The translations under genes were made by a program, and so were the position numbers. Positions 1-64,000 of a DNA stretch of 64,000 nucleotides are shown piece by piece. Under the pieces are notes generated by a model, which worked only from the letters and a program-made list of their open reading frames with translations, made no database searches and was not told where the DNA came from. The DNA is from Isoetes taiwanensis. Its lineage: Eukaryota; Streptophyta; Lycopodiopsida; Isoetales; Isoetaceae. Position 1 is the first letter of the stretch; the number at the start of each line of letters is the position of its first letter. The stretch is from NCBI GenBank assembly GCA_021234155.1, contig JAJEKV010000003.1, positions 10,478,413 through 10,542,412 on the forward strand, read 5' to 3'.

Positions 1-628
1 CTTTATCTAGGAGAAAACGTAGGCTCATGTACTATACAAACAAGGGAATGTTATCTCCAAAATATACACATAAACACCTATCAACCATGCACACATGTTA
101 CGCATATAGAAGGAACATCTGACTTGAAGAATAACTTAAAAGGAGCTTGATTGCATATATATTTTAATTGCAGTATCCTGAATGAATATTTTCTAGGCAA
201 ACGTTTCTCAAGCTTTTACAAATGGAGAAAGACTATGGATGCTGGAAGGGTGGTGAATTGATGAGATAGGATAGGATCAGAATAGTATGCTACTAAGATT
301 TTGTATTAAACTCTGGACAAGGTGTAAAATATAGCCATCCTCTAAGGTCTGCATTAGGTCTAAGACCTGTATTTCATTGCATTAAAATAGAGTTGATATG
401 CAAAGGCTTACTTTTGAACTTTGTTGCAAGAAACAAAAATTCTTAGCATTCTTTATGAGCTGCATGAAACAAACATTTGGAAAATACATGTCTGCCCGGG
501 TTTTGAAGGAGATGATTCCGGCATTCATTCAAATCACAGAACATTCTGTTGGTGGAAGATCAGCCGGTTCCGGCAGTTTCCCATCTGCTCGAAATGGTCT
601 TCTTCATCTGCTCCTGGCGGCTAACCAT
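1..628. repeat. Dispersed module A, copy 1 (cut by window edge)
   Basis: This stretch is repeated almost base for base at 5645-6290, except for small indels and a diverged GC-rich end. The second copy is joined directly to the end of module B, so copy 1 is probably preceded by module B outside the window. The short reading frames inside are not conserved between the two copies because of indels, so I do not call a gene. No domain is recognised. Confidence 0.85.
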
Positions 629-1288
629 CTAGGCGCCTTCCAGCGTCAACACAAACAGCAAACAGCAGGAACACACACAAGCACGGCATCACGCATCCGA
701 TCTAGTCTGCTCCAGACTAATCTACCAGCACCGCCCAGGCGTTAGATCCCAGCTCCAACTTCTCTGCCATGCCAGGTATTCGTGTTGCTTAGTCATATCA
801 TGATCCTTTTCTTTCCGGTTCTGAGATTTAGCTCCTAGCACAAGCTTCTGTCAAGACCTTTCCCAACCCCAAATTTGGCCCGGCCCACAGCCACGACTTG
901 GCTAGCCATCGATTCCTGCAACAACGACCACAACGACCCGGCAACAGTATCCTGCACTTCTTTCTCAGTTCGATTCCCATTCCGATTTTCCAAATTCGGC
1001 CCCGGTCGTGCCAACAAACTCACTTCACATTAAGTCTAATATCGGCTGCGTCCAAATCCTACCTTTCTTTGCCTCTTCTTCTGCTTTGGTTCTTTTGCTC
1101 TAGATTGGCCCTCAATCTTCCTCTACTAGAGTTTTCACCGCGGTTCTTTTTTGCCGAAAGGGGCGTTCCTTGTTCATAATTGGTATATACACATTTCAAT
1201 TTGATCGGTATCCAGGTGCTTTGTCTTTTGCTTGGATCTCTAGGTTGCATCACTTTGGGCTCTTTAGATTGGCTTTCGGGGTCTTTAT
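629..1288. other. Unassigned sequence upstream of LINE relic
   Basis: There is no supported gene. The segment is GC-richer than its neighbours and leads into the ORF1-like relic at 1289. It could be the 5' untranslated region of that LINE, but nothing in the sequence proves it. Confidence 0.3.
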
Positions 1289-2120
1289 ATGGCGAAGCGT
1301 AGTCAGCGCCGCCGTAACTTCACTGGTGTGGAACTTCTCCATGTCACATGGCTTGAACATTTCCCGCTTCCCGAGTCTGATCTCATACATCAGCACGCCT
1401 CACTTCAGGCAAGGATCCTTCCGCTCTTGCCCTCATCGGACCAGCATCTTCTTCTGGACACCTTGCAGAATGCATCTCTTGCAGGCCCGACGATTTTAAG
1501 CTTTTGTTCCAGATACTAAATTTGCTTTACTCTGCCATCTTGGAGGCCTGATGTTGAAATACAGACCCTCGAGAGCGCATGCACTGCTGACGGGGAGCAA
1601 ACAGAGGCTCAGAGGGATAACGGTGTGGAGATGACAGATAAAGATCAGGGTGGCATGCAAGCACATGATCATAGTGGCATGCCGGATAAGGACTATGGGA
1701 GCATGCAGGCAGCAGAATTCACTCAGACAGCAGTGGACAAAAGCTTGAATTTGCGCATCGTAGGCATGCCAAAGGCAAATCCCGCCTTGGATGTAGAAGA
1801 GGCAGCCAACTTCTTCACAGATGTTATGCACATTCAGAGGCCCGCCATTGTTACAAAGACGCGGGGTTGGGGCTCGAGAGGACGACCGACCAGCCATATC
1901 ATCGTCCGATGGGGCCAGGTTGTATGTTCTTCAGCATGGAAGTCATTTAAAAGACACCCACTTCTCGGTTCAAGAAGATCTCTCTCCGCTTTAGCTGACC
2001 CGGGCGGCGGCGAATTGTGTATAGTGCGAGAGGCTCTACTGCGGCAAAAAGTGGGCAATGTATCGAGGAGGTACGGCAATCATCCGAGACCAAAGGGCCC
2101 CGAAACCCATGGCTTGGGTA
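1289..2120 (+). pseudogene. Degraded LINE ORF1-like coding relic
   Basis: A reading frame beginning MAKRSQRRRN at 1289 leaves frame near 1490, returns near 1553, and continues to about 2120. The part near 1790-2060 (EEAANFFTDVMHIQRP, then RPTSHIIVRWG, then REALLRQK) resembles the RRM-like nucleic-acid-binding core of plant L1 ORF1 proteins, where a conserved RP..IIVRF-type strand is followed by a KR..L.G segment. A short acidic Met/Asp/Gly repeat (DKDQGGMQA, then DKDYGSMQA) precedes it. It is followed directly by AT-rich sequence that recurs at 4622 without the ORF, so this looks like an ORF1 plus 3' tail with ORF2 deleted. The family call is tentative. Confidence 0.4.
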
Positions 2121-2159
2121 CACTTAGCTCATGTGCACGCGTGCTTAGATATTATCATT

Positions 2160-2812
2160 TTGTTGTTGTTTTTCTTATGTTGATATTCTTCACTCTTTTT
2201 TATTCTTGTCATCGGGCTCACGCCCCATCTTTTGTATTGGGTCCCATAACCCGATTGGGTTCTCGCGGACGTTAAAATTTCTATCTATCTTAAGGAATTC
2301 TTTTTTTTATTGGGTCTGTAGCTTAGATGTTCGCATGTTTGAACCGAATGACACGTGATGAAAATATAATTCATGATGCATTATAACCATGCATAAACTT
2401 TTGTTGCTTCTTGATATGCTATGGGAGTTTTGCCATTATAATATCACGTTATAAATATTTGCTGTTACTGTACATTTAAATTCCTCTTTGAGTTTTTTTT
2501 ACAAGGTATATTCAAGTATTTTGTTAGCAATGCAAATAGATGTTATGTTTAAGGATTTGAATGTGTGACTTTTATGTGCACGATTTTTTCACTTCTAATC
2601 GCTATCCGCATCCTAATTTTTCCTTTGACAAAAATAAAAAATGTCTATGGACCGTTGATTTTGTCATTCAACAGAAAAAAAAGGTTTGTACATGTGTCAA
2701 GGTTAGCTTCCAGGCCTCGCCTGAACCATAGAGGAAAAAAGCAAAGAAGAATAGAAATGAAGAAGTATGGAGAAGCCCAAGAGCAATTGAATCTCCCCCG
2801 ACACGATCCCAT
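2160..2812. repeat. Module B, copy 1 (LINE-tail-like start)
   Basis: The module is shared with 4622-5276, and its second half with 3907-4256. It starts with a T-rich stretch and a GGGCTCACGCCCCATC segment that follows the LINE ORF1 relic, so its left end may be a LINE 3' tail. It breaks off at 2812 and is joined to module D. No coding region is supported. Confidence 0.8.
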
Positions 2813-3204
2813 TAATAAATAATGTTCGCCTATGCCAGGCCTACATAGCTTCTAGAAGAGGATTTCTTAAGGATCTTAGGCTTCCCCACCTACAATAGTA
2901 AAATGATCGTCTTGTCAAAGGCGCTTTTTAAGTGAGCTGAGAGAATTCTAGGAGATGAAAACCCGGACAACATCAACTACTTCTGATACACAATTCTTCT
3001 CTAGGAATGCATGATATGATCAATACAAAATCCTTAGGGGCTACTTTGACTTGTGTAGACCCAGATCTTAATGTGTAAGAGCAGTTTTATTAACATTACA
3101 AGAGAATGATGGCTAAACATCAGAATAATCGTCAGAGAGCTTTCATAAAACAGACAACTGCTCAGGCCCTTATTCTTGACGAATGTACCGACGAGTTTTA
3201 TCTG

Positions 3205-3395
3205 ACGATTTAACGTCCGGAATAATCGTCGATAATTAGTCGATGTAGTCGATGAATAGTCAGAAGCATAGTTAGTGTGTTAGTCAGATATTTAGTCAGA
3301 CGCTTAGTCGGCTTATTAGTCAGATAATTCGTCATCTTCTTAGTCAAACGATTCAACAAGTTTTTAGTCAATGCAATACTTAGAATATTAGTCAT
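3205..3395 (-). repeat. 12-bp degenerate repeat cluster (TTAGTCAGA-type)
   Basis: The core TTAGTCAGA or TCGTCAGA recurs at roughly 12-bp spacing more than ten times with variation. Read on the minus strand, the array is open and encodes a monotonous pattern of Leu-Thr every four residues (for example YLTNKPTKRLTKYLTN), which is a by-product of the 12-bp period rather than evidence of a protein. Short clustered repeats of this kind occur in the subterminal regions of CACTA-type DNA transposons. That assignment is a guess, because no transposase or terminal CACTA motif is seen. Confidence 0.7.
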
Positions 3396-3439
3396 TGTAT
3401 TCGTTGGTCTATGAACTATTGCAATGTTTATATACCAAA

Positions 3440-3492
3440 CAGGGATTTGAACCCTGATATTCCAGTTTATAATAAGACTCTAACCTTTAATA
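3440..3492 (-). repeat. tRNA-like (SINE-like) head in module D
   Basis: On the minus strand there is a perfect T-arm (CAGGG, loop TTCAAAT, CCCTG) containing a Pol III B-box match GGTTCAAATCC. An A-box-like GGTTAGAG lies about 30 bases upstream. The same arrangement is in the other D copies with T-arms at 11473-11489, 16291-16307 and 26872-26888. There is no acceptor stem or anticodon arm, so it is not a functional tRNA gene. A tRNA-derived SINE is the best explanation. Confidence 0.5.
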
Positions 3493-3906
3493 AAACTTAC
3501 AAATTAAACAACAAAATTGGTTATAGAACTTTAGCAACACAAGATTCTAGTATATAAGAAGACAACATGCTTGTAGATCTGCATTTGCAATCATAATAAC
3601 AAATAAAAATCATAAGCGAAATGCAAATGATGCCATTACATCTATAAACATTAAAATTCCTATACTGAATTATCATTCAAGAGGTATCACATCCAACCTC
3701 TTTAAATTCCAAACACTAAAACCTGCAGAAATTACCATGAAGCTACCAAAACAAAGGAGCAAGTATCTTTCAATAATATTCAGCCATAAATAGAATGCTT
3801 AAATACTATGAAAAAATGCAAAATCCAGAAGGGAGATCTAATATGGAAAAATTTAAGTAAAATGGGTCAAATAGTTGCGGCAGATTGCACAAAGTCAAGG
3901 TTCGTA

Positions 3907-4621
3907 CAAAACCTCTTTGAGTTTTTTTTACAAGGTATATTCAAGTATTTTGTTAGCAATGCAGATAGATGTTATGTTTAAGGATTTGAATGTGTGACTT
4001 TTATGTGCACAATTTTTTCACTTCTAATCGCTATCCGCATCCTAATTTTTCCTTTGACAAAAATAAAAAATGTCTATGGACCGTTGATTTCGTCATTCAA
4101 CAGAAAAAAAGGTCTGTACATGTGTCAAGGTTAGCTTCCAGGCCCCGCCTGAACCATAGAGGAAAAAAGCAAAGAAGAATAGAAATGAAGAAGTATGGAG
4201 AAGCCCAAGAGCAATTGAATCTCCCCCGGCACGATCCCATTTCTTGTAAACAAGAAAATTGCAGTTCATTGCATGCATTGTTGATTAACTCCTATGAGTT
4301 TTCTATGTTACTTAATTTCTACAGTTACGGTTCTTAAGGAGGTCCAAATCCTAGGACTGCCATGGCGAATGGAACCTTGCCTTACCGCTAAATTTTAGGC
4401 CTTTTCATATCAGCTTTGATGTTGTGCTGCTCGATGAAATCCGGCTTTCTATTTAAAAGCTGGCCTCTATTTCTTGCAAATGTTGACTTCCAATAGTTGT
4501 AAATGTTTGGCAACAAGGACATCTATTTCATCTCCAAATCCCTGAATAATATAATATCGCAACAAATTCAACATTTCATGAATCGCGAACAACATAATTT
4601 ATCGCCGTACTTAGGCTCATT
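3907..4621. repeat. Module B, copy 2 (5'-truncated)
   Basis: The copy begins inside the module (at the TCTTTGAG point) and runs to the sequence TTATCGCCGTACTT, where module B copy 3 begins. It matches 4942-5644 closely. Short frames such as 3990-4337 are open only because of AT-rich repeats and are not conserved in length. Confidence 0.85.
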
Positions 4622-5644
4622 TTTGTTGTGTTTTTCTTATGTTGATATTCTTCACTCTTTTTTTGTTACTGTCATCGGGCTCACGCCCCATCTTTTGTAT
4701 TGGGTCCCATAACCCGATTGGGTTCTCGCGGACGTTAAAATTTCTATCTATCTTAAGGAATTCTTTTTTTATTGGGTCTGTAGCTTAGATGTTCGCATGT
4801 TTGAACCGAATGACACATGATGAAAATATAATTCATGATGCATTATAACCATGCATAAACTTTTGTTGCTTCTTGATATGCTATGGGAGTTTTGCCATTA
4901 TAATATCACGTTATAAATATTTGCTGTTACGTGTACATTTAAATTCCTCTTTGAGTTTTTTTTACAAGGTATATTCAAGTATTTTGTTAGCAATGCAAAT
5001 AGATGTTATGTTTAAGGATTTGAATGTGACTTTTATGTGCACGATTTTTTCACTTCTAATCGCTATCCGCATCCTAATTTTTCCTTTGACAAAAATAAAA
5101 AATGTCTATGGACCGTTGATTTAGGCTATTCAACGTAAAAAAGGTATGTACATGTGTCAAGGTTAGCTTCGTGCCTCGCTTTGAACCATAGAGGAAAAAA
5201 GCAAAGAAGAATAGAAATGAAGAAGTATGGAGAAGCCCAAGAGCAATTGAATCTCCCCCGGCACGATCCCATTTCATGTAAACAAGAAAATTGCAGTTCA
5301 TTGCATGCATTGTTGATTAACTCCTATGAGTTTTCTATGTTACTTAATTTCTACAGTTACGGTTCTTAAGGAGGTCCAAATCCTAGGACTGCCATGGCGA
5401 ATGGAACCTTGCCTTACTGCTAAATTTTAGGCCTTTTCATATCGGCTTTGATGTTGTCTTTCGCTTTCGATGAAATCCGGCTTTCTATTTAAAAGCTGGC
5501 CTCTATTTCTTGCAAATGTTGACTTCCAATAGTTGTAAATGTTTGGCAAGAAGGACATCTATTTCATCTCCAAATCCCTGAATAATATAATATCGCAACA
5601 AATTCAACATTTCATGAATCGCGAACAACATAATTTATCGCCGT
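4622..5644. repeat. Module B, copy 3 (longest)
   Basis: This is the full-length copy, running from the LINE-tail-like T-rich start to the junction with module A at 5645. Copies 2 and 3 are in direct tandem. The order B-A here, against B-D at 2812, shows that the modules have been shuffled or separately truncated. Confidence 0.85.
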
Positions 5645-6290
5645 ACTTTATCTAGGAGAAAACGTAGGCTCATGTAGATACGAGACTATACAAACAAGGG
5701 AATGTTATCTCCAAAATATACACATAAACACCTATCAACCATGCACACATGTTACGCATATAGAAGGAACATCTGACTTGAAGAATAACTTAAAAGGAGC
5801 TTGATTGCATATATATTTTAATTGCAGTATCCTGAATGAATATTTTCTAGGCAAACGTTTCTCAAGCTTTTACAAATGGAGAAAGACTATGGATGCTGGA
5901 AGGGTGGTGAATTGATGAGATAGGATAGGATCAGAATAGTATGCTACTAAGATTTTGTATTAAACTCTGAACAAGGTGTAAAATATAGCCATCCTCTAAG
6001 GTCTGCATTAGGTCTAAGACCTGTATTTCATTGCATTAAAATAGAGTTGATATGCAAAGGCTTACTTTTGAACTTTGTTGCAAGAAACAAAAATTCTTAG
6101 CATTCTTTATGAGCTGCATGAAACAAACATTTGGAAAATACATGTCCCGCCTCGGTTTTGAAGGAGATGATTCCTAATTCATTCAAATCACGTAACATTC
6201 TCATTGGTGGAAGATCAGCCGGTTCCGCAGCTTTCCCATCTGCTTTCGAAATGGTCTTCTTCATCCGCTCCCTGGCGGGCGGCGCTAACG
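5645..6290. repeat. Module A, copy 2
   Basis: Second copy of the sequence at the window start. It extends a little further at its 3' end and is followed by unique sequence leading into the WD40 gene copy at 6461. A TATAAATA-like element at about 6319-6327 lies roughly 135 bases before that frame. Confidence 0.85.
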
Positions 6291-6460
6291 TGATCGACCA
6301 TCGAGATATTTGCCCCTGGTATAAATAGCACATTTTGCCCTAATCAATCAATATTTTGTTGCATTTTGGAGTCCGCGCTTCTAGATGACTTCAAAAGCAA
6401 GAATATATAAATGTAAGTAATAGGTCATAAACTTGTCATTACGTTGTCTTTGTTAGAAGA

Positions 6461-7850
6461 ATGGCGGCAAGCGTTTGGAGCAGGCTGGTTTTCCCAGAGC
6501 ATGCATATGGTCATGGATGGATGAAGGGCAAGCATGGCGGAGTTCCACAATCTCGTTCTTGGCACAGAACAAACACAAATGTAAGAAGGGAATTTCCACA
6601 ATCTCGTTCTTGGCATAGAACAAACACAAATGTAAGAAGGGAATTTGGGCAGAATGTAAGAAGGGAGTTTGAGCAGAAAGAGAAGCAGAGGGAATTTAGG
6701 CAGAAGAAGAACACGTTCACAGTTGGCCTTAAGAAAGAGGGGTGTAAAATTCTGGAAAAGAGATGCTTAACAGACATTAGCAGCATGGATATTGACTTGG
6801 AGCAGATTACAGAAAGAAAGAAAAAGCAAAAGCGCCTAATCAGTGAGAAGACTGAGGTGCTGGATGTTAAAGATGTTGGACAACAAGTTGAGAAAGCTGA
6901 GGTGCTGGTTGAAGAGGAAGTTGCCAAGTCTACCCTGATTGCAACTCTTGCTACTCAGGGGCCTGACATAACTGACATTCTTTTCTGCTCGCACTTCTCG
7001 GAGCTCTACAGTGCTGATTCAGAAGGGAATCTCAAAGTATGGAACTGCAATTCTGGTGCTTGCACTCGAACCTTTGCAATGGGCTCGAGAATTGGAGCAA
7101 TGTTAGTCACTCCAATCTTCTTCTTTGTGGGTCTTACAAATCAGGTTATAGTTTCCAGTTCTACCACATCTACTCCGTTCTCTATCGATGTTTCTCCACA
7201 TGGTCAAGTGATGGCTCTAGGCCACTTGAAAGACTTCCTTTTGGTTGGATGTGAAGATGGCAGCACATTGGCATTTCAATACATCCCTGCAACATGCGAG
7301 TTTCGACTGGAAGCCACGCTTGTAGGGCACAAAGGAGCTGTTACATGTCTCACATCTACTGATTCTTTGGTTTGTTCCGGATCACAAGATAATTCCATCA
7401 GGATTTGGCGACCTTGCGATTGGCAGTGCATGTATGTTCTTGAGGGCACCCATTCCAAGCCCATATCGTCTTTGTTACTTTGGGACTCTTACCTCATCTC
7501 ATCTGCATTAGATGGTGATATCAAAGTTTGGATAACAACAGATGATGGTGTGCCCAAGATATCTTTATGCTCACATTCGAGCCCTCGATACTCCTCTCAA
7601 AATTTCTATATCAATGGATTTGCAACAGCCAGGTGCCTCGCCTCTTATGTTCCTATAGCAAATGGCACAATTCGAAGTCTTCAATCTTCCAAGTCTTATG
7701 CGCACTGCCGCGATGTCAACTGCCAAAGATGTTACTTGCTTTCTATATAGCTGAAACCGGCTTGTTTTCAGCACATAAAGGGTGGGATTGTCAACGTTTG
7801 GCAACCTTCCATCTCCTTTCAACAATGATAGGAGACTACATCAACAAAGA
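6461..7850 (+). pseudogene. zfwd-type WD40 protein copy, frameshifted at its 3' end
   Basis: A 429-codon intronless frame (6461-7750) encodes WD40 blades recognisable by LKVWNC (about 7033), SIRIWRP (about 7395) and DIKVWIT (about 7517). The order and spacing fit the plant zfwd family (CCCH zinc finger plus WD40, a probable RNA-associated beta-propeller). The CCCH finger is absent. The N-terminus instead has a 51-bp tandem duplication giving two PQSRSWHRTNTNVRREF-like blocks and a Lys/Glu-rich helix. Compared with the second copy at 27689, single extra bases near 7673, 7737 and 7785 break the last blade into other frames. It is therefore either a decayed retrocopy or a gene with sequence errors. 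The family call is fairly firm; function is doubtful. Confidence 0.7.
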
Positions 7851-8236
7851 CATGATAAGGATATCTGCGTTGGGGTATGTGACATGCTTGTAAACATTTC
7901 AAGTAGATAAGCTCTTCAATTTAAAAGGCCGTAAAATGTACGGATAAAGGCCGTTGAAAGAGCACGAGAAAAATGTACAAAATGTAATGTAAATTGGAGC
8001 ACTTCGTAAAAGTATCAGTGCCTTGCTGCAAAAGCAGCTGTAACATGCACAAACAGCTTTGGTTATGTGCTGATATATCTTTGTAAATATCATGATGCTA
8101 GTGAATTTGCTAGCACTCATTATGGAATTGAATATTGATCTAAATCTTCAAGTTCATTTGCAGTTATAGTCCTTTTTTGTTGGTATTGCAAGAAACATGC
8201 ATTTTGTAGTTGTAGCAGAGGTATATTGTATATGCA

Positions 8237-8475
8237 GGTTAAGGCATGGATGGAGAAAAAGGACATGGAAGCTTTACACATTCAGAAGGCACTTGTAGAA
8301 GAGGAAGAGGCTGCTCAGCAGAAGTAAGTTGTCGTTTAATTGGTGCATTAATGTGAAAAGTCAATCATTAATGTGAAAAGTCAATCATTATTTGACGTGT
8401 CTAATTTTTTCTGTTTTGCAGGAAAGCAAAGCTTCTGGAAAGGAAACGTTTGAAAAAGCTAAGACTTAGATGCTA
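8237..8475 (+). pseudogene. Two-exon Lys/Glu-rich gene fragment
   Basis: An open segment at 8237-8322 (beginning VKAWMEKKDMEALHI) is preceded by a splice-acceptor-like TATGCAG and followed by the donor GTAAGT at 8323. The next acceptor (TTTTGCAG, ending at 8421) is followed in phase by KAKLLERKRLKKLRLR. Together they make a charged helical tail typical of nuclear or coiled-coil proteins. The family is not recognised. It abuts the helicase fragment with no intergenic space, which is unlike a normal gene. The retained intron argues that this piece was not copied from a mature mRNA. Confidence 0.45.
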
Positions 8476-9143
8476 AATTGACATCTCCACTAGGTCATCA
8501 AATTGCAGAAATTCCACTTGACCCAAAAGTTTCCAAGATGCTATTGTCTTCAGGACCACTTGGTTGCTCATCTGAGGTAGTCATTATTGCCGCAATGATG
8601 TCTGTCCAATCAATCTGGATATCAAGCGCTGGAAGGCAAAGGGAGCTTGATGAGGCAAGGAGCCGTTTTTCTGCATCTGAAGGTGATCTCATCAGCTACC
8701 TTAATGTGTATGAAGCCTTTATTTCTTCTAACAAATCATCACAATGGTGTCATCAGAACTGCATTAATTATCAGTCCATGAAGAAAGTTCTAGATGTAAG
8801 AGCCCAGCTAGCAAAGGTTTTACAACGTCTTGGCATGAACATGAGATCATGTGACAAAGATATTGAAAGAGTCGAAAAAAGCAGTAGCTTTCAGCGTTCT
8901 TTATGAATGCTAGCCAACCGCAGCGATGGGAAATCCTACAAAGTTGTTCGCGGTGGGAATCGGGAGTTACTCATTCATCCATCATCGGTTTTATTTAGAG
9001 CAACTCCAAAATGGCTTGTGTTTCATCAAGTTATTTTTACAGTCACTTTTTACTACATGAAAGATGTCTCTACAATTGATCGTTCATGGCTAACTGAGGT
9101 TGCACCTCATTTCTTCAATCGGCGAGGACCGAGAAATGAGTGA
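8466..9143 (+). pseudogene. C-terminal part of a DEAH9/DHX35-like RNA helicase
   Basis: The frame at 8478-8906 (with LDAKLTSPLG just upstream) encodes the HA2/ratchet region, with GHQIAEIPLDPKVSKMLL, then GCSSEVVIIAAMMSVQ, then NYQSMKKVLDVRAQL. This is followed in another frame (8907-9143) by the OB-fold end containing LIHPSSVLF, PKWLVFH and SWLTEVAPHFF. The order matches DHX35-like DEAH helicases (Arabidopsis DEAH9 type), spliceosome-associated enzymes. All RecA motifs (DEAH box included) are missing, so it cannot unwind RNA. The frame breaks at the A-run near 8875-8880 and again just after. It begins exactly where the previous fragment ends, which points to fusion of unrelated gene pieces. 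Confidence 0.75.
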
Positions 9144-10204
9144 ACAATGGCAACACTTCAACACTTGGCAATCTGACCATCAAGCATTTCAGAATGTAAG
9201 CAAGTTAAAAATTGCACACTTGCAGTGCATTTACATGCAACTTCAATGTTGCCTTGAGCCAAGCTTTGTTTGCTCCATCCCAAAGCAATAAGAAAGGCTA
9301 CCATGTCCATTCTACTAACATATTTTAAGTCGATGGAGAATCCTCGAGAATGTCAAACCCGGCGGGGGATTGCAGAGTGACTGGGATCTGATTCAGTAAA
9401 GTTTGGTGGTCTTATTGTCCTGTACAGGAAGAACTTGCATTTGGCTACATTAACTCTGTTGAAATGCTTGTTAAGTATATCAGTTTAATCTATAGTACAT
9501 GCTCTTTTGTGATCTAATGCCTATGTGAGATGCTTCGTGTCTCCCCCGTGTCTTCTCTTCTATGCAACCAAATTACTAAAAGGCCTTCTTTATACGGTTG
9601 TGACCTTCAGATTCAGCAAGCAAGCTTGACTCAAAGCATTGTGATAATGCAAAATAAAGAAATGAAATAAATTACTGGCTTACGGATTTTGATCATCTAT
9701 CTAGCGAGGAGGTTAAGAAGCAATTACCAATCTATGTGCCCTTCCTTGGTTTCTAAATCTGCATTCAAATTGCCTGCTAATAATTGAATCTCAACCCTGC
9801 AACAGGTAAATTGAGGGCTGGATGCTTACTATAGAATGAAACATTAATGAGTTTCCAACTTTGGCTAGGAGACTCCTATTTAATATCGGCATGTTTTTGA
9901 AGAGAAAAAGTTCGAGAAATATACTGAGTGTTATTATTTATGTAGTATCGGCTATCATCCGTCGCAGGGCCTCGAGAATAAACTTCTTAATTTCCAAAAT
10001 CCTATTAGTAAGAACTCAAGCTGTTGTCTTCTTGGGGTGGTTGTGTTATCTTGTCTTCGGTTGTGTTCGATGGTCTTCTGTGAGTGTTTCTTCTGTAATG
10101 CTCTGGTCCTTCCTTGCTATTTTTCCCCAATTTTATGCTCATTCCCTAATTTTTTAAAATAGCTTTGTATTTTGCCTTTTTTTTTTCCCTTTTCCCCAAA
10201 TGCC
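9144..10204. other. No recognisable gene
   Basis: AT-rich sequence that may include the 3' untranslated region of the helicase fragment. A 98-codon frame at 9861-10157 is hydrophobic and T-rich and shows no domain. I see no RNA gene. Confidence 0.4.
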
Positions 10205-10354
10205 CCTTGTAGAACTAGTGAGCTTCTAATGTGCTAAAGCCCATCCTCGATAATCAGGCAAAATGGATGGCTCTTTAAGCCTTGTAGAACTAGTGAGCTT
10301 CTAATGTGCTAAAGCCCATCCTCGATAATCAGGCAAAATGGATGGCTCTTTAAG
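10205..10354. repeat. 75-bp direct tandem duplication
   Basis: Two consecutive 75-base units beginning CCTTGTAGAACTAGTGAG are virtually identical. The identity suggests a recent slippage or unequal-exchange event. Nothing coding is seen. Confidence 0.9.
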
Positions 10355-10399
10355 ATTTTGGGTATTTTTTGGCATGTTCCTTTGCCAAAAAATAGGGCT

Positions 10400-11949
10400 T
10401 TGCCAAATGGATTGATCTCCAAGATGTTTGGAAGTTGTTTTCCTCACTGTTTCCTTTTTTCATGAACAGTGGAATTGTTGGTTTCTTCATTCTTGGTCAG
10501 TTCTTCATGGTTATTCTTTCGATGTTGTTAAAAATGTCGATCCAAGGGAATTTCAGGTAGTCTAAGTGTTCTTTGAGAAGTCTACTTCTATATGATTCTA
10601 AGTCTTCACCGCTATATGATTACATTTGCATTTTACCTAAATTAATGATCATTTTAAAAAAAATAAAATAAAATAGAGGGTATAGAAAATTAGGGGCATT
10701 TTTTATACAAATTTTACAAATATATGGGGTAGGAAATCCAAGATGGAGGAGCTAATGTGATGGATTAATTGAGGAACCTTCATTTTGTCGTATATATAAA
10801 GGGGTAGATTCAGGCCATCAACTCCTTTTTTGAACATTTGATTAATAAATAATGTTCGCCTATGCCAGGCCTACATAGCTTCTAGAAGAGGATTTCTTAA
10901 GGATCTTAGGCTTCCCCACCTACAATAGTAAAATGATCGTCTTGTCAAGGCAGTTTTTTAAGTGAGCTGAGAGAATTCTAGGAGATGAAAACCCGGACAA
11001 CATCAACTACTTCTGATACACAATTCTTCTCTAGGAATGCATGATATGATCAATACAAAATCCTTAGGGGCTACTTTGACTTGTGTAGACCCAGATCTTA
11101 ATGTGTAAGAGCAGTTTTATTAACACTACAAGAGAATGATGGCTAAACATCAGAATAATCGTCAGAGAGCTTTCATAAAACAGACAACTGCTCAGGCCCT
11201 TATTCCTGACGAATGTACCGACGAGTTTTATCTGACGATTTAACGTCAGAATAATTGTCAGATAATTAATCAGATGTAGTCAGATGAATAGTCAGAAGCA
11301 TAGTTAGTGTATTAGTCAGATATTTAGTCAGACGCTTAGTCGGCTTATTAGTCAGATAAATCGTCATCTTCTTAGTCAAACGATTCAACAAGTTTTTAGT
11401 CAATGCAATACTTAGAATATTAGTCATTGTATTTGTTGGTCTATGAACTATTGCAATTGTTTATATACCAAACAGGGATTTGAACCCTGATATTCCAGTT
11501 TATAATAAGACTCTAACCTTTAATAAAACTTACAAATTAAACAGCAAAATTGGTTATAGAATTTTAGCAACACAAGATTCTAGTATATAAGAAGACAACA
11601 TGCTTGTAGATCTGCATTTGTAATCATAATAACAGCGAAAATCATAGCGCAAATGCAAATGATGCCATTACATCTATAAACATTAAAATTTCTATACTGA
11701 ATTATCATTCAAGAGTCTTTAAATTCCAAACACTAAAACCTACAGAAATTACCATGAAGCTACCAAAACTAAGGAGCAAGTATCTTTCAATAATATTCAG
11801 CCATAAATAGAATGCTTAAATACTATGAAAAAATGCAAAATCCAGAAGGGAGATCTAATATGGAAAAATTTAAGTAAAATGGGTCAAATAGTTGCAGCAT
11901 TGCACAAAGCCGAAGGTTCGTACAAAACCTTGTGCATCAATGGACCATT
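10400..11949. repeat. Module D, copy 2 (extended left end)
   Basis: This copy carries a left extension also present at 15255 and 16475. The extension includes a pyrimidine-rich tract ending in ACAG, then an 87-base open stretch ending in TTTCAG before GTAGTC. That is the layout of an internal exon (WNCWFLHSWSV ... NVDPREFQ); the protein is not recognised. Further on are a TATATATAAAGGGG promoter-like sequence (about 10791), the 12-bp repeat cluster (about 11220-11430) and the tRNA-like T-arm (11473-11489). The copy is interrupted at 11949 by a T-tract and foreign DNA, and resumes at 12881. Confidence 0.8.
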
Positions 11950-12880
11950 TTTTTTTTTTTTTTTTTTTTTTTTTGTAGGCAAGCTTTTTTAATTTTCTAT
12001 TGATAGCAAAAACAGGGTACTTGACCTTATTGGAATGGGCTCCACAATAGGCCAGATAAAACATTCTTATACAATGGTCTACCAGATAACTCATTTCAGC
12101 ACAATTAACCCAAAGTGTGGAGTAAAGGTAAGAACACCATTACACAATCCATGTCCAAGAGTGATTCTGATATACCTGAAAAAGATACCCCTTTAGGATC
12201 CACCTCCGAAAAATGCAATGGGCAAGAACAAGAAGAAGATTGAGCTTCATCCCTCGCGTTAACTTGGCCCATGCTATATCTAAGCCGCAATACTATTGGG
12301 AGAATAAAGAAGCCCTTTCCAATTTCTTGTACTTAGGAGTAAGTATTCTCACCGTCTTCCTTGAGGCTCTAGATACAAAGACCTCTCCCCCAATGGGGCA
12401 GTCCACTCCCACTTCATCTGTCCATGACCACTTGCAATGGGTTTCCTCTTCACTACGCTCTACCAACTAGAAGAAAACAGTAGAATCAAAAGCCCCCAAC
12501 CCCTGGCTGAGCTCATAACTCACCATTCAACTAGCAAGCAGCTATACGAGCATCTGGTCCTCCCGTCCAAATGTCCCATAGAATCACTTACCTAGAGGTC
12601 AACTGCTTTCATGGCACCCTTTCCTCAAATCCACACCTCCTTCCAGCTGGGATGAAAGAGGGCCAACATGCAAGAACAACACTCCCATCCAAGTTCCACG
12701 AGCTCCACATGTAAACCGATCAGGGCTAAACTAGAATAAGATAATGCTGCCATGTACCCAAAGGTCTTCACCACAAAAAATCAGTGCTCAAGCTAATCCC
12801 AAGTCCACTCCACCACTGGATAGACTACTGCAAGAATAATACCTTTAGATGCCGGCTGAATAAATCTAATGCACTCTTCT
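11950..12880 (-). mobile_element. Minus-strand poly(A)-tailed retro-insertion in module D
   Basis: Comparison with the paralogous site at 27351, where GGACCATT runs straight into CAAAACC, shows that about 930 bases were inserted here. The left end is a 27-base T run, so on the minus strand the insert ends in poly(A). Minus-strand open stretches are visible (for example DCPIGGEVFVSRASRKTV at 12310-12420, and SYLVDHCIRMFYL near 12050) but frame breaks occur between them. It could be a LINE 3' fragment or a processed copy of an unknown gene. No clear target-site duplication is seen. Confidence 0.55.
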
Positions 12881-13214
12881 TCAAAACCAATAAATCTTTT
12901 ATGTTGCATTGTTCTTTAAATCAAACTAAAACTTCATGCATAAAACCTATTTTTGATGTGTCTTGAAATGTTTGAAGTTCCTCCTTGTCCGATTGAGTTT
13001 GTTTGTGAAATACAATCTGGAAGCATGTCTTCAGACCTATTTTTTCATGTTGTAGAGCAGCACTTGCAGCACCTCTTATGGAGTAACAAAACCAAATAAA
13101 TGTGGCAATATTTAACTATTTCCAAATCTATATTTGTAGCATGCATTTGTAAACCCTGCTCTGAACATTCCACACTTGCTGAAACATGTGTTAGTCGTAG
13201 AAAACCATAAGGCA
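12881..13214. repeat. Module D, copy 2, right part
   Basis: This continues the interrupted copy and matches 27356-27688. The shared sequence ends at AACCATAAGGCA. In the other copy it joins the zfwd C-terminus at exactly this point, marking a rearrangement breakpoint. Confidence 0.8.
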
Positions 13215-15183
13215 TATCCATAGAAGCTCTAGAATGTGTTTTTCAAAAGCAATAAGGCACTAAAGAAATAAATACTGAGGAACGACCAAGCCAGGGTAGG
13301 AATATCAAAAATCTGTACCATTGGGATAGATTAAGCTATCTAAGATGGCATCGCTCAGAAAGCCTTTTGAGGAAAAATTGCTAATTTTTTGAGAATTTTT
13401 AGCAACTGCTCAAGCTAGTTTTAGGCTACATCCTTGTCCTCATTGGCAATTAGCTTCCTTAAGTAAGTACCTACATATAGTTGAAGGCTTCCCTTTAACT
13501 GCCCATGCAAAGTCTATGATCATTAGCAGGTATCGAGGCCGATCATTGGGGTTAGGTCTCCATCTTTTTCCAACACTCGAGATAGTTATTAGGTAAGTTA
13601 TAGTCCTCCTAGTAAACAGGTTCGCAAAAAGAGATACACACTTAGATAACTGTTAGCCAGCCTCCCAAGCAAGCAAATGCCCTTCTTAATATATTGATAT
13701 GGATCAAGGACTTGAACATGATCTTTTGATCTTTCACTAGCTGGACCTACATAGACAGTGAATCCAAATTACTAGCGTCTTGCCAAAAATTCGAGCGCCT
13801 GCGCCATCATGTCTCGCGCCGTCGCCTTGAAAGATGGTAGTTTTCGCTTTTTTTGGTAACCCGGTCTTTGTCGTTATAGCACTAGGCATGTCTTTTTAAG
13901 CAAGGTCGATAGGATTGCCACCACGATGTTCACGATGTATCACTCTTAAGGATCCTGGCCACGATCCTGGCGAGGATATTTCCTTAAAGGGTAAATAATG
14001 TGGGGTTAACATTGTCATTTACCTGTATATTTTTTTCAAGGATCAGGCCACGTCCCTTGTCTGCATTTTTCCAAGACATTGTCTTCTGAACCGTGTTACT
14101 TACCCGTTTTGAATTCTTAGCATCAATGAATCTTTTTTCGTGGGCCCAACGTAGAACCCATGCGGATCATAACTCCCGATAAAAGTCGGAAGGTGCATGG
14201 AAATAGCCTGTGCCAAACCACATGTGGTAGGAGACCGCCGCAAGGTTCTCTGTCTCTTTATTAGGACCAGAAAGGGCTTAGAGAATTTCGAACAGCTGGG
14301 CATAATCGTTGCTATATGGGAAGGCACGAAGAATAATGTGCAAGATGCAATCATATGCAGCGTGGAGGATACGAAACAACTTCAATTTGTCAAGTTTGTG
14401 TTGCAGTGACAGAACTATGATCCTTCCATCAGGACTGCAAGCAAGGTAAACAAACCGGCAAGGGGGTGCCTACTAGTGCAAAGGGGTATGGTTGGAACCT
14501 ACAATCTTATGATTCATTGAGCTTGTCTGGGATAAAGTGCAATAGATGTATACTCGTTGGATTCAGCATGTGCAGAAAGGTCCTTTCAGCTGAGAAGAAA
14601 CCTCCTTGTATTGCTTTGAAGGCTACAAAAGACAACAAACTGCCCTCACGGATGGACATGAATTGGTTGCGGGCGATGCCAAGAAGAAATTCGTTGTCCC
14701 ATGTGTTGGTGTAGGCGAACTATCGACTCCCAAAGAACCTTTGGTGTCTTCGGAGCTTATACTATTTGCAAATCCTAGCGGTTCTGCCAGTCAATCCCTC
14801 CGGCCAAATGCTTAAGCCTCCTTCAGTTAGGGATTCAGATGAACAAGAAGCACCATAGCCAAGAAAGATAAGCACTTTCAAAATTAAACTTTAAAATTTA
14901 AATACCGAGGAAACATCGCAGCCTTCTTCTTCGTCTACTCCTACCTCGTCCACCATCCCAACAACTACGAGCTCTATGTTGACATGGCCAACTGCTTCAC
15001 GTATGCTGGATGAGTTGAAGTTCAATCTTGATGAAAAAAAGAAGCTTGCTGAATAGACCGCCTCCAAACTTGAAGAGTTTAAAAAGTGTTATCCTATGGG
15101 AGCAAATTGATTCTAGAAGATTAGTATTTTTGATTGTGAGACAGCTCCTGCAAATCTAACTCATAGAATTCGGTCAAACGATC
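13215..15183. other. Degenerate region with coding-like patches, no family recognised
   Basis: Frames at 14197-14409 and 14466-14815 are open with protein-like composition, and a Ser/Thr/Pro-rich then Lys/Glu-rich stretch follows at about 14935-15090. These are broken by stops and frame changes. They may be decayed remains of one retroelement or gene, but I find no diagnostic motif. 13215-14190 holds nothing I can identify. Confidence 0.3.
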
Positions 15184-15239
15184 ATGTACAAATGCTATCA
15201 CAAGGTAAATTTTATCATTTGCATTTCTCATTATTATAT

Positions 15240-16465
15240 TACCAAATGCAAATGCAAATGGATTGATCTCCAAGATGTTTGGAAGTTGTTTTCCTCACTG
15301 TTTCCTTTTTTCATGAACAGTGGAATTGTTGGTTTCTTCATTCTTGGTCAGTTCTTCATGGTTATTCTTTCGATGTTGTTAAAAATGTTGATCCAAGGGA
15401 ATTTCAGGTAGTCTAAGTGTTCTTTGAGGTCTACTTCTATATGATTCTAAGTCTTCACTACTATATGATTCTATTGCATTTTACCTAAATTAATGATCAT
15501 TTTAAAAAAATAAAATAAAATAGAGGGTATAGAAAATTAGGGGCATTTTTTATACAAATTTTACAAATATATGGGGTAGGAAATCCAAGATGGAGGAGCT
15601 AATGTGATGGATTAATTGAGGAACCTTCATTTTGTCGTATATATAAAGGGGTAGATTCAGGCCATCAACTCCTTTTTTGAACATTTGATTAATAAATAAT
15701 GTTCGCCTATGCCAGGCCTACATAGCTTCTAGAAGAGGATTTCTTAAGGATCTTAGGCTTCCCCACCTACAATAGTAAAATGATCGTCTTGTCAAGGCAG
15801 TTTTTTAAGTGAGCTGAGCGAATTCTAGGAGATGAAAACCCGGACAACATCAACTACTTCTGATACACAATTCTTCTCTAGGAATGCATGATATTACAAA
15901 ATCCTTAGGGGCTACTTTGACTTGTGTAGACCCAGATCTTAATGTGTAAGAGCAGTTTTATTAACACTACAAGAGAATGATGGCTAAACGTCAGAGAGCT
16001 TTCATAAAACAGACAACTGCTTAGGCCCTTATTCCTGACGAATGTACCGACGAGTATTATCTGACGATTTAACGTCAGAATAATCGTCAGATAACTAGTC
16101 AGATGAATAGTCAGAAGCATAGTTAGTGTATTAGTTAGATATTTAGTCAGACGCTTAGTCAGCTTATTAGTCAGATAAATCGTCATCTTCTTAGTCAAAC
16201 GATTCAACAAGTTTTTAGTCAATGCAATACTTAGAATATTAGTCATTGTATTTGTTGGTCTATGAACTATTGCAATGTTTATATACCAAACAGGGATTTG
16301 AACCCTGATATTCCAGTTTATAATAAGGCTCTAACCTTTAATAAAACTTACAAATTAAACAGCAAAATTGGTTATAGAATTTTAGCAACACAAGATTCTA
16401 GTATATAAGAAGACAACATGCTTGTAGATCTGCATTTGCAATCCTAATAACAGCGAAAATCATAG
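15240..16465. repeat. Module D, copy 3
   Basis: This contains the exon-like 87-base segment (about 15320-15407), TATATATAAAGG (about 15638), the 12-bp repeat cluster (16060-16245) and the tRNA-like T-arm (16291-16307). It is directly followed by the start of copy 4 at an ATGCAAATG junction, so copies 3 and 4 are in tandem. Confidence 0.85.
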
Positions 16466-16470
16466 CGCAA

Positions 16471-17187
16471 ATGCAAATGGATTGATCTCCAAGATGTTTG
16501 GAAGTTGTTTTCCTCACTGTTTCATTTTTTCATGAACAGTGGAATTGTTGGTTTCTTCATTCTTGGTCAGTTCTTCATGGTTATTCTTTCGATGTTGTTA
16601 AAAATGTTGATCCAAGGGAATTTCAGGTAGTCTAAGTGTTCTTTGAGAAGTCTACTTCTATATGATTCTAAGTCTTCACTGCTATATGATTCTATTGCAT
16701 TTTACCTAAAATTAGGGGCATTTTTTATACAAATTTTACAAATATATGGGGTAGGAAATCCAAGATGGAGGAGCTAATGTGATGGATTAATTGAGGAACC
16801 TTCATTTTGTCGTATATATAAAGGGGTAGATTCAGGCCATCAACTTCTTTTTTGAACATTTGATTAATAAATAATGTTCGCCTATGCCAGGCCTACATAG
16901 CTTCTAGAAGAGGATTTCTTAAGGATCTTAGGCTTCCCCACCTACAATAGTAAAATGATCGTCTTGTCAAGGTAGTTTTTTAAGTGAGCTGAGAGAATTC
17001 TAGGAGATGAAAACCCGGACAACATCAACTACTTCTGATACACAATTCTTCTCTAGGAATGCATGATATGATCAATACAAAATCCTTAGGGGCTACTTTG
17101 ACTTGTGTAGACCCAGATCTTAATGTGTAAGAGCAGTTTTATTAACACTACAAGAGAATGATGGCTAAACATCAGAATAATCGTCAG
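16471..17187. repeat. Module D, copy 4, left part
   Basis: This copy has a 60-base deletion relative to copies 2 and 3 near 16710. It is split at 17187 by the retro-insertion and tandem array, and continues at 26566. Confidence 0.85.
17176..17187. other. Target-site duplication (left) of the poly(A) insertion
   Basis: AATAATCGTCAG here is repeated as AATAATCATCAG at 26554-26565, a 12-base match with one difference. In the uninterrupted D copies (for example 11155-11166) it occurs once and runs straight into AGAGCTTTC. This is the signature of target-primed reverse transcription. Confidence 0.8.
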
Positions 17188-18364
17188 GGTCGCACAATGA
17201 TGATTAGGGTTAGGTCTTAGGGCGGCGGCGGCTACCGCCCGAGCAGTGCAGAACGCAGAAGGGTTTGCCGGAACTGGATGAGCAGTGCAAAGCTGCTACT
17301 GTCACGTCTTATCCAGTGCAGCAACTGGAAGTGCCGCTCTCAACAGGTCTTTACTGGAACTATTGCAACAAAGGTTTGGGTCATGGGTATTGCCGCTGCC
17401 ATCATTGCCTCGACCTCTGAAGATGGCTCTTGACTTGGTAAGATAGGTGATTTCTAATTTCTGCTTTTGTGATTCGAGGTTACAGCTCAAACTAGCATTT
17501 AGATCTCGGCGAATGCTGGGGTTCTTGGATGATCAAGCATTGCTCTCTCTTGTGAGTTATGAGCCTCAGGGCTGATTCTTCACAAGTTGTAAGCTGCTTG
17601 TATTTTTTAAGAGCCATCTGGACAGCTAGGGATCTGCATTCTTATGCATTTTAGGCAGATGTGGCGGATCTCACAGTCTGCCCTTTGTACCTGGAAGCAT
17701 ATAGGTTGTGGCCTTCCTCTACTGTCAGCCGGCCCCTATCCCAGTTAGGGGAACATATAGTTTGTTAAGCAGGTTCAGGCTGCAGTTTAAATGAAGTAAG
17801 GGATCTAACCGGAGTACACAGGGGAGTGAGTGGACCACCCTTTGGGGGAGGCCCTGTGATATGCCTTGCATAGCAGGAAGACAGAGTGGGGCTCTTCTAG
17901 TACTTCTATGAAGGAAGATAATCCAGGCCCAAGTTAGCGCGCGGGATGAAAGTTGCTCTCTAGAGTTCTTGTGGGTCCTCTAGCTTTGATTTGAATTGAA
18001 GAGAATGCTCCTGGTTTCGAACTTCATCTTGGTGTTTTAGCACAATAAGTTCTATCCATCCATGAGGGATCTTTGACACCCGAAATTGAAGGGAGGACTG
18101 AGGTTCAACTAATGGGCGGAAGGAATCAGGAGCTGCTCCTATAGTATCTACTGCATATTGGGAAGAAGCTGGGCCATGTTGGGTCCGCTATAGTATCAGA
18201 TGTGGTAGAGAAGATGTAGAGCAATCTGGTTTTAGTACTAAGTTAGTGGTGCTTCACCTTCCCATTGTTTCAGGGTGTGGTGCAAATATTTCCTACCTAG
18301 CCTTTTGAGGGCTTTATAAATAAGGTTGTATACCATACTTATTATTAATAAAATATCTTGCCTT

Positions 18365-18396
<32 letters not shown>
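17188..18396 (+). mobile_element. Poly(A)-tailed non-LTR retro-insertion
   Basis: About 1.2 kb starting GGTCGCACAATGATG and ending with an AATAAA signal (about 18349-18354), CTTGCCTTC and 31 A residues. The flanking 12-bp duplication lies on the left here and on the right only after the tandem array, at 26554. The array therefore sits inside this element's poly(A) tail. No long frame is open; it could be a 5'-truncated LINE or a processed pseudogene. Confidence 0.6.
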
Positions 18397-18400
<4 letters not shown>

Positions 18401-18623
18401 AGACCTGTCAGAAGACAGATTTCAATCTAGTTTAGACCTTTTCAAGGACTAAATTTCAATTCAATAAGCAGCCCTTGTATTTAAGTAGGTGACATTAAAC
18501 AACAAGGCCATGATCTGGTTACGTTTTCCCATATAAGCAAACAGCAATACTTTATTGTACCTCAAAAATATTTTCAAATACATCATAGACATAAAATCTA
18601 ACAAATCTTATAAGTATGCAGTT

Positions 18624-18779
18624 TTAAGCAACAATAAACATAAGACAAAGAGTCACAGGAGCAGTAATTCCAAGTTCATATTGTATGCATGAGTCTTCAA
18701 GACCAATTCGTGAGAAAGAATTTTCGCTTTTTGTCCATCTTCCATCTTTTAAACGAAACATAGCAGGGAGTAAAAAGTC
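18624..18779 (-). pseudogene. Terminal exon-like segment, membrane-type C-terminus (unit 1)
   Basis: Read on the minus strand from a CAG acceptor at 18780-18782, 51 codons are open to a TAA. They begin DFLLPAMFRLKDGRW, pass through IGLEDSCIQYELG, and end in a hydrophobic stretch (ITAPVTLCLMFIVA) that could be a membrane anchor. Unit 2 has the same segment at 21578-21733 and unit 3 at 24532-24687; both change one Arg codon to Cys through a CpG-type substitution. The composition is convincingly protein-like, but I do not recognise the family. Whether the exon is used is unknown. Confidence 0.45.
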
Positions 18780-19734
18780 CTGTTACCTGCACCCAAAACA
18801 ACAAAAACAAGCATTAGAATGGTTGCCATGCTGAGGGTAGCAGGTGTCATGGGACTTTTTAGGTTTATGCCCCTTCACCCTGCTTGTTTCACAAACATAT
18901 CATGGGGTAAAGACGTTTAGAATCATTAAAAACTGTTATCAACAGTTCACAAATGTCTACTATTTAACAACAAGTATTTATAGCTCAAATTTGCCTCAGT
19001 AAAGTAGAGAGCCTATTTTAAGTCATCAGCCTATGCATCCGATCTGCTAACAAGATTATCTGTAATACTTTATGCTGCCTAAATAATCAGAACTTTTATC
19101 TCCATAAGGATACATTCTAGCTGAACTTATGTTCACTTTATCTCTTAGTCTATACAAGAACTGCCCCTTATTTCTGATCCAGATATGTCTCTATGATAGT
19201 AAGCAATTTCTGGTTAGTCTCTTACCAATAGACTCAACACCTATGCAGCTATCCTGATTACCATTAATTTCAGTAAGAAAGCCATTTCAGTTTGCTTAAC
19301 AACTTAAACAATATTACTAGGTCTTATTTTACATTATTTACAAGCCTAGAACTTAGGACCCAGGCAGGTGCCTTTCATTTGTTAAAAGATCATAATATCC
19401 TGATGGCTAATATGCTATCCAGATCTATCTTATCTCCTGCTGAAGGATAAATCAAATCCAGCCTTATTACTCTACATTCACTTAGTACCCCTGTACATCA
19501 CAGATTTGTGTTAATTTCTAGTGCAAGAGCATTTCTAGATATGCTAACAGTTTGAAGGACATAAGCATAAGGCCATAGCAATATCTATTTCAGTAAAGAA
19601 TTATAATGAGCAGCCTCGGGTCATTATTATCTAAATAACTATGATAAAACAAGTTGCATTATAACAACTCCAATTCATGAAGATATCCCCATCTATATTC
19701 ACCATGTAAAAAATTGAACTAAATTATAAGAACC

Positions 19735-19880
19735 TGAGAAGTGCGCTCCAGTCCACTGGATTTGCTAGAATTTTCGTCAGCAACTTGCTTTAGGCTTGTA
19801 GATCCACAAGCTTTGGTCATTGCTAGACCCTTGTTCATCTCCTTTTCTGTATTTCTGTTTCTGTATCTCTGCTTATCTGT
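19735..19880 (-). pseudogene. Internal exon-like segment (unit 1)
   Basis: On the minus strand, an acceptor-like GTTGCCACAG precedes an open stretch containing EMNKGLAMTKACGSTSLKQ and ending SSGLERTSQ just before GTTCTT. Equivalent segments lie 2,954 and about 5,900 bases further right. With the exon-like stretch at about 20095-20184 (TTTTAG acceptor, donor GTAAGT) and the terminal one at 18624-18779, it suggests the repeat unit carries the 3' half of a multi-exon gene. Reading phase across the proposed junctions could not be made fully consistent, so the exon ends are uncertain. Confidence 0.35.
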
Positions 19881-19890
19881 GGCAACGTAG

Positions 19891-20017
19891 ACACAAAATA
19901 AGGGGAATCCGCATCAGGCAATGCGGATTTTGCAATGTAAACACAAAATAAGGGGAATCCGCACCAGGCAATGCGGATTTTGCAGTCTATCACAAAGCCC
20001 ATACTCTGTATATATAA
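19891..20017. promoter_or_regulatory. Paired hairpins upstream of a TATA-like box (unit 1)
   Basis: Two 50-base direct repeats each contain a hairpin: stems AATCCGCAT/ATGCGGATT (19906-19914 with 19921-19929) and AATCCGCA/TGCGGATT (19956-19963 with 19972-19979). A TATATATAA sequence follows at 20009-20017. The same block occurs at about 22845-22971 and about 25803-25929. It could be a promoter with tandem factor-binding palindromes, or the LTR-like promoter of a retroelement. If the minus-strand exon model is right, it lies in an intron. Confidence 0.45.
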
Positions 20018-21350
20018 CCCAGCCGGCTGTCCTTAATCAAGACCTGTTTTATATGGCTTACGATCCTAGCACTTATCACCAACCAGTACTTACCTTTTGT
20101 GTGTTAGCTGTAGCAATGATGTGGCCAGAGTTTTTCTCTCTGGCCGGATTAGTGGAGAAACCAGCCGAATGTCAGAAGTTTTTCTTTTGCCCTAAAATCT
20201 TACGATATTAGGTTACATTTTCAAACAATTCGGTACACCATAAGTCATATTTGCCTATGGTTTTTGCTTTATCCAGCTATGCCCATTAATATATTTCCAG
20301 CTAGCCCCATCAAGTATAGTTTGCATTTTACAAGCTTTTTACACCTTAATACGTACTATATGCTTCATCTATATCCCTGTTAGCCTTTTGCTTTACCATA
20401 TCATCAATTTCGAAATTATTTTTAACATGCTTTTTCATTCTCACAATAGCCTCCTATACAATCACATGCATTCTCACCACATGCTTACCATAATCATTTC
20501 TGGCATGCTTTACCATGCCTACCATAGTCATTTGTGCAACATTATTCAAGTATTTCTAGCTAGCAACAACATATTCATATTGTGGCCCGTACACCATAGT
20601 ACCATAGGTCTTATAATAATAAAAAAATCCTTCCTCCTACCGTAGGTAGGTGGGCAAAGGAAATCACCAGCAACTATGACTTCCACAAATTAGTGTAACA
20701 ACAAGGAGAGTAGGACCTTGTTGTTACAAGAGCCCTACTCTACCTATGTTGTGTGCTAAGTTTAAATCGGGAGCAAATTAGACAATCAACTTATAGAGAA
20801 GCCAGAAAATGCCTATTATGTACAATGTTTCTTTCTATTGCCAAATGGCCAAAGATTCAAAGTTCCAGATCCATTCAAAAGCTATTGCCAAATGGCCCAA
20901 GATTTGAAATTATAGTTCTCTTCCAAAACTATTGCCTAATGGCCAGATAGATAGAGTTCATCTTTCTTATCAAAGGATTCAAAATGTACCCTTGATAAGA
21001 GTGGGCCAATGCCAAGACTAGCTCAAAGAGCCAAAACTCATTCTATAATTCAGTTTGCATGTAAATTTCCATTGTGATAATTTCATCAACAATCAATTAC
21101 CTTTATTTCTGAATGGATTGCTTATTTGTATCGGAACTTTCGTCAATACTGCATTTGTCGTATTGTAAAGCAATAAGCTCCTTGATCCATACATTGTCAT
21201 TGATTGGCTCATGTTCCAAATTCATCACCTATAATAAAATCTGTACATTGTTAGAATGTCATAGTAAGCCAAATAGCAATTCACCTACATATTATGTAAC
21301 CGAAATCAAGGAACTTGGTATAACCAAGAAGCTGGAATTAAAACAAAAAA

Positions 21351-24304
21351 CCTTAGACCTGTCAGAAGACAGATTTCAATCTAGTTTAGACCTTTTCAAG
21401 GACTAAATTTCGATTCAATAAGCAGCCCTTGTATTTAAGTAGGTGACATTAAACAACAAGGCCATGATCTGGTTACGTTTTCCCATATAAGCAAACAGCA
21501 ATACTTTATTGTACCTCAAAAATATTTTCAAATACATCATAGACATAAAATCTAACAAATCTTATAAGTATGCAGTTTTAAGCAACAATAAACATAAGAC
21601 AAAGAGTCACAGGAGCAGTAATTCCAAGTTCATATTGTATGCATGAGTCTTCAAGACCAATTCGTGAGAAAGAATTTTCGCTTTTTGTCCATCTTCCATC
21701 TTTTAAACAAAACATAGCAGGGAGTAAAAAGTCCTGTTACCTGCACCCAAAACAACAAAAACAAGCATTAGAATGGTTGCCATGCTGAGGGTAGCAGGTG
21801 TCATGGGACTTTTTAGGTTTATGCCCCTTCACCCTGCTTGTTTCACAAACATATCATGGGGTAAGGACGTTTAGAATCATTAAAAACTGTTATCAACAGT
21901 TCACAAATGTCTACTATTTAACAACAAGTATTTATAGCTCAAATTTGCCTCAGTAAAGTAGAGAGCCTATTTTAAGTCATCAGCCTATGCATCCGATCTG
22001 CTAACAAGATTATCTGTAATACTTTATGCTGCCTAAATAATCAGAACTTTTATCTCCATAAGGATACATTCTAGCTGAACTTATGTTCACTTTATCTCTT
22101 AGTCTATACAAGAACTGCCCCTTATTTCTGATCCAGATATGTCTCTATGATAGTAAGCAATTTCTGGTTAGTCTCTTACCAATAGACTCAACACCTATGC
22201 AGCTATTCTGATTACCATTAATTTCAGTAAGAAAGCCATTTCAGTTTGCTTAACAACTTAAACAATATTACTAGGTCTTATTTTACATTATTTACAAGCC
22301 TAGAACTTGGGACCCAGGCAGGTGCCTTTCATTTGTTAAAAGATCATAATATCCTGATGGCTAATATGCTATCCAGATCTATCTTATCTCCTGCTGAAGG
22401 ATAAATCAAATCCAGCCTTATTACTCTACATTCACTTAGTACCCCTGTACATCACAGATTTGTGTTAATTTCTAGTGCAAGAGCATTTCTAGATATGCTA
22501 ACAGTTTGAAGGACATAAGCATAAGGCCATAGCAATATCTATTTCAGTAAAGAATTATAATGAGCAGCCTCGGGTCGTTATTATCTAAATAACTATGATA
22601 AAACAAGTTGCATTATAACAACTCCAATTCATGAAGATATCCCCATCTATATTCACCATGTAAAAAATTGAACTAAATTATAAGAACCTGAGAAGTGCGC
22701 TCCAGTCCACTGGATTTGCTAGAATTTTCGTCAGCAACTTGCTTTAGGCTTGTAGATCCACAAGCTTTGGTCATTGCTAGACCCTTGTTCATCTCCTTTT
22801 CTGTATTTCTGTTTCTGTATCTCTGCTTATCTGTGGCAACGTAGACACAAAATAAGGGGAATCCGCATCAGGCAATGCGGATTTTGCAATGTAAACACAA
22901 AATAAGGGGAATCCGCACCAGGCAATGCGGATTTTGAAGTCTATCACAAAGCCCATACTCTGTATATATAACCCAGCCGGCTGTCCTTAATCAAGACCTG
23001 TTTTATATGGCTTACGATCCTAGCACTTATCACCAACCAGTACTTACCTTTTGTGTGTTAGCTGTAGCAATGATGTGGCCAGAGTTTTTCTCTCTGGCCG
23101 GATTAGTGGAGAAACCAGCCGAATGTCAGAAGTTTTTCTTTTGCCCTAAAATCTTACGATATTAGGTTACATTTTCAAACAATTCGGTACACCATAAGTC
23201 ATATTTGCCTATGGTTTTTGCTTTATCCAGCTATGCCCATTAATATATTTCCAGCTAGCCCCATCAAGTATAGTTTGCATTTTACAAGCTTTTTACACCT
23301 TAATATGTACTATATGCTTCATCTATATCCCTGTTAGCCTTTTGCTTTACCATATCATCAATTTCGAAATTATTTTTAACATGCTTTTTCATTCTCACAA
23401 TAGCCTCCTATACAATCACATGCATTCTCACCACATGCTTACCATAATCATTTCTGGCATGCTTTACCATGCCTACCATAGTCATTTGTGCAACATTATT
23501 CAAGTATTTCTAGCTAGCAACAACATATTCATATTGTGGCCCGTACACCATAGTACCATAGGTCTTATAATAATAAAAAAATCCTTCCTCCTACCATAGG
23601 TAGGTGGGCAAAGGAAATCACCAGCAACTATGACTTCCACAAATTAGTGTAACAACAAGGAGAGTAGGACCTTGTTGTTACAAGAGCCCTACTCTACCTA
23701 TGTTGTGTGCTAAGTTTAAATCGGGAGCAAATTAGACAATCAACTTATAGAGAAGCCAGAAAATGCCTATTATGTACAATGTTTCTTTCTATTGCCAAAT
23801 GGCCAAAGATTCGAAGTTCCAGATCCATTCAAAAGCTATTGCCAAATGGCCCAAGATTTGAAATTATAGTTCTCTTCCAAAACTATTGCCTAATGGCCAG
23901 ATAGATAGAGTTCATCTTTCTTATCAAAGGATTCAAAATGTACCCTTGATAAGAGTGGGCCAATGCCAAGACTAGCTCAAAGAGCCAAAACTCATTCTAT
24001 AATTCAGTTTGCATGTAAATTTCCATTGTGATAATTTCATCAACAATCAATTACCTTTATTTCTGAATGGATTGCTTATTTGTATCGGAACTTTCGTCAA
24101 TACTGCATTTGTCGTATTGTAAAGCAATAAGCTCCTTGATCCATACATTGTCATTGATTGGCTCATGTTCCAAATTCATCACCTATAATAAAATCTATAC
24201 ATTGTTAGAATGTCATAGTAAGCCAAATAGCAATTCACCTACATATTATGTAACCGAAATCAAGGAACTTGGTATAACCAAGAAGCTGGAATTAAAACAA
24301 AAAA
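21351..24304. repeat. 2,954-bp tandem array, unit 2
   Basis: Full second unit, differing from unit 1 at only a handful of positions (for example a G for A in CGGGTCGTTATT near 22576). The near-identity means the array is young, is being homogenised, or is an assembly duplication. Confidence 0.95.
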
Positions 24305-26520
24305 CCTTAGACCTGTCAGAAGACAGATTTCAATCTAGTTTAGACCTTTTCAAGGACTAAATTTCGATTCAATAAGCAGCCCTTGTATTTAAGTAGGTGA
24401 CATTAAACAACAAGGCCATGATCTGGTTACGTTTTCCCATATAAGCAAACAGCAATACTTTATTGTACCTCAAAAATATTTTCAAATACATCATAGACAT
24501 AAAATCTAACAAATCTTATAAGTATGCAGTTTTAAGCAACAATAAACATAAGACAAAGAGTCACAGGAGCAGTAATTCCAAGTTCATATTGTATGCATGA
24601 GTCTTCAAGACCAATTCGTGAGAAAGAATTTTCGCTTTTTGTCCATCTTCCATCTTTTAAACAAAACATAGCAGGGAGTAAAAAGTCCTGTTACCTGCAC
24701 CCAAAACAACAAAAACAAGCATTAGAATGGTTGCCATGCTGAGGGTAGCAGGTGTCATGGGACTTTTTAGGTTTATGCCCCTTCACCCTGCTTGTTTCAC
24801 AAACATATCATGGGGTAAGGACGTTTAGAATCATTAAAAACTGTTATCAACAGTTCACAAATGTCTACTATTTAACAACAAGTATTTATAGCTCAAATTT
24901 GCCTCAGTAAAGTAGAGAGCCTATTTTAAGTCATCAGCCTATGCATCCGATCTGCTAACAAGATTATCTATAATACTTTATGCTGCCGAAATAATCAGAA
25001 CTTTTATCTCCATAAGGATACATTCTAGCTGAACTTATGTTCACTTTATCTCTTAGTCTATACAAGAACTGCCCCTTATTTCTGATCCAGATATGTCTCT
25101 ATGATAGTAAGCAATTTCTGGTTAGTCTCTTACCAATAGACTCAACACCTATGCAGCTATCCTGATTACCATTAATTTCAGTAAGAAAGCCATTTCAGTT
25201 TGCTTAACAACTTAAACAATATTACTAGGTCTTATTTTACATTATTTACAAGCCTAGAACTTAGGACCCAGGCAGGTGCCTTTCATTTGTTAAAAGATCA
25301 TAATATCCTGATGGCTAATATGCTATCCAGATCTATCTTATCTCCTGCTGAAGGATAAATCAAATCCAGCCTTATTACTCTACATTCACTTAGTACCCCT
25401 GTACATCACAGATTTGTGTTAATTTCTAGTGCAAGAGCATTTCTAGATATGCTAACAGTTTGAAGGACATAAGCATAAGGCCATAGCAATATCTATTTCA
25501 ATAAAGAATTATAATGAGCAGCCTCGGGTCATTATTATCTAAATAACTATGATAAAACAAGTTGCATTATAACAACTCCAATTCATGAAGATATCCCCAT
25601 CTATATTCACCATGTAAAAAATTGAACTAAATTATAAGAACCTGAGAAGTGCGCTCCAGTCCACTGGATTTGCTAGAATTTTCGTCAGCAACTTGCTTTA
25701 GGCTTGTAGATCCACAAGCTTTGGTCATTGCTAGACCCTTGTTCATCTCCTTTTTTCGTATTTTGCGTTTTACGTATCTCCGCTTATCCGTGGGCAACGT
25801 AGACACAAAATAAGGGGAATCCGCATCAGGCAATGCGGATTTTGCAATGTAAACACAAAATAAGGGGAATCCGCACCAGGCAATGCGGATTTTGCAGTCT
25901 ATCACAAAGCCCATACTCTGTATATATAACCCAAAATTTGTCCTTAATCAAGACCCGTTTTATATGGCTTACGATCCTAGCACTTATCACCAACCCAAGA
26001 AGACTTACCTTTTGTGTGTTAGTCTGTAGCAATGATGTGGCGAGTTTTTCTCTCTCGGCCGGATTAGTGGAGAAACCAGCCGAATGTCGGTTTTTTCTTT
26101 TGCCCTAAAATCTTACGATATTAGGTTACATTTTCAAACAATTGCACACCATAAGTCATATTTGCCTATGGTTTTGCTTTATCCAAATATGCCCATTAAT
26201 ATATTTCCAGCTAGCCCCATCAAGTATAGTTTGCATTTTACAAGCTTTTTACACCTTAATACGTACTATATGCTTCATCTATATCCCTGTTAGCCTTTTG
26301 CTTTACCATATCATCAATTTCGAAATTATTTTTAACATGCTTTTTCATTCTCACAATAGCCTCCTATACAATCACATGCATTCTCACCACATGCTTACCA
26401 TAATCATTTCTGGCATGCTTTACCATGCCTACCATAGTCATTTGTGCAACATTATTCAAGTATTTCTAGCTAGCAACAACATATTCATATTGTGGCCCGT
26501 ACACCATAGTACCATAGGTC

Positions 26521-26524
<4 letters not shown>
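24305..26524. repeat. 2,954-bp tandem array, unit 3 (truncated)
   Basis: The unit matches the others until GGTCTTAT at 26524, then runs into a 31-base A tract instead of AATAATAAAAAAATCC. It carries more substitutions and small indels than units 1-2, mainly at 25750-26200. Truncation inside an A-rich stretch is consistent with recombination into the poly(A) tail of the flanking insertion. Confidence 0.95.

Positions 26525-26555
<31 letters not shown>
26525..26555 (+). other. Poly(A) tract closing the insertion
   Basis: 31 consecutive A residues, the same length as the tract at 18366-18396. They are followed directly by the right-hand target-site duplication (26554-26565). This supports one original poly(A) tail split by the tandem array. 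Confidence 0.7.
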
Positions 26556-26557
<2 letters not shown>

Positions 26558-26565
26558 ATCATCAG

Positions 26566-27688
26566 AGAGCTTTCATAAAACAGACAACTGCTCAGCCCCT
26601 TATTCCCGACGAATGTACCAACGAGTTTTATCTGACGATTTAACGTCAGAATAATCGTCAGATAATTAGTCAGATGTAGTCAGATGAATAGTCAGAAGCA
26701 TAGTTAGTGTATTAGTCATATATTTAGTCAGACGCTTAGTCAGCTTATTAGTCAGATAAATCGTCATCTTCTTAGTCAAACGATTCAACAAGTTTTTAGT
26801 CAATGCAATACTTAGAATATTAGTCATTGTATTTGTTGGTCTATGAACTATTGCAATGTTTATATACCAAACAGGGATTTGAACCCTGATATTCCAGTTT
26901 ATAATAAGACTCTAACCTTTAATAAAACTTACAAATTAAACAACAAAATTGGTTATAGAATTTTAGCAACACAAGATTCTAGTATATAAGAAGACAACAT
27001 GCTTGTAGATCTGCATTTGCAATCATAATAACAGCGAAAATCATAGCGCAAATGCAAATGATGCCATTACATCTATAAACATTAAAATTTCTATACTAAA
27101 TTATCATTCAAGAGGTATCACATCCAACCTCTTTAAATTCCAAACACTAAAACCTGCTGAAATTATACCAAAACTAAGGAGCAAGTATCTTTCAATAATA
27201 TTCAGCCATAAATAGAATGCTTAAATACTATGAAAAAATGCAAAATCCAGAAGGGAGATCTAATATGGAAAAATTTAAGTAAAATGGGTCAAATAGTTGC
27301 AACATTGCACAAAGCCGAAGGTTCGTACAAAACCTTGTGCATCAGCGGACCATTCAAAACCAATAAATCTTTTATGTTGCATTGTTCTTTAAATCAAACT
27401 AAAACTTCATGCATAAAACCTGTTTTTGATGTGTCTTGAAATGTTTGAAGTTCCTCCTTGTCGGATTGAGTTTGTTTGTGAAATACAATCTGGAAGCATG
27501 TCTTCAGACCTATTTTTCATGTTGTAGAGCAGCACTTGCAGCACCTCTTATGGAGTAACAAAACCAAATAAATGTGGCAATATTTAACTTTTCCCAAATC
27601 TATGTTTGTAGCATGCATTTGTAAACCCTGCTCCCTGAACATTCCACACTTGCTGAAACATATGTTAGTCGTAGAAAACCATAAGGCA
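26566..27688. repeat. Module D, copy 4, right part
   Basis: This resumes exactly where 17187 stopped and contains the 12-bp repeat cluster (26620-26830) and the tRNA-like T-arm (26872-26888). It lacks the 930-base insertion seen in copy 2. It ends at AACCATAAGGCA, next to the zfwd C-terminus. Confidence 0.85.
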
Positions 27689-27845
27689 ATTCGAGTCTTC
27701 AATCTTCCAAGTCTTATGCAGACCAGTGCGATGTCAACTGCCAGAGATGTTACTGCTTTCTATATAGCTGAAACTGGCTTGTTTTCAGCACATAAAGGTG
27801 GGATTGTCAACGTTTGGCAACCTTCCATCTCCTTTCAACAATGAT
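27689..27845 (+). pseudogene. zfwd-type WD40 C-terminus, second copy
   Basis: An open frame encodes IRVFNLPSLMQTSAM, then AFYIAETGLFSAHKGG and IVNVWQP, the last blade and end of a zfwd-type propeller, stopping at TGA (27843-27845). This is the intact version of the frameshifted 3' end at 7668-7850, and homology continues through the 3' untranslated region to about 28190. Only the last exon-sized piece is present, joined to module D, so it is a gene fragment. Confidence 0.65.
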
Positions 27846-28190
27846 AGGAGACTACGTCAACAGCATCATGATAAGGATATGTGACATGCTTGTAAATGTT
27901 TCAAGTAGATAAGCTCTTCAATTTAGAGGGCCAGAAAAATGTACCGATGAAGCCCGTTGAAAGAGCACGAGAAAAATGTACAAAATGTACAGTGGAACAC
28001 TTCTGTAAAGTATCGGTGTCTTGCTGCAAAAGCAGCTGTAAAATGCACAAAGAGTTTTGGTTACGTGCAGACATATCTTTGTAAATATCATGATGCTAGT
28101 GAATTTGCTAGCAATCATTTTGGAATTCAATATTGATCTAAATCTTTAAGTTCATTTGCAGTTATAGTCCTTTGTTGTAAAAAAACATGC

Positions 28191-30271
28191 ATTTTGTAGT
28201 TGTAGCAGATCCATTGCACGTGGCTTTGCGGATTCATCACTAGGAATGGATGTCTAGGACTTATTGTGAATCTGTTTCTATTTCTAGGTCTGAAGTTGTA
28301 GCCCCTGTGTATGTATAATCTATGGTTGTAAAATATATTTTGCTAATGAGCTTAGCTACCAAGCATTTGATGCATTAGAGTAGCATATTTGGTTTTAGAA
28401 GCTTTATATAAACGATGCTCCTGCTTTAGAATTTGTAGTCAAATCTTGAGTTTGCAGTCAAAGGCACGCATTTTGTTGTTAGCTTCCCGCTAAGGGGATG
28501 AAGACAGAGGAGTTATCCAAAAACCAGTACACAATTAGTAACTCATGCTTAATTTATCGGCCAATAAGATAAGTGCACTTGACCAGCCATCTCATCATCT
28601 AGAGCAGTCCTGCAAACTTGTGCAACATAGTACCCTATAATGACAGTGACCTGCGACATGCTACAGTTTATGCATGACCATTACTGGAACAAGAAAAATT
28701 TGATGCAGATTGCTTGCCATATTGAAAATGTTACTATATATGTTTGAAAGTTCTGGAGATGTAATTGAAACGCGTATTATCTTCCTGCATTAGACACCCT
28801 ACTTTATCTTAGAGATTCAATAATGTAATGATGCAAATTTGGATCATTTTTACGGTCACTTTTTCTGAATTCCAAGCATTAGATTTTGGCTTTATTTAGC
28901 AGATTGTAAGATCAAGTATATTCCAAAATCACTTTCCGTATCGTGAGGCTTTTGCATTTTTGAGCCTATGCTTAAGATAAATTTTCTAGAAAATGTCATG
29001 AAATGGAAGTAGTTGGTCTACAACATCCAATTCAACCTTAAAAGCATGCACAATCAATTATAATGGCTGTAAGCAAAAGGAATTTGGAAAATATTATTCC
29101 ATTGCCAATGCTTTAACTATTCCAATATCAGACTTCTGTTTATTCTTTTTTACTAAATATAGTGATGCATAACATTTTATGGTGTTACACATTTTTGAAC
29201 ATACGGGAGCACTTTATGTATGCTTTTATCCTAAATAAAAGTGGCAATAAAAGTGGCGATACTTATCTGATATATATTACAGAAAGTGTGTACAAGAACT
29301 ATTTTCAAGGAGGCTTTCAACAAATCCCTTGCAAGAACGCAGTTTCTGGGACTCATTTGTAATAGCTTATGCTAAGCAAAGAATGCTTAAACTAGCCATG
29401 GAGTTATTTCGACAAATACCCCAAAACAATGATGCTCCATCACAATATCACAGCCTTTGCACAAAAGACTACTAAAAAGAAGCTTTTTTAGAACTTTCTA
29501 TCCAACAAATGACCTTGATACTTGCTCTCACAATGCTGTTTAAGGAAATGGAATATACATATGAGTTCCATATCGTTGTACTTACTGCTTTAATCATGTA
29601 TGCAAGTCTGCAAGTTTGACGATATACATACGTTACCAAAATGCATGAAACGAAGAGTAATTTTATGTGTTGCTATGTTGCTGTTTATGTTTTAAAAAAT
29701 TTAAAAATTTACTCCACTGTGCAGCAATGCATGTTAATGAGCTCTTTCTCTTTTCTTGTTTCTTTAGTTCACCAAATTGACAAGAATGTTTAAGGTAGAA
29801 ACACATTTCCTCTACGTTAGATCATTTTTGCCTTCTTGCCATTCGTATCAAGGACGCAACTCAAAGTGTTACTATCTTATTTTATGTCAATGACTTGCTT
29901 TCTAGAAATGACTATACTTCATGGAGCCCTTTGGCTTCCATATTCTCAGTCTTGCTATTTCTTCTGTTACTTCTACAAGTAGCACTTTTCATGAGTTACC
30001 AGAATTTTGTACAAAGACTATATCGTCTAAAGTAGAAACTACATTCATATAGATTCCATGATCTTGGGTTATTTAGGTGGTTGTCTATACGAGTTGATAT
30101 TAAGAATTGCAAGAGGTGCATGCAGCAACATTTTTAAAACTAGTAAATATTTCTTAAGCTGAATTTTATCAGCCATGAATCTATTTGATACTAATGTTTA
30201 ATGCTTATTCATTGAAAACATAAACACCTTGAGGATCAATATAAAGAGGCATGTCGACGAAGCTTTCATAA
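28191..30271. other. No recognisable gene; contains repeat E copy 1
   Basis: AT-rich sequence with only short chance frames. The segment about 28705-29010 is repeated in direct orientation at 31672-31975. No RNA gene or terminator is identified. Confidence 0.5.
28705..29010. repeat. Repeat E, copy 1
   Basis: This is similar to 31672-31975 over about 300 bases, beginning GCAGATTGCTTGCCATATTG, with scattered substitutions and small indels. The two copies flank the LTR relic at 30272-31640, as though the LTR sequence sits in a duplicated segment. Confidence 0.75.
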
Positions 30272-31640
30272 CTAAGATGCCCCCTGATCGTATGCGATGC
30301 CTGATCGTATAAGAACTGGAGATTCCCTCCTATCAGCTAAGCGGCCAACATGAGGTCGCTTGATGGTGAGCAAGAATCTGATGGAGAAGAATAGACATGC
30401 CATTCATCCCATCTCCCTCCGGATCGACCTAGCTACAGAAGCGCATAAACATAAGCATAAACATACGTCAAATACATAACCACCCCGAAGGGTAGAATCA
30501 CCACAACAACTAATATGTAGCAAAATAACAGGGGGTTCCAGGGGGATTTGATATGGATGTAAAAATAACATTTCCTGAAACCATAGACCATATATCCCTC
30601 AAACAATTGAATGGGTTGTTATAAAAAAAAAATATAGATTCAAGATAAAAAATAATCACATTAGTTTACTGGGTATATTGGTTAAAGTAGTCTTATTAGG
30701 ACATTGAGTTATTTTGGTAGAGGTTCAAGCCCCCATATTTCATATTCTAAAATCTTAGGCAAAGCCATATAAAGGTTCGATGTTCCCTCAAAACCTTAGG
30801 CGAAATCGTATTTCGTATTTTAAAATCATAGGCGCCTCCAATCATAAATGACTATAAGCAAAACGAGAGGTGCCCAGAGGCCCCAACATACGATCTGGGT
30901 CGTAGGATCGACGAATCTGATGACTGTGTTGGTCTAGGGTGCACCTCGTCTAGAATATGTAGCAGATACAAAACAACATCAACAAAAGGAAATCGTACCC
31001 AGAGCTCAAACTCATGAGGATGGACTGACGGCTCGGGTCTTCAGAGTTCATTGCAGACAGAATTCATGGCAATGGATTTGGATGGCATAAGAACATGGTC
31101 GTTGGATAGGCTTCCTGGGCATACTTTGCAGATAGATTGATAAGTCTTGAGCTTGACCGTAGCCTGCCGGAGCTATAGCCAAAGGGGCTACTCCTAGGTT
31201 GCATCTCCCTAGTTCCGACATGGGGAGATTACTCCCTCCAGAAGATGCCATGCCAATCAGAGATGAACTAGAGAGCCACTGCTCGTATTCAACTTGAAAC
31301 TCAATGAGGCAATGCATCATCCAGGAGGTGTGGAGCCCATACCTTGCCCACACTGAGTGGCAAGCTATTAGGCCTAGTCTATACTAGACACCACAGGGAT
31401 TGACTGTGACTGGGTAAATCTCCCTTGTCAGCCGGTCTAACTCCGCGATCCACAGCCAAGCAGGCTCTTATGCACAGGCCGCATTTACTGGAAATTAATG
31501 CGGCTAATCTAGGATAATCTTCTAAGAAGGTGGATCTCTACCCCCCTTCCCAATACACAAGAGGTGCACACAGAGTAATACAATATCATCCAATGAACTG
31601 AAATAATAGAGTAAAAATATAATCTATCTACAATTTCTTT
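30272..31640 (-). mobile_element. Degraded minus-strand Gypsy LTR relic
   Basis: The order of conserved blocks matches the reverse complement of the LTR at 47133-48679 and the better-preserved minus-strand LTR at 41587-43092. The shared blocks are a CGAAGGGTAGAAT block, a GTACCCAGAGCTCAAACTCA block, CATACTTTGCAGATAGATTG, and GCTCTTATGCACAGGCCGC followed by ATCTCTACCCCCCTT. The end near 30290-30325 retains the GATCGTAT...GATCGTAT pattern of the LTR tip. About 400 bases near 30540-30960 are unrelated and hold a SINE-like sequence. The relic is too diverged for target-site duplications to be found. Confidence 0.6.
30662..30760 (+). repeat. tRNA-derived SINE-like sequence
   Basis: An A-box-like TATATTGGTTAAAG is followed about 40 bases later by a B-box-like GGTTCAAGCCC. 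The intervening AGTCTTATTA is shared with the tRNA-like head of module D, so both may belong to one SINE family. It lies inside the LTR relic. No terminal duplications were found. Confidence 0.4.
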
Positions 31641-31671
31641 GTATTTTCAGTACTGTTAACTCTGAGAATGC

Positions 31672-31975
31672 AGATTGCTTGCCATATTGAAAATGTTACT
31701 TTATATGTTTGAAGGTTCTGGAGATGAAGTTGAATTGCATATTAACTTGCTCATTAGACACCGTACTTTATCTTAGAGATTCAATAATGTAATAATGCAA
31801 ATTTGCATCATTTTCAAAGTCACTTTTCTGAATTCCAAAGATCGGCTTTATTTAGCAGATTGTAAGATCAAGTATGTTTCAGAATCACTTTTGTTGTCAT
31901 CAGGCTTTTGCATTTTTGAGCACCTATACTTAAGATACTTTTCTGGAAAACTCATGAAATGGAAATGGTTAGTTT
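31672..31975. repeat. Repeat E, copy 2
   Basis: Second copy of the segment at 28705-29010 in the same orientation. The copies share TTTATTTAGCAGATTGTAAG and CTTTTGCATTTTTGAGC. Confidence 0.75.
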
Positions 31976-33017
31976 GTAACATTAAATACAACGAAGCGAA
32001 CAGGGAGAAAATGGGAGTGCGCCTTAAAAATGCACCTATTTTTTTGAACACTTTGTCTTTCGCAACCATTTTCGGTTTAAACTATTTTCTTGCCTGAGAT
32101 AGAGTAATTCCCATCTCTCTACCCCTCCTCAACATCGATTCTTGCTGGTCCTGTAGAGGCTAGCAACCTGCATTTATCTCCATATGAATCTCCTTTGTGC
32201 AAGCTTCAAATAGATGCTAAAATTTTTAAAATTATCAAACATAATGGCAGATTAACATGTGGACTCTGTGGTTTTGCCTCTCAAATTTGGCATTCCCTTT
32301 TAATCAAGCAATTTTTTTCCAGACGATATCTCTCTCTCTCTCTGAATATTCCTTTGTGCTGAGCTATGAAGAATTTGAGATTGAAATTGTGCAATCTTGA
32401 CTTGAAGAATTAATTGGATGTAAGAACATCGAAGCAATTGGTATAATTTGGGATTCTTTGAATGGTCGGATTAAAAAATAACAGTTAAAATTATACTTTG
32501 ATATTGAATTGGGAGAATTTCACTGAGGTAGGCTTCCCAAATCTCTTAGTAATAGGTAGGATTTCTGATCTTCTAGTATCTCTTTTCTGTTCTTCTGTTC
32601 TTCAGCTTTCAATTCCATATTTCTTGCCTATTCTTTCTCACGTGCTTTTGCTGAAACCACCGGACCTTTATTATGGAAAATAAAACAAACTTTATCCCTA
32701 AATTCCTTGCCGATTCTCCACGGTTTATCCAAACTCGTGCCATCTGATCGACCTCTTCTGCTGGATCAGTTAAGCTCTTTAAAAAAAAAAAAAAATCCTA
32801 AAAATTATTTGTTATTTGAAAATTTCTCTAATTTACTTCTGGATGATCAGAAGATGAAGCCTAGATTTGATGGTCAAAAATTGATGGTCAAAAATCAAAT
32901 CAGTTTGATCATGGTTCTAAGGGTTTCTCCATACCTTTGGATTGTATAGGCCATAAAGACTTTAGAGGAAGGAGAGACGATGGTTCTAAGTACGCCCGAT
33001 TTGGGTTGGCCTCCCGT
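31976..33017. other. No recognisable gene
   Basis: AT-rich DNA with a short CT microsatellite near 32328-32342. Frames at 32498-32683 and 32707-32949 are low-complexity and have no domain. Confidence 0.4.
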
Positions 33018-33263
33018 GGAAACCCTTCCAATTTTCCATGGAAACCCTTCCTATTTTCCATGGAAACCCTTCCGGCTTTCACTAAAACCAAGAAGGGTTT
33101 CCATGGAAACCCTTCCTATTTTCCAAACATGGAAAAGAGGAAGGGTTTCCTTGGAAAATAGGAAGGGTTTCCATGAAAAATGGGAAGGGTTTCCATGGAA
33201 ATTTGGAAGGATTTCCTATTTGAAAATCGGAAGGGTTTCCACGGAAAAGAGGAAGGGTTTCCA
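33018..33263. repeat. Foldback array of GGAAACCCTTCC units
   Basis: The 12-mer GGAAACCCTTCC or its complement occurs at least nine times at about 22-26-bp spacing. The left part (33018-33073) and right part (33139-33194) are 56-base inverted arms with few mismatches, so the transcript would fold into a long hairpin. Because the unit is close to 24 bp and lacks stops, both strands are open in several frames (for example KGFHGNPS-type repeats). That is not evidence of a protein. Confidence 0.9.
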
Positions 33264-33390
33264 TTTTTTTTAATATTTTTAATATTGACACGTACATTTA
33301 TGGACCACGCTTTTCAAGACGCACGCTGCCCATTAATGTGCACGCTCATAAATATGCACGACACCCGAGAATTCAAATTTTAATTCAAAT

Positions 33391-33467
33391 GGAAACCCTT
33401 CCTATTTTCCAAAGCCATGGGAAAATAGGAAGGGTTTTCCCAAATGGGAAAATAGGAAGGGTTTTCA
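33391..33467. repeat. Second GGAAACCCTTCC foldback
   Basis: Units of the same motif family in opposed orientations separated by about 20 bases, 130 bases downstream of the main array. Confidence 0.85.
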
Positions 33468-36302
33468 CATCCGATCAAAAAATTTCTAAGGGCGCATGCT
33501 CTTCTTGCACTTTGCTCTCCGCCATTGCATCTCCTTATGGATCTTATGCACAGTCGCAGGCTGCTGCACGGGCACCACTCTATCCATCTAGATCGCCTGG
33601 CCCACTTCGACAAGAACCACCGCTCCACGCTGGAGGTAGGCCAAGGGGTGGAACAAGCATACGTTTGAAGTTTCCGGGGGACGAAGAAATTTAGAAACGA
33701 TGTTATGTTGTACTCTACTATGCTGCATCATGACACTATGATATACTAATTTGTGTTGCTTAACCTTTGTCTTTGTTAAATATTGTTGCGTCGTACAAGC
33801 AAGAGACCAACAGAAAAGAAGAAACAAACTCAAGTAAATGGTAAATGTAAAAAGAAGAAGATGTTGCTAAAGACAAGATGTTGCTCATGACATGGTATCA
33901 GAAAGTGTGAAGGATGGAGAATTTGCAACACTGAGTAAGAATGCTCGACTGCAAGATTTGAATAGAAATATTTAAGCCATTAGGAAGGCATTTTGGATTG
34001 ATTTGGGTCTCCATCATTCATTCTTCTTAGCGAACTTTTCAAATCCCGGTGTTCTAAGCTGCATAAGGCAGCTAGAGAACAAACTGAAAATGCAGAAGGA
34101 AGGAAACTAGTTGATGTATTTCTTTCTTTTTGGTTTTGACATTTTTTGGTTCCCTTATCTATAATATCTTTGTTCCAGTCTTTCTAGTGATCCCAATATG
34201 ATAACCATTCGTGATAAGAGATTGAGCCAGTTGTATAAGGATTGTACGAATATCTGCACGCAAGTCTTAAATTAAGTAGATGTAGCATGCATCTCATCTT
34301 TCTTTTTATAGGAGAGTATATGTAGCATGCATCTCATCTTGCTTCTGATAGGAGATTAGAAACCACAGTTCTGTACTTCTATGATGCTTTATTGAATTAC
34401 ATATTTTAGTGAATTACATGAAAGCATTTTATTTGCCTTTTCTCTCAGCGGAGTAGAAGGATATGAGAAGCAACATGGCTTTCCTATGCAAGCTGGCTTG
34501 CAGATTTAGCAATCTGGACAATTTCTTCACAAACTTTATTTTCGAAGACAGGATACTTATTTATTTGTTAATTATTCATTTCTGCTGTGTACCACAGGTT
34601 TTTCAACCGTCTTCGAAGTGTTTCATCTTTTCCAGTCTAAGTATATTCATCAGCTACGGTTTCATGTGCATCCTTGTATAAATTAGTAAAATGCTCACCT
34701 ATTTAATTCTCCAGTAGAACATGTCTGTGCATGACAAGCGCCAGCACGTTTGACATCTTTTGAATTGAAAAGAAGGCTATTCTGTTCTATCTCTTGTTGC
34801 TTCTGCAGGTCACGATCAAACTAAAAACATCAACAACGTTCGCATACTTGAGACCTGCCAAAGGAAACCTGACTCAAGTCATCTTATACAAAACTTAACG
34901 CAACATAACTGCAAGAAAAAGTATTTTGAAAGTTCAAGGTCAAAGAGGGTTCAAAACTGCCGCTCAGATCCTCCAGCATGCATAACTGTTTAGTCTGCAT
35001 AACACTGATCCATATTCAATCTTTGCATGACATGTTATTCATCTACTCCTTTAAATATCTTTATAATTCAAGTTGTACCAATTCAATCCAAGATTTTACA
35101 TTTTTTATTTTAAAATTTACCATTTAGCCATAATGTCACAATTTTCCACTCGAACTAGATCAACAAAAGCAGCATTCTGCACACAGTCCATGTACTTCAA
35201 AAATCGTGTAAAAATCTTTTCTGGCCAAGACCTGCAGATCGAAGTCTAATATATGAAGATGCTGGGAAGAGTTCTTACCAAAAGGAGAGGATGTAACAGA
35301 TAGGATGCCCGCTGCCAGAGGATGCTGCAGAAAGAATCAAATTTCATTACTTCTTGGCTATTTCTTGGGAGAGCTAGCAAGGCTGGCCCTCCAATCCTAT
35401 CAATATGTGCCCTGCTTTGAATCCCTCTGCTCTATATCTTGATTTGCAAGGCAAAAGATGGGGAGGGGAAGGAGTATGAAAAAGAAAAGAGGAGAAGAAA
35501 GAAGAGTTGCCTGCTTTTGCCATAGCCCTTTCTGTTCGCCGACTGCAAGAACCCAAAACCATCTTCAAAACCATCTTTTGCTGTCTGCTCATCGCCATAG
35601 CCAGAAAAGCGCCCATCCTCCATATGCCTAACCTTCTCTATCTGGCATGTCCGCTGCTTCTATCCTACATTAATCTGCCATAGCTGCCTGTATCTGCACA
35701 AGAAAGAAAAAAGGTTAGCCATGTGTCTGATCTGAAGAAATTTGCAAGCAAGAAATGGGAAGGAAGGAGAAAAGAAGAGAAAAAGGAGAGTTGCTGCTAC
35801 GGCTCGTTGCCATTCCGACTGCTATGCCTTCCTCAATCGCCAATTGCAAAGAAAATTGCCGGAGAAAGAGGTAAGAACAAAAAAAATCTTTTCTGGAAAA
35901 AGCTTTTAAGAATAGCCGTCCAAATTTAATCCCATCGATCCGAGACATCGGATCGCCATTCTAGAATGGGACGAGCATGCAGGTTTTGCATGCATGCGGG
36001 CGGCGCATGCCCGTTCTAGTTGGGAGTTCGCTATTTTAGGCGCGTTTCTGCATCGACGTCTCATCGGCGCTTCCTCTTCTCTCAGCAGTACCTATTTCTC
36101 TTTGAACCCACCCTCCCCCCCTTCTTTGTTTTTTTTTCGCGTGGCACGCGCGTAATCAGCCCCTCCACTCTGGGAGGTTTGTTTTGTCTTGTTGTTTTGT
36201 TGGTGATGTGCAGGTACAGGTTAGCGAGCGGCATCTGTTTTCGACTTCTCCATTCGTGGGTTTTTGGGAGCGATTCTATGCCTTACGTTTGTCTAAGCCC
36301 CT
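33468..36302. other. No recognisable gene
   Basis: Short frames only. Purine-rich stretches at about 35445-35515 and 35745-35795 resemble each other and might be 5' untranslated sequence of something on the minus strand, but nothing supports a gene. Confidence 0.4.
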
Positions 36303-36383
36303 TGCCGAAGGCTTATCACTAGGGTTTTTCCTCGAAAACCCGAAAGGGCGGGGTTTTTTAATCCCGGTGATAAGCTTTCGGCA
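36303..36383. other. 81-base imperfect hairpin
   Basis: TGCCGAAGGCTTATCAC (36303-36319) pairs with GTGATAAGCTTTCGGCA (36367-36383) with one wobble, extending by a bulge to GGG/CCC. The loop contains another CCCGAAAGGG mini-stem. It could be a microRNA-type precursor, a small MITE, or chance. Confidence 0.55.
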
Positions 36384-39300
36384 GGTACATTAGCCACTCA
36401 TCTATTAGCATTGTATTTGTTTTGGGGTCCAAATGATATAATTGGATTTTCCCTTTATTTTTCGTGGGTAGTTCGCATGTGTGCGGCTATCCACTGTCCA
36501 CCATTGTAGAAAATCTGCTGAGATGAATGAGAAGCCTATCTATCGCGGTTTGTTGGTTTCATGCGAGTCCCATTCTAGAATTCCAAGAATTAATTACGGT
36601 GGATAACGTGCACCCCAAAAAAATATATATTTTTCTGGAAACCCTTCCAAGTTTGAATATGGAACCCGAAATTTGAAAGGGTTTCCATATTCAAACTTGG
36701 AAGGGTTTCCATTTTTAGCAGGGTTGCCTAACCCCCCTGCACAAAAGGCTGCAATTCTAGCTATGCCACGTGTCGTGCCACGTCACCCAAAATCAATTTG
36801 AGCCGTCCGATTCTCTAATTTCGAATCCTACGGCCAGGGAAATTAGAAAACTCTAAAAATTCTCTGCCGTGCCTTTCTCAACTCGGTTATGGCAGATCCG
36901 GATGGCGACGGCCGTGTTTCTCTTTCTTGCTATGGCCACAGATCCGGATGGCTATGGCCGTGTTCTAGGTATAAATCTCACACAATTTGTATGTTGGAAG
37001 ATGCTGCACTTGGTGTCCTCGGCAGAGTAACTGGTGTGGTTTGGAAGGGCAGTTGAATATGGCTATTCTTGGATATGGCTGGAAGAATTCGATGCAACGC
37101 GTAGTAGAGGCTACCTATGCGGTGCGTCCGCAGACAATTTTGAGCAGGTTTACTCATTTACCAAGATATCAAATTGATTTTGCTTTTCGATAAGCTGTAA
37201 ATCTATGATAATGACTTGGCTAAGGCTTTATCTCAGGAAGTTTTTTCTACTAATCGATTCGGCTCTGGTCTACATGTTAGGGCATCTTCTTTTGCCAGGC
37301 AATGGATTTGACTATGGCGACCAGCCATTAGGACCTTTTGATTCCGTTGAAGAGCAAAAAATATTGCCATTGAAGCACTTCTATTGAAGCCCTGAAGAAC
37401 TCAAAATAATGGCAGACTTTGAATAGCTCTGTGGCTCGAAATCTAGTGTTTGTGGTCGAATTTTCTCATTTTACAAGATCCACCACACGTGGTTTGCTTC
37501 CAGGTACCTCCCTTGCCCCCCTCTTTCATGCTTAGAATAAGAATGAGGAGTTGAAACTAATCTGTGGAGCACAAAGTTGCATTTCTGAGTAAATGACGTC
37601 GGTGGTCAAGGACAACTGACAAAATCTTGCCTTTCACATTTCATATTGTCTCTGAAGCTTTATGGAGAAATAGTTTTCAGATTCTTATAGAATTGGAATT
37701 GCATGCATCCAATAATAATTAGAATCATTCTTTCTTTTAATAATATGGTTAAGATCTCTTATTCGATTATTTCGTGAAGTGTAGGAAAGAGTAAGAAGGT
37801 ATACCTTTAAGAACCTTAAAAACCTCAAACACAGCTTATCTGTCATGCCAGACTTTGCATGGAAGCAGGCTTACTTCTTGTCCAGGTTTAGAGACCCTCT
37901 TCGTTGCTAAGAAAAGGAAATATCTAGAATGTGAACATCTAGTCTCCTATCTTCACAGGTTAGAAAGAAATGATCATCTCATCTCGGACATGTTGATTAC
38001 CACAAGAGTTCATATGCAGCTGATTGGGGGTTTGATGCAATAAGAAAAACCAATGTCATTCTTATGCTGCCATCATTGTAACAAATCTCAAGCCTGGGCC
38101 CTACAAATTGTTATCAAAGCAGGACCACAGTAAGTTGGAGCCACACAAAAATATTGGCATTTATAGAGAAAAATATTGGAGGCACCACTGATTTTCCTTT
38201 TCCTTAACAAGATGCTTCTTTTGCAGAGACGATACTTCCCTCTCCCAAAAACTCTCATGGCACAACTATTGCACGGTAATGGGCAGATTTTATTGTATTG
38301 ACAAGAATGTGATCTTTTATATATTAGCATTTGATTTCCATTTGTATTTTCTCTAGAAGTCTCTGCTCTTGAATTTTGTAGTTGCCTTATCTTTGTTTCC
38401 TGTTTGTGTGTTCCATTCATATATGCTCTATTTATGATATTTAGGAAAGCCACAACTCAACTTCAGATCTTAATTCTGATATGATTTGTTTCAGTTTGTG
38501 GATTCTACTTTCAAATAAGATGCTTTCAAATAAGAAGCAGAATAGAAGGTGCTGTTGCTCAACAAAGAAGCATGGAAAAGGCAATAAAAATTTGAACAGA
38601 GCTCATGGATTTCTGGATTGATGGCAGCATGTTCTTGGATTGATGGACTACAGTAGATTCCTGGATTGATGCCAACATGTTCTTTAGCAAATGGAGTACA
38701 ATACAGCTGTAAAATGTAGGTCAAAAGTGTTTTGCTTTTCGTTCCTTGATATAATTTTGGAATGTTAATCTCATATACCCACGTAGAAGCCATAATAACC
38801 GTCCTAAGGTCGTGTGAGACCTAATGAGAAGGGTGTTGCTTTCTCTTTAATAGACATTTTCCCTTCTATCCCTCCTCAAAACAATATTCAACGGAGTAAC
38901 TTGGTAAAGGCATACTCTTGATGTATATGGCTATCAATAAATGATTTTCCATCACATGCATAGATAGATATGGTTAGAGGGCTATTCTTCATTTATACGG
39001 TAGCCAATGAATGATTCTCTGTGACATGTATAATGTTGCTAAACCAAAATTACTGTAGATGTCTTAAGTAACAAAGCAAAATAAAATATATGAACATCAT
39101 CATAACCCAATATGAGCAACCCAAGACATGCACACACTTAGCAAATCATTGTTTGAAGCTCAACCCATGACACAACACAACCTTCAAAGCCTAGAAGTTG
39201 ACAAGCCAAACATTTCAATTCTACCAATGCAAAGCAAACATGCACTTGTTAGTTTTGTCACTCACATATGCAAACATGATATGGATTTGTTACTTCTGTT

Positions 39301-39600
39301 TTATGCAGTTCACCTGAATAAGGATTGGTTTAAAAGCCACAAATGGACAATGTTTTCCATGATGATCTTTGCGAATGAGAAGGAATGTTGCTTGACAAAA
39401 TCCCTTTCAGAGCAAAAACTGAACTCCTCTTTCCAAACAATCACGCACAGTCGTAGAGCCTGGAATACCAACCTACATCAAAGTAACTACTCTACCCCTG
39501 CCCTAACCTTTACCCCAACCCTGCAATACCGCTAGTTTATAAATATAACCCCAATCGGGGGGAGATAGTGTGAGCGAAGGAGAGAGGAAGATAATTATAG
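36384..39600. other. No recognisable gene apart from the hairpin at 36637
   Basis: A short duplicated AGATCCGGATGGC motif occurs near 36893 and 36940. Frames up to 135 codons (39128-39535) have no recognisable domain. Confidence 0.4.
36637..36710. repeat. Perfect 26-bp hairpin with GGAAACCCTTCC tips
   Basis: 36637-36662 and 36685-36710 are exact reverse complements over 26 bases. The 22-base loop starts AACCC and ends GGGTT, adding inner pairing. The outer 12 bases are the same motif as in the arrays at 33018 and 33391, 3.2 kb away, so the three loci form one dispersed foldback family. Confidence 0.9.
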
Positions 39601-39809
39601 ATGGTCAAGAATTACAAGAATTTGCATGAAAGAGAGTAAATGGTAATAAAAAAAGAATCCAAAAGAAGAGGATAGAAAGAGAAACACAGAATCAAGAAGG
39701 GAAAAACACGGTCTCAAACTCAAGAGAAAACATACACTCAAGCAATTATTCTACAGGAATAAAGGTTCTTCAAAAATATGGAGATCTTTAGTCTAAAGAG
39801 AAAGTTCCA

Positions 39810-40980
39810 TTGTTCCAACCAAAAACACCAACTGATGATCTGCATTCAACACTCAACAGAATCATTAAGGATGCTAAAGGTTTAGACAATGTTAAACCTT
39901 TGTCATTAATGGATTTCTCTGTCCATATCAAAAGTAAGGGAGATTCATTAACTAGAAAAAGCCATGCCAGTTACATACCCATAAACAAGAGACAAGCACC
40001 TACATACAAAGTTTCTTCTGTCAACATAATAGGATCTAATTCTGGAGACAAAGTCCTTTCAGTTCAAAACTCGATTGCATCAACTTCTTCAACAAATGTT
40101 GGTGCATAAACAAGTATAAAATGGAAGCCTAATGGCAATGCTCAGACATCGAAGCAGGCAGCAGACATGTTGCTTTCTCCTGAAAAGGATACACACAGAG
40201 CAACTGTGAATCAAATGGTCGACAATGTTATTTGCTCGAATCATTATCAGGTACTTGCAAATCTAAATACTGACCATGACTTAGATTTAATGTTGAGCTC
40301 TGCAAATAACCCTGATAAACTAGTCAACCTCTCTGTCATAAATTCAATAGCCTCTGTCACTCATCTTCCACCTTTGCTGAACATAGCTTCTCTCATTGAA
40401 ACTTGTGCCCCTTCAAACCATAAATCTCCAGTAATATCTCCTGATATTGAAAAGCAGTTAGCCTCTCTGTAAGAAGGATTGTTAGAGAATGCAAAGGATT
40501 TGTGCCATAATGAGAAAGAACAGGAAAGTCAAATGAAAGTTATGCAGAACAAAGAAACTTTTGATGAGGTGGTATGGGATACTCCAGAAAGAGAAAAATT
40601 GATAGATCAGCAGTTGCTTCCCAACAGTCTCAGCCCAGAGATCCTTGGCATCAAAGGCAGTAATGATGAGGATTGCCAACCATCCAGGCAAGTACCTCTC
40701 CATAATAACTCTAAAAAAATGCCTTATTAAAGATAAAGTGAATAAAATATTTGAATTTGTACCAGGGGGTATTTCTGATAGTGATTTTGATCTGGATAGT
40801 GACAAAGAGAATTGGGGGAATGATGAACACTTAAGGGATAATGCTTTGATTATTAAATCTAAACAAAAGCTTGGTAAATCTAATAATACTACTCCAAACT
40901 CTATAGTTACTGTTCTAGTCAATAACAGCAGAAGCAAAAAAAGTAAGTTTAAGAATAGAAGATCTGGGAGATCTAACTAA
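39810..40980 (+). pseudogene. LINE ORF1 relic
   Basis: One reading phase runs from before 39810 to 40730 with in-frame TAA stops at 40107 and 40470, then shifts to the phase of 40645-40980. The product is Ser/Asn/Lys-rich, has an acidic SDSDFDLDSDKENW segment and ends in a basic tail (KKSKFKNRRSGRS) suited to nucleic-acid binding. Its position 37 bases before an endonuclease-type ORF2 identifies it as ORF1 by context. I see no RRM or zinc-knuckle motif, so the domain type is unknown. Confidence 0.55.
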
Positions 40981-41017
40981 TGTTGATCTCTATTGTCCCT
41001 TCTAGTTTTATTTTATA

Positions 41018-41564
41018 ATGAGGATTGTAAGTTGGAACCTTAGGGGTATTAAAGGGCCTTTAAAGAGAAGAAGAGCAATATCTCAGCTTAACAATGCAGA
41101 CATAATCCTTCTGCATGAGCTCAAATTACCTAAGTTTGAATCCTCTAATTTTGGGAATTGGCTTTATCCAGGAGCCTCCTCCATGTAAATTGAAGCTGAT
41201 GGAACCAAAGGGGGGTTGGCTTTCTTTTGGAAAAACATCAAACACCTCTCCTTTTACAATAGTATTTCTAGAATGAGGCAGGGAGTAACTTTCTCAGTTA
41301 ATAATTCCAACTTTGGAGTAATCAAAATTTATGCTTCCACAAACTCTACGGATAGAGAATGCCTCTAGCCAGAAATTAGCTCCTGGATTAGAAACAACCC
41401 TTCTTTTGACAAGATTCTTGCTGGGGACTTCAATAACACTCTTATATGGGATATGAATCTTGGGAATAAAATTAATATGACCTCTACTGAAAAGCTCGGA
41501 TGGGACAATACGATCAATGACTCTGCCCTGATCCACATACTTCTATCTCTACTTGGTCAAACAA
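41018..41564 (+). pseudogene. LINE ORF2 start: AP-type endonuclease domain, truncated
   Basis: From ATG 41018 the phase reads MRIVSWNLRGIKGP, then LLHELKLPKF (the conserved catalytic Glu position), GGLAFFWK, IKIYASTNS and ILAGDFNNTL. These are the hallmark blocks of the APE/EEP endonuclease at the N-terminus of plant L1 ORF2, which nicks target DNA to prime reverse transcription. In-frame stops are at 41186 (TAA) and 41369 (TAG). The reverse transcriptase domain is missing: the sequence is cut about 20 bases before the LTR inserted at 41587. Confidence 0.8.
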
Positions 41565-41586
41565 GCATAAACATAAGCTCGATTTT

Positions 41587-43092
41587 TGTGACCCTCCCCA
41601 AACCTATACGATGCTCCCATCGTATAAATACAGAAAATCCCCCCTTCCATGGTGACTACTGCAACATAGAAAGGCCCTCCATCTTCCTCGGACCACCAGT
41701 GATGGCCAGATGTCCGAGTGAACGACACGGAGGTGTCATTCGTCCCACTCCTTCTACGGGAATCCTATATAGCAGAAGCGTACATACATGTTAGCACCTA
41801 GCAATAATACAAATAAATAATATGCCATGACGAAGGGTGGCCCATCTATCATCACACGAATAACAATAGAGTAGCAATACAACATAGAAAATACATCAGA
41901 AATAAAGATTCTACCCTGGGCTCAGATTCAAGGGGGTCAACTGACAGTCAAGGCCTACGGATAACAACAGACGGAATCATAATAATGGCATTAGCTGGCA
42001 TAGAACAATGGTTAGAGTAGTCCACTCCATCCGCCCTTCCTGTGCACACTTTGCAGATAGGCTGAATCATGTTATGACGTGGTTATAGCCTTCCGGAGAT
42101 GCAATCTCATTGATTCACCCTATGAGACTACTTTGGGTTATATCTCCCCGGTCTGATGAGGCAGCCAGGAAATGAATTATGATAGTTCCATGGATGGCTA
42201 GAGGATCGTGGTTCCTTCAGGCAACCACACATCCGTACTCGACTTTAACTCCCCAAAATCCATAGGCCACCCCGGCGCGCCCATCGAGCCCAAGACATCC
42301 CTTTAGGTGCGTATCTTGCGGCCCTGGATGTGTTAGACCCATATCCGGCCCTACACCGTGACTGACTATAAGCCTAGCCCACTATAGAAATCATATAGTC
42401 ATATTAGGCAGGATTCCACCTTCGTTTCACCATCATGCTCGTTATCTGGTGCTGAAACACAGTATAGCATCCACAGCCCGGTGGGCTCTTGTGCACAGGC
42501 TACATTTAATGGGATTTAAGGGATTCTAGCGAGGACCATAACTAAATCTAGATAGCCATTAGATCTCTACCCCCCTTAATCCAATAGAACACAGGAGGAA
42601 CAGAAAGAACAAACAGCAATCAGATACAAACATCCATCATCATCATAAATAGATCATAGAATAGAATCTAATCATCCATCTACTCAAACAAGGGTCAGAA
42701 GAATACAAGCTATGCTAAAACTAAGTGGTATGATAGCTATCTCTCTAGTTCTCCATCCTTCTGGCTGGAACCAAGGTTGGATAGCAGCTCCTCCTCTACC
42801 AATCTCCCCCAATTCGAATTGGGGCAAATTGGGGTGGAAGCCCCAATTTGGATGTCCCAAATTAGCAAGCCTACCTTGCCCAATCGATTTGGGCCAGGTG
42901 GCAGCTCTAGATTAGTTATTATTAACTAATTTAATATTTTAACCCCTTGTAATATTAGGTTAAGCCCTAAATTCAAATTAAGGTTTAGGGTTAGGTTTCC
43001 ACCTTAATACATAGCTTATGCACCATTAATTATTCATAGTGACGTGTCATGTATTTATACCCAAAGTGCGTATAAATACGTGCAATGTCACA
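41587..43092 (-). mobile_element. Minus-strand Gypsy 3' LTR relic with polypurine tract
   Basis: The ends are TGTGACC... on the plus strand at 41587 and ...GTCACA at 43092, matching the TGTGACG/CGTCACA tips of the complete element. Colinear similarity to the reverse complement of 47133-48679 includes the CGAAGGGTGGC, GTGTCATTCG and GGTGGGCTCTTGTGCACAGG blocks. Just outside 43092 a purine tract (GGTGGGAAGAA on the minus strand) and GAGGACAACAT match the polypurine-tract region at 59050-59093, so this is a 3' LTR with a scrap of internal sequence. At the other end it interrupts LINE ORF2. Confidence 0.85.
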
Positions 43093-43124
43093 TTCTTCCC
43101 ACCTTGAAAATGATGTTGTCCTCA

Positions 43125-43380
43125 TCATCAATCCAACATGCCAAGGTGGCTCAAACATGCCACCTAGGCTCCAACATGCCAAAGTGGCTCAAACACGTCA
43201 CCTAGGCTCCAACATGCCAAGGTGGCTCCAACATTCCAATTCAAACATTAATGGCCTAAAAATGTCATTTCTAATTATTTTTTATAGTTCAAATGTTGTA
43301 CCCTTGGGATCCACCATGTCACCTAATTGGCTTAAACATGCCATGTGGGCTCCAACATACCATCTAAGCTCTAACATGCC
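43125..43380 (-). repeat. Satellite-like repeats (CATGCCAAGGTGG type)
   Basis: Imperfect 35-40-bp units alternate CCAACATGCCAAGGTGGCT with CATGCCACCTAGGCT. The reverse complement of the same family is at 61925-62115. The two loci also share the sequence around ACAACATTTGA next to the array. Confidence 0.8.
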
Positions 43381-43430
43381 CTCTCTCTCTCCCTCCCTCT
43401 CTCCCTCCCTCCCTCTCTCATTCTCTCATT
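43380..43430. repeat. CT/CCCT microsatellite
   Basis: About 50 bases of CTCT and CCCT repeats lie directly before the left arm of the inverted-repeat element. Confidence 0.9.
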
Positions 43431-43466
43431 GGGTCTGATAGAAGAACTGGCACCTTCTCCAAGTCG

Positions 43467-45905
43467 AACAAGGCTAGGACTTTGCACGGCTACCTCACCA
43501 AATGGGAGAGGCCAAGCCCCAGGAGATGGACCCCAAAAATGTTCCCGAGGCAGCCTTTCCTGGCAACGTTCCTTCGGGAGGCTGTATGCTAATGCCCCCC
43601 CCTTCCCCCCTCTCAGAGCTTGGTTTCCCTATCCAATCGTTGAATCCTCCATTCCAGGACCCTGCTTCAAGCATGTTCAAAAGAATCCAAGATCGGTCCA
43701 GGAGAACTTATTTAACCGCGAAGCGTCCTGCGGGAACCCAAGTGTTTCATCGTTCGGGCAGTATAGAGGCTCTGGAATGGCAATTTGACTTTTCCATATC
43801 GTCTGGAATGACGAAATTACCCTAGGGACCAAGTTACATGATCAGTTTTGTGAACGAAAGAAATACAAACACTCTACATGGCAGTATTCCGCAGTAAAAA
43901 AGAGTTGGAATTATTGACCCTGCACATGATCTTAGGCCCTATTCAGACCTGTGACAGTTGACATCACATAAAGAAACCCTTATAAAGCTCAAGGTCTAGA
44001 AAACTGCTTACTGGTTTGCTGTGCAAGTTCTTTGATCCACTTTGAACTCGTTTTTCTCCATCATCCCAGTCCTAGATCAGTCCAAGTTTTCTTTGATTGT
44101 AATTTCAAAAATCATGCAAAAATGTTCAGTGAAACGCAAGATATCATCATTTGAGTATGCCGACATTTTTTTGTCTCAGGGAAATGCACTGGCCAAATTT
44201 TCTTCCAACTTTGAACCCGATTTATTCAAACATCCAAGATCCAAATTGAGCAAAGTTTTTTTCCACATCTCATAACAACTGTTCTCTTGTTGTTCCTCAA
44301 AAATATTTGAAAAAGATCAGCACAAGTCAAGATATTCAGATCTGAGTGCAACTACCTCATTTTGCTTTAGGGACCCTAATGTAATTGATGTTATTTTGCA
44401 AATGTTGCACAAAGATTGGTTGAGTTAAGCAACCCGGAGGTTCTAACACAACATATCCATATCAAAGCATGCATCCTAAATGCAAAAGACCAAAACTCGG
44501 CCTCTGAAATGTAAATCCTTCAAGAACCTAACAACTCATGGGGTTTACGTTTCAGAGGCTGAAACGTTGTCCTTTTCATGGATAACTTGGTGCACCATCT
44601 CGAATGCATATAGATGGCAACTGAAAGAATGGGGTTCGGATCTGTCGGCTATCCAGAAATATCTCAAACAATGTCTTGCTACTGCAGAAGCAACTCTTGA
44701 TTTTTAATTGCCAGATCGGGAGGAGGACAGATCCGAACTTCGTTGCGTCAATTCCAGTTGCTTCATGTTCTCAACTGCAACTTCTCAGCCACGTCCCAAG
44801 TGTAATAGACCAAAACTCGACCTCCAAAACATAAACCCTTCAAGAACCTAGCAACACACATGGTTTACATTTTGAAGGCCGGAACGTGGTTCATCATATC
44901 TAAACATACATGCAGAGCCACGACCATTGAAAAAGTGGTGTTCAGATCTATCGACCATCCCAAATGATCCCAAACAATCCTGTTACTACAAAAGGCGCTC
45001 TTGGCTTCTAATTGCCACATTGGAAGGAGGATAAATCCAAATCCCATTCCGTAAGCTCCTATTGCTTTGCGTCTTCAACTACAGCTTTTCGGCCATGTCT
45101 CAAGTGCAAACGGCCAAAACGCGACCTCCATAACATAAAGCCTATAGTAACCTAGCAACTTACAGGGTTTACGTTTCAAAAGTCATGTTCTAGTCAGATT
45201 CAAACATGACCTTGCATCGTATCACCACGTAAAGGGAGAGTGTTAATGCCAGGAGAAGGACCCTTCAAACTCCGGGAAGCAGCTCGCCCCAAAGTCCTCT
45301 CCCAAAAGTCCCTGGCCATGGACATGCAAGTGTCCCACTCCGGAACTGTGAATTGACTCTGCAAATGGACTCAGAAGTTGACATTATCTTGGGGACCAAG
45401 TTTCATGGGCAGAAGACCATCATTTCTCCAAGAAGTGCCAAAGTAGCTCATATCCAGCACATTCGGAGTCAACTGGCCTAGGCGGTGGCTGCGGAATACT
45501 GCCATGTAGAGTGTTCGTGTTTCTTTCGTTGCCAAAACTGACCATGCAACCTAGTCAATTACAACATTTTGGACTATGTGGCAAAGTCAAATCACCATTC
45601 CGGAGTCCCTATACTGCCCAAATGATGAAACACTTGGATTTCTACACGGTCGCCCATAGGACACTTCGCGGTTGATCAGTTCTCCCGAACTGATCTTGGA
45701 TTTTTATTGAACCTGCTCGAAGCAGGGTCCTTGAATGGAGGATTCAACTGTTGGATAGGAAAACTGAGCTCTAAGAGTGGGGGCGTTAGCATAGAAACTC
45801 CCGGAGGAGCGCACTAGGAAAGCTACCTCGGGGACTTTTTTGGGATCTGGCCTCTCCCCTGTAGTGGGTCAGTCGTGCAAGGTCCTGGCTTTGTTCGACT
45901 TGGAA
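43467..45905. mobile_element. 2.4-kb element with long inverted arms
   Basis: The left arm (43467-43892) and the right arm (about 45489-45905, inverted) share many blocks, including CCAAGTCGAACAA, GTTGAATCCTCCATTC, GGACCCTGCTTC, CCAAGTGTTTCATC and CTACATGGCAGTATTCCGCAG, with roughly four of five bases alike by eye. Between them are three tandem repeats of about 310 bp starting at about 44488, 44808 and 45112. No transposase is recognised. Long terminal inverted repeats suggest a non-autonomous Mutator-like or foldback element; the exact ends and any target duplication are unclear. Confidence 0.65.
44485..45235. repeat. Three tandem repeats of about 310 bp inside the inverted-repeat element
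   Basis: Each unit begins GACCAAAACTCG or a variant and continues with CCTTCAAGAACCTA and GTTTACGTTTC-like blocks. Spacing is 320 and about 304 bases. Divergence between units is substantial, so the amplification is old. Confidence 0.75.
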
Positions 45906-47127
45906 AAGCATGCACCTCTTAGTCTAGAAAGGTGTAGTCATATTCTACCAAAAGTGCCTAAAATGCTTAACCATCATGTGACATGGCACATAATCCAAAA
46001 ATACCATGTCACCATATTGAATTATGCTTCTTCTAAATCATATTCTAGTAGTTTCTTCGTTCACTCTTACCATGACAATGAAACGAAAACTTTATAAACC
46101 TTATTTGTTCCTTTGTTTGTAGGCTTCTAAAATTGGTCTTATTATTGAATATATAGACATATTCATCTGGTTAGAAGAATCTATTCAAGATCAAGCAGGG
46201 TGGTTCCCAGAGGAGTGGTTTATTTGTTAGTTCTAAAATAAACATACAACTTTAAACATTTTAGACTTAATTTTCGTATTCAATTACGTGCAAGGAAGAT
46301 AGAGTTGTTTGTGGCATAAACTCAGACATTTAATGTGTTTATATAAGTTTGCAAGGTCTTAATGAGATTGTGAATATAATTATTATTCTTATTTTGATTC
46401 GACCATATACGTCTAGTTCCATGATCTTGCTATAAGCTTGTGTTTCCACGATTTGTTGAAAGCAATGGAGGGACGTTCTTTCAAGTTGTTTGTGAAGCTG
46501 GTATTGGAGTCGTTATTGTATAATCTTCACATATGCCTTCTTCTTCACATATATCCCTCCTCCTTCGATGAGGTAGACTCTCTTCATTCAGAACCTCCAT
46601 TGTTAATGGTTTCGATGATGTAATTGATGGTTTGAGGTCTTGTATATCCATTCTCAAATGGATTTGAAGGTGAAGCCATTAAAAAAAAAACTTTCATGTC
46701 GAGTTTTCCATCGAGGCAGTAAAAGACTTGATGATGATGCTGACTCTATTTGATATTGTTATGTTGAGTCTGTCAATGTCCCATGTCAATTCATCCTCAC
46801 TTGACAGTATTTGTTGTTAGAAGAGTGTTATGGTAGTGATTGCTTCGCCTAATTGCTTCAACATCTCTATTTTCTTCACAGGAAAGATAAAAACAAATAA
46901 GAAGAACGTATGTGTAGGATCTATATAGCTTTGTCATACCATTGCTATCTGCCCCCCATGGTGCCTCCCCTCAAGATGCACATGTAGGGTTGTCGATGTT
47001 CATCCTGGTGCAATGGTGTTTTGTAGAGCTATTCTCCTCCCCAAATTGTAGGTCAATTGCAACCTAGGTTTACTGCGCCAATCTAGATTTCAATTTAGCA
47101 AAACCTACAAAGAGACGCAAACATAGA
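45906..47127. other. No recognisable gene
   Basis: AT-rich DNA with short frames and a 10-base A run near 46681. It ends at the insertion site of the Gypsy element. Confidence 0.4.
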
Positions 47128-47132
47128 GACAT
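47128..47132. other. Target-site duplication, left (GACAT)
   Basis: GACAT immediately before the 5' LTR is repeated exactly at 60670-60674 after the 3' LTR. A 5-bp duplication is usual for Ty3/Gypsy integrase and shows that the two LTRs belong to one insertion. Confidence 0.9.
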
Positions 47133-48679
47133 TGTGACGTTCCAAGTATTTATACGGTGTACGTATAAATATATTGCACACGTCACTCGGTATAGGTACG
47201 CCACCTGGGGTATGATAACCTAGGGGGTTGGCCACAATGGTTTTAATTAGCTATGTTGACTTAATTATAAAGGATAATTATCTAAATACTTGCTATTAAG
47301 ACATCTAATAGTGGGAAGGCGCCATTTGGCATGACCCGGGTGGCCAGCATGAGGGTTGCTAAACTAGGCCACCAAAGGGAAGCGCCATCCTCATGTCAGC
47401 CCAATTTCGACCCAGCAAAGCGCCAGGAGCAGCTAAGCGCTCAGGAAACAGTTGTTGTTCGTCCCCAGATCGCCAAACACCCTTTCGCTGTTGCTGTTAC
47501 CCCAGAACAGCCCCATGGAAGCACCCCTTGACAACGGGTCCAGCCGAAACTCTGGTTAGTGGTAGTTAATTTTTAAATTGTAGAATAATACTCTAGTATT
47601 CTTTTCTGGATAGTTTTGGGTGAGATTAACCCTTCTTTGGTAACTAGGAATACTTTTCAATTATGAATGATACTCTATTATGGGATGGTCGATGTCTCTA
47701 TGAGTCAGTTTAGTCGCTCCAGTGAACAGGGATTAAAAGGGGGGTAGAGGCCTCTGAGCTTCAGTATAGAATGCTCCTAGTACTTCCTTTAACACCCTAG
47801 TAGTTTCGGCCTGTGCACAAGAGCCCACCGGGTCATTGACGCTATGGTCTGGCTTAGCACCAGACAAAGGACACAGTGGTGAAGTAGGGGGTGGAGTCTC
47901 GCACGAGCATAAAAGGCTCCTGAGACTCCTACAGTGGGCTAGGCCTGATAGCCGGTCACGTGGAGGGCCGGGTATGGGTCTGACACTCCCTGGGTATAGT
48001 GGTGTGACACGTATGGGGCACCATGCACTTTGAGTAGATTTAGGGTGAGTAAGCGGGGGTCGCTGATGCGGCATGTATTCTCTAGCTCACCCATGGAACC
48101 ACTGTGGTCTTGGAAGGGGACGCTTCCCCGACCTGCCTCATCGAACCAGGTGTCATGAACCTGGAGTAGGCTCAAAGGGTGATACCTTGAGTCTGCGTCT
48201 CCGGAAGGCTATAGCGAAGCCATAGCGTGAATCGACCCATCTGCAAAGTGTGCACAGGAGGGGCGGGTTCTATGCCAGCCAACGCCATGCTAAGATTCGG
48301 TCTTCCGATCTCCTGAGACCCAGCCGTCAGTCGCTCCCCCACTAGAGTCTGAGCCGGGGTAGAACCTGGGTTTTGGGGGTTTTTCTTAGTTTAGATGCAT
48401 ATTCTTTGTTGCTAGTATTTGGATGGATGCGCCACCCTTCAGGGTGGCTATTTGTATATGATCTATGTGGTGTGCTAACCCTTATATTCATGCTTCCGCG
48501 ACGTAGGCGCCATCGAAGGCGTGGGCCGAATGACCCCTCCATGTCCTTCACCCGAGTGTCTCTACGTAGACGGCCCGGGTTAGATGGAGGGCCCTGCTCG
48601 TGGCGAGATGGTCGCCATGGGAGGGAAAAGTCCCCGTATGTATACGACTGGGGGTCGTATATATTCAGGGAGCGTCACA
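47133..48679 (+). repeat. 5' LTR (1,547 bp)
   Basis: It starts TGTGACG and ends CGTCACA, a 7-bp terminal inverted repeat. The first 55 bases hold a hairpin (TTTATACG/CGTATAAA) nested in GTGACG...CGTCAC. Near the 3' end (about 48639-48660) is a second hairpin (TATACGAC/GTCGTATA). Compared with the 3' LTR it lacks two short insertions (near 60014 and 60231) and has a small extra segment near 48103. Confidence 0.95.
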
Positions 48680-48680
48680 G

Positions 48681-48693
48681 TAGTATCAGAGCC
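48681..48693 (+). promoter_or_regulatory. Primer-binding site for initiator-Met tRNA
   Basis: TAGTATCAGAGCC starts two bases after the LTR and differs at one position from TGGTATCAGAGCC, the complement of the plant initiator tRNA-Met 3' end. It primes minus-strand DNA synthesis. Confidence 0.9.
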
Positions 48694-48829
48694 GTGATTT
48701 CGGTTGCTCGAAATCATAGCACTGGCCGAACACTAACTCGTAGTATGGTAGTTAGGAGGAGGCTAAGTTAATGTGTTGATTAGTCCTCTTTGATGTTTGG
48801 TCCGGTGTTAGGTTAAATTAAGAAATTGT

Positions 48830-49324
48830 CATTGTCTCTTTGATTGTCCCGAGGTTCAACCAGTGTGGTCCTGGCTACAAGGTTTGTTTAACAGTACACT
48901 GGACTGCCGATGCATCCTTTTGGCGTCCTATCCCAATGGATGGCCTTCAGCTAAACAAAGGGCATTTCACCTTGGTTCCGGTTGGCTCCTATGGTCAATA
49001 TGGGAGCGTCGCAGACACCACATCTTTCAGGGCATTTATTCATCTGCACACAGTGTTATTACAGTGGCCCAGAAAAAGATATTGACAGCTTATGATTGTT
49101 CTTCCCTTGACTCAGAACTGGTGGATCGCATCTGGATTCAGTACCTCCGAATTGATTCTTATCATTAGTCTCCTATTATGGAGTAAGTACATTGTGCTCC
49201 AGGCTCATGCTCCTGTGGCATCTTTGTGTGCTTACACAGTTAGATGAGACATGTAAATTTTGTACTTTTTCTCTGATTAATAAACTTTTTGGCTTTCGTC
49301 CTTCAAAAAAAAAAAAAAAAAAAA
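48830..49324 (+). mobile_element. 5'-truncated LINE inside the Gypsy leader
   Basis: The insert is flanked by AGAAATTGT at 48821-48829 and 49325-49333 and ends with AATAAA (about 49280-49285) and about 21 A residues. The frame 48863-49168 contains LLWSIWERRRHHIFQG, typical of the C-terminal end of plant L1 ORF2. It is therefore a truncated L1 copy that jumped into the element's leader after, or shortly before, the element's own insertion. Confidence 0.85.
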
Positions 49325-49333
49325 AGAAATTGT

Positions 49334-49819
49334 AACTTTAAAGAAGATAGGGCGACTGGAGGGCCCAAGATTGGAGGAAATGTAAATATCAGTGGGTGGC
49401 TCAAAAGACGAAGAAGGTGGTTCCATTGGATCGGGCGTACTCAAATTACCCTAGAACAGTCGTCTCCAGGCGAAAAATGGTCAAGGGCAGGCCCGAAACC
49501 AACTTCCTACCGCTTGCTTTTTATCGCCTTGCGATCCGCGGTGGAAAGAGCTGAAAATGCAAATGGCCCCGACCGTCTGGAGATGGGAGTCAACGCGGCC
49601 CCGCAAGGTCAACTCGGGCGCCGCTTGCTTTTCGACGACCCCCAGTCGAGGCGGGAGCACGTATAATGCAGCCGGCGCCCGACCGTATGCCTCGCGTATT
49701 TCCGCCGTATAATTATTTTATAATAACAAAAATTAAAAAGTTAATAAAAAAAAAATTAAAATTTTAAAAGTTAACTGGCCGTTAAAATTTCTTTTTGTTG
49801 TTTGTTTTGCCTTGCCTTC
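49334..49819 (+). other. Gypsy leader, remainder
   Basis: A GC-rich stretch (49440-49690), then AT-rich (49715-49790), then a T-rich tract ending TTGCCTTCAG at 49821, a good match to a splice acceptor. A 125-codon frame at 49289-49666 starts inside the poly(A) of the LINE insert and has no recognisable domain. Confidence 0.5.
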
Positions 49820-49974
49820 AGCGTCTTCGACTGCCAGAGCCGCTGCCCGCCATCGCCACCGGACTTGACTCTGCTTTTTCGCCCTTGTGCCTTGTGGACC
49901 CTAGCGCCTCCTTTGTCGCCTTTTTCGCCACCAGCGCCTCACCGCTCGCCTTCGTGGACCTTAGTGCCACAGCT

Positions 49975-51206
49975 ATGGCCAATACCAAGAGCGCCCTGGA
50001 TCCTTCTACCCTGAGCATAGTGGAGATTTATGCCATGATCGCCCGGTACATGGCTACCGACCCGGCCTTCATCGACATCCTTTTGGATGAGCTGGTGAAC
50101 CGGTTTGAGAATAACGATAGGATCCCCTATCCTATCTATCACTTCTTAGAGCCATTTTTGATCAGGCTGAACCTTCGCCAGCTCTCCTACACCATCGTCG
50201 AGCAACATGACATGGTCATGATGCTGATTAAGTTCTATCCTCCTGAACAAGAGGGGCATACCGAGGAGGAGGACATCCGGGCAGAGGCCGACCGTGTCAG
50301 AGGCTTGGCCAGGGAGGATGATCACCGGGAAATAGAGCGGGCTGATACGGCCGCTCGGGGAAGGGAGTACTGGTACCTCGGGGACGGCCTTGCCGTCATA
50401 GATGGCAGAGCAATTGAGATGCCCCCATACCGTTGGCATGAGGATTCCCGCAGCTTTATATGGGGAGAAATCCCCGATATCAGCATAGATTATCTGACAA
50501 CCATTCAGATGGATATGGCTCAGCGGCCTCAGCGGTACCAGGCTGAGCTTCTTCACCGAAGCGCAGCCCAACATTTTGCTCAGGTCCAAGAAGATCTGAG
50601 GAGAGCCCGGGAGGAACAGGAGAAGCTTGAACAGGAGGAGAGGGATCGGCAGGACCAGTTGAACTAGCAGGGTGCCAGAGCATCCGGGAGTGGGCCGGGA
50701 CCAATACCCACTGAGCACACGACCATTAAGCATCGTAAGAAGGCCGTGGCTCGAAAATCCGGCAGTCAATACAAGGATAAATTAAAGATTGTCGGAGCTT
50801 TTGGCAAGAATACCAACTCCAGTCGGAGACAGCAGCGGGTGGATAGCTCCCGACCGGCTGTTGGGGCTAAGACGGTGCCATCACCGAAGGGGCCGCCCCA
50901 CAAAGGAAGCCCCATCGGTACCGACCCGGTACCGTGGCCTTGCGGGAAATCCGCAAGTTTCAGAAGTCCACCCAGCTTCTAATACGGAAGCTTCCCTTCC
51001 AGAGGTTGGTCCGGGAGATTGCCCAGGAATTCAAGACCGATCTCCGCTTCCAGACCTTTGCCATTTTGGCACTCCAAGAGGCTGCTGAAGCCTATTTGGT
51101 GGCACTTTTTGGTGACGCTAACCTTTGCGCGATTCACGCAAAGAGAGTTACCATTATGCCAAAGGACTTAGCCCTCGCCCGCAGGATTCGGGGGGAGCGA
51201 CCCTAG
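49975..51206 (+). CDS. Extra ORF a: coiled-coil protein fused to histone H3
   Basis: ATG 49975 opens 230 codons of a protein I do not recognise. It is helical, with a charged coiled coil ([19 protein letters not shown]) at its end. A TAG at 50665-50667 is followed in the same phase by a Lys/Arg-rich tail in which [10 protein letters not shown] (50731-50760) matches histone H3 at R2, K4, A7, R8, K9 and S10. After one frame change near 50870-50900, codons 50904-51203 give exactly 100 residues aligning without gaps to H3 positions 36-135, from [10 protein letters not shown] to RRIRGERP. Tyr41 and Leu90 fit the H3.3 type; about a dozen residues differ. H3 is half of the nucleosome's central tetramer. 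Here it has no introns and sits in retroelement context, so it is probably a captured mRNA. The stop and frameshift may be decay or sequence error. Confidence 0.85.
50904..51206 (+). CDS. Histone H3 core domain within extra ORF a
   Basis: All helices of the H3 fold are present: the alpha-N region ([18 protein letters not shown]), then [32 protein letters not shown], and [16 protein letters not shown]. Notable changes from the usual plant H3 are Glu59 to Gln, Ser87 to Phe, Gly102 to Ala, Glu105 to Gly, Thr107 to Ala, Ile-Gln at 124-125 to Leu-Ala and the last Ala to Pro. There is no loop-1 insertion of the sort seen in centromeric CENH3. One hundred uninterrupted codons in an element otherwise full of breaks hint at past selection. 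Confidence 0.95.
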
Positions 51207-51413
51207 CCTTGCGTTACCGGGGTTTTCCCATTGTACATATTTTTTTCGAATAAATAATAAAAACTCTTTTTGTTTTAAGTTAAAGTTGTATTGAGAACCT
51301 TATATTTTATTTTAAATATGAAATTGCTGACATCAGCGTAATAATAAAAAGGGTTTAAAAAGGGTTTTTAGTGTGTACTCCAACTTTCTCTTTCATTTTC
51401 TTGCTTCTTCTAG
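51207..51413 (+). promoter_or_regulatory. AT-rich spacer with splice-acceptor-like end
   Basis: The spacer contains AATAAATAATAAAA (about 51250-51263), possible polyadenylation signals. It ends with a long pyrimidine tract (TTTCTCTTTCATTTTCTTGC) and CTTCTAG at 51413, five bases before the next ATG. Confidence 0.55.
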
Positions 51414-51417
51414 TGCC

Positions 51418-52823
51418 ATGGTTGCCGCTGACCTTATCGCCTGGTACCATGATGGAGAGCAATGGGATCCGCAAGTCCCTTTTGACCTGCTCCGGCCCTT
51501 GCTATGCCAGCGCCTAGACCTCCTTGCCAACATGTTGCGGCATCCGGATTATGCCGGATTTCTAGATTTCTACAGGGAGGAGATGCTCCCTCTGTGTATT
51601 CCTCTTGGGGATCCTCCCCAACTATATCTGGAGCGGGAGGTAGTCCGGGAGATGTTAGGAGGAGACACTCATGCATATGACGTGCTAAAGGGAAAGCTCC
51701 GATGGGGCAAACACCTGCCCGTTGTGCAGCATCAGGGGCGACAATACCTTGAGGTCGCCTTCACCCTAGCTATCCTCATGGACCAATACGTCGAGGATGA
51801 AACCTTGCCTGTAGAGAAAGGCAAACTACCTGAGTCTTCAGAGGAGGGGGAAGACGAACACATCGGCATGGGCGACTTCGCCCGTTGGAAATAGTTAGCG
51901 GAAGAGCTGCCACCGCGCCGGGAGCAAGCTGTAGGCTTGTCAGGGTAGGGTTGGATGCCCTTCCAGTTATCTATCACCAAGGGCAAGAATATCTTCTCCT
52001 GGATGATATTATCTGGACTTATCACATGGTGGCTGGATTTAGGCGCAAGCGTAAAGACCACGTGCTTTATGAGCTTGCAGAGTATTGTATGGATGACTTC
52101 ATCGACTTCACTTCTATTGAGCTACCTCCGGAGGTGCAGCAGCTACTCCAGTTCCGCCAGGAGACTATCGAACCCGCCGAGACATTGCTACGGCTTCGGG
52201 ACTTCGTGATGCAGGAGCCGGCCTCTCAGCCCTCACCAGATGCCTTCACGGCTATGGGACCTCACGTCCCAAATATCAATATGGTTGAGGTTCCCTCGGG
52301 TTCGGATGACGAGGGAGAGGATTTATATCATAACCCTGCTCATGTGAAGGAGAAGCAGCAAGAACTTAAGGAAGAGGAGGTTTCCATGGATTTGGATAAG
52401 GAGGTGACCACATCAGAGACCTCGCAAGGGAAGGTATCGGGCAACCACCTTACCCGTTTCTTTTTGTCAGCCTTCCGACAGGGGCAAGTCCTTTTTATAG
52501 CCCGGGATTTAGGGCCGGAGGCTGAAGCTTCATGGTGGACCCTCCGTGCTCTCTCTACACTGGCCGGGCATAAGAAGCTGCCCTATCGTACGTTTACTTA
52601 TGTACTCGTGCGTCGGGATCTCGCCTTAACGGCCTTGGGCCAAGATATTGCGCCCTGGATGAGCATGAAGCTCCTTACGGCGGCCCCATTGGCCGTTGCC
52701 TATCCACCAGAGGTTGCATCTATTGCGGCTGCCACAGTGGACCTCGGGGTGACTCTGCTGCGACACCGACCGCCTCCACCACCTCCTAGACCTACGGATG
52801 AAGAGGGAGGACCTAGTTCCTAA
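51418..52823 (+). CDS. Extra ORF b: unrecognised protein with a duplicated motif
   Basis: Two frames, 51418-51894 and about 51890-52823, overlap end to start and look like one protein of about 468 residues with a single frame change at the TAG (51892-51894). LPVVQHQGRQYL (51715-51750) and LPVIYHQGQEYLL (from 51960), each followed by a hydrophobic helix, are two copies of one motif about 80 residues apart. An acidic linker follows (GSDDEGEDLYHN), then a C-terminal region (LTRFFLSAFRQGQVLFIARDL) and a Pro-rich end. No known gag, protease or envelope motif is visible. Function is unknown; the position suggests an accessory or structural role. Confidence 0.6.
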
Positions 52824-53047
52824 ATAATTGTACTACACATTTTTTTTGTATTGTGTACAGTTTTGGTTTGGCAAATACTTTAGCCATTTTATAATATAAT
52901 ACACCCTTTTTCTCATTAATTGTGATTACTGTCTAGGATGAATATAATTGAGAATTGTTTCTTCCCATGCTGTCTTCATCAAATTATTGGCGTTTGGAAT
53001 ATAATGGAATTACAAAATGTTCTATATTCATTGTCATTGTCTTGCAG

Positions 53048-53501
53048 AGGAGACCCTTTGGGAATATGAGGAGAGGATTACTGACATGATCCGAAGGGAG
53101 GATCCAGGACCGAACAGGACTATGGCCAAAGATATGGAGAATATCCAGAATGGGATGAAGGCTATGAGATGGAACCCCCGCCACCAGGGGAACCCTATGA
53201 TCCTGACAAAGGGTTGGAGATAGTTAACATCCTTAGGGACAGAGCTTGCCAGGACCTCAAGCAGACGATGTGCCGTACCTGGGACTATTGGAGCATGACC
53301 AGGCACGAGGCTTTCGAGGACGCCAACGACCACCTATGGCAACTCTTCTATGCTCTGCGAAGGCTTTTCAACCTTCTCATTGTTAGCCCAACATGGGAAT
53401 ACCAACCAGTGATTGTCCAAGCCTGGGCACGCTACAAGCTCGTTAGGGCTGTGCGTGAGAGTGTTCGCTATTCAATTCTGTACCCCTTTGCGAACCCCTA
53501 G
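53048..53501 (+). CDS. Extra ORF c: small unrecognised protein
   Basis: The segment follows a strong acceptor-like tract (CATTGTCATTGTCTTGCAG, ending at 53047). The first open phase has EETLWEYEERITDMIRRED without a good early ATG, so it may need splicing to an upstream exon. Near 53100-53120 it changes to the phase containing MEPPPPGEPYDPD (53169) and a helical, Trp-rich C-terminus (DYWSMTRHEAFEDANDHLW, then WARYKLVRAVRES) ending in a TAG at 53499-53501. About 150 residues; no family recognised. Confidence 0.5.
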
Positions 53502-53736
53502 GTCGGATCTTTCCAGTTTCGTTTTTTTATGATGTTGTGAGTTCACTCTAAGTTCCAGTTGTCTCATGTTATCTTTGTATAATACTCCTGTACCAACTTT
53601 TGGTGTGAAACTGTAATAGGAAAGTTTTTCCTCTTATAATAATAAATTCCCTTTGTGTTCTCTCTCTCTATCCCTTTGTTCGACATGCTATAATTTGTAA
53701 GAATTTATCTGTTATAAATATGCTTATACCTTTTTC

Positions 53737-54709
53737 ATGCTCGATTTAGACGGTGCCCGTAACGCCGCTTGGCAGACACCCTCCAATGCCAGTAGGCTGA
53801 CTCCTGAACAGGAACTGATGTTAATGAAAAGGCAGTTAGGCGAATTACAGGCCTATGTACTGCATGCCAACCCACCGCAACAAAACCAGGAAGATGGACC
53901 GAAATTACCTCCGCTACCACCGAGTCCACCTGCACAACAGCCATCTCCCCCGGGAGCTAGTCCTGTACCTGCACCAAGGAGGCCTCATGCTAAGCGTCAC
54001 CGAAGTTCCTCGGATAGTGCCACTTCCTCATGTTCAACCACTTCGGGGTCTTCTAGTTCATCAATATCAGCTGGTGACCATGCAAAGCGTCGGGATAAGG
54101 AGTACCGTAAGACGGTTGATACCGCCATAACTAGCATATGGAAGAATAGGAAATTGGCCCAGTTTGATGGAAAATCCAGAGGCGATCAATGCACGAGTCC
54201 CGGTTGGACGAAATGAAGGAGTTCGGAAAGTCTTATGGCATGACGGAAAAGGATACAGAAAGGTTGCCACCACCAACCTTACAGAGGGCGCCCGTATTTG
54301 GTGGAAGGGCTATGCGAGGCCAAGCATCCGGGCGGAGCGGGATGCAACTTCGTGAAGTTTGCCAAAGGCGTTCAAGTCGCATTATGTGCCTCGTGGCGCA
54401 CAAATGCCGCCAGATTCAGACCTTCTATAGGTTGGAGCGTAGAGGGGTATGTCGGTCCGTGCTTACACCGATGAGTTTATGCGCTTTGAGGTCAGTATGT
54501 TCCGGGAATGAATGAAAAGAGAGCCGAGGGGTTATATTGAAGGGTTGGCCCCATCAATTAAACGGATGGTTAAAGCCATAGACCCAAAATCGATTCATGA
54601 GGCCGAGGCTAAGGCATTGAGCCTCGAGGAGGACACACCAAGAAATCAGTATCCGCGTCCTACTCCTTATTCGCAGCCCCGGCCAGCCACACCATACAAA
54701 CCCCCGTAA
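53737..54709 (+). pseudogene. gag, frameshifted
   Basis: ATG 53737 starts a Pro/Ser-rich N-terminus with a coiled-coil-like segment (PEQELMLMKRQLGELQAY). Capsid-type blocks follow in shifting phases: IWKNRKLAQFDGKS, LTEGARIWWKGY (the WW block of retrotransposon gag), FYRLERRG, and YIEGLAPSIKRMVKAIDP. At least three frame changes lie between 54170 and 54520. Gag would form the particle that packages element RNA. It follows an acceptor-like TTTAG (53749) but its own ATG lies just before that site. Confidence 0.8.
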
Positions 54710-54789
54710 GCCAAGTCCGGCCCTTCTCAACGTAACTTCGTATAGCCGGCCGGAAAAAAGTTACTTTCAAAGACGGTGACAAACGAGCA

Positions 54790-54915
54790 ATGTCGGCAAG
54801 GAAGTACGAAGCCTCTTACGCCTATTCCTAAGGAGGCCCGAGAACAAAGCCACGGATAAGGCATGTTACGTGTGTATGCGACTGGCACTTTATGCACAAC
54901 CGTCCTTATGTTACT
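54790..54915 (+). pseudogene. Degenerate CCHC zinc knuckle
   Basis: CYVCMR (about 54864-54881) is followed after a one-base slip by HFMHN and then Arg where the last Cys is expected. The spacing fits the nucleocapsid CX2CX4HX4C motif. The broken final Cys and the slip suggest loss of RNA-binding function. Confidence 0.55.
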
Positions 54916-57900
54916 CGATCGCCTAAATTGCCATGGCCGACCTCGATTGGGACGAAGCCGGAGTCAACTTTACCCGCCGAGGGCGAGGCTCCCCGAGTAT
55001 ATTCATGGTGCGTCTCATATTCTTGCAGCTATAGAAACCGGCAATGCCGAAAGTCAGCCTGCTGTCATTTCCACCATAGGTCAAGTAGACAGTAAGCCTT
55101 TTGTAATTCTTATGGATACGGGAAGTACACATAATTTTGCTTCCCCTAGAATGGCTCAGGTCTTACAGCTTGAAACATTAAGGTCTCGACCAAGGCCTGT
55201 CACTCTAGCCAGTGGTAAGGTCAGGCATACTCATGGTTGTCGCATCAATCTTAAGATGCAGTTGCCAGGTGCACCAGTGGCTTTGGGTGCCGAGTTGATG
55301 GACATTGGCAAATATGACCTCATTATTGGTATGGAATTCTTGGCATCCGCAAAAGCCAACATAGACTGCGAGAAGAGGGAAGTTACCTTCAACGCAGCTA
55401 ATGGAGCCCGCGTGACTAATATTAAAGGTGAACCCTTCAACCCTATCATGCAGTCTATGTCCATCAGACAGTTAGATAAAGCTATACGCAAGGAAAAGCT
55501 CCTCTGCATCATTTCCCTTGCGTTCCTAGAGTCAGATGCTAAACAGAAGCAAGTAATCGATACCTTGCCAGAAGGGATTGCTCATCTTCTCCGGGAATTT
55601 GGTGACCTTTTTCCAGATGACATTCAGAAGCTTCCTCCTTTTAGAGGGGTGGAATGTGAAATAGTTTTAGAGCCAGGTACCAAGCCTACCAGCAAGGCCC
55701 CGTACCGTATGAGTCCTCCAGAATTGGCAGAACTTAAGAAGCAACTTCAGGAGCTACTAAATCTAGGTTTCATCCGACCTAGTGTCTCGCCTTTTGGCGC
55801 TCCTATTCTCTTCGTCAAGAAAAAGGACGGTTCGCTGAGGATGTGTATTGATTATCGGCAACTTAACAAGCATACCATCAAGAATCGCTATGCTTTGCCC
55901 AGGGCAGATGACCTAATGGATCAGTTGCAAGGAGCTAAGTACTTCTCCAAGATTGATCTATGCTCCGGATACCATCAGATAAGGATTAAAGAAGAGGACA
56001 TCCATAAGTATGCTTTTCGCACTAGATATGGGCATTATGAATTCACAGTTATGCCTTTTGGACTAACTAATGCCCCAGCAACCTTCATGCGACTAATGAA
56101 TGATGTCTTTCGACAGTACTTGGATGATTTCGTTGTTATATTCTTCGATGACATTCTCATCTACAGTAAGACCCTTGAGGAGCATGAGAAGCATCTTAAA
56201 TTGGCCCTACAAAGGCTGAGACGTCATCAGCTCTATGCCAAGTTCTCTAAGTGCAAGTTTGCCACTCCGAAAGTCGATTATTTAGGCCATGTCATCTCGG
56301 CAGAGGGAATTGCTACAGACCCAGCAAAAATAGAGGCCGTAAGGGAATGGCCTATTCCAGGGAATGTTTCCGAAGTCCGGAGTTTCTTGGGATTAGCAGG
56401 ATACTATCAAAAATTTGTAAAGGATTTTGCGAAGATTGCAGCTCCTCTTACAAATCTCACAAAGCATGAGAAGGTGAAAGATTAGATGGACCACTGGAAG
56501 ACAAAAGTTCAGCAGAGTTTCCAGCAGCTTAAGGATGCCCTAACATCAGCACCAGTTCTCACTTTACCCGATCCTGAACGGGATAAGCTAGTGGCAACAG
56601 ATGCCAGTAAAATTGCCACCGGTGGGGTCCTAATGCAGGAGGGGAGGGTAATTGCCTACGATTCAAAGAAGATGAACGAAACGGAACAGCGATATCCCAC
56701 CCATGATCAAGAATTGTTAGCCATTGTCCGTGCTCTGCGGATATGGAGACACTACCTTCTTGGTAGAAGATTCCAGTTGGATACGGATCATCAAAGTCTC
56801 TGTTATTTATCCACCCAGCCGAATCTCAACCTCCGTCAGAGAAGATGGATGGAATTTCTCGAGGAGTATGATTTTGAGATTATGTATAAGCCTGGCAAGC
56901 ACAATGTGGTTGCGGATGCTTTATCACGCCATCCCTTGGTGACCCGAACCCATTGTAATGCCATTTCCACACTCACCAGTGAGTTTGGGAAATAGATAGA
57001 GCACACCTTGGCCACAGATCCGGAGTTCTGTGACATTTGGAACAGTTTGGCTAAGGAAGCTCGTACGGATGCAGAACGCGACGCTTTTCGTGCATATAGA
57101 AAGAGGGCAACTTATTATATCACAAGGATAAGCTGTGTGTACCAGAGACTTCAGGGGTATGGAAGCTCATTCTTCATGACACACACAATAGCCCTATAGC
57201 TGGACACGCAGGTTTTATGAAAACCTACTTTAAGATTCGCTCCAGTTATTTCTGGCCTTCTATGAAAAAAGACATTGCCAATTACATAGCAAACAAAAGC
57301 GGAACAGTTAAGGATTCCAGGCGAGTTGCAACCTCTGGATGTGCCAAACGCCAAATGGGAAGTGATAACCATGGATTTCATTGTGGGCCTTCCAAGAACT
57401 CTCCGGGGGTATGATGCCTTAATGGTTGTGGTCGACAAATTGTCGAAAATGACTCATTTCTTGCCATGTCGGACCACGGATACAGCCTTTGATACTGCTC
57501 TGCTATTTGCCAAGGAGATCTTCAGATTACACGGAATGCCACGAGTAATTGTGTCGGATAGGGATCCCAAATTCGTAAGTGCATTCTGGAAGGATTTCTT
57601 TGCCACCATTCAGACCAAGCTTGCTATGAGTACGACCTATCATCCTCAAACAGACGGTCAGACAGAACGTACCAATCGTATTATAGAGGATATGCTAAGA
57701 AGTTATGTGTGGAGTAAGCAATCACAATGGGCTGATTATATTTATCTGGTCGAGTTTGCCTATAACAGCATGAAACAGGAGTCTTCCAGGATGTCTCCCT
57801 TTATGATAAACTATGGTTACCAATGTCTTACTCCAGACACCTGGCATAACCCTGTTTCTAAGGTCGAGGTTTCTCAAAAACTCCTCCTGGAGATGCAAGC

Positions 57901-58503
57901 TCTGGTCGAAGAAGTTAGGGGCTACTTATTAGCTGCACGCAGTCGTCAGAAGAGTGTAGCCGATAAGCACAGAACCCCACGCGTTTTTCAGGTGGGCGAA
58001 TCAGTTTGGCTTAAGATTAAAGTGAAGCAAGCCAAGCTTAAGATTGGCAATTGCAAAAAGTTGGCCCCTCGATGGGCTGGACCGTTCAAGATTATTGAGC
58101 GCGTTATCGCTTAGAATTGCCACCCCGCTTGAAGATCCATAAGGTCTTCCACGTGAGTCTTCTGAAGCAACACACCCCTGATCCAGAGGAGGTTTTGGAG
58201 ACCCCAACCCTCCTAGAAATGATAGAGGAGCAACTCGAAATAGTGCCTGAAGCTCTTCTTGATCGAGCTTACAAACAAACCAGAAGGACTCAAATGTTGC
58301 AATACTTGGTTAAGTGGAAACACTTACCAGTTGAGGATGCTACGTGGGTGATGAAGATAGACCTTGACAAGCACTATCCGGATTTCATGCGTGAATCTCA
58401 AGGCCGCACCATCAACGATGCTATCAACCCCGCAGTCAGTGGTAAGCTTAGAAGCCTGATTACCAGGGGTGCTGCCTCAGAGGGGAGGATGCATCGTAGA
58501 TAA
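54863..58503 (+). pseudogene. pol: protease, RT, RNase H, integrase, chromodomain
   Basis: Protease: DTGSTHNF with the catalytic Asp at 55115. [17 protein letters not shown], then FFDDILIYS with the catalytic Asp pair at 56147-56152. RNase H: LVATDAS, DQELLAIV and LDTDHQSL keep the D-E-D set. Integrase: the HHCC finger keeps its His residues but its Cys pair is lost near 57290; the core keeps the DDE set in ITMDFIVGLP, VSDRDPKF and GQTERTNR. A chromodomain (LVKWKHLPVEDATWV, about 58304-58348) ends the protein, which defines a chromovirus. Breaks are in-frame TAGs at 56483, 56993 and 58112 and frame changes near 57118, 57300 and 58105. All enzymes act in the particle or during integration. Confidence 0.95.
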
Positions 58504-59080
58504 TAACAAGTAACCGATGATGAGATCACCTTGTGTTCTCTAGGGCGTGGTGTGCTGTCAACAGCGACCTCACCGCAACTTGTTGCAAGAGCATATAGTT
58601 GATAGGCCGCTTTCCTCTCGGCTACAATGGGAACTTGCCCAATCCCTATGCTGCAAGGAACCGCGAACCATAGACATGATAGGTTCCCTGATAGATAGTA
58701 TGTTCTTTTAATTATTATAAGGGGGTGGTCCCTTCAACCACAATTTCATCATATATACTGATATACTGACATGTGCAGGCCATTAAGTAGGACGTGCCCT
58801 GCCCATGCTAGAGGGTTACTGACGACCCGAACTCTTTAGTGTTGTTTTGCCTACATGTTTTGTTTATCGTTCCACTGATGTTGGTATTGGACTTCGGTCC
58901 TTAAACTGTTTGATTATGATAATCATGTTGAATGCACCACGGTGCTTGAAATGTTTTGCAAACTTTAAAGTTTTGAATATATGTATTACTTTTGGAAAAA
59001 AATAACGAATTACCTTCCTTCATTATCTATTTCGTTGTGCATTTCTAACTAACCCCAATGCTGAGGACAACATTGATTTT
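58504..59080 (+). other. Untranslated region between pol and the polypurine tract
   Basis: No frame is open. Blocks such as CTACAATGGGAAC, GTGGTCCCTTCAACCACAA and TGCAGGCCA recur at 61275-61445 in the relic of a related element, so this non-coding stretch is conserved between families. The nested GTCCCTTCAACCAC could be a structural or packaging signal. Confidence 0.5.
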
Positions 59081-59093
59081 AAGGAGGGGAGAA
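59081..59093 (+). promoter_or_regulatory. Polypurine tract
   Basis: AAGGAGGGGAGAA sits directly before the TGTGACG start of the 3' LTR. It is the standard primer site for plus-strand DNA synthesis. Confidence 0.9.
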
Positions 59094-60669
59094 TGTGACG
59101 TTCCAAGTATTTATACGGTGTACGTATAAATATATTGCACACGTCACTCGGTATAGGTACGCCACCTGGGGTATGATAACCTAGGGGGTTGGCCACAATG
59201 GTTTTAATTAGCTATGTTAACTTAATTATAAAGGATAATTATCTAAATACTTGCTATTAAGACATCTAATAGTGGGAAGGCGCCATTTGGCATGACCCGG
59301 GTGGCCAGCATGAGGGTTGCTAAACTAGGCCACCAAAGGGAAGCGCCATCCTCATGTCAGCCCAATTTCGATCCAGCAAAGCGCCAGGAGCAGCTAAGCG
59401 CTCAGGAAACAGTTGCTGTTCGTCCCCAGATCGCCAAACACCCTTTCGCTGTTGCTCTTACCCCAGAACAGCCCCATGGAAGCACCCCTTGACAACGGGT
59501 CCAGCCGAAACTCTAGTTAGTGGTAGTTAATTTGCAAATTGTAGAATAATACTCTAGTATTCTTTTCTGGATAGTTTTGGGTGAGATTAGCCCTTCTTTG
59601 GTAACTAGGAATACTTTTCAATTATGAATGATACTCTATTATGGGATGGTCGATGTCTCTATGAGTCAGTTTAGTCGCTCCAGTGAACATGGATTAAAAG
59701 GGGGGTAGAGGCCTCTGAGCTTGAGTATAGAATGCTCCTAGTACTTCCTTTAACACCCTAGTAGTTTCGGCCTGTGCACAAGAGCCCACCGGGTCATAGA
59801 CGCTATGGTCTGGCTTACCACCAGACAAAGGACACAGTGGTGAAGTAGGGGATGGAGTCTCGCACGAGCATAAAAGGCTCCTGAGACTCCTACAGTGGGC
59901 TAGGCCTGATAGCCGGTCACGTGGAGGGCCGGGTATGGGTCTGACACTCCCTGGGTGTAGTGGTGTGACCCGTATGGGGCACCATGCACTTTGAGTAGAT
60001 TTAGGGTGAGTAAGTCGGGTACGGATGCGGGGGTCGCTGATGCGGCACGTATTCTCTAGCTCACCCATGGAACCACTGTAGGGGACGCTTCCCCGACCTG
60101 CCTCATCGGACCAGGTGTCATGAACCTGGAGTAGGCTCAAAGGGTGATACCTTGAGTCTGCGTCTCCGGAAGGCTATAGCGAAGCCATAGCGTGAATCGA
60201 CCCATCTGCAAAGTGTGCACAGGAGGGGCGGATGGAGTGGACAACCCTAGCCGATGTTCTATGCCAGCCAATGCCATGCTAAGATTCGGTCTGCCGATCT
60301 CCTGAGACCCAGCCGTCAGTCGCTCCCCCACTAGAGTCTGAGCCGGGGTAGAACCTGGATTTTGGGGGTTTTTCTTAGTTTAGATGCATATTCTTTGTTG
60401 CTAGTATTTGGATGGATGCGCCACCCTTCAGGGTGGCTATTTGTATATGATCTATGTGGTGTGCTAACCCTTGTATTCATGCTTCCGCGACGTAGGCGCC
60501 CATCGAAGGCGTGGGCCGAATGACCCCTCCATGTCCTTCACCCGAGCGTCTCTACGTAGACGGCCCGGGTTAGATGGAGGGCCCTGCTCGTGGCGAGATG
60601 GTCGCCATGGGAGGGGAAAGTCCCCGTATGTATACGACCGGGGGTCGTATATATTCAGGGAGCGTCACA
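59094..60669 (+). repeat. 3' LTR (1,576 bp)
   Basis: This matches the 5' LTR end to end. Extra bases relative to it lie near 60014-60028 and 60231-60256; a short segment near 60080 is missing. The tip hairpin reads TATACGACC/GGTCGTATA, one pair longer than in the 5' LTR. Confidence 0.95.
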
Positions 60670-60674
60670 GACAT
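60670..60674. other. Target-site duplication, right (GACAT)
   Basis: Exact copy of 47128-47132. Confidence 0.9.
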
Positions 60675-61150
60675 GGCAAATCCTGACATGTTATTGGAAA
60701 GAATGATGTGGCAATTCTTGGGCGGCCACTAGTGTGGCAGTGCCGCTAGAATCCCCTACCCAAAAGCCAAAAATGAAAGTCTTCTCTGATTGGTGGTGTG
60801 ATTCCACCCTTAGTTCTTAGTTCCCTGTACGTGTTTCAAAAAGTGCTACAACCAATGGGTTTAATTACAAGGCAAAATAAGACCCAAATCACATTACGGC
60901 CAGACCCAAAATAAAAAAAGTTATCAACGTACCACATTTTGACAAATGGACAAAAAGAGCACCCTGTGGATCACACTTGAGGTGCCCAAGCTTTTTTTCA
61001 GTTGGGACGGAGGAAAATTAGGGAGGGGCGCTCGTCCCTCTATTGGTTGTCGAGGCTTACCTGGATTTTATGGCAACACTATGCATGCGCCAACAATGAC
61101 ACTAACAACTCCGGCTTTCATGAAAAGCGGTGCATGCTACAATCGCCAGC
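60675..61150. other. No recognisable gene
   Basis: Flanking DNA with only short frames and no recognisable domain. Confidence 0.4.
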
Positions 61151-61189
61151 CAATATCTTGTGAGTCTTAGATTCGGCAAGGATCATGCA

Positions 61190-61740
61190 GGCCAACCTTC
61201 ATGCCTCGGGGATCGGGATAGATGTATCCTAGGAATGGGGATGGGCATATAGTCATAATAGGACGCCTTCGTCTACGGCTATAATGGGAACATTGACATT
61301 CCTTACGCCGAGACGACTGGCAAGCCTTAGGCACGATAGGCTTCCCCTTTCTTTTCCTTTTCTTCTTCAAAAGGAGTGGTCCCTTCAACCACAACATACA
61401 AATTAATTTATAGACACTGATATCTTGTAATTCTGCAGGCCAAAAGCGTATAGCTTAGCGTCTGCAGTTCTTCTAAGGGTCGCTCCGGACCCATGTTCTT
61501 GTTGCAATACGTATTTTCTATTTGCATTGCCAGACCCTATAGGCTAGGTGTGCTTGCTTATGTATTAAAATTGAGTGTCGGCCGACTTTTGACAGGACTA
61601 CGGTCCTACACGATGATCATGTACGATCTATATATGTATCTTTCATATCACCTACCTAAATTATCCACCTTCCTAAATTTAATTTTTTTTTGTAAGTTAA
61701 CCACCTAACGCAAATGCCGACGACAACATAAATCTTTATG
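61190..61740 (+). mobile_element. Relic of a related Gypsy element (3' internal region)
   Basis: The blocks GGCTATAATGGGAACATTG, GATAGGCTTCCC, GTGGTCCCTTCAACCACAA and TGCAGGCC occur in the same order as in 58615-58790 of the complete element. CCGACGACAACAT near 61717 parallels CTGAGGACAACAT at 59060. No LTR follows, so this is a fragment. The young element thus sits 0.5 kb from an older relative. Confidence 0.6.
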
Positions 61741-61924
61741 TCCCCTTCCACATAACGTTGTTCCATTAATTACCGTTCAACTTTTGCCGAGTTATAAATA
61801 GCAAATTACGCATCATTTCAAACTTGATCACCTTGAATATGATAACTTTTGGGTGACTTATAACTTCACGTTACCTCTTTAAGGTGGGGAGACTTGCCTC
61901 CAACATATCATGTGTTGGCCTAGA
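61741..61924. other. Unassigned AT-rich spacer
   Basis: It contains a GAGTTATAAATAG TATA-like sequence (about 61789-61801) and a purine tract AAGGTGGGGAGA (about 61882-61893) that could be a displaced polypurine tract. No coding. Confidence 0.3.
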
Positions 61925-62115
61925 GCCTGGATGGCGTGTTTGAGACACCTTGGCATATTGGAGCCCACATGGCATGGTTGAGCCACCTTGGCATGTTGGA
62001 GCCTAGGTGGCATATTTGCGCCACCTTGGCACATTGGAGCCTAGGTGGCATGTTTGGAGCCCACGTGGCAAGTTTGAGCCACCTTGGCATGCTGGAGCCC
62101 ACGTGGCATGTGCGG
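61925..62115 (+). repeat. Satellite-like repeats (CCACCTTGGCATG type)
   Basis: Units of about 37-45 bp alternate TTGAGCCACCTTGGCATG with TTGGAGCCTAGGTGGCAT. They are the reverse complement of the array at 43125-43380 and share its ACAACATTTGAGCC flank at about 62139-62152. Confidence 0.8.
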
Positions 62116-63183
62116 AGCCAAATGGTAGATCCTAGGGGCACAACATTTGAGCCATAAAAAACAAGGTGCTGCGCACGGAGGGTTGCCCTCCCATGGCCCG
62201 AGAGTGTGTTTTCACGTTTGTTGCTGCCGTTTCGTTTTTATGGTTTTTGTTGGGTCATTTGATGTGTGGGGGGTTATTAATGGTTTGAACGGGGGGTTTT
62301 GTTTTGTGTTATTTTCTTTTCTTTTGTTTATGAACTGTTCATGGGCCAAGCCTGTTTCTAGCATGGAGATTATGACTTGAGATCTCTGACATGAGATGTT
62401 TATTATTCTTTTTGCCCGTGCTTTACATACCTTGTAGCAAGAGGCGTAATTTTGTTGTTTTTATGTCTAAAGCATGAACTACAGTTCCAAGACCTAGATA
62501 TGAGACCTTTAGGAATGATAGCCATATATGAGCATTGATGCGAAGGTGTGGTGCAGTTTCTATGTTTTAAGTTTGGACCAGTGGATGGGCAAGACCAAGA
62601 GTGTTAATTTGGAATTTCATTGATATGGTGTAGGAATGGCATCAATATGATGTAAGAATGCTTGAGTCATAACTTATTACGTAGATGTGTTGTTGGATTC
62701 CAGTAGCTTAAGAATAGAATAAATAGAATAGTTTTTTTAAGTTTAAGATGTAATCACTTGCACAATCTCTAGCTTATAGGGAATGATGCAATACCCTTGC
62801 AAACTAAATTTTTAAGCATGTTGAAGTAAAACATGATATGTAAAAGGTTGTGCATGGTTGATTTATATGTAACTTTAACATGCTCGTTCACTTATCAAAT
62901 ACTTGCAACGGTGTAATATTTCATGTGTCATAATGGAAGGATGAACCCAAGAAATGTGTATAACGATACTATGTACCTACAAACTAAGATTACTTTAACA
63001 TTAATATATTAACATGTTCACTTCATATTACTATTCACAATTGTGTGAAAACTTAAAAGGTAAGACCTATCAACATCATTGTTTTCAAACAGATGCTTTA
63101 AAACAGGCTAAGATAAATTTGAGAGCTTCAAGCAAGAAATGTACATGTACATGCCAATGAAAGCATAGGGCAAGGATTTGTGC
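62116..63183. other. No recognisable gene
   Basis: A frame at 62147-62380 is T/G-rich and has no domain. The rest is AT-rich. Confidence 0.4.
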
Positions 63184-63720
63184 AATGTTTCTGCTATGAT
63201 AGCTACAATATGTTAAGACTATTAGACCATTTTCCTTCCTTGCAAGGTTGAGAATTTAAATGGTCATCATTAATATAAAGGAAGTCCTACTTCTATCTAG
63301 AGTGCATTAGAAAAAAAAAGGGGCAATGAATTTCATTTTTACAAAGAACTCAAATGGATCTCACTGCTCACCTCCAATTTAAATGGTCATCATCGTTAAT
63401 GACTATGCTAAGTCTCGACTACAAGTGTGGAAAGTTTGAAATTTTCATTTTACACATTAGTGTCCTTTTAACAAATAACAATGATGTTTCTGCCATGATA
63501 GCTACACTACGTTATGACTATTAGACCATGTTCCTTGCAAGGTCGAGAATTTAAATGGTCATCATTAATCTAAGGAAAGTCCTACTTCTATCTAAAGTGC
63601 ATAAGGAAAAAAAACTGAGCAATGAATCTCATTCTTACAAATAGAATAGAATAGAATAGAATAGTTTTTTTAACGTCAAACAAAGAACTCAGATGGATCT
63701 CACTACTCACCTCCAAATGC
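63184..63720. repeat. Two direct repeats of about 200-240 bp, 297 bp apart
   Basis: TGTTTCTGCTATGATAGCTA (63187) and TGTTTCTGCCATGATAGCTA (63484) start two similar copies. The second contains a TAGAA microsatellite insertion (63645-63664) followed by TTTTTTTAACGTCAAA. The same TAGAATAG-T7 motif is near 62720-62740. Confidence 0.75.
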
Positions 63721-64000
63721 AATTGGTGACGTCTCTTCCTATGCATGTAAATGGAAAAATAAAGGACATTTGTCTAGCCCTTCAGTTTTTTCAAAATTGG
63801 TAAGAGAAGATGCTGTTGAGAGGCCATTTTATAGTCATTGTAGCTCGTTAACCGAATTCAGGATACATGTCTACACAGTTCTGAACCCGCACCTTATATT
63901 TAATATGAAACCTTCTCTCTAGTTCTTTAAAATTTTAGTTCTCTGCATTGCATAATGGGTCGTTGCTGCTTCTGGAATAATAATGTTTCCAGGATTAAAT
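63721..64000. other. Nothing identified to the window end
   Basis: AT-rich sequence without a supported gene or repeat. Confidence 0.4.

Follow-up and report, generated by a model that had tools for sequence, protein, structure and literature searches.

A chromodomain-bearing LTR retrotransposon of the Ty3/gypsy type in Isoetes taiwanensis carries the core of a histone H3 upstream of its gag gene. The element is structurally complete and occupies positions 47133–60669 of the window, by which we mean the whole 64-kb stretch of DNA that was analysed (Table 1). The structure is real and unusual; its function is inferred only, and from one decayed copy. Of several possible explanations we tentatively favour, at somewhat less than an even chance, a process where an H3.3-type core was captured before this copy inserted, would have been made as the C-terminal part of a protein joining ORF1 and H3, and would have been put into nucleosomes.

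Table 1. Features of the retrotransposon and of the sequence nested in it (positions in the 64-kb window).
Feature	Position	Strand	Remarks
5' LTR	47133..48679	+	1547 bp; ends TGTGACG...CGTCACA; target duplication GACAT just before
Primer binding site region	48680..48704	+	TAGTATCAGAGC...
Nested poly(A)-tailed retroposon insert	48830..49323	+	in element leader, foreign to element proper; 10-bp duplication AAGAAATTGT
ORF1	49975..50664	+	230 codons; no known domain; acidic (46 D/E, 27 K/R)
Single in-frame TAG	50665..50667	+	between ORF1 and basic extension
Basic extension, ORF1 frame	50668..50892	+	75 residues; 17 K/R, 3 D/E; no recognisable H3 tail
Histone H3 core, residues 36–135, and stop	50904..51206	+	87/100 identical to H3.3
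AT-rich spacer	51207..51413	+	28.5% GC at 51200–51399; AATAAA-like motif; acceptor-like site just before ORF2
ORF2	51418..52823	+	two frames (51418–51894, 51834–52823); no known domain
ORF3 region	53048..53501	+	open frame 53085–53501; no known domain; acceptor-like site at 53048
gag	53737..54515	+	heavily decayed; frame change; 3 stops inside Retrotrans_gag match (~54260–54496)
Protease and reverse transcriptase	54860..56485	+	Pfam RVP_2 5.3e-14, RVT_1 1e-38
RNase H, integrase (zinc-binding, core), group II-type chromodomain	56486..58503	+	Pfam; frame changes present
Polypurine tract region	59064..59093	+	AAGGAGGGGAGAA
3' LTR	59094..60669	+	1576 bp; target duplication GACAT directly after (60670–60674)

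That the H3 lies in an LTR element, after its 5' LTR and before gag, had been implied in a preliminary description of this DNA, and is confirmed by the LTRs, the target duplication and the Pfam domains. An LTR retrotransposon is identified by the LTR pair, the duplicated target site, a polypurine tract and a primer site, the last of which (TAGTATCAGAGC) resembles the initiator-tRNA-Met type. The genes follow the Ty3/gypsy order, gag and then PR-RT-RH-IN with the integrase last, and a Chromo match (E 8.8e-9) within 58099–58500, at the C-terminal end of the integrase, marks the element as a chromovirus. The gag match to Retrotrans_gag (E 1.2e-4, 22.6 bits) falls slightly under the curated cut-off of 24.1. 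The two LTRs differ by 24 substitutions at 1538 aligned sites (K2P 0.0158; 98.4% alike at aligned sites), and their alignment contains 47 gap columns and 4 indels. A tRNA scan found 0 genes, and Rfam, applied to the whole window at the gathering threshold, gave 0 matches.

The rest of the window holds an older relic of a related LTR on the reverse strand (41718–43128; 74–84% identical in pieces). By tblastn, no remains of ORF1–3, H3, gag or PR-RT were found beside this relic, and at the translated level the interior of the element matched nothing in 1–47100. A tblastn search of the window with 9 element proteins, the integrase not among them, gave no second H3 or ORF1. Within about the first 27 kb, segments of 0.2–1.3 kb are repeated at 93–99.6%; a near-identical repeat (98.9%) with a period of ~2954 bp extends over 18386–26537, a WD40-repeat coding stretch at 6431–7747 is probably a host gene exon, and 7668–8219 is repeated at 27687–28209 with 87.5% identity.

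The H3 stretch consists of 100 codons (50904–51203) closed by a stop (51204–51206). As reported in the preliminary description, these codons are uninterrupted, lie one frame change away from ORF1 and align to H3 36–135 without a gap (phmmer E 2.5e-54; Pfam Histone E 7.5e-42). The stretch is intronless and comprises the histone-fold core with the alpha-N helix; a predicted model of it, built with 20 homologs, is of low confidence (pLDDT 53.8). Thirteen residues differ from H3.3, namely K36R, Y54F, E59Q, D77E, S86T, H87F, V89I, G102A, E105G, T107A, I124L, Q125A and A135P. Plant H3.3 is marked by Y41, H87 and L90, and by T31 in the tail, and H3.1 has S at 87. Y41 and L90 are present here, residue 87 is F (neither H nor S) and residue 31 lies outside the aligned core. 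A centromeric histone was considered and rejected: CENH3 has a longer loop 1 and a strongly diverged core, and the core found here is ungapped and 87% identical to H3.3.

The claim that the 230-codon ORF1 continues in phase across one TAG also holds, the frame being open to 50979. As there is no ATG in the H3 frame at 50871–50903, the core can be read in this copy only through a fusion. It is placed to be made as the fusion that had been suggested, but the TAG and the frame change break this fusion, and the copy is unable to make it as it stands. The RNA fold around the TAG is nothing special (z -0.52), and inspection by eye gave no clear -1 slippery heptamer ahead of the H3 core.

Two further claims, an H3-like tail at 50731–50760 and with it a full-length H3, did not survive. 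In local alignment to the H3 tail, the 75-residue upstream stretch reaches a score of 30.0, where shuffled sequences average 31.0 (P 0.58), and its best 10-mer aligned without gaps shares 6 residues with the tail (P 0.09 against shuffles). GC content by codon position is flat in this basic extension (0.55, 0.57 and 0.56). Since the stretch resembles the H3 tail no better than shuffled sequence does, we interpret the structure as an H3 core, residues 36–135 only, with a foreign N-terminus. A full-length H3 is rejected, as tail residues 1–35 are unrecognisable.

At least 17 nucleotide changes separate the core from H3.3, this being the minimum needed for the amino-acid replacements, where ~2.4 would be expected per 300 nt since insertion. 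The probability of 17 or more changes in 300 nt is 7e-10 at the LTR divergence, and 0.001 at three times that rate, which implies that the H3 divergence is older than the insertion of this copy, provided that the source was an ordinary H3. For the 8.5 kb of coding sequence as a whole, a calculation by hand from the LTR pair predicts ~11 indels and ~3 new stops. Observed were 6 frame changes between domain-bearing stretches (some of which may be normal for the element), together with stops after ORF1 (one), in pol (one, at 56483), in the 237-nt gag match (three) and in the gag-protease link (four). Outside gag, this decay fits decay after insertion. In gag itself, the 3 stops in 237 nt compare with ~0.1 predicted by hand from the LTR age, an excess which suggests that the parent may already have been broken and non-autonomous. 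It may then have been moved by a helper, and the break between ORF1 and H3 may be as old. Gag and the gag-protease link (54260–54859) are stop-rich despite the close likeness (98.4%) of the LTRs, as if broken before insertion. The H3 core has 0 stops against the 3 in the gag match of the same copy; taken alone, a stop-free core is weak evidence (P ~0.04 by composition, ~0.5 in simulation).

The amino-acid changes in the H3 core are conservative. Their mean BLOSUM62 score is 0.77, against -0.31 to -0.48 in neutral simulations run at four transition weights (P 0.0045–0.0085), and P was 0.0013–0.010 when the ends were trimmed or H3.1 served as the reference. None of the positions assigned to contacts with DNA (16/16 unchanged), with the other H3 (6/6) or with ASF1 (7/7) is altered. 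Whether the changes fall at tolerant sites was less consistent between two homolog sets. In the first (best 120 of 7997 scored, of which 106 had a long ungapped match and 14 were dropped, leaving 39 distinct cores), 12/13 changed sites are variable against 33/87 other sites (P 2.3e-4), and 10/13 element residues occur in some other H3; the ordering of this set by similarity to the element favours such a result. In the second (best 120 of 5323 proteins; 27 distinct cores), the figures are 5/13 against 17/87 (P 0.12), with 1/13 element residues present. As site tolerance was not clearly repeated, it is only suggestive. E105G affects a site invariant in the 106 homologs and may be recent decay. 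We regard it as an even call that capture of the H3 preceded this insertion and that it was under constraint as H3 within the element. The constraint tests would fit selection inside the element and selection on a diverged host H3 before capture alike, and they cannot tell the two apart.

This second origin of the conserved look is central to a rival explanation that we consider a realistic possibility, short of probable, where H3 was transduced by template switching and carried unused as a passive passenger, after diverging as a host H3 variant. Captured genes are common in LTR elements: 672 LTR-captured genes are described in rice and 1,343 in sorghum, the majority of those in rice under non-purifying selection (PMC3726574). 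The single copy, the broken fusion, the decay of gag beyond the LTR age and the tolerance test that was not repeated all agree with an unused cargo. On the other hand, a host H3 with ~13 changes would be needed, and no one protein among the 240 in the matches listed shares more than 4/13 of the element-specific residues. That the reading frame of ORF1 extends as far as the H3 would, moreover, have to be a coincidence.

In another explanation, a host gene already consisted of ORF1 and H3, as an N-terminally extended H3 variant, and was captured whole. The extra ORFs are mostly of 50–60% GC, with spacers of ~28–39%, against mostly 39–49% in pol, and may thus be foreign to the pol part. ORF2 and ORF3, however, have a similar GC content and likewise match no Pfam domain, H3 being the only match among the ORFs between the 5' LTR and gag. 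Relatives of ORF1 are also missing from the searches made: a protein search with ORF1 examined 713 candidates and gave none at E up to 10, and among the 240 proteins from the H3-type searches (matches listed) there was none at E up to 1. With ORF1 and H3 joined as the query, 5323 proteins matched (E up to 0.001); the 120 best of these all have Pfam Histone and align over 23–46% of the query. A fern protein was rejected as an ORF1-H3 relative, being an H3.3-type tandem fragment with no match to ORF1. Scans of IMG/VR gave 0 relatives among 10 stretches for ORF1, and 1 locus, at 38% identity, among 5 stretches for H3. We consider capture of a ready-made fusion gene improbable.

ORF1 folded alone is predicted with confidence only in a long C-terminal helix, residues 184–229 (pLDDT 42.6 overall), which is probably a coiled coil. 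A sub-threshold tRNA-synthetase Pfam match in ORF1 (16.5 bits, cut-off 23.4) was disregarded. A splice acceptor scan with a rough frequency matrix ranked the site at 51414, before ORF2, sixth of 733 AG sites and that at 53048, before ORF3, second. The top-ranked site (52861) lies just past the stop of ORF2, and several other high-ranking sites are inside ORFs; spliced sub-genomic messages from 51414 and 53048 are hinted at, no more.

A 5'-truncated processed H3 pseudogene, inserted by chance after integration of the element, might begin at residue 36 as this H3 does, and one poly(A)-tailed insert is indeed nested in the element (48830–49323, with no Pfam domain in the two frames searched). Around the H3, by contrast, there is no direct repeat beyond chance (an 8-mer, P 0.34), the 3' flank has short A runs rather than a long poly(A), and the divergence is far above the age of the copy unless the source had already diverged; we reject a processed pseudogene as quite improbable. 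It is very improbable that an H3 locus and the element were joined in assembly, as the LTR pair, the target duplication and the element genes flank H3 on both sides, even if there is a single assembly and the frame breaks could be read errors.

The preliminary description further stated that chromovirus integrases carry a chromodomain able to read H3 tails, and suggested that a fused H3 could serve as a beacon for the integrase. The fused H3 may alternatively act as a decoy against silencing or compact DNA in the particle, the two other roles suggested there. A chromodomain is indeed present. With HP1 Y24, W45 and Y48 placed by our reading on its LEIVPEALLDR and VKWKHLP stretches, the first and third cage aromatics (two of three) are absent, the group II pattern. 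Lacking these two residues, the chromodomain would probably not recognise H3K9me in the classical manner. A beacon in the H3K9me sense is rejected, as two cage aromatics are missing and the H3 tail is unrecognisable, and the beacon idea as a whole is weakened by the same tail and by the group II assignment. The element agrees with plant chromoviruses of group II in gene order, in the chromodomain following the integrase and in the loss of these aromatics; it differs in its additional ORFs, with the H3 core, upstream of gag. Group II chromodomains, in which the first and usually the third cage aromatic are missing, are reported only from plant Gypsy elements (PMC3350952). Such domains are reported to be directed to heterochromatin nonetheless, through a mechanism not yet known (PMC12786077), so that there may be a link to the element's H3.

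The explanation that we favour would begin with the capture of an H3.3-type coding sequence, probably as mRNA, before insertion of this copy. An ancestor would have translated the core as the C-terminus of ORF1-H3, with the TAG and the frame change arising as later decay. The fusion would pair with host H4, and H3 chaperones would place it in nucleosomes, so that the acidic ORF1 domain would be anchored to chromatin and the modifiable H3 tail replaced. The upstream extension has no canonical K4, K9 or K27 context, and K36 has become R. From the unrecognisable tail lysine contexts and K36R we propose entry into nucleosomes with anti-silencing or tethering: nucleosomes with ORF1-H3 would be resistant to silencing of the H3K9 type, and might hold proteins of the element on chromatin. 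That the H3 core acts in nucleosomes is a doubtful though possible step, and anti-silencing rather than tethering would be an unlikely role. It is also rather unlikely that a whole family of chromodomain LTR elements encodes its own nucleosomal histone, an ORF1-H3 selected across insertions that would replace host H3 and either block tail-based silencing or tether element proteins.

Histones borne by viral genomes are known. Single viral H3s, found in a xenomavirus, the Dishui Lake phycodnavirus and metagenomic giant viruses, have a conserved core (73–89% identity), and some have an extended or divergent, unrelated N-terminus (PMC9145170). The 87% identity of the element's core falls in this range. 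The chaperone site, residues 87–90, is partly kept: the element has FAIL where the xenomavirus has SAIL and the phycodnavirus TAIL (PMC9145170). The viral examples are, however, DNA viruses and not LTR retrotransposons, and the word "retrotransposon" is absent from the main text of that review. The bracovirus histone CvBV-H4 is a virus-borne host histone with a core ~87% identical, which enters host nucleosomes and alters expression (PMC9145170, PMC5423620), but it is an H4, acting in a parasitised insect, and not an H3. Among retroelements, an orchid Ty3/gypsy family captured a host regulatory domain, an m6A demethylase, as an extra ORF and kept it; it is represented by 38 and 23 consensus sequences, against the one decayed copy here (PMC9289625). 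The same study screened 121 angiosperm genomes and found 15 extra domains, and none of the 9 named in the relevant section is a histone. LTR-captured genes likewise place host coding sequence inside an LTR element, as here (PMC3726574). The word "histone" is absent from the main texts of PMC3726574, PMC7264820, PMC6431247 and PMC5408684. A search by titles and the starts of abstracts, covering open-access papers apart from preprints, found no histone-encoding retrotransposon among the matches listed.

The possible significance lies in the tail. Plants silence retrotransposons via marks on the H3 tail, and a tail-less H3 made by an element would, if our explanation is correct, be a direct counter-measure to this silencing. 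Retroelements would then join the DNA viruses as captors of histones, and nature would have supplied a test of how large a part of H3 is still required after replacement of the tail.
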